From the NCBI GenBank assembly GCA_028291645.1, contig JAQGNU010000223.1:1-38313 (forward strand): a stretch of DNA of 38,313 nt. The letters run 5' to 3'. A program made the translations under genes and the position numbers. The DNA is from Nevskia sp. GTDB taxonomy: Bacteria; Pseudomonadota; Gammaproteobacteria; Nevskiales; Nevskiaceae. Shown piece by piece: positions 1-38,313 of the stretch (position 1 is the stretch's first letter; each line of letters begins with the position of its first letter). The notes beneath the pieces are model-generated. The model ran no database searches. It was not told the origin of the DNA and saw nothing but the letters and a program-made list of their open reading frames with translations.

Positions 1-1582
1 AGTCCTTGCGCAGCTCCGGCGCACCGGTGCCGGAATCGCCGATGACGAGGTCGCGCGACAGCCAGGTCGTCGCCGCCAGCGGCACCAGCGCGACACCGAA
101 CACGTTCAGCGCGAACCGCGGTTCGGCACACTTGGCGACGACGTTCCACACCAGACGCTTGCGGCGGGATTCCTCGCGCGTCGAGTACGCGCGGCTGCGG
201 TCCTCGAGGCGGATCAGCGTCAACCAGATCGGCAGGATCATCTTGTTGGTGATGATCATCAACAGCACGCCGAGACAGGCGGTGATGCCGAGCTCGTGCA
301 CGATCGGGATGTCGATCAGCATGATCACGGCGAAGCCGAGCGCATTGGTCAGCAAGGCGACCGCACCGGGCACGAACAGTTTGCGAAAAGCGCTGCGCGA
401 AGCCTCCACCGAGCTTGCGCCCGCGATCACTTCCTGACGCCAGGCATTGGTCATCTGCACCGCATGCGACACGCCGATCGAGAAAATCAGGAACGGCACC
501 AGGATCGACATCGGATCGATGCCGAAACCGATCAGCGGCAGCAGACCGATCAGCCACACCACCGGCAGCAAGGCCACCACCAGCGCCATCAGCGTCAGGC
601 GGATCGAACGCGAATAGGCGAACAGCAGCGCGAAGGTGATGACGAATGCGAACAGGAAGAAGCTGAACACGCCGAGCAGGCCATGGATCACGTCCGACAG
701 CAGCTGCGCGAAACCGATGATGTTGACTTCGATGTTGGCGTCGTAGTCCGGATTGGGCACTGCCTCGACCTGCACCTTGCTGCCGCTGATCGCAACGGCG
801 TCGCCACCATCCAGCGGCATCGCGTAGAAATCCTCAAAGCGGCGCAGCCAGCCGTCGTCGCTGTAGCGTTCGGCGATGATGTCGCCAGCCTTGAACGGCG
901 GCTGGTCCACGGTCAGCTTGTAGGTGTACTTGGTGCGGCTCTCAAAACGGCCGCGGACGTCGCCGAGCCGACCGAGCACGCGGCGGTAGAACAGGCCGGC
1001 CTTCGCTGGATTGCTGTTGTCCGCCTCCTGCAGGTCGGCGCGAATCAGCGCGCCCTTGAAGTCGTTGGCGACGAGCAGGCCGACCTGGCCCGACAGCCCG
1101 ACGTTGTGCTTGACGCGCTGTAGTTCCTCCGGCGTGCCGGAAAAACGTGCCGGCACCACCGGTTCGCCGTTGAAGCCTTCCTCGGTGATCTCGATGTAAT
1201 AGACGTTCGGCGTGAAGATCGACGACACCTTGGTGCGGTCGATGCCCGGCATCTGGAACACGTCGTCGGTGGCCTTCTGCATCGCCTCCATGAATTCGGT
1301 GTTGTAGATGTCGCCCTGACCTTTCCAGCGCAGGTTCACCAGCAGCGTATTGGCGCCGGAGAAATCCTTGGTGTACTGCATCATCGTCTGCATGTACGGA
1401 TGCTGGATCGGGATCAGCTTGAGGAAGCCCGGATCGAGCTGTACATGGGTGGCGCTGTAGCCGAACAGCAGCGTCGCCGCAATGAAGATCACACGCAGAA
1501 TTTTGCGCTGGCCAATCAGAATATCGGAGAAGCCGTCGACCATGCGGCCGAGGCCGCGACGCGGCTTGATTGACGGGTTCAA
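1..1582 (-). CDS. RND/MMPL-family transporter, C-terminal part cut by window edge
   Basis: About 527 residues are visible, reading leftward off the window. The start chosen is TTG at 1582, which overlaps the stop of the upstream gene as TTGA; an ATG at 1543 is the alternative. A transmembrane helix near the N-terminus (VIFIAATLLFGYSA) is followed by a large periplasmic domain. Then comes a block of membrane helices including FSFFLFAFVITFALLFAYS and the MMPL-like stretch PFLIFSIGVSHAVQMTNAWR. The second half begins with a helix and GDSGTGAPELR, a signature of the COG1033 exporter-type RND proteins. It is the last visible gene of the second steroid operon, directly after a Ycf48-like protein, and this pairing suggests movement of a hydrophobic substrate such as a steroid. 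Family assignment is firm; substrate is inference. Confidence 0.85.
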   Translation of the reverse strand, partial: MNPSIKPRRGLGRMVDGFSDILIGQRKILRVIFIAATLLFGYSATHVQLDPGFLKLIPIQHPYMQTMMQYTKDFSGANTLLVNLRWKGQGDIYNTEFMEAMQKATDDVFQMPGIDRTKVSSIFTPNVYYIEITEEGFNGEPVVPARFSGTPEELQRVKHNVGLSGQVGLLVANDFKGALIRADLQEADNSNPAKAGLFYRRVLGRLGDVRGRFESRTKYTYKLTVDQPPFKAGDIIAERYSDDGWLRRFEDFYAMPLDGGDAVAISGSKVQVEAVPNPDYDANIEVNIIGFAQLLSDVIHGLLGVFSFFLFAFVITFALLFAYSRSIRLTLMALVVALLPVVWLIGLLPLIGFGIDPMSILVPFLIFSIGVSHAVQMTNAWRQEVIAGASSVEASRSAFRKLFVPGAVALLTNALGFAVIMLIDIPIVHELGITACLGVLLMIITNKMILPIWLTLIRLEDRSRAYSTREESRRKRLVWNVVAKCAEPRFALNVFGVALVPLAATTWLSRDLVIGDSGTGAPELRKD

Positions 1583-2745
1583 GGGTTTGCCTCGCTGCGC
1601 GCGGCGGTCTCGCCGAGCGCCAGTTTCTGGATGCCGACACCGTTCTCACCGGCAGTCAGCAGCGCGCTGCCGGACAAGGGCAGCACCGCTGCGAGTCCGC
1701 CGCGCGTGCCGACGCCGGCCTGATCGGCCAGCACAGCGAGGCTGAAGTGCGCGCCGCCGTCTTTCGACTTCAGCACGGTGTTGCCGTCACCGACCAGATA
1801 GATCGCGCCATCGGTGGTGACGGTGCCACCGAACAGCGACATCTGCCCCGGCGTGACGCCGGCCTGCCAGGTTTTGCCGTTGTCGTGGCTGATGAACACG
1901 TGGGCACGCATGCCGTACACCAGCACTGTCTGCGACGGCAGCATCAGCGCACCGAAGAACGAGCCGTTGTAGACCGCCGGCAGCAGCTTCCAGTGGGCGC
2001 CGCCGTCGCCGGATTTCATCATCAGACCTTTTTCGCCCACCAGCAGCAGCGAACCATCGCCGAGCTGCACCATGCCGTTGAAATGACGGCCGGCACCGCC
2101 GTCGTCGGTTGCATCGGCACCGTAAGGATCGGCAGGCGCAACGGCCGTTTTCGGCGCCGCTACTGCAGGCGTAGCGGTATCGATCGTCTGCGGCTGCCAG
2201 CTCTTGCCGAGATCGCCCGACACCAGCATCTGGCCGAAGCCGCCGAACGCGAACAGCTTGCCGTGGAAAGGACCGGCGATACCGAGCAGCGGCTCCGACT
2301 GCTCGGCATTGAAATTCACTTCTTTCCAACTCTGCCCGCCGTCTTCGCTGCGCACGATCCAGCTGTCGTGACCGACTGCCAGTGCCAGCTTGTCATCGAC
2401 GAACAGCACTTGCGTGAAGGTCGAGCCGCGCTGCGGTTCGACCTTGGCGATAGTCCACGGCCCGCTCGGACTGTCGGCGATCAGGATCGTGCCCAGCTCG
2501 CCGGCCGCCAGCAACCGGGTACCACTGCGCGCGATGCCGTCGATCAACAACCGGTCCGGCGCGATCCGGGTCGGCGGGAACGGCGGCGTAGGCCTTGGCG
2601 AAAAAGCGAACAGTGCGGCGCCCATGACCAGCACCACCATCAGCACCGCCGGCCAGTTGCCGAGTACCGAAGTGCGATCGAGTGCAAGCGCGCTGCCGTA
2701 TGTCGCGGCGGGTTTCGATAATAGTGGTGTCGCCGTCTTGTTCAT
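1579..2745 (-). CDS. Ycf48/Hcf136-like BNR-repeat beta-propeller protein, membrane-anchored
   Basis: 388 residues. The ATG at 2745 is preferred over an in-frame ATG at 2811 because GGAGGAGAGG lies just ahead of it and the longer start would overlap the upstream thiolase. One N-terminal transmembrane segment (NWPAVLMVVLVMGAALFAF) should anchor it with the rest in the periplasm. At least five Asp-box/BNR repeats are visible: SEDGGQSWKEV, SGDLGKSWQP, SGDGGAHWKLL, SHDNGKTWQAG and SKDGGAHFSLA, as in the Ycf48 propeller fold. The family is best known for photosystem II assembly, which cannot apply in this context. Its stop overlaps the start of the RND transporter, so it is probably an accessory protein of that transporter; this role is inferred from coupling only. 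Confidence 0.8.
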   Translation of the reverse strand: MNKTATPLLSKPAATYGSALALDRTSVLGNWPAVLMVVLVMGAALFAFSPRPTPPFPPTRIAPDRLLIDGIARSGTRLLAAGELGTILIADSPSGPWTIAKVEPQRGSTFTQVLFVDDKLALAVGHDSWIVRSEDGGQSWKEVNFNAEQSEPLLGIAGPFHGKLFAFGGFGQMLVSGDLGKSWQPQTIDTATPAVAAPKTAVAPADPYGADATDDGGAGRHFNGMVQLGDGSLLLVGEKGLMMKSGDGGAHWKLLPAVYNGSFFGALMLPSQTVLVYGMRAHVFISHDNGKTWQAGVTPGQMSLFGGTVTTDGAIYLVGDGNTVLKSKDGGAHFSLAVLADQAGVGTRGGLAAVLPLSGSALLTAGENGVGIQKLALGETAARSEANP

Positions 2746-2807
2746 GCCGCCCTCTCCTCCATCCAGCGTCCGATGCGTGTCGGACTGCTTCGATTTATTC
2801 GACGTAC

Positions 2808-4028
2808 TCAATGGTGGTTCGTCGGAATTTCAAACAATGCGGCTGCACCCATGCCGCCACCGATGCACATCGTCACCACCACGTAACGCACGCCGCGGCG
2901 TGCGCCTTCGATCAGTGCGTGCGCGGTCATGCGCGCACCCGACATGCCGTACGGATGGCCGATCGCGATGGCGCCGCCATCGACGTTGAGCCGCTCCGGC
3001 GCGATGCCGAGTGTGTCACGGCAGTAGATCACCTGGCAGGCAAAAGCTTCGTTCAACTCCCACAGGCCGATATCGTCGACCTTGAGATCATGCTGCTGCA
3101 ACAGCTTCGGCACCGCCAGCGCCGGGCCAATGCCCATTTCCTCCGGCTTGCAGCCGGCCACCGCGTAGCCGCGATAGATGCCGAGCACCGGCGCGCCGCG
3201 GGCTTGCGCTTCGGCGCGGCTCATCAGCAAGGTCACCGCCGCGCCGTCCGAAAACTGCGAAGCATTGCCGGCGGTGATGTGGCGGCCCTGCGCAATCCAC
3301 TTGCCGTTTTTCCACACCGGCTTCAGCGCGGCGAGACTTTCCAGCGTGGTGTCGGCGCGATTGCCTTCGTCCTTGCTCAGCGTAACCTGCTGCTTCTCGG
3401 TCGGCTTGCCTTCCTTGTCGAACAGCTGCTTGGTAGTCGCCAGCGGCACGATCTCGGCGTCGAAGCGTCCGGCCGCCTGCGCAGCCGCAGTGCGCTGCTG
3501 GCTCTGCAGCGAATACTCGTCCTGCGCCTCACGTGAAATGCCGTAGCGCTCGGCGACCAGCTCGGCGGTTTCGAGCATCAGAATGTACGCGCTCGGCTGC
3601 GCCGCGAGCGCCGCTTCCGACACTGCGCGATAAGTATTCTTGTGCGCGTTCTGCACCAGCGAAATCGACTCGACCCCGCCGGCGATGACAATGCTCTGCT
3701 CGCCGACCATGATGTTCTTCGCCGCGATCGCAATGGTCTGCAGGCCGGACGAGCATTGGCGATCCAGCGTCATGCCGGGCACGCTATCCGGCAGTCCGCC
3801 GGTATAGACGCACAGCCGGCCGAGGTTATAGGCCTGCGTGCCCTGCTGCGACGCGCTACCGATCAGCACATCGTCGACTTCGTGCGGCGCCACGCCGGCG
3901 CGCGCGACCACGGCACGGATGACGTGACCGCCGAGTACCGGCGCTTCGGTGTCGTTGAACGCACCGCGAAACGCTTTGCCGATCGGCGTGCGGGCGACAG
4001 CGACGATAACAGCCTCTTGAAGACTCAT
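2808..4028 (-). CDS. Thiolase (acetyl-CoA acetyltransferase family)
   Basis: 406 residues, the usual size for degradative thiolases. The acyl-accepting cysteine is C92 in [27 protein letters not shown] (H358) and TMCIGGGMG (C388) complete the active site. It cleaves a 3-ketoacyl-CoA with free CoA to release acetyl- or propionyl-CoA. It follows the MaoC hydratase by 9 bp in the second steroid operon, so it probably performs one thiolytic step in breakdown of the opened C/D rings or of the resulting acyl-CoA. It is clearly less like mycobacterial FadA6 than the thiolase at 8745-9893, so the two are not redundant by sequence. The exact substrate cannot be told from sequence. Confidence 0.9.
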
Positions 4029-4037
4029 GGGTTCGGG

Positions 4038-4493
4038 TCAGAAGTAGTAACGCGAAATGGTGTCGGCGACGCAGGCCGGGCGCGTCTCGCCGTCGATCTC
4101 GACGGTGACGCGGATGACGGCCTGCAGGCCGTCGTCCTTGGTCGTCTCAGCGGCGATCAGTTCGCCGCGTCCGCGCACGCGCGCGCCGACTTTGACCGCG
4201 TTCGGAAAGCGCACCTTGTCGCAGCCGTAGTTGACGCCCATCTTCATCTTGATGTCGACGATCTGCGGCAGAAAATGCGCGCACAGCGACAGCGTCAGAT
4301 AGCCGTGCGCGATGCAGGCACCGAACAGACCATCCTTCGCGCGCACCGGATCGACATGTATCCACTGATGGTCGTCGGTGGCGTCGGCGAAGGTATTGAC
4401 GCGCTGCTGCGTAATCGTCAGCCACTCGCTCGTACCGAGCGGCTGGCCGACGGCTTGCAGAATCGCATCGGCGGATTTGAATACGGTCGGCAT
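4038..4493 (-). CDS. MaoC-like (R)-specific enoyl-CoA hydratase
   Basis: 151 residues, a single hot-dog domain. The hydratase-2 region reads FADATDDHQWIHVD, with catalytic D41 and H46; the usual glycine before the aspartate is D40. This NodN/MaoC subgroup commonly carries DHQWIHVD. The start is ATG at 4493; longer in-frame reading upstream runs into IpdF and is not coding. It lies 14 bp after ipdF and 9 bp before the thiolase, so it probably hydrates an enoyl-CoA in the same beta-oxidation sequence. Activity as a hydratase is well supported; the steroid-derived substrate is inferred. Confidence 0.88.
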   Translation of the reverse strand: MPTVFKSADAILQAVGQPLGTSEWLTITQQRVNTFADATDDHQWIHVDPVRAKDGLFGACIAHGYLTLSLCAHFLPQIVDIKMKMGVNYGCDKVRFPNAVKVGARVRGRGELIAAETTKDDGLQAVIRVTVEIDGETRPACVADTISRYYF

Positions 4494-4507
4494 GGCGTTC
4501 TGAATTC

Positions 4508-5293
4508 CTAGGCGTGCTGGCTCGACGCGGAGATCACTTCGCCGACCAGATAGGAGGCGTACTCCGAAGCCAGGAACACGATGATGTTGGCGATCTCGAA
4601 CGCTTCTGCGGCACGGCCGAACGCTTCGCGACTGACCAGTTGCTGCAGCAAGGCTTCCGGCGCGGTCTTGCGCAGGTGATCGTGAAACACGATCGACGGC
4701 GACACCGCATTGACGCGGATACCGAACTCGGCGGCCTCGAGACCGGCGCAGCGCGTCAACGCCATCACGCCGGCTTTTGCCGCGGCGTAATGCGCCTGCT
4801 CTTTCTGCGCGCGCCAGCCGAGCACCGAGGCATTGTTGACGATTGCGCCGCGGCCGCGCGGTTGCATCTTCTTCAGCATCGCGCGCGTCATCCGGAACGT
4901 GCCGTTGAGCGTCACGTCGATCACACGCAGCCACTCGTCGTCGCTCATCTCGACGATACGCTTGCTGCCGCCGAGACCGGCGTTGTTGACCAGGATGTCG
5001 ATGCCGCCAGTCTTGCTTTCCGCGAAATCGACCAGCGCCTGCACTTCGGTTTCGACGGTGACGTTGGCGATCTGGCTGAAGATTTCGCGATCGGCGAAAT
5101 CGGCACGCAAAGTGTTCGCTGCTTCCTCCAGGCGCCGCGGATGAATGTCCGCAATCACCAGCGCACGCGCGCCCTCTTCCAGCACGCGGCGGGCGGTGGC
5201 GAAGCCGATGCCACCGCCCGCGGCGGCGGTGATCAGCACGGACTTTCCGGCCAGCAGCTGGTGCGCGGGAACGTAGGCAGGCAGCAGGCTCAT
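4508..5293 (-). CDS. ipdF: IpdF-like short-chain dehydrogenase for steroid ring C/D catabolism
   Basis: 261 residues. It has an SDR Rossmann fold with glycine loop TAAAGGGIG (22-30), NNAG at 103-106, and catalytic S156, Y169 and K173 in NNASVLGWRAQ...HYAAAK. The stretch from ASVLGWRAQ to the C-terminal GEVISASSQH and the N-terminal SLLPxxVPxHxLLxGK resemble, from memory, mycobacterial IpdF (Rv3559c). IpdF oxidises the 5-hydroxyl of the hydroxy-methyl-indanone propionyl-CoA intermediate (5-OH-HIP-CoA). In mycobacteria ipdF also lies beside an acyl-CoA dehydrogenase gene (fadE30), as here. The ATG at 5293 overlaps the stop of that dehydrogenase as ATGA. An alignment with Rv3559c would settle orthology. 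Confidence 0.85.
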   Translation of the reverse strand: MSLLPAYVPAHQLLAGKSVLITAAAGGGIGFATARRVLEEGARALVIADIHPRRLEEAANTLRADFADREIFSQIANVTVETEVQALVDFAESKTGGIDILVNNAGLGGSKRIVEMSDDEWLRVIDVTLNGTFRMTRAMLKKMQPRGRGAIVNNASVLGWRAQKEQAHYAAAKAGVMALTRCAGLEAAEFGIRVNAVSPSIVFHDHLRKTAPEALLQQLVSREAFGRAAEAFEIANIIVFLASEYASYLVGEVISASSQHA

Positions 5294-6516
5294 GGCTTGT
5301 TGTTCGTCGTCATTGGAGAATCGCCGCGCGGTTCACGCGGCATGCCCAAGCCGCGCTCGGCGATCAGGTTGAGCTGGATCTCGTTGGTGCCGGCGTAAAT
5401 GGTGTCGGCGCGCGAGAAGAAAAACAGTTGCTGCAGCGCGCGGATATCCGGCTCGTCGGACCGCACATCGCCTTCGGCACCGAGCACGTCCATCGCCAGC
5501 TTGCCGAGATCGCGATGCCAGTTCGACCAGTAATACTTGTAGATCAGCGCTTCGCGGCCGAGACTGGTCGCGTCGCCTGCGAGCATGCGCAGCGCGTTGT
5601 AGCGCATCACGCGCAAGCCGATCCAGGCGTGTGCGATGCGTTGACGAATCTGCGCGTCGCGCTCACGGCCATTCTGCTTGGCGACGCGCACGATGCGTTC
5701 GAGCTCGTGGCTGAAATGCATCTGCTGGCCGAGCGTCGACACGCCGCGCTCGGCTTCGAGCAGGCCCATCGCCACCTTCCAGCCCTCACCGGGTGCGCCG
5801 ACCATGTGTTCGTTGTCGGCGAGCGCGCCATCGAAAAACACTTCGTTGAATTCCGCACCACCGCCGAGCTGGCGGATCGGCCAGATGCTGATGCCCGGCT
5901 GCCGCAGCGGCAGCAGCAGAAAGCTCAAACCCTTGTTGCCTTTCGAGCCCGGCTCGCTGCGCGCCAGCACGAAAATCCAGTCGGACTCCTGCGCCAGCGA
6001 AGTCCAGATCTTCTGACCCTGCACCTGCCAGCGGCCATCGGGTTGTTGCGTACAACGCGTCTGCACGTTGGCCAGATCGGAGCCGGCATTCGGCTCCGAA
6101 TAACCCTGCGCCCAGAACTCAGCCCCGGCGACGATCTCGGGCAGAAAGCGCTTTTGCTGTGCGGCGCTGCCGAAGCGGATCAATGCCGGACCGATCAGTC
6201 CTTCGCCGATATGTCCCATGCGTCCAGGACCGCCGGCACGCGCGTATTCCTCGTGGAAGATCACCTGCTGAGTGATCGACAGCCCGCGACCGCCATGCTC
6301 GCGCGGCCAGCCGACACAGGTCCAGCCGCCGGCCGCGAGTTCGCGCTCCCATTCCTTGCGCAATTCCGGAAACGCTTCTTCGTCGCCGGGACCGCCGCGA
6401 TGCCGCAGTTCGGCGAAGCGTCCGCTCAGATGCGCACGCATCCAGTCCGCGATTTCGGCGCGGAAGCGATCCTCGGCCGACCGTTGCGGTACGTCCATGA
6501 TCGCGGCGTCGTTCAT
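5290..6516 (-). CDS. Acyl-CoA dehydrogenase, long subunit of a probable heteromeric pair
   Basis: 408 residues from the ATG at 6516, chosen because it overlaps the preceding stop as ATGA; a second ATG lies at 6498. Typical ACAD features are WAQGYSEPNAGSDLA (135-149), GQKIWTS (167-173) and a C-terminal TIYAGTNEIQ. In MCAD-type enzymes that last motif is YEGT and carries the catalytic glutamate; here it is alanine. A glutamate in the helix-G region, E256 in LLEAERGVS, aligns with the base of isovaleryl-CoA dehydrogenase and is the likely substitute. Paired with the shorter ACAD upstream, it probably forms an alpha2beta2 FAD enzyme like ChsE1-ChsE2 or IpdE1-IpdE2. FadE30-like function is possible since it adjoins ipdF. 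Confidence 0.88.
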   Translation of the reverse strand: MNDAAIMDVPQRSAEDRFRAEIADWMRAHLSGRFAELRHRGGPGDEEAFPELRKEWERELAAGGWTCVGWPREHGGRGLSITQQVIFHEEYARAGGPGRMGHIGEGLIGPALIRFGSAAQQKRFLPEIVAGAEFWAQGYSEPNAGSDLANVQTRCTQQPDGRWQVQGQKIWTSLAQESDWIFVLARSEPGSKGNKGLSFLLLPLRQPGISIWPIRQLGGGAEFNEVFFDGALADNEHMVGAPGEGWKVAMGLLEAERGVSTLGQQMHFSHELERIVRVAKQNGRERDAQIRQRIAHAWIGLRVMRYNALRMLAGDATSLGREALIYKYYWSNWHRDLGKLAMDVLGAEGDVRSDEPDIRALQQLFFFSRADTIYAGTNEIQLNLIAERGLGMPREPRGDSPMTTNNKP

Positions 6517-7670
6517 GCAAACACTGCAGCGGCGATACGTTCGCGCAGCGCGTCCGCAGTACCGAACCAGTGACTGCTGGCCTGCGCGCGCTTGAAGTAC
6601 AGCTGCGGATCGTATTCCCAGGTAAAGCCGACGCCGCCGTGCAGCTGAATCGCTTCCTGCGCGCAGTAGAAATAGGTATCGGCGGCGAGTGCAGACGCCA
6701 TCGCGCATTCCAGCGCCAGCGCTTCCGGCGGTTCGCCGTGCACGCTGTCGGCGGCATAGGCAGCCGCGCCATAAACCGCCGAACGCAAGGCTTCGATACG
6801 CACCATCATTTCCGCGCAGCGATGCTTGACCGCCTGGAACGATGCGAGCGTGCGACCGAACTGCTTGCGCGTCGCGGTATGGGCGACCGTTAGATCGAGA
6901 CAGGCCTGCGCACCGCCGAGCTGTTCGGCAGCGAGATACAGGCGCGCCAGCGCCGCACTGCGCATCGCACCGTCGATGCCGCGATGCGCATGATCGACGC
7001 GCTGCTGCGGCATCAGCGTCACGCCGTTCAGCTCAACACGAAAGAAGCGCCGCGTCGCGTCCCAGGTTTCCAGCGCGTCGATGTTCAGACCCGAGGCATT
7101 GCGCGGTACTGCAAACATGCCGGTCGCCCAATGCTGCCCACTGCGTTCATCGAGCCGCGCCGGCAGCAGCAGCCAGTCGGCGGTGCCCGCATCCGGCACG
7201 CGTGCACAGATGCCGTCGAGCCGCCAGCCTGCACCTTCGCGCCGCGCGCGTAGCACTTGCTTGCCGTCGATCCAGTCATTGGCCGATTCGTTGACCGGCA
7301 TCGTCAGCCGCAGCTTGCCTTCGGCGATCTCTGGCAGGAAGCGCTGCCGGGAAGCATCGCAGCCGCCTTCGGCAAGCCAGTTGGCGGCGAGACAGACGGT
7401 GGAAAAAAACGGCGCGCACAGCAGATGACGACCCATCTGCTCGAGCAGCAGCGCCAGCGCCACCGGACCCAGGCCAAGACCGCCGTATTGTTCCGGCACC
7501 GCGGTCGCACACCAGCCGAGTTCGCCGGCGATGCGCTGCCAGACCGCTGCGTCGAAGCCGGTCGAACTTGCCATCGCGCTGCGCACCGCCGCCGAATCGG
7601 ATGTATCCGCGAGGAAGCTCTGCGCAGCTTCGCGGATCATCAGCTGATCGTCGGTGAGGGTTAAATCCAT
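6513..7670 (-). CDS. Acyl-CoA dehydrogenase, short-type subunit; first gene of second steroid operon
   Basis: 385 residues beginning MDLTLTDDQLMIREAAQSF, a normal ACAD start. The C-terminal half has HTATRKQFGRTLASFQAVKH and QLHGGVGFTWEYDPQLYFKR. It ends there, without the YEGT/IYAGT motif that carries the base in MCAD-type enzymes. Proteins of this form are usually the partner subunit of a heteromeric steroid acyl-CoA dehydrogenase, supplying FAD contacts while the neighbour supplies the base. It overlaps the next gene by ATGA. No Shine-Dalgarno sequence is visible, and the predicted -10 box (7679-7684) ends only eight bases before the ATG, so its mRNA may be leaderless. The substrate is inferred to be a C/D-ring acyl-CoA. 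Confidence 0.87.
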   Translation of the reverse strand: MDLTLTDDQLMIREAAQSFLADTSDSAAVRSAMASSTGFDAAVWQRIAGELGWCATAVPEQYGGLGLGPVALALLLEQMGRHLLCAPFFSTVCLAANWLAEGGCDASRQRFLPEIAEGKLRLTMPVNESANDWIDGKQVLRARREGAGWRLDGICARVPDAGTADWLLLPARLDERSGQHWATGMFAVPRNASGLNIDALETWDATRRFFRVELNGVTLMPQQRVDHAHRGIDGAMRSAALARLYLAAEQLGGAQACLDLTVAHTATRKQFGRTLASFQAVKHRCAEMMVRIEALRSAVYGAAAYAADSVHGEPPEALALECAMASALAADTYFYCAQEAIQLHGGVGFTWEYDPQLYFKRAQASSHWFGTADALRERIAAAVFA

Positions 7671-7678
7671 AGTCTTTG

Positions 7679-7722
7679 ATTATCCGGGCAGTGCAGCGCC
7701 GGCTCATCACCCGTTGGGATGA
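7679..7722 (-). promoter_or_regulatory. Promoter A with 16-bp palindromic operator (second steroid operon)
   Basis: On the minus strand the palindrome TCATCC-CAAC-GGGTGA occupies 7722-7707 and is followed, exactly 22 bp later, by GATAAT (7684-7679). The same arrangement occurs at 19352-19395. There is no convincing -35 hexamer. If GATAAT is -12 to -7, the palindrome is centred near -42.5, where class II activators bind. The rest of the 7671-7866 spacer holds only a GC-rich hairpin (7834-7854, 7-bp stem, no T-run). Confidence 0.7.
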
Positions 7723-7866
7723 CTCTGCTACGGTGTTTTGCCGGCCGCGAGCCGCCCGCCGGCCAGCCGCAAGCACTGTTCGGACGCGGGGTTTCGATGG
7801 CCGCGGCGCCGCCATCCAGGCGGCAGCGCGGATGCCGGCTCGGCCGCAGCCGGCGAGCGCCTGGAC

Positions 7867-8742
7867 TCAGGTGCCGTAAACCTTCTGTGGCGGCGGCGCT
7901 TCGACCACCAGCGCTTCGACCACTGCGCTCAGTTCAGCCGGTTGCCAGCGCGCTTTCTTGTCGCGGATCTTGCCGGTCTTCCAGCCGCTGGCGACCGACA
8001 GTTTGCCGCCGTCGACTTCGAACACGCGGCCGCTGACCTTGGCCGACTGCGCCGAGCACAGCCACACCACCAGCGGCGCGACATTGCCCGGATGGAAATG
8101 ATCGAACACCGCCGCGTCGTCCGGCTTCTTCATCAGATCGGTGAAGACTTTTTCGGTCATGCCGGTGCGCGCGGCCGGCGCCAGGGCATTGGCGGTGATG
8201 CCGTAGCGGCCGAGTTCGGCGGCCTGCACCAGGGTCAGCGAGGCGATGCCGCCTTTCGCTGCGGCGTAGTTGCTCTGCCCGATCGAGCCTTGCAGACCGG
8301 CGCCGGAACTGGTGTTGATGATGCGCGCATCGACTCTCTGGCCGGTCGCTTTGACCTGATCGCGCCAGCGCTGCACCAGCCTGCTGGCGATGCAGAAGTG
8401 TCCTTTCAGATGCACCTTCACCACCAGGTCCCAATCCTCTTCGGTGAGGCTGGCGAACATGCGGTCGCGCACGATGCCGGCGTTGTTGACCACACCGTGG
8501 ACGTCGCCGAAGTTCGACACCGCAGCGTCGACGATGCGTGCCGCGCCGTCCATGCTGGTGATGTCGTCGCTGTTGGCGACCGCCTGCTTGCCGATTTCTT
8601 TCGCCACCGCTGCCGCGGCTTCGGCGCGGATGTCGTTGACGACGACGTTGGCGCCTTCCTGCGCCAGCAGCAGCGCGTATTCGCGACCAAGGCCGCTGCC
8701 GGAACCGGTGACGATGATCGTTCGGTTATCGCAGATACCCAT
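7867..8742 (-). CDS. Short-chain dehydrogenase, probable 3-hydroxyacyl-CoA dehydrogenase
   Basis: 291 residues from the ATG at 8742; the longer in-frame reading upstream is antisense noise over the thiolase. It has the NAD-binding loop TGSGSGLG (12-19), NNAG (86-89) and catalytic S146, Y159 and K163 in NTSSGAGLQG...NYAAAK. The opening TGSGSGLGREYALLLAQEGA is of the kind seen in the dehydrogenase domain of MFE-2/17-beta-HSD4 enzymes and in steroid-cluster SDRs. The C-terminal extension after the usual SDR end (KTGKIRDKKARWQPAEL) is also seen in that group. It starts 2 bp after the FadA6-like stop and is the last gene of the first operon, so oxidation of a 3-hydroxyacyl-CoA before thiolysis is the likely task. 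Confidence 0.82.
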   Translation of the reverse strand: MGICDNRTIIVTGSGSGLGREYALLLAQEGANVVVNDIRAEAAAAVAKEIGKQAVANSDDITSMDGAARIVDAAVSNFGDVHGVVNNAGIVRDRMFASLTEEDWDLVVKVHLKGHFCIASRLVQRWRDQVKATGQRVDARIINTSSGAGLQGSIGQSNYAAAKGGIASLTLVQAAELGRYGITANALAPAARTGMTEKVFTDLMKKPDDAAVFDHFHPGNVAPLVVWLCSAQSAKVSGRVFEVDGGKLSVASGWKTGKIRDKKARWQPAELSAVVEALVVEAPPPQKVYGT

Positions 8743-8744
8743 GC

Positions 8745-9893
8745 CTACAGTCTCTCGATGATGGTGACGTTGGCGACGCCGCCACCTTCGCACATGGTCT
8801 GCAGGCCGAAGCGCTTGTTGGTGCGCTCCAGTTCGTGCAGCAGCGTCGTCATCAGCTTGACGCCGGTGGCACCGAGCGGATGCGCCAGCGCGATGCCGCC
8901 GCCGTTGACGTTGGTCTGCGCATGCGGATAGCCGAGTTCCTTGAACCAGGCCAGCACCACCGGCGCAAAGGCTTCGTTGATCTCGACCAGATCGATGTCT
9001 TCCAGCTTCATGCCGGATTTCTTCAGTGCGTAACGCGTCGCCGGAATCGGTGCGGTCAGCATGAAGATCGGATCGTCGCCGAGCACACTCATGTGATGGA
9101 TGCGCGCACGCGGCTTTAGGTTGTAGCGCTTCAATGCGGCTTCCGAGACGATCAGCATCGCAGAAGCGGCATCGCCGGTCTGGCTCGACACGCCGGCGGT
9201 GATGGTGCCGCCCGGCGCCAAGGGTTCGAGCTTCTGCATCTGCTCGATCGAGGTTTCGCGCGTGGTCTCGTCGTGCTTGAGTCCCTTGGTTTCGATCGTC
9301 TCGCGATCGAAGCGGCCTTCGGCGATGGCCTTGCGCGCACGCGCGTGGCTCTCCAGCGAGAACGCTTCCATCGCATCGCGCGAGATGTTCCATTTGTCGG
9401 CGATCTTCTGCGCGCCGTAGAACTGCGACACCGGCTCGTCGCCGAAGCGCGCGGTCCAGCCGATACTGCCCGAGAACGGATCCTTGAAGCCGAGCGGTTG
9501 CGCAGCGATCATCGCCGACGAAATCGGAATCTGGCTCATGGTCTGCACGCCGCCGGCGATGACCACATCCTGCGTGCCGCTCATGACGCCCTGCGCGGCA
9601 AAGTGCACCGCCTGCTGCGAGGAACCGCACTGGCGATCGATGGTGACGCCCGGCACCGTCAGCGGTAGGCCGGCGGCGAGCCAGGCGCTGCGCGCAATGT
9701 TGCCGGCGAGCGGACCGATCGCATCGAGACAGCCGAAGATCACATCGTCGTAATCCTCGGCCGGAATGCCGTTGCGCGCGACCAGCGCCTTCAGCACATG
9801 CGCGCCGAGATCGGCGCCGTGAATCTGCGACAGACTGCCGCGGCGCTTGCCGGTCGGTGTGCGCAGCGCATCGACGATATAAGCCTCAGCCAT
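8745..9893 (-). CDS. fadA6: FadA6-like steroid ring catabolic thiolase
   Basis: 382 residues. Nucleophile C89 is in IDRQCGSSQQAV; H338 is in LAHPLGATG; C368 is in TMCEGGG. The phrases RTPTGKRRGSLSQIH, GCLDAIGPLAGNIAR, GGVQTMSQIPISSAM and the ending TMCEGGGVANVTIIERL match, from memory, mycobacterial FadA6 (Rv3556c) much better than general thiolases. FadA6 thiolyses an acyl-CoA produced after IpdAB opens the last ring. It sits between an ACAD pair and an SDR, as expected for a dehydrogenation, hydroxyacyl oxidation and thiolysis series. AGGA lies upstream of the ATG. The assignment rests on recall and should be confirmed by a phylogenetic tree. Confidence 0.87.
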   Translation of the reverse strand: MAEAYIVDALRTPTGKRRGSLSQIHGADLGAHVLKALVARNGIPAEDYDDVIFGCLDAIGPLAGNIARSAWLAAGLPLTVPGVTIDRQCGSSQQAVHFAAQGVMSGTQDVVIAGGVQTMSQIPISSAMIAAQPLGFKDPFSGSIGWTARFGDEPVSQFYGAQKIADKWNISRDAMEAFSLESHARARKAIAEGRFDRETIETKGLKHDETTRETSIEQMQKLEPLAPGGTITAGVSSQTGDAASAMLIVSEAALKRYNLKPRARIHHMSVLGDDPIFMLTAPIPATRYALKKSGMKLEDIDLVEINEAFAPVVLAWFKELGYPHAQTNVNGGGIALAHPLGATGVKLMTTLLHELERTNKRFGLQTMCEGGGVANVTIIERL

Positions 9894-9946
9894 GATTCCT
9901 GGTTTTCCTGGTTAACAAACCGCTGCAAAAAAAGTGTCGCTAAATC

Positions 9947-11002
9947 TTAAGTGAAAGTGACGCCGGGCCCCAGCGCCGCGCCGTCGGCGAAAATCGCATC
10001 GGCCACGCGCCGCTTGTGGAAAGTCTGATCGCCCCAGGCGGCATCGATTGCCCAGGCGCGCTTCATGAACATCTGCAGATCGGCTTCCCAGGTGTAGCCC
10101 ATCGCGCCATGCGCCTGCAGACTGTTGCGCGCGGCCACACGTGCGGCTTCGCCGGCGGCCAGCTTCGCGTGCGAGGCCATCACCGAGGCGCCCGGTTTGT
10201 TCTGTTCGAGCGCGTGCGCAGCACGGAACACGACCGGCTTGGCGAATTCGATTTTGACGGCGACGTCGGCGAGCTGATGTTTGACCGCCTGAAACGAGCC
10301 AATCGGCTTGCCGAACTGTTTGCGCTGCGCGGCGTGATCGATGCCGAGATCCAGCATGCGCTGCGCCAGGCCGAGCAATTGTGCCGCGATCGCCAGCGTC
10401 GCGCGATCGACGATCGCATTGCCGAGATCGCGGCCGTTGCGTGCCGGGCAGATGTAAGTCTGCCGCGACGGCGTCCATTTGACTTCATACAGCCGCCGCG
10501 ACTGATCGATACTCGGATGGCGGATCAGCTCGGCCTGCGCCGGCTTCAGCGCATGGATTTCGTTGTCGTGCCAGAGCAGCAGCAGATCGGCGAGCTGCGC
10601 ATCCGATACGAATGGATTGATCGGATGACCCAGCGCGATCCGCACGCTGCCCGCCGCAATCTTCGGCAGCCATTCCCGCTTCAGCGCGACATCGGCCGGC
10701 ATGTGATTGAACAGATGCACCGCAAGATAGGCGGTATCCGACAGCGAGTCCGGAATCGCGTAATAGCCCAGCTCCTGCTGCACCAATACCCAATCGAGAT
10801 CGCCCAGACCGATACCGTCGAAGGCTTCCGGTACCGACATCGCAGTGATGCCCTGGTCGGCCAGCTTGCCGCGCAGTTCGTGCGAGCGGCCGCTCTCGGT
10901 CTCCCAGGTTTCGCGCAACATCTCCGGCGCCGCTTCGACCATCAGGAACTTGCGCACCGCATCGCGGAACGCAATCTGCTGGCCGTCGAAAGTGAAGTCC
11001 AT
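9947..11002 (-). CDS. Acyl-CoA dehydrogenase, short-type subunit of second pair
   Basis: 351 residues from the ATG at 11002 (MDFTFDGQQIAFRDAVRKFL). A TTG at 11017 also opens the frame but lies inside a repeat element and is less likely. It contains HAAQRKQFGKPIGSFQAVKH and LQAHGAMGYTWEADLQMFMK, then ends without a YEGT/IYAGT motif, just like the subunit at 6513-7670. The central region is shortened and poorly conserved (around HPINPFVSDAQLADLLLLW). It is probably the partner of the ACAD at 11079-12242 in a heterotetramer like ChsE1-ChsE2 or IpdE1-IpdE2. The stop is 53 bp ahead of the fadA6-like start. Confidence 0.85.
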   Translation of the reverse strand: MDFTFDGQQIAFRDAVRKFLMVEAAPEMLRETWETESGRSHELRGKLADQGITAMSVPEAFDGIGLGDLDWVLVQQELGYYAIPDSLSDTAYLAVHLFNHMPADVALKREWLPKIAAGSVRIALGHPINPFVSDAQLADLLLLWHDNEIHALKPAQAELIRHPSIDQSRRLYEVKWTPSRQTYICPARNGRDLGNAIVDRATLAIAAQLLGLAQRMLDLGIDHAAQRKQFGKPIGSFQAVKHQLADVAVKIEFAKPVVFRAAHALEQNKPGASVMASHAKLAAGEAARVAARNSLQAHGAMGYTWEADLQMFMKRAWAIDAAWGDQTFHKRRVADAIFADGAALGPGVTFT

Positions 11003-11006
11003 TAAG

Positions 11007-11082
11007 GCAGTTTCCAATGGGCAGTTTGCAGTTTCCAGGCTGTTCCGAAAACTAGACGCGGGAAACTGGAAACCGGTGTCAT
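11007..11082. repeat. Dispersed CAGTTTCC/GGAAACTG element, copy 1
   Basis: The spacer between the two ACAD genes is filled by an imperfect inverted repeat with arms such as GCAGTTTGCAGTTTCCAG (11021-11038) and GGGAAACTGGAAACCGGTGT (11060-11079). A relative with the same arm words occurs at 19976-20058. No transposase is nearby. It looks like a small non-autonomous palindromic element. It runs into the end of the gene at 11079-12242 and just upstream of the start at 11002. Confidence 0.5.
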
Positions 11083-12242
11083 GAGCGCGGCAGCCCGAGC
11101 ATGCGTTCGGCGATGATGTTGCGCTGGATTTCGTTGGTGCCGGCGTAGATCGGCCCAGCCTGCGCGAACAGGAAGCCGTCGAGCCAGCCGTAGCTGCTGG
11201 CGTCCTCAGCCTGCGCCATCAATTCGCCGCGCGCGCCGAGAATCCGCATCGCGGTCTCGTGCATCAGCAGGTCGAGCTCGGACCAGAAAATCTTGTTGGT
11301 GCTCGACTCGGCGCCGATCTGTCCGCCCTTGGCCAAGCGGCAGGCGGTGCGATAGGTTGCCAGCGCATAGGCTTCGGCGCTCATCCAGCTCTTGATCACC
11401 GCATCGCGGATCGAAGGATCGGCGTCGGCGCTGGTTTGATTCTGCTTGTACAGATTCACCAGCAACTTCGCGGTCTGTTGGAAGCGCGCCGGCGAACGCA
11501 GCATCAGGCCGCGTTCGAAGCCGGCAGTCGCCATCGCGATATGCCAGCCCGCACCTTCTTCGCCGAGACGGTTCTCGACCGGCACGCGCACATTGTCGAA
11601 AAAGATTTCGGCGAAGCCCGGCAGGCCATTGAGCTGACGGATCGGACGGATCGTGATGCCCGGCAGGTTCAGCGGTAACAATACGAAGCTGAGGCCGTGA
11701 TGGCGCACCGAATTCGGGTCGCTGCGGAACAGGCCGAACAGCCAGTCGGCCCAGACCGCACGCGTCGACCAGGTCTTCTGGCCGTTGATGACGTAGTGAT
11801 CGCCGTCGCGCACGGCTTTACAACGGATCGCCGCCATATCAGAACCTGCGCCCGGCTCCGACCAGCCCTGTGCCCAGATGTCCTTGCCCGTTGCCATGCG
11901 CGGCAGGAAGCGCTTCTTCTGCTCGTCGGTGCCGAACTCCATCAAGGTCGGCGCCAGCAGGAAGATGCCGTTCTGGTTGACCCGCAGCGGCGCACCGGAG
12001 CGCCAGTATTCTTCTTCGAAGATCAGCCACTCGATCAGGTCGGCACCACGGCCGCCGACGTCCTTCGGCCAGGTCACCGCACTCCAGCATCCGCTGGCGA
12101 GCTGACCTTCCCAGGCGCGATGTGCGGCGAAACCTTCTTCGGTGTCAAAGCTCGGCAAGGCCTGCTGCGGCACCTGTTGTTCGAGCCAGGCGCGGATTTC
12201 GGCGCGGAAACGGCGCTGCGGTTCGGTGTACTCGAGTCTCAT
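11079..12242 (-). CDS. Acyl-CoA dehydrogenase, long subunit of second pair
   Basis: 387 residues from the ATG at 12242 (MRLEYTEPQRRFRAEIRAWL). The frame is open further upstream, but that part encodes the hairpin repeat. Features: WAQGWSEPGAGSDMA (123-137), INGQKTWST (152-160), and the C-terminal PIYAGTNEIQRNIIAERMLG. The MCAD glutamate position is alanine (YAGT), while E243 in GFERGLML aligns with the helix-G catalytic base of isovaleryl-CoA dehydrogenase. It likely combines with the shorter ACAD downstream into an FAD-dependent heterotetramer that introduces a 2,3-double bond in a steroid-ring acyl-CoA. The general family is certain; which of FadE30-33 it corresponds to is not. Confidence 0.88.
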   Translation of the reverse strand: MRLEYTEPQRRFRAEIRAWLEQQVPQQALPSFDTEEGFAAHRAWEGQLASGCWSAVTWPKDVGGRGADLIEWLIFEEEYWRSGAPLRVNQNGIFLLAPTLMEFGTDEQKKRFLPRMATGKDIWAQGWSEPGAGSDMAAIRCKAVRDGDHYVINGQKTWSTRAVWADWLFGLFRSDPNSVRHHGLSFVLLPLNLPGITIRPIRQLNGLPGFAEIFFDNVRVPVENRLGEEGAGWHIAMATAGFERGLMLRSPARFQQTAKLLVNLYKQNQTSADADPSIRDAVIKSWMSAEAYALATYRTACRLAKGGQIGAESSTNKIFWSELDLLMHETAMRILGARGELMAQAEDASSYGWLDGFLFAQAGPIYAGTNEIQRNIIAERMLGLPRS

Positions 12243-12243
12243 C

Positions 12244-12299
12244 GCATGCACGTCCTGTGCACGACGAAGCCATCCATGGCTTCGGGATTCAACACAAGC
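12244..12299 (+). repeat. Covarying hairpin repeat, copy 1 of 3
   Basis: A 56-base unit beginning GCATGCACGTCCTGT, with the hairpin GAAGCC-ATCCAT-GGCTTC and ending AACACAAGC. It is followed after one base by copy 2. The third copy is near sdhA. The stem letters differ between copies yet remain paired. Confidence 0.7.
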
Positions 12300-12300
12300 T

Positions 12301-12356
12301 GCATGCACATCCTGTACAAGACCGCGCCATCCTTAGCGCGGGGGTTTGACACAAGC
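12301..12356 (+). repeat. Covarying hairpin repeat, copy 2 of 3
   Basis: A 56-base unit beginning GCATGCACATCCTGT, with the hairpin CCGCGC-CATCCTTA-GCGCGG and ending GACACAAGC, in tandem with copy 1 at a 57-base period. The pair fills the 124-bp spacer between the echA20 stop (12367) and the next start (12242), oriented against transcription. Confidence 0.7.
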
Positions 12357-12366
12357 GAAACACACC

Positions 12367-13143
12367 TCACTTTTTCTTCTCCGCCTGTGTCGCGAAATCC
12401 GCCGCGCGCTTCTCGACGAACGCGCGCCGAGTCTCCGCCGAATCCTTGCTCATATAGGCCTGCAAGGTGAAGCCCTGTTCCCAGCGGTATTTGGTTTCGA
12501 GATTGCCGTCTTCGATGCCGTTGAGCGATTCCTTCGCCAGCCGGATCATCGCCGGGCTCTTTGCGGCGATCGTCTGTGCGATCGCCAGCGCGGTGTCGCG
12601 CAGCTGTGCTTTCGGCACGACTTTCTCGATCGCACCGAGCCGGTAGGCTTCGGCGGCATCGATCGACGCGCCGGTGAAATACATCGCGCGCACTTTCTGC
12701 ACCGGGAACAGCCGCTGCAGATGCGCACCACCGCCCATCGCGCCGCGATCGACTTCCGGCACGCCGAAGGTCGCGCAGTCCGAAGCGACGACGATATCCG
12801 CCGCACCGGCAAGCCCGATGCCGCCACCGAGCACGAAGCCGTGCACCGCGACAATCACCGGCACCGGGTTGCGATGCACCGCCTCGAAGCTGCGGTAGTT
12901 GCCGGCATTGACCGAGACGATCCGATCCGGCTGCGCATCGAGTTCCTTGATGTCGACGCCGGCACAGAAGCCGCGGCCCTCGGCACGGATGAGGATGACG
13001 TTGACGTCGTCCACGCGACCGAGACGCTCGATCTCGTCGGCCAGCGCGTGCCAGCCGGCATCGTTCAGCGCATTCACCGGCGGCCGGTCGATGACCAGTT
13101 CGGCAACGCCGGCGGCGATGTGAGTCTTGAACGGAGCGTTCAT
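12367..13143 (-). CDS. echA20: EchA20-like crotonase (steroid D-ring hydrolase)
   Basis: 258 residues. The words RPPVNALN, AEGRGFCAGVDIKE, GGGIGLAGAADIVVAS and FGVPEVDRGAMGGGAHLQRL match, from memory, the diagnostic regions of mycobacterial EchA20 (Rv3550). EchA20 is a crotonase-fold hydrolase that opens ring D of HIEC-CoA to give COCHEA-CoA, the substrate of IpdAB. At the two crotonase glutamate positions, the first is G110 and the second is E130, so it is not a standard hydratase, in keeping with EchA20. The oxyanion-hole glycines (61-64 and 107-108) are present. The ATG overlaps the ipdC stop as ATGA. The C-terminus is lysine-rich (AEKKK). Confidence 0.87.
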   Translation of the reverse strand: MNAPFKTHIAAGVAELVIDRPPVNALNDAGWHALADEIERLGRVDDVNVILIRAEGRGFCAGVDIKELDAQPDRIVSVNAGNYRSFEAVHRNPVPVIVAVHGFVLGGGIGLAGAADIVVASDCATFGVPEVDRGAMGGGAHLQRLFPVQKVRAMYFTGASIDAAEAYRLGAIEKVVPKAQLRDTALAIAQTIAAKSPAMIRLAKESLNGIEDGNLETKYRWEQGFTLQAYMSKDSAETRRAFVEKRAADFATQAEKKK

Positions 13144-14231
13144 GCGGTTTTCGCAAATGTTGTTGTCTGGTTCTGCGGTGCAATGTGCGCGAGACAGGCT
13201 TCGGCTTCGGCGACGATGCCGGCGATCAGTTGTTCGACGCTCGGCAGTGCATCGATCACCGCCGCCACCTGCCCGCTCGGCAACACGCCTTCGTCCGGAC
13301 GGCCATCGACCATCGCGCGTTGAATGATGACCGGCGCATTCGCCGCCATCATCGTCTGGATAGCCGAGTCACCTTCGCCGATCGCGGAAAAAAACGTCTT
13401 CGCCATGTGCGCCACCGACATGCCGGTCTGCTGGCGCCAGGCCCAGGCGCTGCTCAGCGCGACCAGCAGGCGGCGCAGCAGTCCGCCGTTTTCGAGTCGC
13501 AACAAAAACGGGTTGTCGATCATCCGCTGCGGCAGACCGTCGAGCGCGGTCGATGCGCGAATCTGCGCGGGATCTTTGACCTGCAGATAACGCTTCAGGG
13601 TTTCCGCCGGCACCGGCGAATCGCTGGTCATCAGGAAGCGCGTGCCCATCGCGATGCCGGCGGCGCCGAATGCGAGCGCACCGGCGAGGCCGCGGCCGGA
13701 GTGGAAGCCGCCGGCAGCGACCACCGGCACCTTCACCGCATCAAGCACTTGCGGCAGCAGCAGCGTGGTCGGCACCGAGCCGGTATGACCGCCACCTTCG
13801 GCACCCTGCACGGTGATGATGTCGGCGCCGAGCTGTACGGCTTTCTCGGCGTGCTTCAAGGCGCCGACGGTCGGCATGCAGAGGATGCCGGCGTCCTTGA
13901 AGCGAGCGATGGTTTTCGCATCGGGTCCGCGGCCGTAGCTGACTGCGCGCACGCGATCGCGGTGCTTGATCACGCAGTCGATCACTGCGTCGGCATTGGC
14001 CTGGAACATGTGGAAGTTGACGCCGAACGGGGCCTCGCTGGCCGCACGCACGCGCGCGATCTCGGCTTCGAGCGTTTCGGTCGACATCACCGCGGCGGCG
14101 AGGAAACCGAAACCGCCGGCTTTGCTCGTTGCCGAAACCAGCTTGCTGTCGGCGACCCAGCCCATCGCGGTCTGCACGATCGGATAACGGCAGCCGAGCG
14201 CAGCGGTCAGCGGCGTTTGCAAGGCGCTCAT
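13140..14231 (-). CDS. ipdC: IpdC-like FMN-dependent oxidoreductase (nitronate monooxygenase family)
   Basis: 363 residues, a TIM-barrel flavoprotein. The N-terminal YPIVQTAMGWVAD and GGFGFLAAAV, the central ITVQGAEGGGHTGSV (with the family histidine) and the FMN phosphate region AAGGFHSGRGLAGALAFGA...MGTRF are all present. Its position between echA20 and another crotonase, in a cluster with ipdA, ipdB and ipdF, identifies it as the counterpart of IpdC (Rv3553). IpdC acts with IpdF on the hydroxy-indanone CoA thioester before EchA20 ring opening. The start overlaps the upstream stop as ATGA. Family call is firm; the precise redox step follows from the mycobacterial pathway. Confidence 0.85.
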   Translation of the reverse strand: MSALQTPLTAALGCRYPIVQTAMGWVADSKLVSATSKAGGFGFLAAAVMSTETLEAEIARVRAASEAPFGVNFHMFQANADAVIDCVIKHRDRVRAVSYGRGPDAKTIARFKDAGILCMPTVGALKHAEKAVQLGADIITVQGAEGGGHTGSVPTTLLLPQVLDAVKVPVVAAGGFHSGRGLAGALAFGAAGIAMGTRFLMTSDSPVPAETLKRYLQVKDPAQIRASTALDGLPQRMIDNPFLLRLENGGLLRRLLVALSSAWAWRQQTGMSVAHMAKTFFSAIGEGDSAIQTMMAANAPVIIQRAMVDGRPDEGVLPSGQVAAVIDALPSVEQLIAGIVAEAEACLAHIAPQNQTTTFAKTA

Positions 14232-15106
14232 TGCAGATTCTTCTTGTTGCTCGCCGCCATCGCCTTGGCATCGACGCCGCCGAGGTTGTGGCCGGTCGTC
14301 AGCTGATTGTGCGCATGGGCGAAGTGGTGCCAGCCGAAAGCCGCGTCCATTGCCGCGCGCTTGCCCTGCAGATCTTCGACGTGATTGATCGACTGCTTGG
14401 CCAACGCCAGCGCCAGACGCGGCTGCTGGGCGATGCGCGCAGCCATCGCATCGACTTCGGCAGTCAACTGCGCGCGCGGCACCACGCGATTGACCATGCC
14501 CAGCTGCAGCGCGCGCTGCGCGGTCATCGGCTCGCCGAGGAACAGGAATTCCTTGGCGATGCGCGGATTGAGTTCGTAGGCGTGGGCGAAATACTCGACG
14601 CCGGGAATGCCCATCTTCAGGGTCGGATCGATGAAGTATGCGTCCTCGCTGGCGACAATCAGGTCACACACCCAGGCCAGCATCAGGCCGCCGGCGATGC
14701 AGGCGCCCTGCACGCGCGCGATGGTCGGCTTGGGAATATCGCGCCAGCGGCGGCACATGCCGAGGTAGACCTCCTGCTCGCGTGCGTACTGCAATTCGCC
14801 GCCGGGCTTGCCGACGTGGTCGTACCAGAGATGCGCGCGCGCAAAGCTCAGGTGCGCGTCGCGCTCCGGCGTGCCGATGTCGTGGCCCGCCGAGAAATTC
14901 TTGCCCGCACCCGCCAGCACGATGAGCTTGACCGTATCGTCGTCGACCGCGCGCCGGAACGCGGCATCGAGCGCGTAGGTCATCTTCGAGTTCTGCGCGT
15001 TGTGATAGCGCGGACGGTTCATCGTCACCGTCGCCACGCCGTCGCGGACGTCGTAGCGCACGACTTCATCGCTGACATCCTGCGGGGTGGGCGCGGGTGC
15101 GTTCAC
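14228..15106 (-). CDS. Crotonase-fold protein lacking both hydratase glutamates
   Basis: 292 residues. It is a crotonase by TMNRPRYHNAQ, GAGKNFSAGHDIG (oxyanion hole) and ACIAGGLMLAWVCDLIVASE. At the two catalytic glutamate positions of enoyl-CoA hydratase this protein has M142 (in GGLMLA) and T162 (in FIDPTLKMG), so simple water addition by the usual mechanism is doubtful. An insertion around residues 82-118 (HLWYDHVGKPGGELQ) lengthens it relative to classical hydratases. The ATG lies 5 bp after the stop of the thiolase-fold gene. It may act as a hydrolase, isomerase or lyase on a C/D-ring CoA ester; I cannot decide which. Confidence 0.82.
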   Translation of the reverse strand: MNAPAPTPQDVSDEVVRYDVRDGVATVTMNRPRYHNAQNSKMTYALDAAFRRAVDDDTVKLIVLAGAGKNFSAGHDIGTPERDAHLSFARAHLWYDHVGKPGGELQYAREQEVYLGMCRRWRDIPKPTIARVQGACIAGGLMLAWVCDLIVASEDAYFIDPTLKMGIPGVEYFAHAYELNPRIAKEFLFLGEPMTAQRALQLGMVNRVVPRAQLTAEVDAMAARIAQQPRLALALAKQSINHVEDLQGKRAAMDAAFGWHHFAHAHNQLTTGHNLGGVDAKAMAASNKKNLQ

Positions 15107-15111
15107 GATGT

Positions 15112-16299
15112 TCAGCGCTTCACGATCACGGAGGAACCGTGGCCGAACAGGCCCTGGTTCGCGGTGATGCCGACCTTGGCATTCGTCACCTGGCGCTCGC
15201 CGGCCTCGCCACGCAGCTGCCAGGCCAGTTCGCAGACCTGCGCCAGCGCCTGCGCCGGCACCGCTTCGCCGAAGCAGGCGAGGCCGCCGGAAGTATTCAC
15301 CGGCAGGCGGCCGCCGAGCTTGGTCACGCCTGCGCGCACCAGCTTGGCACCATCGCCGCGGGCACAGAGCTGCAGGTCCTCGATCCAGTCCAGCTCCAGC
15401 GCGGTCGACAGGTCATAGACTTCAGCCAGACTGATGTCCTCGGGGCCGATGCCGGCTTCCTCATAGGCCTTGCGCGGAAGCGCGGCGCGGAAGCGCTGCG
15501 GCTCGCAGGCGACGGCGGAGTCGGTCGCCAGATCCGGCATCTCGATCACCGCCGAGGCAAAGCTCGGCGTCACCGTCGAGATCGCGGCGATCCGCGGCGC
15601 ACTGGCCTTGCCGATGCGCTTCGCATAATCGAGGCTCGATACGATCAGCGCGGCGGCGCCATCGGAGGTCGCGCAGATGTCCATCAGGCGCAGCGGGTCG
15701 GCGACCATCGCCGAGGCGCGCACGTCCTCCACGGTGAATTTCTTGCGGTAGCGCGCGTAGGGATTCAGCGCGCCGTGCTCGGCATTCTTCAGCTTGACCA
15801 GCGCGAAGTCATCCTGCGTATCGCCGTAGATTTCCATGCGGCGCCGCGCGTACAGCGCGAAGTAAGTCGGGTTGGTGATGCCGAGGCGGAAGCGCACCCA
15901 ATCCGGATCGTCCGGACGCTCGCCCGGCGCCGGCTTGAGGAAGCCTTTGGGCGTGGTATCGGCGCCGATCACCAGCGCGACTTCGCACTCGCCGGACAGA
16001 ATCTTCGAGCGCGCCGCGGCGAGCGCCTGCGAGCCCGAGGCGCACGCCGCATACGAAGTATTGACCTGCGCGCCCTGCCAGCCGAGTGCCTGCGCGAAGG
16101 TGGCGCCGGCGACATAGCCGGGATAGCCGTTGCGCATCGTCGCCGCGCCGGACACGAACTGGATATCACGCCAGTTCACACCGGAATCGGCCAGCGCATC
16201 GCGCGCCGCCTTGACGCCGTACTCGACGAAATTCTTGCCCCACTTGCCCCAGGGGTGCATGCCGACGCCGAGGATCGCGATGTCCTTGTTGGTGCTCAC
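15112..16299 (-). CDS. Lipid-transfer/thiolase-fold protein (Ltp family), partner of DUF35
   Basis: 395 residues from a GTG at 16299 that overlaps the DUF35 stop as GTGA; an ATG at 16317 gives six more residues. The fold is thiolase, with the active-site-like cysteine C86 in YAACASGSQAL. The usual C-terminal GHPxGATG is replaced by ACFGEAVPAQ within NTSGGLACFGE, as in SCP-x/Ltp proteins that are not true thiolases. In actinobacteria Ltp2 with a DUF35 domain protein (ChsH2) is a retro-aldolase removing the C17 side chain. Ltp3/Ltp4 also sit next to DUF35 genes. Here the pair is embedded among ring C/D genes, so the substrate could be a side-chain or a ring intermediate. Confidence 0.85.
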   Translation of the reverse strand: MSTNKDIAILGVGMHPWGKWGKNFVEYGVKAARDALADSGVNWRDIQFVSGAATMRNGYPGYVAGATFAQALGWQGAQVNTSYAACASGSQALAAARSKILSGECEVALVIGADTTPKGFLKPAPGERPDDPDWVRFRLGITNPTYFALYARRRMEIYGDTQDDFALVKLKNAEHGALNPYARYRKKFTVEDVRASAMVADPLRLMDICATSDGAAALIVSSLDYAKRIGKASAPRIAAISTVTPSFASAVIEMPDLATDSAVACEPQRFRAALPRKAYEEAGIGPEDISLAEVYDLSTALELDWIEDLQLCARGDGAKLVRAGVTKLGGRLPVNTSGGLACFGEAVPAQALAQVCELAWQLRGEAGERQVTNAKVGITANQGLFGHGSSVIVKR

Positions 16300-16706
16300 G
16301 CGCGCACCTGCTTCCACTTCCAGGTCAGCTTGCCGTCGTCGAGCGGTTCCAGCACCAGCTCCATGTCGAGTCCGGCCTTCAGTGATGCGAGTTCGGTGCC
16401 GGTCGCCAGCTGGCCGAGCACGACCATTTTCTCCTTCAGCAATTCCACCGCGGCGATGCCGAACGGCTGGAACGGCGCGCTAGCGATGTACGGCTCCGGC
16501 GGCTGGTAGGACGCACTGGTGAACGACCACAGCTTGCCGCTGCGCGACAGCGGCACCTCTTCGAAACGCTCGCTGCTACAGTCGGGATTGCGGCAGTAAC
16601 CCTGCAACTTGGGAAAGTAATAGGTGCCGCAGACGCTGCAGCGCGAGCCGAGCAGCTGCGGTTTGTCACCGAGCGTGAACCAGCCTTCGAGGACGGGCGT
16701 GCTCAC
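16296..16706 (-). CDS. DUF35 OB-fold protein with zinc ribbon
   Basis: 136 residues. The N-terminal rubredoxin-like zinc ribbon has C23, C26, C38 and C43 (CSVC...CRNPDC). The OB-fold follows, with SGKLWSFT, PEPYIASAPFQPFGIAAVEL and a C-terminal LVLEPL...WKW. Such proteins form complexes with thiolase-fold Ltp proteins and shape the acyl-CoA site; some are essential for aldolase or thiolase activity. It is coupled to its neighbours on both sides (ATGA with the ipdB stop, GTGA with the Ltp gene), which supports a fixed stoichiometric complex with the downstream Ltp protein. Confidence 0.87.
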   Translation of the reverse strand: MSTPVLEGWFTLGDKPQLLGSRCSVCGTYYFPKLQGYCRNPDCSSERFEEVPLSRSGKLWSFTSASYQPPEPYIASAPFQPFGIAAVELLKEKMVVLGQLATGTELASLKAGLDMELVLEPLDDGKLTWKWKQVRA

Positions 16707-17527
16707 ACGGCGGCCCGGATCGCAGGCGGATTGTTCTTCACGGTCGTCGCACGCAAGTTATGCGGATCGAGTTTTCCGATCAGCGCCAGCAGTTCGGCGG
16801 TCGGCAACGGCGTTGCGCCGAGCTGCTCCGCTTTCAGTAGCGGGAAGCCGGTCGCCGCCTGCACCTGTTCGAAACTGACGCCCGGATGCAGCGACTTCAC
16901 CCGGATCGCATGAGCGGGTCCGCCGAAGTCGAGCACGCACAGATCGGTGACGATCAGCCGCAGGTCGATGTAGTCCATCTTCATGCCGGCGCTGAAACGT
17001 GCCGGGTTGTAGCCGACGCCGGACACCATGTCGACTTCGCCGGACACGAACACGCGCGGACCATGGTTCGGCACGAACATCGAGTTCATGTGATTGATGC
17101 TGTTACCCGGCAGGCCGCGCACGCCGAGAATCGCCGACTTCGGTTTCTCGTAGCTGCCACCGATCACGGAAAGATTCGACTGGCCGAAACGGTCGATCTG
17201 GCTGGGTCCGATCATCGCGTGGCGGCGCCCGCCCCAGACACATTCGAACACACGGTCGAACGACATGTAGCCTTCGTACTTCGGCCCATAAGCATTATCT
17301 CTCTCGCCGCGCGGACCGAGCGGAATTGGCTCGGATACCAGGAAGGTTTCGCTGTCGGTCATCAGCAGTTCCGGCGAGTGCGTCAGTTTCGCCAGGCTCG
17401 CACCGAGTCGCGGCACGATGCCGATGCCGGAGGCCAGCACTTCGCCGTTGTCGCGCCAGGCTTCGGACGCGGCGACGATCATCAACTCGGCCAGCGAGAT
17501 CACTTCCTTGGTTTTGACGTCGTCCAT
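16703..17527 (-). CDS. ipdB: IpdB, beta subunit of COCHEA-CoA hydrolase (CoA-transferase fold)
   Basis: 274 residues. It is CoA-transferase family I beta-like. Visible regions include ASGIGIVPRLGASLA (32-46), the GGRRHAMIGPSQIDRFGQSN block and LGVRGLPGNSINHMN, followed by CVLDFGGPAHAIRVKSLHPG. With IpdA it hydrolyses a C-C bond of COCHEA-CoA, opening the last steroid ring to MOODA-CoA, rather than transferring CoA. The gene begins 2 bp after the ipdA stop; the two should be made together. The Comamonas counterparts are known as ScdL1/ScdL2. The order ipdA-ipdB is the same as in mycobacteria. Confidence 0.9.
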   Translation of the reverse strand: MDDVKTKEVISLAELMIVAASEAWRDNGEVLASGIGIVPRLGASLAKLTHSPELLMTDSETFLVSEPIPLGPRGERDNAYGPKYEGYMSFDRVFECVWGGRRHAMIGPSQIDRFGQSNLSVIGGSYEKPKSAILGVRGLPGNSINHMNSMFVPNHGPRVFVSGEVDMVSGVGYNPARFSAGMKMDYIDLRLIVTDLCVLDFGGPAHAIRVKSLHPGVSFEQVQAATGFPLLKAEQLGATPLPTAELLALIGKLDPHNLRATTVKNNPPAIRAAV

Positions 17528-17529
17528 GT

Positions 17530-18411
17530 TCAGAACACCGGCGTACGTAATTTGCCGACGCGTTCGGCGCCACCGACCTTGACCAGATACTCAGCCTCGC
17601 TGCAGCGCACGAACTCGTTCATGTAGGCCTCCCAGCCGCCCTCTTCGGCGGCCGAGGCGTTGTAGCGTTTCAGATGCTCCAGGTCCCAGCCGTAGTCCGG
17701 ACTGCTGTAGGTCGGATGCGCGCCGCAGGGCGCATGCACCACGCCGCTGACCAAGTAGCGCTCGAAGAAATTCAGACGCGCACTCGCCGCGTCGAGTTCG
17801 AGCTTGTCGTGCAGCACTTCGGTGCTGACGTAGCAGCGTTCCGCGGCGCGCGCGAACAGGTGATCGAACAGCGGATCGTTGGCGCGCATCAGCGTATTGC
17901 CGAGGCGATCGGCTTCGTTGACGTGCAGCAGCGCGGCATCGAGCTTGAGTGCGGGCATCGCCAGATAGACTTCGCCGTCGTCGTACGGCGAGGCGATCGT
18001 CTTCAGTTGCGGATTGCGCGTCAGCACGTCGCTGCCGAGGCCGCAGCGCGTCGGCAGGAACGACATGCGCATGCCGGCGGCACGCAGGCCCCATTCGAAC
18101 ATGCCTTCGTCGAGTTCCATCACCTGCAGTGCGCCGGCTTCGCGCGCCTTGCGGAAATACGGCTCCAGCGGAATCGCATCCATCGTGACAAAGCCGTAGA
18201 TCAGCTTCTTGACCTTGCCGGCCGCGCACAGCATGCCGACTTCGGGACCGCCGTAAGCGACGATGGTCAGATCCTTCAACGACGAGCGCAGGATTTCGCG
18301 CACCAATGCCATCGGCTTGCGCCGCGGACCCCAGCCGCCGATGCCGAGCGTCATGCCGTCGCGCAGTTGCGCGACGACCGCTGCGGCCGTGAGTTGTTTG
18401 TCGAGCGCCAT
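17530..18411 (-). CDS. ipdA: IpdA, alpha subunit of COCHEA-CoA hydrolase (CoA-transferase fold)
   Basis: 293 residues. The N-terminal region TLGIGGWGPRRKPMALVRE (21-39) and AYGGPEVGMLCAAGKVKKLIYGF (52-74) are the CoA-transferase alpha signature. The stretch VMELDEGMFEWGLRAAG (97-113) holds E99, E102 and E106, one of which should be the glutamate used for C-C hydrolysis in IpdAB. FLPTRCGLGSDVL follows, as in IpdA proteins. It is the second gene of the first operon, 13 bp after the dioxygenase stop and 2 bp before ipdB. The pairing with EchA20, IpdC and IpdF supports ring opening as the function, not ketoacid CoA transfer. Confidence 0.9.
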   Translation of the reverse strand: MALDKQLTAAAVVAQLRDGMTLGIGGWGPRRKPMALVREILRSSLKDLTIVAYGGPEVGMLCAAGKVKKLIYGFVTMDAIPLEPYFRKAREAGALQVMELDEGMFEWGLRAAGMRMSFLPTRCGLGSDVLTRNPQLKTIASPYDDGEVYLAMPALKLDAALLHVNEADRLGNTLMRANDPLFDHLFARAAERCYVSTEVLHDKLELDAASARLNFFERYLVSGVVHAPCGAHPTYSSPDYGWDLEHLKRYNASAAEEGGWEAYMNEFVRCSEAEYLVKVGGAERVGKLRTPVF

Positions 18412-18424
18412 ATGGGAAGTTGGT

Positions 18425-19315
18425 TTAACTGAAGCCCACTGAGAAATCGTGACCCCAGATGCTGACCTGTTTGGTATATGTGGTCTGCCAGGTCGCCGGG
18501 TCTACCGAGATGCCGCCCCAGCCGTATTCGAGCGCGAAGTTGCCCGGCGTCAGCAGGTAGAACGACGTCATCTTGTCGTTCTCGTGCTGGCCGAGTGTCG
18601 CCATCAGCTTCGCGCCATTTTTTTCGCGGCGCAGTTCGGCACGATCGACTTCGGCCTGGTCTTCGACCTCGACCATGATGTGCACGCAGCCCGATGGGCT
18701 CGGCATCTCCGCCAGCGCGACGCTGTGGTGCCGGCCGCTGGCCGCATGCAGGAAGTAGAGGCGAATCACCGGCGCATCCGGTGCCGGCTGGAAATTGAAC
18801 ACGTCGGACAGACCGAAGCCGAGCACCTCGCGATAGAACTTCAGCGTCTCGTCGAACGGCAGCGCCGGCAGCACGGTGTGACCGACGCCGTATTTTCCCG
18901 TCTTGAAACTGCGCACGCCGACCGGCGACTTGAACGGCACGCTGCCGCCGTCGTAACCCCAGCCCAGTTCATGCTGATTGCCGGCCGGATCGGCGAACTT
19001 GACCAGCGCCTTCACGCAACGCGCTTTGCATAACGCCGCATCGCCATCCTGCAGTTTCACGCCAGCCTGCTGCAGCGTTTCGACCGCAGACTTGAACGCG
19101 GCCGCGTCGGCCACTTCCCAACCGGACACCAGATAACGGTCTTCGCCGCCCTTGACCACCGCCAGGCGAAACTGGCGTTCGTCCATTTTCAGATACAGGC
19201 CAGCGTCCGGCGCATCCGCGGTTTGCGTACCGAGCACCTGCTCGCCGAACTGGCGCCAGCGGCTGACGTCGGTGCTCTGGGCGACCACGTACGACAATGC
19301 TTGAATCTTCACCAT
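18425..19315 (-). CDS. hsaC: Extradiol ring-cleavage dioxygenase, HsaC/TesB type
   Basis: 296 residues from the ATG at 19315; the frame is open further upstream through the promoter but that part is not coding. It has two vicinal-oxygen-chelate domains. Fe(II) ligands are H146 (GVGHTVL), H212 (CVHIMVEV) and E263 (FALEYGWGG), with second-shell H197 (GRHHSV), H244 (GQHENDKM) and Y253. The ending SIWGHDFSVG matches, from memory, HsaC of mycobacteria, which cleaves ring A of 3,4-DHSA by meta-cleavage; TesB does this in Comamonas. It leads the first operon, behind promoter B. It is the only ring A/B enzyme in the window, so HsaA, HsaB and HsaD must be elsewhere or absent. Confidence 0.87.
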   Translation of the reverse strand: MVKIQALSYVVAQSTDVSRWRQFGEQVLGTQTADAPDAGLYLKMDERQFRLAVVKGGEDRYLVSGWEVADAAAFKSAVETLQQAGVKLQDGDAALCKARCVKALVKFADPAGNQHELGWGYDGGSVPFKSPVGVRSFKTGKYGVGHTVLPALPFDETLKFYREVLGFGLSDVFNFQPAPDAPVIRLYFLHAASGRHHSVALAEMPSPSGCVHIMVEVEDQAEVDRAELRREKNGAKLMATLGQHENDKMTSFYLLTPGNFALEYGWGGISVDPATWQTTYTKQVSIWGHDFSVGFS

Positions 19316-19351
19316 GGGAGCGGAATTCTGTCGGCGGGCTGAGGTGGGCAG

Positions 19352-19395
19352 ATTATCGAGACGTAGCGCCGAAAGAGCTTCATCCGTTGGGGTGA
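19352..19395 (-). promoter_or_regulatory. Promoter B with 16-bp palindromic operator (first steroid operon)
   Basis: On the minus strand the palindrome TCACCC-CAAC-GGATGA spans 19395-19380 and is followed after exactly 22 bp by GATAAT (19357-19352). The ATG of the dioxygenase is 36 bases beyond the -10 box. The half-sites and the CAAC centre match promoter A (7679-7722). No -35 hexamer is evident, and the palindrome sits where a class II activator would bind. The remaining 19396-19591 spacer holds no gene I can support. Confidence 0.7.
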
Positions 19396-19539
19396 GTCCT
19401 GTAGGCACTGCCTTAATGAAGGTTTGAGTGGCGCTGCTGCAGGAGGTTTTTGCCCCCGCTTGCGCAACGCTTGGGAAGCGGCGCAGAGCCCCGCGGAAAG
19501 GACTAACAGGCACGCTGGAAGCAGCCTGCAGTCGGCGCG

Positions 19540-19578
19540 AAAAAATACTTTGAAGACATCGTCGTTGAGCGGCGACGA
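19540..19578 (-). terminator. Possible weak terminator after acpS
   Basis: On the minus strand, TCGTCG-8 nt-CGACGA (19578-19559) forms a hairpin, and a run of six T lies about 13 bases later (19545-19540). The gap between stem and T-run is too long for a classical intrinsic terminator, so this is tentative. It would separate acpS from the steroid promoter B downstream. Confidence 0.22.
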
Positions 19579-19591
19579 CGCGCGCACCGAA

Positions 19592-19972
19592 CTAGCCGCC
19601 GGTCTCCAACACCGCAAACGCGAACACGAAATCGCCGTCGTCGCTCAGCGACAAATGCGCCGCACGGATACCCATCGCATCGAGCCGCACCTGCAGGCCC
19701 GCACTGAAGACGAATTGCGGGCGACAGTCCGGCTCGCGGGTGACGCCGACATCGCTGAAGCCGACGCCACGGAAGCCGGTGCCGAGCGCCTTGACGAAGG
19801 CTTCCTTGGCGGCGAATGCGCGCGCCAGAAAATGTCCACGCCGCGGTGATGCATCGAACTGCGCGCGCTCCAGCGGATGCAGCAGCTTGTCCGCAGCCTT
19901 GTCACCGAAGCGTTGCCACAGCTGCTCGCCGCGCGAAATCCGTAGCAGATCGGTGCCGATGCCGTAGATCAA
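19592..19972 (-). CDS. acpS: Holo-[acyl-carrier-protein] synthase
   Basis: 126 residues, the length of the E. coli enzyme, from a TTG at 19972 (reading [M]IYGIGTDLLRI). An ATG at 20017 would add 15 residues encoded by a repeat element and is rejected. D8 in GIGTD and E57 in AFAAKEAFVKAL are the metal ligands that bind CoA. The enzyme transfers 4'-phosphopantetheine to ACP for fatty acid synthesis. It follows pdxJ, as in many gammaproteobacteria (rnc-era-recO-pdxJ-acpS), though a 94-bp spacer with a repeat separates them here. Confidence 0.92.
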   Translation of the reverse strand: MIYGIGTDLLRISRGEQLWQRFGDKAADKLLHPLERAQFDASPRRGHFLARAFAAKEAFVKALGTGFRGVGFSDVGVTREPDCRPQFVFSAGLQVRLDAMGIRAAHLSLSDDGDFVFAFAVLETGG

Positions 19973-19975
19973 GAA

Positions 19976-20058
19976 ACGGTTTCCGGTGTGCAGTTTCCAG
20001 TTTCCAGTAAACCGCATGGCCTTCCGCTGGTCCGGAAACCGCAGATTGAAAACTGGCC
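19976..20058. repeat. Dispersed CAGTTTCC/GGAAACTG element, copy 2
   Basis: The pdxJ-acpS spacer contains GCAGTTTCCAGTTTCCAG (19990-20007), then GGAAACCGCAG (20034-20044) and GAAAACTGGCCA (20048-20059). The words and their spacing resemble the element at 11007-11082. It overlaps the region just upstream of the acpS TTG. Confidence 0.45.
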
Positions 20059-20066
20059 ACTATCGT

Positions 20067-20816
20067 TCATCGCCGTGCCTGCTGCATCACCTGGCGCAGC
20101 TCGGCGATCGCGCCCGGCAGGCCGAGGAAGAGCGCGCGCGCGATCAGCGCGTGACCGATGTTCAGTTCGACGATTGCAGTGATCGCCGCGATCGGCGCGA
20201 CGTTATCGGTGTTGAGTCCGTGTCCTGCATGAACTTCGAAGGCGGACGCAAGCGCGGCGGCGGCAAAGCGGGTGATCTTGCTCAGCTGTTGCGCCTGACT
20301 CGCGCCCGTGTTGGCTTCCGCGTAGGCACCGGTGTTGATTTCCAGATTCGGTGCGAGCCCTGCAGAGGCTTCCAATTGCGGCAGATCCGGATCGATGAAC
20401 AGCGACACCGCGATCCCGGCATCGCGCAGACGCAGACAGGCATCGGCAATCAGTTGCCGCTGGCCGGCGACATCGAGTCCGCCTTCGGTGGTGCGTTCCT
20501 GACGCTTTTCCGGCACCAGGCAGACCTGCTGTGGCCGCGCCTTGCAGGCGATGCGCAGCATCTCCTCGGTCAGCGCCATTTCCAGATTGATCGGCACCGG
20601 GCACAGCGACAACAGCCGTTCGAGATCGTGGTCCTGGATGTGGCGCCGGTCCTCGCGCAGATGCAGCGTGATGCCGTCGGCACCGGCGGCGGCGGCCTGC
20701 AAGGCGGCATCGACCGGGTCGGGATACGCGGTGCCGCGCGCCTGCCGCACGGTGGCGACGTGATCGATGTTGACGCCGAGGCGCAGGCTTGGAACAGGAG
20801 ACATCGCAGGGCTCAT
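20067..20816 (-). CDS. pdxJ: Pyridoxine 5'-phosphate synthase
   Basis: 249 residues. It makes pyridoxine 5'-phosphate from 1-deoxyxylulose 5-phosphate and aminoacetone 3-phosphate. Hallmarks are LGVNIDHVATVRQARGT, ITLHLREDRRHIQD, NLEMA, CLVPEKRQERTTEGGLDV and HAGHGLNTDNV, all active-site blocks of the TIM barrel. Two starts are possible, ATG at 20816 or 20804; the shorter better matches family N-termini. It follows recO with 49 bp between. Confidence 0.95.
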   Translation of the reverse strand: MSPAMSPVPSLRLGVNIDHVATVRQARGTAYPDPVDAALQAAAAGADGITLHLREDRRHIQDHDLERLLSLCPVPINLEMALTEEMLRIACKARPQQVCLVPEKRQERTTEGGLDVAGQRQLIADACLRLRDAGIAVSLFIDPDLPQLEASAGLAPNLEINTGAYAEANTGASQAQQLSKITRFAAAALASAFEVHAGHGLNTDNVAPIAAITAIVELNIGHALIARALFLGLPGAIAELRQVMQQARR

Positions 20817-20865
20817 CGCGGGCTAGGGCCGATCGCCTTTGGTTCAGTGCTTGGCAGTTTAATGC

Positions 20866-21681
20866 CTAGCTGGACGGCTCGTCGTCGACCTCGCTGCCGG
20901 CATACGGCACCGCGGCATCGCTCAGCATCGCATCGAAACGGGTGGCCGGCGCAATCGCATTGCTGCCGACTTCGCCGAAACCGCCGCGCCGCATCGCCCG
21001 CAACAGCTTCGGCGTCTCCAGTTCGCGGCCACCGAGCTGGCGCGCCAGCGCCGCACGCAGCAGGCGGCGCGCCGCACGCAAGGCATCGCGCGTGTCGAGC
21101 CGCTCGTCACGCAGGGCGATCAGATCCTGGCCGGCGTAGGCGCGCATATCGTCGTCCGCCGCGATCGCAAAGGCCTCGTGCTCGCCGTCGAAGCGGTAGC
21201 GGCGTCCGGCCTCGAACGTCGCCGCCAGCGGCGGTGCGTAGCCGAGTTCGCCGAGCAGACGCTTTTCGAAAATCCGCAGCGCGGCCTCGGCGCCTTGATC
21301 CGATGCGGGCAACTGCGCCAGTGCGGTCTGGTAAACCGCATACAGCTCTTCATGCGGCACGTGCCGCTGCAGCAAACGCAACAGCAGTTCGTTCAGATAC
21401 CAGCCGAAGAAAATGCGCTCGCCCGACAGGGGCAGCGCCATGCCGGCGCGTTCGGCGCCGGTCAGCGTGCCGAGGTCGCCGACACTGGTCCACGACAGCA
21501 GCAAGGGTGCGAACGGCCGCAGCACGCCGCGTTGTTTGGCCTTGGGACCGCGCACGCCGCGCGCGACCAGTCCGATGCGCCCGTGATTCGCGGTGAAGGC
21601 TTCGACCAGCTGGCTGGTCTCGCGATACGGCCGCTGCGACAGCAGGTAGGCCGGCTCGAAATCGACGCGCACGCGATTCAT
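20866..21681 (-). CDS. recO: DNA repair protein RecO
   Basis: 271 residues. An N-terminal OB-fold (YLLSQRPYRETSQLVEAFT, then GRIGLVARGVRGPKAK) is followed by the helical domain (FGWYLNELLLRLLQRHVPHEELYAVYQ, FEKRLLGELGYAP). RecO loads RecA onto SSB-coated DNA with RecR. The C-terminus (after residue 220) carries extra polar sequence ending VDDEPSS. The zinc cysteines of some RecO proteins are absent, as in other gammaproteobacteria. It lies after era in the standard order. Confidence 0.92.
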   Translation of the reverse strand: MNRVRVDFEPAYLLSQRPYRETSQLVEAFTANHGRIGLVARGVRGPKAKQRGVLRPFAPLLLSWTSVGDLGTLTGAERAGMALPLSGERIFFGWYLNELLLRLLQRHVPHEELYAVYQTALAQLPASDQGAEAALRIFEKRLLGELGYAPPLAATFEAGRRYRFDGEHEAFAIAADDDMRAYAGQDLIALRDERLDTRDALRAARRLLRAALARQLGGRELETPKLLRAMRRGGFGEVGSNAIAPATRFDAMLSDAAVPYAGSEVDDEPSS

Positions 21682-21756
21682 CTGCGCTGGCGTCCCAATC
21701 GCAGCGAGCGCGCGGTCGCGGCGAATGCCGGATTCAGGCCGGCGACCGCCACGGCG

Positions 21757-22638
21757 TCACTGCTGATAACCGAAGCGATGCAGCGCCTGCGGGTCGTCGG
21801 TCCAGTTGTTCTTCACGCGCACCCACAGCTTCAGATAGACACGCGCGCCGGTCAGCACTTCCAGTTCGCGCCGCGCCGCACTGCCGATACGCTTGAGCAT
21901 GCCGCCATCCTCGCCGATGACGATTGCCTTCTGGCCTTCGCGTTCGACCCAGATGATCGCCGAGGTCTTCAGCAGCGCACCTTCGCGCTCGATCGTTTCG
22001 GTCTCCACCGTCAAGGCATACGGCAATTCCTGCGCCAGCGCGCGCATCAGCTTCTCGCGCACCGTCTCGGAAATCGTGAACGCCAGATCGTGACCGGTGA
22101 TCTGCCCTTCCGGGTACAGCGCCGGACCTTCGGGCACGCGCGCGAACAACTCCTTCAGCAGGCCGTCGAGATTGGTCGCCTTCAGCGCCGACAGCGGCAC
22201 CATGAATGCGAACGGATGCAAAGCCGCGAGCCGCTCCATTTCCGGTAGCAGCCGGCCCTTGTCGCTGAGCTTGTCGACCTTGTTGATCGCCAGACCCACC
22301 GGCGCCTTCACATGCCGCAGCTTTTCGACCACCGCTTCGTCTTCCTCGGTCCAGCGGCCGGCTTCGACCACGAACAGCACCGCGTCGACATCCTGCAGGC
22401 TGCCGTTGGCGGCGTCGTTCATGAACTTGTTGAGCGCGCGCGGCGCCTTCAAGTGCATGCCGGGCGTGTCGATGAACACGATCTGACCCTGCGCGTCGTG
22501 CAGCACGCCCTGGATGCGGTGCCGCGTGGTCTGCGGTTTCGGCGCGACGATGCTGATTTTGCGGCCGACCAACGCGTTGACCAATGAGGATTTACCCACG
22601 TTCGGCCGTCCGACGACGGCAATCATTCCACTACGCAT
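21757..22638 (-). CDS. era: GTPase Era
   Basis: 293 residues. The G1 loop is GRPNVGKS; G3 is DTPG (after IVFI); G4 is NKVD. The C-terminal KH domain has IVIGEDGGMLKRIG for binding the 3' end of 16S rRNA. Era aids 30S maturation. The ATG at 22638 overlaps the last codons of rnc by 8 bases; a second ATG at 22626 (MIAVVGRPN) is also possible. The overlap with rnc is the usual coupling of these two genes. Confidence 0.95.
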   Translation of the reverse strand: MRSGMIAVVGRPNVGKSSLVNALVGRKISIVAPKPQTTRHRIQGVLHDAQGQIVFIDTPGMHLKAPRALNKFMNDAANGSLQDVDAVLFVVEAGRWTEEDEAVVEKLRHVKAPVGLAINKVDKLSDKGRLLPEMERLAALHPFAFMVPLSALKATNLDGLLKELFARVPEGPALYPEGQITGHDLAFTISETVREKLMRALAQELPYALTVETETIEREGALLKTSAIIWVEREGQKAIVIGEDGGMLKRIGSAARRELEVLTGARVYLKLWVRVKNNWTDDPQALHRFGYQQ

Positions 22639-23347
22639 GATCCAGCCTTCCTTGGTCGGTCGCCGGGCGCGGGGCACGCTCCAGCAGATCGAGCATCTGT
22701 TGTGCCGCGCGCTGCTCCGCGACTTTGCGGCTGGCACCTTCGCCAACCGTCGTTAGGACGTCATCGCCGAGCGTGCAGTTCACCGCGAAATGGCGCCGAT
22801 GCGCCGGACCTTCTTCGGTGACGACCTGGTAGTCCGGCAAAGGTCGCGAGCGTGCCTGCAGAAATTCCTGCAGCCGCGTTTTTGCATCCTTCAGTTGCGC
22901 CGGGTCCGGCAGTTCCGCCAGCGGGCCTTTCAGCAGATGCAGGCACAAGCTGCGCGCGGCGTCGAAGCCGCCATCGAGAAATACGGCGCCGATCAAGGCT
23001 TCGAGCGTATCGGCGAGAATCGAATCGCGGCGAAAGCCACCGCTGCGCAATTCGCCGGCACCGAGCTGCACATGCTCGCCAAGCGTCAGCGTGCGCGCGA
23101 TCTCGGCCAGGCTGGATTCACGCACCAGTGCCGCGCGCAGTCGCGACAGATCACCTTCCGGCAGTTTCGGATAGTCGTGGAACACCACATCGGCGACCAC
23201 CAGATTGAGCAGCGCGTCGCCCAGGAATTCGAGGCGTTCGTTGTTGTCGTGCGCGGCACTACGATGCGTCAGTGCGCGCTGCAGCCAGCGCTCGTCGCGA
23301 AAGCGGTAGTCGAGCGCGGCCTGCAAGGTTTCGGTGGACGAATTCAA
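22631..23347 (-). CDS. rnc: Ribonuclease III
   Basis: 238 residues from a TTG at 23347 that overlaps the preceding stop as TTGA; no ATG is available nearby. The signature NERLEFLGDALL contains E37, E40 and D44, and ADTLEALIGAVF contains D112 and E115, the catalytic set. A double-stranded RNA-binding domain follows (KTRLQEFLQARSRPLPDY to EGASRKVAEQRAAQQML). It processes rRNA precursors and double-stranded RNA. Its 3' end overlaps era. Confidence 0.95.
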   Translation of the reverse strand: MNSSTETLQAALDYRFRDERWLQRALTHRSAAHDNNERLEFLGDALLNLVVADVVFHDYPKLPEGDLSRLRAALVRESSLAEIARTLTLGEHVQLGAGELRSGGFRRDSILADTLEALIGAVFLDGGFDAARSLCLHLLKGPLAELPDPAQLKDAKTRLQEFLQARSRPLPDYQVVTEEGPAHRRHFAVNCTLGDDVLTTVGEGASRKVAEQRAAQQMLDLLERAPRPATDQGRLDHA

Positions 23348-23730
23348 CCGACGCTGCTGCGGAGCGGGATGTCTTCCGCGAAGTGAATGACGATGAAGAT
23401 GTTGTAGAACAAGTGTTCGCGCGCCTCGTAGTCGTACGACAGCTTGAGCCCCTGCTGGTCGCGCACCACTTTGATCTCTTTCGGCTCGATGCGGTTGATG
23501 TAGTCGATATCCCAACGCCGCTGCAGCGCGTCGCGGATCGCGGCGACGTCGACTTCGCCACCGGACGCGGTGTTCTTCGAGGCGACATCGTGGACCGCAC
23601 GCGTCACCGCCATTTCATTGATATAGATCGGCACGCACTTGATCAGTACCAGCGCGAAAAAGCCGCCGACCGCCAGCACCACCAACAGTCCCCAGAATCC
23701 CAGGCCAAGCTGCTTATGACGGATGTTCAT
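23344..23730 (-). CDS. DUF4845 single-pass membrane protein
   Basis: 128 residues. A transmembrane helix near the N-terminus (GFWGLLVVLAVGGFFALVLI, about 11-30) is followed by a small extracytoplasmic domain (CVPIYINEMAVTRAVHDVAS, then RRWDIDYINRIEPKEIKV). Proteins of this family lie between lepB and rnc in many gammaproteobacteria and beta relatives. The function is unknown. The rnc start overlaps its stop, so expression is linked to rnc and era. Confidence 0.85.
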   Translation of the reverse strand: MNIRHKQLGLGFWGLLVVLAVGGFFALVLIKCVPIYINEMAVTRAVHDVASKNTASGGEVDVAAIRDALQRRWDIDYINRIEPKEIKVVRDQQGLKLSYDYEAREHLFYNIFIVIHFAEDIPLRSSVG

Positions 23731-23808
23731 CGCGCTGTCTCCCCGGTTGGTAGTACGGTGCAGCCGCGCCGATTTTCATCGACACGGCCCTGAAACTCTC
23801 GCCCGATC

Positions 23809-24576
23809 TTAATGGATGAGCGTGCCGAAGCGCGAAAACTCCGGCTTGAAGTGTTCACCCCAACTCATCCAGATCACCACCGCGCGGCCTTTCAGATTGG
23901 CCTCCGGCACGAAGCCCCAGTAGCGGCTGTCGTTGGAGCCATCGCGGTTGTCGCCCATCATGAAGTACGCGCCCGGCGGCACGGTGACGTCGGCATCTTT
24001 GCCGGCGATGTCCGGTCGCGTCAGGATGACGTGCTCGACGCCGCTGAGGTTTTCGATCGAGCGCCGCGTGAAGCCGTCGTTGGCATCGACGCCGTCGACC
24101 GTGGTCGCAATGCGCTCGCCGTTCACCGTCATCACATGATCGCTGTAGACGATGTGATCGCCCGGCACGCCGATCACGCGTTTGATGAAATCGTTGCCGT
24201 AGTTGGGATCGTCCTTGCTTGGCGCCGGATAGCGGAACACGACGACATCGCCGCGCTTCGGCTCGCCGAGCTTGACCAGCTTGCAGCCGCCGACCGGGCA
24301 GCGCAGGCCGTAATCGAACTTGTTGACCAGGATGAAATCGCCGATGTGCAGCGTCGGAATCATCGAGCCCGACGGAATCCGGAACGGCTCGAATAGGAAC
24401 GAGCGCACCACGAACACGGCGAGAATCACCGGAAATAGACTCGTACAGAACTCGACCGCCGAGTTCTGTTTCAGCTGTTCGCCACGCGCTGCGCGGGCGC
24501 GCGCCAGGAACAGTTTGTCGAGCAGCCAGACCAGGCCGGTGACCGCTGTCAGTACGGTAAGAATCAGATTGAACAT
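23809..24576 (-). CDS. lepB: Signal peptidase I
   Basis: 255 residues. It has two N-terminal membrane segments (FNLILTVLTAVTGLVWLL and SLFPVILAVFVVRSFLF), then the serine box PSGSMIPTLHIGD with nucleophile S71, and the lysine box NDFIKRVIGVPGD with K132. The later MGDNRDGSNDSRYWG motif is also present. It removes signal peptides from exported proteins at the periplasmic face. It lies 34 bp after lepA, the normal neighbour. Confidence 0.96.
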   Translation of the reverse strand: MFNLILTVLTAVTGLVWLLDKLFLARARAARGEQLKQNSAVEFCTSLFPVILAVFVVRSFLFEPFRIPSGSMIPTLHIGDFILVNKFDYGLRCPVGGCKLVKLGEPKRGDVVVFRYPAPSKDDPNYGNDFIKRVIGVPGDHIVYSDHVMTVNGERIATTVDGVDANDGFTRRSIENLSGVEHVILTRPDIAGKDADVTVPPGAYFMMGDNRDGSNDSRYWGFVPEANLKGRAVVIWMSWGEHFKPEFSRFGTLIH

Positions 24577-24610
24577 GACCGAAAAGCCTTGTGCGTAGTG
24601 ATGAAAATAA

Positions 24611-26425
<1,815 letters not shown>

Positions 26426-26449
26426 GCGGGCGGGCGAAAATGGCCGCGA

Positions 26450-26455
26450 AGTATA
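26450..26455 (-). promoter_or_regulatory. Probable -10 box of lepA
   Basis: TATACT on the minus strand, 24 bases before the lepA ATG, inside the 98-bp spacer after the glutaredoxin-like gene. The upstream region is GC-rich with a palindrome (26485-26496, CCGCTGCAGCGG) and no good -35 match, so this is only a moderate call. Confidence 0.4.
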
Positions 26456-26523
26456 ACGGCCGCAGCCCTAAGCTGCTTAGAGAACCGCTGCAGCGGCCGG
26501 AATAGAACACTGCTGGAGCGGCC

Positions 26524-26829
26524 TTACGGCGCTGGTTTGGCACAGCCGGTCCGCAGCAGCGCCGCGGCGACCGCGGCACGATCGAAGTCGGTTTCGCAGA
26601 CGGCTTGCTGCTGTGGATCGAGCAGCACCGGAATGCTGCGGCCGTAGCGCTCGCGCCAGTCGTCGCGGCTGTCGACATCGATCCATTCCAGCAGCGCCGT
26701 CAGCCGCGGGAACGCGGTCAGCAGCTGGTCGCTGAATTCGTCGCACAGATGGCAGCCCGGCCGGCTCAGCAGCTGCCAGGACTGGTGACCGGCTTGATCG
26801 TCGGACAATGCCGTCTGCAGCGCCGCCAT
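26524..26829 (-). CDS. Glutaredoxin-like (DUF836) protein
   Basis: 101 residues with a single thioredoxin-fold domain. The redox motif is C26-H-L-C29 in LLSRPGCHLCDEF, followed by IDVDSRDDWRERYGRSIPVLL with the conserved cis-proline region. It matches the short glutaredoxin-like family found after mucD in several gammaproteobacteria. Its ATG overlaps the mucD stop by one base (TGATG). It is probably cotranscribed with the envelope stress operon. Its redox partner is unknown. Confidence 0.82.
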   Translation of the reverse strand: MAALQTALSDDQAGHQSWQLLSRPGCHLCDEFSDQLLTAFPRLTALLEWIDVDSRDDWRERYGRSIPVLLDPQQQAVCETDFDRAAVAAALLRTGCAKPAP

Positions 26830-28373
26830 CAAGGCTTCGGCGGCACCTGCAGCGCCAGGAACAGCGGTGCACCGTCGCGCTGCACCAGCATCGGCACGGT
26901 CTGGCCCGGCGTCAGCCGGCCGATCACCTCGTTGTAGCGGTCGACGCTTTCGACGTCCTGGCCGGCGATCGACAGGATCACATCGCCACTCAGCACACCC
27001 GCATCGCGCGCCGGACCGGGCGCGACGCCGGCGACTTTGACGCCGCCGGAAACGATCCGCGCTGACTTGCGCTCGTCGTCGCTGAGACTCTTGATGCTCA
27101 GACCGAGCGGCTTGGCGGAATCGCCGAGGCCGCGCGGCGGTGTGTTCGGCGGTACCGGGGATTGGGCGGGCTGCTCCTGGTCCTGATCCTGGTTCTCCAG
27201 CGAACCGACTTCCAGTTTCACCGTGATCTCCTTGCCGTCGCGCAGCAGGTCGAGCGTCACCGAATCGCCCGGCGTGCTGTTGCCGACCAGCGGCGGCAGC
27301 TCGCTCGAGGTCGCCAGCTCGATGCCGTTGAACTTCAGGATCACATCGCCGGCCTTGACCCCGGATTGCTGTGCCGGACTGTCCGGCAGCACCCGCGCGA
27401 CCAGCGCGCCGCCCGGCTTGCTCATGCCGAACGAAGTGGCGAGGTTGCGATCGATCTTCTGCACGACGACGCCGAGCCAGCCGCGCGTGACCTTGCCCTT
27501 CTCTTTCAACTCGCGCGCGACCTTGGTGGCGACATCGATCGGGATCGAGAACGCCACGCCCATGAAGCCGCCAGTCTGGCTGTAGATCTGCGAGTTCACG
27601 CCGATCACTTCGCCGCGCATGTTGAACAGCGGTCCGCCGGAATTGCCGGGGTTGATCGCGGCATCGGTCTGGATGAACGGCACGTACTGCTCGGTGTCGA
27701 GATTGCGGCCTTTGGCCGAGACGATGCCGGACGTCACCGTGTAGTCGAAGCCGAACGGCGAACCGATCGCCACCACCCACTCGCCAACACGGATTTTCTT
27801 GATGTCGGCGATCTTCACCGCCGGCAGGCCGCTGGCGTCGATCTTCAGCAGGGCGATATCGCTGCGCTCGTCGCTGCCGACCACGGTCGCGGGCAGCTGG
27901 CGCCGGTCCGACAGCGTCACCACGACTTCCTTCGAATCCTTGACGACATGGTGATTGGTCAGCACATAGCCATCTTCGGACAGGATGAACCCCGAACCCA
28001 GCGACTGCTCGTTGCCCTGCGTGCCGTCATCGCCATCGGCGCCGTCCGGACTGTCGGGACTAGCGTCGGCATCGCCTGGTGTCTTGCCTTCGCCGGGATC
28101 GCCCTTCGCGGGCGGCTGCTGGCCCTGGCCGTGCTGTTCGAGAAATTTGCGCAGCCAGTCCGGCAGCTTGTTGTTCTGCGATTCGTCGCTGGTTTGCTCG
28201 GGCGGCTCCGGATTGGCCGGCACTGCGCTGATGTTCACCACCGAGGGGCTGACTTGCTGCACCAGGTCGGCGAAGTCCGGCAGGTTGCCGTTGCCGCGAC
28301 CGCCGCAAGCCACCAGCGCCAGGCTCATCGCACAACTCGCTGCCAGCATGAATCGAGACACGCTACCCCGCAT
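26829..28373 (-). CDS. mucD: DegP/MucD-family serine protease with lipoprotein-like signal
   Basis: 514 residues. The catalytic triad is H142 (TNHHVVKDS), D172 (SDIALLKID) and S245 (GNSGGPLFN), followed by two PDZ domains (GALVARVLPDSPAQQSGVKAGD and VAGVAPGPARDAGVLSGD). It degrades misfolded periplasmic proteins and can restrain the RpoE response. Unlike E. coli DegP, the signal sequence ends SLALVACGG, a lipobox with C23, and glycine at +2 would favour outer-membrane delivery. An acidic, proline- and glycine-rich linker (about 52-124) separates the N-terminus from the protease. A good ribosome site (GGGAG, 8 bp) precedes the ATG. Confidence 0.94.
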   Translation of the reverse strand: MRGSVSRFMLAASCAMSLALVACGGRGNGNLPDFADLVQQVSPSVVNISAVPANPEPPEQTSDESQNNKLPDWLRKFLEQHGQGQQPPAKGDPGEGKTPGDADASPDSPDGADGDDGTQGNEQSLGSGFILSEDGYVLTNHHVVKDSKEVVVTLSDRRQLPATVVGSDERSDIALLKIDASGLPAVKIADIKKIRVGEWVVAIGSPFGFDYTVTSGIVSAKGRNLDTEQYVPFIQTDAAINPGNSGGPLFNMRGEVIGVNSQIYSQTGGFMGVAFSIPIDVATKVARELKEKGKVTRGWLGVVVQKIDRNLATSFGMSKPGGALVARVLPDSPAQQSGVKAGDVILKFNGIELATSSELPPLVGNSTPGDSVTLDLLRDGKEITVKLEVGSLENQDQDQEQPAQSPVPPNTPPRGLGDSAKPLGLSIKSLSDDERKSARIVSGGVKVAGVAPGPARDAGVLSGDVILSIAGQDVESVDRYNEVIGRLTPGQTVPMLVQRDGAPLFLALQVPPKP

Positions 28374-28492
28374 TCGAAAGCTCCCTGGAACCCTAGGCCA
28401 AATCCACGCGATGCGCCGCCGGTAATGCAGGCGGATTAATTCGAAAAAAGCAGTTGAACACGGCAGGCGCGGCCGGGCAACCCGGGTCCCGT

Positions 28493-29530
28493 TTAGGGAT
28501 GGCGCGTCGCAGGAGCCTGCTGTGCGGCGCCGGGAACGTCCGGCAGCACCGGGCTGACGTTGTCGCCAATCAACCGGATCGTCGGCGAAGGCACTTCGCC
28601 GACGATGGTGATGTGATAGTCGCCGACCATGCGTCCATAGGCCTGCACCGAGCCGACGTGTGAAATGCCGCTGAAGGTCTTCTCCGGGCTCGGCTGCCGG
28701 ATCGCACTGAATACCGAGACCGTCGCCAGCCCATCCGACAACAGCAAATGCTCCATCTGTCCAGCCTGGCCATTCGGCAATGGCCGGTGCTCGCGCGATA
28801 CCACCTGGAAACCCGGCGGCAGACTGCCGAACACGACTTGCGAGGGTCCGGAGTCGTCTTCGGGCTTGGCGGCCAGATCGAGCGGCTGCTCGTTCTTGGT
28901 CACCAGGTTGAATTTGGACGTATCGACCTCGGTTTCGAACGCCGCATCCGGGATCGACTGCGGGAACGACACTTCGGTGAACATCAGCTGTTCGAGCACT
29001 TCACCGTGCGCACCGACCAGACTGATCTTCAGCGGGATATGGGTTTCCTTGTCGTACCAGACCTCATAGCCGAAACGGAAGGCGTCGCGCGGCGTCACCA
29101 TGATGCCATTGCAGGGGCGGTCGGCGACGCGACTGGCGCCTTCGTCGACGAAGCTGTACCAAGACGCCAGCTGCGCCACGCGCTCGGCGGTGAGCTGATT
29201 GAGCACGCCTTTCAGCGTTGGACGCTCGCGCGTCACCGTCTGACCTTTCGGCAGTATCCAGATCACGCGGTCGTCGGTGCGCAGCAGCTGCACCGGATCG
29301 CCGGTCATATTGAGAATGCGTTCGCGCTCGCTGCCGTTGAGAAAGCGATGCTGGACCTTGAACACCTCGAACTGGTCACCGCCGCGATAGACCGCGACAC
29401 CCTGATAAGTCACCGTGCGCGACGCGTCTGCCGCCCGGGTCAGGCTGGTCGCCGCCGCCGTGTCGTCCGCACATACCTGCTGCGCCGCGGCGAGCCCGAA
29501 GGCGCCCGCGCAGAGAAGCACACGCTTCAT
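28493..29530 (-). CDS. rseB: RseB/MucB, periplasmic regulator of sigma-E
   Basis: 345 residues. A signal peptide (MKRVLLCAGAFGLAAAQQVCA) is followed by the MucB/RseB large domain (YQGVAVYRGGDQFEVFKVQH, ERERILNMTGDPVQLLRTDD) and a C-terminal domain (PPGFQVVSREHRPLP to SVFSAIRQPS). RseB binds the anti-sigma RseA and mislocalised lipoproteins or LPS, tuning proteolysis of RseA. The start touches the rseA stop. The gene order rpoE-rseA-rseB-mucD supports the call. Confidence 0.93.
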   Translation of the reverse strand: MKRVLLCAGAFGLAAAQQVCADDTAAATSLTRAADASRTVTYQGVAVYRGGDQFEVFKVQHRFLNGSERERILNMTGDPVQLLRTDDRVIWILPKGQTVTRERPTLKGVLNQLTAERVAQLASWYSFVDEGASRVADRPCNGIMVTPRDAFRFGYEVWYDKETHIPLKISLVGAHGEVLEQLMFTEVSFPQSIPDAAFETEVDTSKFNLVTKNEQPLDLAAKPEDDSGPSQVVFGSLPPGFQVVSREHRPLPNGQAGQMEHLLLSDGLATVSVFSAIRQPSPEKTFSGISHVGSVQAYGRMVGDYHITIVGEVPSPTIRLIGDNVSPVLPDVPGAAQQAPATRHP

Positions 29531-30252
29531 TAATGAGGCCCGTTAGACGACCGGTAGTCCACGTTGCGCGCAGCCAGACGGGCATAGCCCAGCGCGCCGT
29601 TCATGCCCTGATCGGCACGCGAATTGTTGTGCTCGATCATGTAAGTGTTCAATTCCCGCGCAGCGTCTGGATCAAGCTGCGTCCAGCGCGTTTCGGTCGG
29701 CTCTTCGGTATTGGCGGTATAGGTGCGTGCCGACACCGGCATCAGGCCACCACGGTTGCTGCCGGTATCGGCAACCGGACGGATATCACTGGTGTTCGAC
29801 GCCAGGCTCGCCATCGGGGTCGCCACCGTTTCAGTACCGCTGCCGAGCCAGGCGCGGCCGCCGGCCAGCGCAACCAAGGTCACGGAAGCCGCTGCAGCCC
29901 AACCGATCAAGGGCCGCGAGCGGCGTGCGCGCTGCATAGTCGCTGGGCGTTGACGCGTCGGCAAGGCCACCACTTTGGAAGGCGGCACGGGCATTGCCTG
30001 AGCCGGCGTTGCCACAGAGTCGGCCGCGGAATCCATTGCGCCCAATTGCGCCATGATGCCTGCGCAGAACTGGTCGGAATCGATCCGGGCGGAACGCTGC
30101 ACGGTCTTGCCGGCGACCGCTTCGCGCACCAGGCTCATGCGGCTCCACTGCTGCATCAGCCGTGGCGATCGCGCCGTTTCATCCAATAGACGACGCACTT
30201 CGGATGTGCTGCACTCGCCATCCAACAGTGCCGAAACCAGTTCTTCCGCCAT
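29530..30252 (-). CDS. rseA: RseA/MucA anti-sigma factor
   Basis: 240 residues from the ATG at 30252 (MAEELVSALLDGECSTSEV), which has GGGTG ahead and matches family N-termini. ATGs at 30285 and 30324 would extend into the intergenic region and are less likely. The N-terminal domain binds sigma-E; a transmembrane helix lies near residues 114-132 (PLIGWAAAASVTLVALAGG). The periplasmic tail is polar. It holds RpoE inactive at the membrane until cleaved. An unusual 118-bp spacer with a hairpin separates it from rpoE. Confidence 0.9.
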   Translation of the reverse strand: MAEELVSALLDGECSTSEVRRLLDETARSPRLMQQWSRMSLVREAVAGKTVQRSARIDSDQFCAGIMAQLGAMDSAADSVATPAQAMPVPPSKVVALPTRQRPATMQRARRSRPLIGWAAAASVTLVALAGGRAWLGSGTETVATPMASLASNTSDIRPVADTGSNRGGLMPVSARTYTANTEEPTETRWTQLDPDAARELNTYMIEHNNSRADQGMNGALGYARLAARNVDYRSSNGPH

Positions 30253-30314
30253 TGCGTCACCCGACCGAGTTATGTTGCTGACCATAGTGATGTAATAACC
30301 GCGTGTAAAGAATA

Positions 30315-30321
30315 AAGTTCC
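30315..30321 (-). promoter_or_regulatory. Candidate sigma-E type -35 element upstream of rseA
   Basis: GGAACTT on the minus strand is an exact match to the RpoE -35 consensus. At 15-16 bp the downstream sequence is GGTTATTA, a poor match to the RpoE -10 (TCTGA/TCAAA). An internal promoter for rseA-rseB-mucD is possible but weakly supported. Confidence 0.3.
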
Positions 30322-30329
30322 CAACTCGG

Positions 30330-30348
30330 CTAGGTAAATTCTACCTAG
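30330..30348. other. Hairpin between rpoE and rseA
   Basis: CTAGGTA-AATTC-TACCTAG is a perfect 7-bp stem with a 5-base loop, 22 bases after the rpoE stop. There is no T-run, so it is not a classical terminator. It may be an attenuator or RNA processing site that lowers rseA relative to rpoE. Confidence 0.55.
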
Positions 30349-30370
30349 TGCCGGTAGCTCTTACCCGCCG

Positions 30371-30943
30371 CTAGCTAAGCAAAGGCTGGACCACCGTATC
30401 AATTGCCTCGCGCGCGCGGAAAATTCGCGAGCGTACCGTGCCGATCGGACAGTCCATGACCTCGGCGATTTCCTCGTAGCTGAGGCCTTCCAGTTCGCGC
30501 AGCGTGATTGCCTGGCGCAGATCGGCCGGCAGCTTGCTGATGACCTCGGCGACTTTCTGCTTGATTTCGTCCGACAGCAGCATCGATTCCGGCGTGTCGA
30601 CATCGCTGAGCTGCTCGGTATGGCCATACTGCTCGGCATCGGCAATGTCGATGTCCTGATTGGCCGGACGCCGTCCACGCGACACCAGATGGTTCTTGGC
30701 GGTATTGATGCCGATCCGGTAAAGCCAGGTGTAGAACGCACTTTGGCCACGGAAACCGTTCAGCGCTCGATACGCCTTGATGAAGGTTTCCTGCGACACA
30801 TCCGGCGCATCACCCTCGCCGACCAGACGGCCGACCAGCTGCACGATCTTGTGCTGATACTTGCGTACCAGCAGTTCAAATGCGCGCTGATTGCCTTCCT
30901 GGGCGAGAGCGACCAATTGTTCGTCTGTTTGTTGTTCGCTCAT
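30371..30943 (-). CDS. rpoE: Sigma factor RpoE/AlgU
   Basis: 190 residues from the ATG at 30943 (MSEQQTDEQLVALAQEGNQ); the frame continues upstream but that part is not coding. Region 2 is DVSQETFIKAYRALNGFRG and AFYTWLYRIGINTAKNHL. Region 4 is ELEGLSYEEIAEVMDCPIGTVRSRIFRAR. This is the envelope stress sigma factor that transcribes its own operon and outer-membrane repair genes. It is divergent from nadB, the classical arrangement. No convincing promoter box could be assigned in the 169-bp divergent spacer (30944-31112). Confidence 0.96.
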   Translation of the reverse strand: MSEQQTDEQLVALAQEGNQRAFELLVRKYQHKIVQLVGRLVGEGDAPDVSQETFIKAYRALNGFRGQSAFYTWLYRIGINTAKNHLVSRGRRPANQDIDIADAEQYGHTEQLSDVDTPESMLLSDEIKQKVAEVISKLPADLRQAITLRELEGLSYEEIAEVMDCPIGTVRSRIFRAREAIDTVVQPLLS

Positions 30944-31112
30944 TCCTGCATATATTCCGCCACGCCCACCCATGGAGCCAACGGCTTGAAATCCGGATAA
31001 ACTCCCGCTGCCACTCGTCTTGTGCGGCATTTCGGTTTGGTGACTTTGAGTAGTGTAACAAGCTCCCCCCGGAAGCCGCTGAACAATTTCCAATAAATCG
31101 CTGGCCCCATCC

Positions 31113-32702
31113 GTGAATTTCACTGCTGCAGCATCCGCCGAAGTGCTCATCCTCGGCAGCGGTGCCGCCGGCCTGTCGGCCGCGCTGCGCCTCGCCCAGG
31201 CCAACCGCAAGGTCTGCGTCGTCTCCAAGGGCACGCTCGCCGGCGGCAGTACGCTGTGGGCCCAGGGCGGCATTTCCGCCGTGCTCGACGCCGACGATTC
31301 GGTCGAAGCCCATGTGCGCGACACGCTGGTCGCCGGCGCCGGCCTGTGCGACGAAGCCGCGGTACGGTTTACCGTCGAACGCGGTCCGCGCTGCATCGAA
31401 TGGCTGATCGAGCAAGGCGTGGTATTTACCCAGGCCGAGGGCGAACAGCGCGGCCAGCGCCTGCACCTGACGCGCGAAGGCGGCCACAGCCACCGCCGCA
31501 TCGTGCACGCCGCCGACGCGACCGGGCATGCGGTCGAAACCACGCTCGCGGCGCTGGCGGCGGCGCATCCGAACATCCTCGCGCGCGAACAGAGCGTGGC
31601 GCTCGATCTGATCATCGACAAGGCGAGCAAGCGCGTCCATGGCGCCTACCTGCTGGATCGCCGCAGCGGCCGCATCGAGGCGGTGCGCGCGAAAGCGGTG
31701 ATTCTCGCCACTGGCGGCGCCAACCAGGTCTATCTGTATTCGACCAATCAGTTCGGCGCCTCCGGCGACGGCATCGCGATGGCCTGGCGCGCCGGCTGCC
31801 GCGTCGCCAACATGGAATTCATGCAGTTCCATCCGACCACGCTGTATCACCGCGATTCGCGCTCGTTCCTGATCTCGGAAGCGCTGCGCGGCGAAGGCGC
31901 GCTGCTCAAGCTGCCGGACGGCGAGCGCTTCATGCCGCGCTTCGACGAACGCGCCGAACTGGCGCCGCGCGACATCGTCGCCCGCGCCATCGACCACGAG
32001 ATGAAGCGGCTCGGCATCAAGCATGTGCTGCTCGACATCAGCCACAAGCCGGCCGATTTCATCCGCGCGCATTTCCCGTCGATCTACTCGCACTGTCTCA
32101 GCCTCGGCCTCGACATTACCCGCGAGCCGATTCCGGTGGTGCCGTCGGCGCATTTCACCTGCGGCGGCGTGGTCACCGATCTGCGCGCGCGCACCGATGT
32201 CGCCGGCCTCTACGCCGCCGGCGAAGTCGCCTGCACCGGCCTGCATGGCGCCAACCGCCTGGCCAGCAATTCGCTGCTCGAATGTCTGGTGTTCGCCGAT
32301 GCCGCGGCCGAGGATCTGTGCCGCGAACTGCCGCATCTGCCGGAACCGCCGGCGCTGAAACCCTGGGACGAATCGCGCGTGTCGAATTCGGACGAGGACG
32401 TCGTCGTCAGCCACAACTGGCTCGAGCTGCGCACCTTCATGTGGGACTACGTCGGCATCGTCCGCACCAGCAAGCGCCTGCTGCGCGCGCAGCATCGCGT
32501 CGATCTGCTGCGCCGCGAAATCGTCGAGTTCTATCGCCACTATCGCGTCACCCATCACCTGATCGAGCTGCGCAATCTGGTCACGGTGGCGGAGCTGATC
32601 GTGCGCTCGGCGCTGCAACGGCGCGAAAGCCGCGGCCTGCACTTCACCTCCGATTTTCCGCAGACCGACGAAGTCGCCACGCCAACCATCCTGGTGCCGT
32701 GA
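31113..32702 (+). CDS. nadB: L-aspartate oxidase
   Basis: 529 residues from a GTG at 31113. The FAD-binding dinucleotide fold is [18 protein letters not shown], followed by [12 protein letters not shown], and the active-site region includes [42 protein letters not shown] and [16 protein letters not shown]. It oxidises L-aspartate to iminoaspartate, the first step of NAD synthesis. Distinct from fumarate reductase and SdhA homologues by size and motif set. The TGA overlaps the mobA GTG as GTGA. It is divergent from rpoE. Confidence 0.95.
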
Positions 32703-33304
32703 ACGCACGTCCGACCGCGCTGATCCTGTGCGGCGGCGGCGCCACGCGGCTCGGCGGAATCGACAAGCCGCTGCGCGACTTTGGCGGCGCGCCGCTGATC
32801 GAGCGGGTGCTGCAGCGGATTGCGCCGCAGGTCGGCAGCGTCATCATCAGCGCCAACCGCAGTCACCAGCAGTACAAGGACTTCGCGCCGAGGTTGGCCG
32901 ACGATGGCGCCTTCGTCGACTGCGGTCCACTCGCCGGCCTGCTCGCCGGACTCGATGCCGCGCTCACCGACGAAGTGCTCTGCGTGCCCGGCGATGCGCC
33001 GTTGCTGCCGCTGGATCTGGTTGCTCGACTCTCGAAGTCGCGCCTCGGACCGCCCGCCGCGATAGTCGCTTTTGCCGATGACGGCCACGGTCCGCAACCG
33101 CTGTGCTGCCTGCTGCCGCGCAGTCTGCGCGATGATCTGCGCAGCTATCTCGGCGCCGGTGGCCGTACACCGCGCGACTGGTTTCGCCGGCATCATGCGG
33201 CGGTCGCGAACTTTAGCGACGCGCCGCCATGGGCCTGGAGTATCAACACCGACGAAGAGTGGATTGCCGCCGAGCGGCAATTCGCGGAGCGTAAAAACCC
33301 ATGA
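32699..33304 (+). CDS. mobA: Molybdenum cofactor guanylyltransferase MobA
   Basis: 201 residues from a GTG overlapping the nadB stop as GTGA. The nucleotide loop [16 protein letters not shown] corresponds to the usual LAGGxxxRMGGxDK. [12 protein letters not shown] and [13 protein letters not shown] follow in the family order. It links GMP to molybdopterin, making MGD. The family cysteine in the CDxP motif is glycine here. It is coupled to moeA by ATGA. Confidence 0.9.
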
Positions 33305-34530
33305 TCTCGCTCGAAGACGCCCTCGCCATCTACGCGCAGACGCTGCACGCACTGCCCGCGGAAACCATCGCCATCGCCGATGCCGCTCAGCGCGTACTCG
33401 CGCAGCCACTGATCGCACAGACCGATCTGCCGCGCATCGATCAGAGCGCGATGGACGGCTACGCCTTGCGCGCAGCCGATGTCGCAAACGCCAGTGCCGA
33501 CGCGCCGCTGCGGCTGCCGATCGTGCAACAGATCGCCGCCGGCGCGCATGAGACGCTGACACCGCTGCTGGCCGGCAGCGTCGCGCGCATTCTCACCGGC
33601 GCACCGGTGCCGCCGGGTGCCGACACGGTGATCCCGCAGGAGCGCGTACTGCGTGAAGGCAGGGAACTGGTTTTCAGCGAGCCTTACGCAGCCGACAAGA
33701 ACATCCGGCGGCGCGGCGAAGAACTGCGGCACGGCACCACGATCGCCGCCGCCGGCCAGCGCATCACGCCCGGCCTGCTGGCTTCGCTGATCAATGCCGG
33801 CATCACCGAATTGCGTGTGCATCGCCGGCCGCGCATCCGCGTGCTGGTCACCGGTGACGAAGTGCGGCCCGCCGGCAGCACGCTCGCGCAAGGCCAGATT
33901 CCAGACAGCAATGGTCCGATGGTGCGTGCGGTGCTGACGTGCTGGGGCGTACTCGCGCTAAGCGTCGAGCACGTTGGCGACACCATCGAAGCCGTGCGCG
34001 ATGCGCTCGCGCGCGGACTCGCGGAAACCGATCTGGTGATCAGCGCTGGCGGTGCCTCGGTCGGTGATCGCGATTACATCGTCGCTGTCGCCGAACAGTT
34101 GGGCGTGCAACGCGTGTTCTGGAAAGTCGCGCAGAAGCCGGGCAAGCCGATGTTCTTCGGCGTACGCGAAACCGACCAAGGACAAGCGACTTTGCTGGCC
34201 TTGCCGGGCAATCCGGGCGCGGTGCTGATCGGCCTCGCGCTGCACGTGCAGCGCACGCTCGATCTGCTCGAAGGCATCAAGCACCCGGCACCGCATTGGG
34301 CGATGGGCGTGCTGAGCGAGTCCATCGATGCCGATGCGCAACGCGTGCGGCTGGTGCGGATGCAGCTGAATCACGATGCCAGCGGCGTCGCGCGGCTGAG
34401 CCCGCTGCCGAATCAGGATTCGCACATGCTGAGCAATCTGTCGGCGGCCGATGTACTGGTCTGGGTGCCGGCGGGTGATGTCGCGCTGGCGGCCGGCGCC
34501 AAGGTGCAATGGGTGTCGCTACCGATCTGA
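33301..34530 (+). CDS. moeA: Molybdopterin molybdenumtransferase MoeA
   Basis: 409 residues. The blocks SAMDGYALR, TGAPVPPGADTVIPQE, VTGDEVRPAG, DSNGPM, SAGGASVGDRDY, KPGKPMFFG and LPGNPGAVLIGL are all those of MoeA. It inserts molybdate into adenylated molybdopterin. Adjacent mobA implies that Mo-dependent enzymes needing MGD are made. The gene ends 39 bp from ygfX on the other strand (convergent), with no clear terminator between them. Confidence 0.95.
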   Translation: MISLEDALAIYAQTLHALPAETIAIADAAQRVLAQPLIAQTDLPRIDQSAMDGYALRAADVANASADAPLRLPIVQQIAAGAHETLTPLLAGSVARILTGAPVPPGADTVIPQERVLREGRELVFSEPYAADKNIRRRGEELRHGTTIAAAGQRITPGLLASLINAGITELRVHRRPRIRVLVTGDEVRPAGSTLAQGQIPDSNGPMVRAVLTCWGVLALSVEHVGDTIEAVRDALARGLAETDLVISAGGASVGDRDYIVAVAEQLGVQRVFWKVAQKPGKPMFFGVRETDQGQATLLALPGNPGAVLIGLALHVQRTLDLLEGIKHPAPHWAMGVLSESIDADAQRVRLVRMQLNHDASGVARLSPLPNQDSHMLSNLSAADVLVWVPAGDVALAAGAKVQWVSLPI

Positions 34531-34569
34531 ACTTTGCCGCGACGGGTTCGCCGCTGAAGCAGCGACACG

Positions 34570-35028
34570 CTACTCGGCAGCCGCTCCACTTTCTTTCGCG
34601 CCAAGCAGCAAGCGCGCGCGCAGCCGCCGCAACTGTTCCGCTGAGGTTTCGTCGCCAAACAGCGTGCGCACCTTGGTTGCTCCACCCGCCGTCTTGAACC
34701 GCACGACGACCAGCGCCGCATGCGCGAAACTGCCCGGCAACAAGCTTGCACGCTCGCTGGCGCGCGCAGTTTCAACCGTCCAACTGCCATCGCCATGCGC
34801 CACCAGGCGCCGCAACGCCCGCGGTCCGTAGCCGAAGGCCGGATGACGTCGCAATGAAAACCAAGAGATGATGAACAGCACGGCCAGACCGAGTGCTACA
34901 AATTTTGGCGGCTGCGCCATGAAGGCCAGGCCGATGGCGCTCACATGCAGCACCATCACCACGCCGAGCGCGCGCAGCGACGGCGCCAGTTGCAGATCAA
35001 GCGTCGCCGCGGAGTCGCTGGAGGACAT
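34570..35028 (-). CDS. ygfX: YgfX-like membrane protein (CptA family)
   Basis: 152 residues from the ATG at 35028, overlapping sdhE by 32 bp. Two membrane helices are visible (LGVVMVLHVSAIGLAFMA and FVALGLAVLFIISWFSL), followed by a cytoplasmic domain with DGSWTV and a basic C-terminal region (RRLRARLLLG). In E. coli, ygfX overlaps sdhE in the same way and is discussed as a membrane-linked partner or toxin of it. Sequence conservation is low in this family, so the call leans on topology and position. Confidence 0.72.
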   Translation of the reverse strand: MSSSDSAATLDLQLAPSLRALGVVMVLHVSAIGLAFMAQPPKFVALGLAVLFIISWFSLRRHPAFGYGPRALRRLVAHGDGSWTVETARASERASLLPGSFAHAALVVVRFKTAGGATKVRTLFGDETSAEQLRRLRARLLLGAKESGAAAE

Positions 35029-35245
35029 TGCTGAATTCGTCCGGCATCTCGGCCGCACCGATGATCCAGGCCCACAGATCGGGGTCTTCGCAATCGAGCA
35101 GCGCCAGGAATTCGGCCTGCTCGGCCGCCGGCGCGAGGTCGTAACGCTGCTTCAAATAACGTTCGAGCAGCACGTCAAGTTCCTTCATGCCGCGCCGGCA
35201 ACGCCAGCGCAGACGCGCGAAATCATTGGCACTCAGGTCAGTCAT
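34997..35245 (-). CDS. sdhE: Succinate dehydrogenase assembly factor SdhE (YgfY/CptB)
   Basis: 82 residues. The RGM motif (R18-G19-M20, in RWRCRRGMKELDVLLERY) and DCEDPDLWAWIIG are the family marks. SdhE promotes covalent flavinylation of SdhA. It lies about 0.4 kb downstream of sdhB with a repeat and a small ORF in between, and overlaps ygfX. Confidence 0.93.
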   Translation of the reverse strand: MTDLSANDFARLRWRCRRGMKELDVLLERYLKQRYDLAPAAEQAEFLALLDCEDPDLWAWIIGAAEMPDEFSNVLQRLRGDA

Positions 35246-35260
35246 GCATTGATCAAAATG

Positions 35261-35356
35261 TAGGGCGGGTTAGCGGCTTCATCGCGTAACCCGCCATTTC
35301 GCGAAAGGCGGGTTACGGCTGACGCCTAACCCGCCCTACTGGCTGACCCGCCCTAT
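35261..35356. repeat. Nested inverted repeat (GTAGGGCGGGTTAG family)
   Basis: Outer arms GTAGGGCGGGTTAG (35261-35274) and CTAACCCGCCCTAC (35327-35340) enclose inner arms CGTAACCCGCC (35286-35296) and GGCGGGTTACG (35308-35318). A partial further unit, GACCCGCCCTATTTG, ends at about 35360. Such GTAGGG(C/T)GGGTTAG palindromes are common intergenic elements in proteobacteria. It lies just upstream of sdhE. Confidence 0.75.
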
Positions 35357-35544
35357 TTGTGCTTTATCTCCGCCGCCTGCCTTGCAGCCTTCAGCTCTTC
35401 GCCGGCCTCTTCATGATCCGTCGTCAACTGCATTTCTTCAGGTTTCAAAAACCCTCCGTTGCGCCGAATAGCTGCAGTGATCGCGTTACCAGCCTTTTCG
35501 AAATTCAGAACTGCTTTGTGCAGGCGATCTTCTTCGGATGTCAT
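35353..35544 (-). CDS. Small hypothetical protein, 63 residues
   Basis: A 63-residue ORF with an AAGAGG ribosome-binding site 5-8 bases before its ATG. The protein (MTSEEDRLHKAVLNFEKAG, then ITAAIRRNGGFLKPEEM and AGEELKAARQAAEIKHK) is charged and probably helical, with no membrane segment or signal. The surrounding sequence has lower GC than its neighbours, and a repeat follows directly. I do not recognise the family. It sits between sdhB and sdhE, separated from sdhB by 73 bp. It could be a recent insertion. Confidence 0.5.
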   Translation of the reverse strand: MTSEEDRLHKAVLNFEKAGNAITAAIRRNGGFLKPEEMQLTTDHEEAGEELKAARQAAEIKHK

Positions 35545-35617
35545 ATCAGCCTCTTCATAAGATGGTCAAACTCTGATGGGACCGTGCACCCACATCATGC
35601 TTAACGCAGCGCAGGCT

Positions 35618-36403
35618 TCAGCCACGCCTCTCAACCAACAACTTCTTCGTCTCCGCAATCGCCCGCGCCGGATTGAGCCCCTTCGGACAGGTCTTCGCGC
35701 AGTTCATGATGGTGTGGCAGCGATACAGCTTGAACGGATCTTCCAGCATGTCGAGGCGTTCGCCGGTGGCTTCGTCGCGCGAGTCAGCGAGCCAGCGGTA
35801 GGCCTGCAGCAGAATCGCCGGACCGAGATAGCGATCGCCGTTCCACCAGTAGCTTGGGCAGGCGGTGGAGCAGCAGGCGCAGAGGATGCACTCGTAGTAA
35901 CCGTCGAGCTTGGCGCGGTCCTCTTCGCTCTGCAGGCGTTCGCGCGTCGGCGCCGGTGTGTCGGTTTTCAGCCAGGGTTCGATCGAGGTGTACTGCGCAT
36001 AGAAATGCGTCATGTCCGGGACCAGGTCCTTGATCACCGGCATGTGCGGCAAAGGATAGATCTTGACGTCTCCTTTCACATCATCACAAGCCTTGATGCA
36101 GGCCAGCGTGTTGGTGCCGTCGATGTTCATCGAGCACGAACCGCAGATGCCTTCGCGGCAGGAGCGGCGGAAGGTCAGCGTCGGGTCGATCTCGTTCTTG
36201 ATCTTGATCAGCGCGTCCAGAACCATCGGGCCGCAGGCGTCCATGTCGACTTCGTAGGTATCGACGCGCGGATTGGCCTGGGTATCCGGATCGTAGCGAT
36301 AAATCTTGAACGCACGCACGTTCTTCGCAGCAGCCGGCGCCTTGAAAGTCTTGCCGGCGGCTTTGTCGATCTTCGAGTTCTTCGGCAGTGTCAGCTGGGC
36401 CAT
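35618..36403 (-). CDS. sdhB: Succinate dehydrogenase iron-sulfur subunit
   Basis: 261 residues from the ATG at 36403 (a TTG at 36409 adds two). The [2Fe-2S] ligands are C82, C87, C90 and C102; the [4Fe-4S]/[3Fe-4S] cysteines are C172, C175, C178, C182, C229, C234 and C239, in [12 protein letters not shown] and [12 protein letters not shown]. It passes electrons from SdhA to quinone in complex II. The gene follows sdhA with an 81-bp spacer holding a hairpin repeat. Confidence 0.97.
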
Positions 36404-36436
36404 GATCAATCTCGTTAATTAGTTGAACAGCGCAAT

Positions 36437-36486
36437 GCTTGTGTAAGAACCCGGGGCCACGGATGGCCCGTCTTTGACAGGACGTC
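36437..36486 (-). repeat. Covarying hairpin repeat, copy 3 of 3
   Basis: On the minus strand: GACGTCCTGT, then the hairpin GGGCCA-TCCG-TGGCCC and the end TTACACAAGC, matching the copies at 12244-12356. It begins at the sdhA stop codon and fills the sdhA-sdhB spacer in the direction of transcription. Confidence 0.7.
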
Positions 36487-38287
36487 AATAAGTACGCTTT
36501 TTGGGAGGAACCACTTCGGTATCGCTGTCGAGCGTGTACATATGCACCGGGCGGTAGTCGATCTTGACGTCGGTCGCGGTGGTGCGCCAGGCCAGCGTGT
36601 GTTTCATCCAGTTGACATCGTCGCGCTCCGGGAAATCTTCGTGTGCATGCGCGCCGCGCGACTCCTTGCGGTTCTGCGCACCAGCCATCGTCAGCAGCGC
36701 CTGGCCGAGCAGGTTGTCGAGTTCCAGCGTTTCGATCAGATCCGAGTTCCAGATCAGCGAGTGATCGGCAACCTGCACGTCGCCGAACAGCTTGATGTCG
36801 TCCTTCAGCTTGAGCATGCCCTCGTCGAGCGTCTTGGTGGTGCGGAACACCGCGGCGTGCTGCTGCATGGTCTTCTGCATCGCCAGGCGAATCTTCGCGG
36901 TCGGCGTCGCGCCTTTGGCGTAACGCAGATGATCGAGACGCGCGAGTGCTTTGTCTTCCGATTCCTTCGAGATCGCCTTGTGCTTCTCGCCCGGCTTCAG
37001 CGTCTCCGCGCAGCGCAAGCCGGCAGCGCGGCCGAACACGACGAGATCGAGCAACGAGTTGGAGCCGAGACGGTTGGCGCCGTGTACCGACACGCAGGCC
37101 GCTTCGCCCACCGCCATCAGGCCCGGAATCGGCGTGTCGGTCTTGCCGTCGAGGCAGGTGACGACTTCGCCGTGGAAATTGCACGGAATGCCGCCCATGT
37201 TGTAGTGCACCGTCGGCAGGATCGGAATCGGTTCCTTGGTGACATCGACGTTGGCGAAAATCTTCGCCGTCTCGGAAATGCCCGGCAGGCGCTTGTGCAG
37301 CACTTCGGGGCCGAGATGTTCCAGATGCAGATGCATGTGGTCCTTCTCGGGGCCGACGCCGCGGCCTTCGCGGATTTCCATCGTGATCGAACGGCTGACG
37401 ACGTCGCGCGAAGCAAGGTCCTTCGCATTCGGCGCGTAACGCTCCATGAAGCGCTCGCCTTTCGAGTTGGTCAGATAACCGCCCTCGCCGCGCGCGCCTT
37501 CGGTGATCAGACAGCCGGAGCCGTAGATGCCGGTCGGATGGAACTGCACGAATTCCATGTCCTGCATCGGGATGCCGGCGCGGATCGCCATGCCGCCGCC
37601 GTCGCCGGTACAGGTATGCGCGGAAGTTGCCGAGAAGTAGGCGCGGCCATAGCCGCCCGTCGCCAGAATAACCTTGTGTGCGCGGAAGCGATGCAGTTCG
37701 CCGGTCGACTGGTCCAGCGCCAGCACGCCGTGAATGCTGCCATCGGCGTCGGTCAACAGATCGAGCGCGAAGAATTCGATGAAGAATTCGGCACGTGCTT
37801 TCAGCGCCTGCTGGTACATCGTGTGCAGCATCGCGTGGCCGGTGCGGTCGGCCGCCGCACAAGTGCGCTGCGCCGGCGGGCCGCCGAAATTGGTCGTCAT
37901 GCCGCCGAACGGGCGCTGATAAATCTTGCCTTCCGGCGTGCGCGAAAACGGCACGCCCCAGTGTTCGAGTTCGATGATCGCGGGAATCGCTTCGCGCACC
38001 ATGTACTGAATCGCGTCCTGATCGCCGAGCCAGTCGGAACCCTTGACGGTGTCGTACATGTGCCAGCGCCAATCGTCCTCGCCCATGTTGCCGAGCGCGG
38101 CGGAAATGCCGCCCTGCGCCGCGACGGTGTGCGAGCGCGTCGGGAACACCTTGGTGATGTTGGCAGTCTTCAGGCCCGACTGCGCCAGACCAACGGTGGC
38201 GCGCAAACCGGCGCCACCGGCACCGACCACAACCACGTCGTATTCGTGATGAACGATCTTGTATGCAGATTTCGCTGAATCGCTCAC
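36485..38287 (-). CDS. sdhA: Succinate dehydrogenase flavoprotein subunit
   Basis: 600 residues from a GTG at 38287, just after a TAA that ends the upstream frame. FAD binding is [14 protein letters not shown]53 in [10 protein letters not shown] is the flavin-linking histidine. The active-site regions [31 protein letters not shown] and [21 protein letters not shown] follow. It oxidises succinate to fumarate in the TCA cycle. SdhE elsewhere in the window would attach the flavin. Confidence 0.97.
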
Positions 38288-38288
38288 G

Positions 38289-38313
38289 TTACGGCGCTCC
38301 GAATGCGATCTTG
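38289..38313 (-). CDS. 3' end of an upstream gene, probably sdhD
   Basis: The last seven codons (KIAFGAP) and a TAA stop of a gene read toward sdhA are visible before the window ends. In the usual sdhCDAB order this would be the membrane-anchor subunit SdhD. The fragment is too short for recognition, so the identity is inferred from gene order. Confidence 0.35.

Follow-up and report, generated by a model that had tools for sequence, protein, structure and literature searches.

Palindromic operators at two steroid-degradation promoters of Nevskia sp., probably read by a TesR-type activator encoded elsewhere in the genome

The two operons and their promoters

The window analysed here, a stretch of 38,313 bp from a Nevskia sp. 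assembly (GCA_028291645.1, contig JAQGNU010000223.1), carries two steroid operons on the minus strand (Table 1). The gene order of operon 1 is similar in two other genomes, G017 and G040, and the names IpdA/B and Ltp2 for products of operon 2 are putative, being derived from protein family and gene order. No TetR gene was found among 40 ORFs scanned from the window.

Both operons are preceded by a 16-bp palindrome. A preliminary description of this DNA had placed TCAYCC-CAAC-GGRTGA at 7722-7707 and 19395-19380 of the minus strand, and both copies were recovered there with 0 mismatches, each ahead of the first gene of its operon and each followed after exactly 22 bp by GATAAT, as had been claimed. 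The flanks of the two copies were dissimilar on sequence comparison. Computed from the 22-bp distance, and assuming a transcription start 7 nt past the hexamer, the palindrome centre is predicted at about -42.5. The -10 hexamer of operon 1 lies 8 nt from the start codon, and a nearly leaderless mRNA is therefore predicted. The reported absence of a -35 hexamer was corroborated on 46 sites with an ATAAT box, where TTGACA, sought at spacers of 15-19, was matched at the level of shuffled upstream DNA; since the -35 region is not above chance, these promoters are expected to be weak unaided.

Regulation of the pathway in bile-acid-degrading Proteobacteria is a field of limited knowledge according to an excerpt of PMC8399759, which also mentions TeiR-like genes in P. 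stutzeri Chol1. A report cited in part of PMC6895838 finds tesR-like genes only in C. testosteroni, and part of PMC12239570 describes a similar LuxR-type gene in Caenibius. The sites offer an operator that can be tested, a candidate for its regulator and target genes extending from Nevskiales to Pseudomonas and Comamonas, and they place direct DNA binding in opposition to the membrane-kinase role reported for TeiR. If the interpretation below is true, they would give a direct handle on how steroid breakdown is switched on in these bacteria, with possible uses in steroid biosensors and in predicting, by promoter sequence, which bacteria degrade steroids.

Table 1. Operons, promoter elements and regulator-linked features (C87, contig carrying the candidate regulator gene)
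Feature	Position	Strand	Remarks
Operon 1, core remainder	2808..6708	minus	acyl-CoA dehydrogenase, SDR, MaoC-like dehydratase, thiolase
Operon 1, first gene	6513..7670	minus	acyl-CoA dehydrogenase; IpdE2-like (NCBIfam best match, below its cut-off)
-10-like hexamer	7679..7684	minus	GATAAT, 22 bp after operator copy 1
Palindromic operator, copy 1	7707..7722	minus	TCATCCCAACGGGTGA; predicted -50 to -35, centre -42.5
Operon 2, remainder	7867..18411	minus	IpdA/IpdB-like CoA-transferase subunits, ChsH2-like OB protein, Ltp2-like thiolase; two enoyl-CoA hydratases, nitronate-monooxygenase-type protein; two acyl-CoA dehydrogenases, thiolase, SDR
Operon 2, first gene	18425..19315	minus	HsaC/TesB-like extradiol ring-cleavage dioxygenase
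-10-like hexamer	19352..19357	minus	GATAAT, 22 bp after operator copy 2
Palindromic operator, copy 2	19380..19395	minus	TCACCCCAACGGATGA; predicted centre -42.5
Candidate regulator gene	G000:C87:26315-27490		TesR/TeiR-type, LuxR family; on a contig other than the window's
C87 candidate site			gap between isomerase-like gene and regulator
C87 candidate site			at HsaD-like gene
C87 candidate site			at FAD-oxidoreductase steroid operon

Frequency of the site in the window and in its own genome

The own genome (3.83 Mb in 234 contigs) holds exactly two exact occurrences of TCAYCCN4GGRTGA, both in the window, and 0 of the reversed-pattern control. With up to two mismatches allowed, nine matches were counted in the window where 4.5 would be expected (nine were reached in 3 of 100 shuffles), and a short exact form was present in 58 of 61 relatives. 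Such relaxed matches are frequent, and the informative case is therefore limited to the complete motif, exact or nearly so, at these promoters.

The exact relaxed pattern TCRYCCN4GGRYGA occurs at eight places of the own genome (reversed control, three), four of them at steroid genes. Three of the others (on C9, C55 and C121) are inside called ORFs without an evident steroid role, and the fourth, on C63, is about 255 bp ahead of the first called ORF in its stretch; no ATAAT box was found within 34 bases either side of these four places, nor, over the same distance, at the steroid places C87:26047 and C87:32894.

Contig C87 carries three further candidate sites at steroid genes. At two of them the -10-like sequence is poor (GAATAT at 23 bp and GAGCAT at 22 bp), and relatives likewise have a weak -10 towards the isomerase-like gene. 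SnoaL_2 was the sole Pfam match of the isomerase-like gene, the isomerase label being putative. Within 400 bp upstream of regulator genes, TCRYCCN4GGRYGA was found exactly at 21 of 30 loci and with at most one mismatch at 27 of 30, the shuffled controls giving 0 and 26 of 1,500, respectively, and the reversed pattern 0 of 30. Other LuxR genes, a thin control with 8 usable of 29 loci, had no exact palindrome and one with a single mismatch. A divergent isomerase-like gene is present at 28 of the 30 regulator loci, and no palindrome with fewer than two mismatches was detected upstream of the regulator in L263 and L265, which lack it. Autoregulation is weakened as a reading of these data, since the palindrome beside the regulator tracks the divergent gene, and for the same reason the proximity of the regulator is weak evidence for its role as the binder.

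Conservation of the site within the Nevskiales

Of the 85 genomes of the order, 22 contain the full exact form, TCAYCCCAACGGRTGA, and none contains the reversed control, the assignment to Nevskiales or to outside the order being taken from record titles, some of which look wrong for uncultured genomes. Random scatter, which the preliminary description had named as a sign against a regulon, was looked for across the relatives, and the motif was found to track steroid genes: hsaC is present in all 22 genomes with the exact full site, and the site occurs in none of the 42 hsaC-negative genomes.

Upstream scans covered 30 loci each, drawn from 49 hsaC, 46 acyl-CoA-dehydrogenase and 75 regulator matches. 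Among promoters picked by gene, a site with a -10-like box was present at 28/30 hsaC and 24/30 acyl-CoA-dehydrogenase loci, counts that, like the others given here for groups of genomes, are not independent, as many rows in each group come from related species; the Fisher values computed likewise take no account of phylogeny. One of the latter 24 is doubtful (L100), and the site is plain in L092 and L104; four acyl-CoA-dehydrogenase promoters (L093, L094, L105 and L111) are without it, as is, among all the loci scanned inside and outside the order, the hsaC promoter of L197. At two or fewer mismatches TCAYCCCAACGGRTGA was matched in 45 of the 60 gene-picked regions versus 1 of 1,200 shuffled regions.

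Alignment A2 comprises 46 of 52 gene-picked sites, with five near-duplicates and the doubtful L100 omitted. A separate set of 25 sites was selected by the exact motif, so that conservation inside their 16 bases is by construction; the hsaC, acyl-CoA-dehydrogenase and outside-order sets were selected by gene. The left half-site is variable (TMRYCH), and the strongly kept part consists of the right half with two more bases, GGRTGAWG. At the centre, 21 of the 60 gene-picked promoters of the order have CAAC and the remainder mostly NAWY, the orientation of the centre being reversed at hsaC in L080 and L090. Among the 46 ATAAT sites the -10 hexamer follows at 22 bp in 32 and at 23 bp in 14.

The layout bears on two other explanations. 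The palindromes may be repressor operators, at which a protein bound from -50 to -35 would block RNA polymerase until released by a steroid metabolite, in a KstR2-like manner. A palindrome over the -35 region is a common location for repressors. Furthermore, KstR2 represses HIP degradation in actinobacteria according to part of PMC8399759, but the same excerpt gives KstR1/2 homologues as absent from bile-acid-degrading Proteobacteria. The lack of a -35 above chance, a site clear of the -10, a spacing held at 22-23 bp and the portrayal of TesR as a positive regulator, in sources seen in excerpt, also speak against repression, which we regard as improbable.

The second explanation is an alternative sigma factor promoter, of the ECF type or another, with the conserved AAC block as its -35 element and no activator site. 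CCCAAC is frequent in the block, and ECF -35 elements typically include AAC. However, the block is part of a 16-bp palindrome ending 22 bp before the -10, and both this distance and the symmetry are too great for a -35; the -10 is near the sigma-70 consensus, and palindromes lacking AAC precede the isomerase-like gene in many relatives. This origin is, in our judgement, scarcely credible.

A sister site outside the order

Beyond the Nevskiales, a sister site of the same layout, TAGTCTCAACGGACGATG, is present at 52 of 53 hsaC/tesB promoters. The form TAGTCTNAWYGGACGATG was matched with at most two mismatches in 52/53 and with none in 46/53 of these promoters. Compared with Comamonas, layout and core of the hsaC/tesB operator are alike and the half-site bases differ (GGRTGA versus GGACGA type). 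Alignment A3 shows 41 of the 52 sites, 11 similar rows, mostly of Pseudomonas, being omitted. Over the 52 loci the site held 1.83 bits of information per base, compared with 0.13 immediately upstream and 1.20 in the -10.

These values bear on whether the two copies could result from chance or functionless common descent, either through a recent promoter duplication or as a frequent repeat. The two-mismatch pattern is not rare in the window and the short form is widespread, as given above, which would favour such an origin; the unlike flanks of the two copies, the confinement of the exact full form to hsaC-positive genomes and the drop in information from site to flank over 52 orthologous promoters make it extremely improbable.

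Models R1 and R2 necessarily recover the sites on which they were trained; independent matches were obtained at C87:8559 and for 16 of 24 in a further search. Eight of the 16 adjoin genes with at least 45% identity to HsaD, SDR_c, ech2/acad2a or thl1, six adjoin weaker or generic homologues, and two adjoin none.

Candidate regulator

The proposal of a regulon whose regulator is encoded outside the window is supported by the comparative evidence, and a LuxR-type relative of TesR/TeiR was located on another contig (Table 1). Of the two regulator types initially suggested, TetR and LuxR, the evidence favours the latter. The candidate has a GerE-type HTH, with scores on either side of the cut-off, and a weak PAS match. 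It is 37.5% identical over 373 aa to a LuxR-type protein of Comamonas sp. NoAH and 36.1% identical to one of Pseudomonas sp. 5P_3.1, both encoded about 15-16 kb from hsaC/tesB. The NoAH protein is presumed to be TesR, because its location, about 16 kb away from tesB, agrees with the cluster published as running from tesB to tesR. The Pfam GerE score of the C87 protein was 24.3 bits in the genome search and 20.5 bits for the whole protein (cut-off 23.5), and the scores were 25.8 for the Comamonas relative, 27.2 for one Pseudomonas relative and 20.9 for the other Pseudomonas paralogue.

The regulator was found in 43/43 hsaC-positive versus 3/42 hsaC-negative genomes of the order, with a best match of just 41% identity in hsaC-positive G074, and in all 40 outside-order genomes searched, which correspond to 40 of the 53 loci. 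Co-occurrence with hsaC would be expected for any steroid-pathway gene.

No autoinducer domain was found in the regulator by Pfam up to E 0.1, and no hydropathy typical of a membrane helix in six TesR-type proteins, the highest 19-residue mean being 1.05-1.45. The two groups with differing sites have different recognition helices (RNTARTHLR vs RNTARAHLR), as read from the best match per genome in 30 of the 40 outside genomes; L235, a second TesR-type Pseudomonas paralogue outside the order, has the Thr form and breaks this pattern.

The sites may also be genuine steroid-regulon operators read by another transcription factor, with the TesR-type protein acting upstream, for instance as a membrane-located kinase. 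TeiR is cited as a membrane protein or kinase in excerpts of PMC6678751 and PMC8399759, the former describing both a membrane protein and its kinase activity. Next to the regulator gene, the palindrome follows the isomerase-like gene instead of the regulator, and other regulators occur near steroid genes in single genomes: a TetR near the G022 cluster, a MarR near the G021 cluster and, divergent from hsaC in G017, a kinase/TPR/winged-helix protein. The last was rejected as regulator, its one own-genome match being partial (37% over residues 203-388, inside the kinase match). Against another reader, a by-eye check of some ORFs of the listed loci showed no other regulator kept beside the clusters, the TesR-type protein has an HTH and lacks a membrane-helix hydropathy stretch, and its recognition helix varies with the site group, L235 excepted. 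We therefore consider it unlikely that another factor reads these sites.

Proposed mechanism and comparison with known systems

The operator is probably read by a TesR-type activator encoded elsewhere in the genome. We further consider it likely, from the comparisons of sequence and layout, that both palindromes are class II operators of one wide TesR regulon, with the C87 protein as the predicted binder and activator. A dimer of this TesR/TeiR-type LuxR-family protein would bind TCAYCC-N4-GGRTGA centred near -42.5, substitute for the missing -35 and recruit RNA polymerase to the GATAAT -10. Activation would happen when a steroid or a steroid breakdown product is present, turning on the HsaC-to-SDR operon together with the acyl-CoA-dehydrogenase operon. 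The C87 protein as binder, activation itself, the transcription starts and the inducer are all predicted in this scheme.

More tentatively, a single ancient TesR regulon may span the steroid degraders among Beta- and Gammaproteobacteria with a near-frozen layout (palindrome at -42.5, GATAAT-like -10 and no -35). TesR/TeiR would then be a soluble, ligand-responsive DNA-binding class II activator rather than a membrane kinase, and its specificity could have shifted between GGRTGA and GGACGA via the Thr/Ala exchange in the recognition helix.

In C. testosteroni TA441, TesR is needed for induction of tesB-tesR and of two other steroid clusters, according to part of PMC6895838. The Nevskia system resembles that regulon in having a related LuxR-type protein amid steroid genes, in the predicted control of hsaC, the orthologue of tesB, as one of two first genes, and in the sister site at Comamonas-type tesB promoters. 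It differs in the modest identity (about 37%) of the C87 protein to the presumed Comamonas TesR, in the GGRTGA instead of GGACGA type of site, and in a regulator placed on a contig other than that of the hsaC operon. No TesR/TeiR operator and no account of the present site was found in the literature searched, the original TeiR paper (PMC344414) and subscription papers being outside its scope.

Class II activation at the lux box is comparable in the predicted centre near -42.5, the lack of a -35 and the LuxR-family HTH. The lux box is, however, 20 bp long and of another sequence than the 16-bp palindrome found here, and in Pfam the present regulator matches PAS weakly and shows no autoinducer domain. 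KstR/KstR2 of actinobacteria control the same pathway, HIP degradation, but are TetR-type repressors, absent from bile-acid-degrading Proteobacteria in the excerpt of PMC8399759. The EdcR operator of Caenibius tardaugens, TnnCnnTACnAnTnGTAnnGnnA, differs in overlapping the -10 box and binding a repressor (PMC8700777, in part), and by eye neither window site matches TnnCnnTACnAnTnGTAnnGnnA over its -10; it is alike in being a palindrome common to two steroid operon promoters in one cluster.

Palindromes at the two steroid operons

The minus strand carries both candidate operators, of the TCAYCC-CAAC-GGRTGA type, at the positions where the preliminary description had placed them, each with the 22-bp gap to GATAAT and ahead of the first gene of a steroid operon. 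The gene content of the two operons is consistent with the ring C/D part of aerobic steroid degradation; which single step each gene serves we infer. The HsaC/TesB-like dioxygenase scored 262.6 bits with the NCBIfam HsaC model (cut-off 450) and 270.3 bits with a biphenyl-diol dioxygenase model, likewise below cut-off. Operon 1 ends with a BNR/YCF48-like protein, which in genomes G017 and G040 is followed by a protein of about 800-870 aa, RND/MMPL-like by eye. A housekeeping block adjoins the steroid operons.

Features of the window, of other contigs of the same genome (C numbers) and of loci from related genomes (L numbers)
Feature	Position	Strand	Remarks
Palindrome copy 1, TCATCCCAACGGGTGA	7722-7707	minus	22 bp, then GATAAT
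Palindrome copy 2, TCACCCCAACGGATGA	19395-19380	minus	22 bp, then GATAAT
Operon 1	from 7670	minus	First gene acyl-CoA dehydrogenase (best NCBIfam match IpdE2, below cut-off); second acyl-CoA dehydrogenase, SDR, MaoC-like protein, thiolase
Operon 2	19315 to about 7867	minus	First gene HsaC/TesB-like dioxygenase; CoA-transferase subunits, ChsH2-like OB protein, lipid-transfer-protein-type thiolase (above cut-off); further, two enoyl-CoA hydratases, nitronate-monooxygenase-type protein, two acyl-CoA dehydrogenases, thiolase, SDR
BNR/YCF48-like protein	1579-2811		
Housekeeping block (Pfam)	19592-31630		ACPS, PdxJ, RecO, Era-like GTPase, RNase III, signal peptidase, LepA, trypsin-PDZ protease, RseB, RseA, sigma-70-type
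Candidate regulator, TesR-type	C87:26315-27490		
Regulator paralogue	C144:5381-6502		63% identical
Other steroid genes	C87		KshA-type Rieske oxygenase, 3-ketosteroid-dehydrogenase-like and other FAD oxidoreductases, SnoaL-type proteins (one taken as ketosteroid-isomerase-like), HsaD-like hydrolase, acetaldehyde dehydrogenase
Exact TCRYCCN4GGRYGA	C87:26047		Between isomerase-like gene and regulator; GAATAT at 23 bp, isomerase side
Exact TCRYCCN4GGRYGA	C87:32894		Before HsaD-like gene; GAGCAT at 22 bp
R1 profile match	C87:8559		Before FAD-oxidoreductase operon; 15.9 bits, E 0.05; AATAAT at 21 bp
Palindrome in G004	L054:8867-8882		GATAAT at 22 bp on hsaC side; CAAC centre reversed
Winged-helix/protein-kinase/TPR protein in G017	L050:5465-8227		920 aa; divergent from hsaC
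Exact palindrome TCACCCTAACGGGTGA	L250:3962		
Exact palindrome TCACCCTTTGGGGTGA	L246:4022		

The genome comprises 3.83 Mb in 234 contigs, of which the window is one complete contig (C44). Exact TCAYCCN4GGRTGA occurs in it twice, both times within the window, and the pattern read backwards has no match in the 3.83 Mb. Looser forms are common, with nine matches at up to two mismatches in the window against 4.5 expected and the short exact pattern present in 58 of 61 relatives, so that information comes only from near-exact copies of the full form at these promoters. Exact TCRYCCN4GGRYGA was found in eight places of the genome, four of them at steroid genes.

Conservation within Nevskiales

The search of related genomes that the preliminary description had proposed was made across Nevskiales (Solimonas, Nevskia, Stagnimonas, Hydrocarboniphaga, Sinimarinibacterium and Fontimonas), and it ties the motif to steroid genes: exact TCAYCCCAACGGRTGA is present in 22 of 85 genomes (reversed control 0/85), and all 22 have hsaC, the orthologue of Comamonas tesB, which was detected in 43 of the 85 (E up to 1e-60).

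Promoters were also picked by gene and not by motif, as the 300-bp upstream regions of hsaC and of the acyl-CoA dehydrogenase gene, 30 loci each. Site and -10 box were scored in 28/30 and 24/30 regions, respectively, with L100 doubtful among the 24; L092 and L104 were missed through the scanning frame, yet have plain sites. At the hsaC genes of L079 and of the L083 genome (L136) the -10 that goes with the site is weaker, GAAGAT or GATACT, and the palindrome is absent from four of the 30 acyl-CoA-dehydrogenase promoters (L093, L094, L105, L111). Matches to TCAYCCCAACGGRTGA with up to two mismatches were found in 45 of the 60 regions, as against one shuffled region with two mismatches and six with three among 1,200. 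The right half, GGRTGA followed by WG, is nearly invariant in Nevskiales sites, and the left half is variable.

In the Nevskia-type genome G004, hsaC and a FAD-oxidoreductase gene are divergent, with one palindrome in between. The large winged-helix/protein-kinase/TPR protein beside hsaC was seen in one relative, G017, and has only a partial match in the genome of the window.

Sister site in other Proteobacteria

At 53 hsaC/tesB promoters outside Nevskiales (e.g. Pseudomonas, Comamonas, Aromatoleum, Marinobacterium, Colwellia, Massilia, Polaromonas, Cupriavidus), TAGTCTNAWYGGACGATG occurs without mismatch in 46, with one in five and with two in one, and is lacking in L197. In the 52 promoters that have it, its distance to the start codon is 57-73 bp and a -10-like box follows after about 22 bp; information reaches 1.83 bits per base in the site and 1.20 in the -10, against 0.13 just upstream and 0.34 in the spacer. 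The two site types share the general form T(C/A)(A/G)(C/T)C(C/T)-N4-GGR(T/C)GA. A profile from 41 outside sites (R2), run on eight outside genomes (E up to 0.1), gave 24 matches, eight of them hsaC promoters from which it had been built; of the other 16, eight lie beside clear steroid-gene homologues, six beside weaker or generic ones and two beside none.

Promoter layout

Among the 46 sites with exact ATAAT the hexamer begins 22 bp (32 sites) or 23 bp (14) past the palindrome, and no -35 element is visible above shuffles, as had been noted for the two window promoters. Given a start 7 nt past the hexamer, the palindrome is predicted to span -50 to -35, with its centre at -42.5. RNA polymerase, lacking a -35, would then depend on an activator contacting it from this stretch. 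Contact from such a position is established for class II activators, and the system would resemble LuxR-type class II activation in the way it works.

In operon 1 only 8 nt separate the -10 hexamer from the start of the acyl-CoA dehydrogenase gene (minus strand, 7670-7684), and the operon-1 mRNA is thus predicted to be nearly leaderless. The same short palindrome-to-start distance, 34-36 bp, was seen in 8/30 loci, the window's own counted.

Candidate regulator

A LuxR-type HTH search of five genomes returned proteins of roughly 400 aa with low scores. Comamonas sp. NoAH and Pseudomonas sp. 5P_3.1 each encode one of them on the contig with hsaC/tesB, at a distance of about 15-16 kb from that gene. 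Such placement fits the published 18-gene Comamonas steroid cluster, which has tesB at one end and tesR at the other. In the genome studied here the TesR-type candidate is encoded on a separate contig, in keeping with the earlier view that the regulator lies outside the window. It matches GerE C-terminally (Pfam, 20.5 bits, cut-off 23.5) and PAS weakly, and no stretch of it reaches the hydropathy of a membrane helix. The 14 kb read around its paralogue contain no exact palindrome.

The family is present in 46 of 85 Nevskiales genomes (E up to 1e-20): in 43/43 with hsaC (the G074 match at 41% identity only) versus 3/42 others, namely G001 and G029, which have an acyl-CoA-dehydrogenase match, and G041, whose match is distant (25%). 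Within the genus of the window the counts are 8/8 and 1/10, and all 40 hsaC-positive outside genomes searched, representing 40 of the 53 loci, have it. This spread differs from a report, cited in PMC6895838, that tesR-like genes are confined to C. testosteroni; PMC8399759 and PMC12239570 already mention TeiR-like genes in P. stutzeri Chol1 and a similar LuxR-type gene in Caenibius, respectively.

Kinship to a Comamonas protein known to regulate the same genes positively, the HTH, the co-occurrence and the nearby site copies make the TesR-type protein the best candidate, and the palindrome system most likely belongs to the TesR/TeiR kind. The protein would be an activator reading the palindrome; its binding, activation and sensed ligand we infer. 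The literature searched, with the original TeiR paper outside its scope, yielded neither the operator nor its Proteobacteria-wide spread nor the genome's five candidate sites.

In 30/30 Nevskiales regulators the recognition helix has the sequence RNTARTHLR; in the outside group, where 30 loci were read, 29 have RNTARAHLR, the signature not being found in L292. The split parallels GGRTGA versus GGACGA. With just one pair of clades to compare, and with the Thr form present in a second paralogue from Pseudomonas (L235), a tie between the Thr/Ala difference and the site difference, drawn from sequence comparison, is only suggestive.

Further sites at the regulator

Contig C87 is a second steroid contig of the genome. 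With a profile built from the 46 sites (R1), whose training set includes both window sites, these two scored 38.1 and 35.0 bits, and the match on C87 ranked third. An exact palindrome lies within 400 bp upstream of the regulator in 21/30 Nevskiales regulator loci, and one with up to one mismatch in 27/30; the corresponding counts in 1,500 shuffles were 0 and 26, and the reversed pattern gave 0/30. This site could serve the regulator or the divergent isomerase-like gene that adjoins it in 28 of the 30 loci. As the two loci without that gene have no such palindrome upstream of the regulator, the site more likely belongs to the isomerase-like gene. In G004 and G070, exact palindromes (L250, L246) precede an SDR gene downstream of the regulator and are possibly further regulon members.
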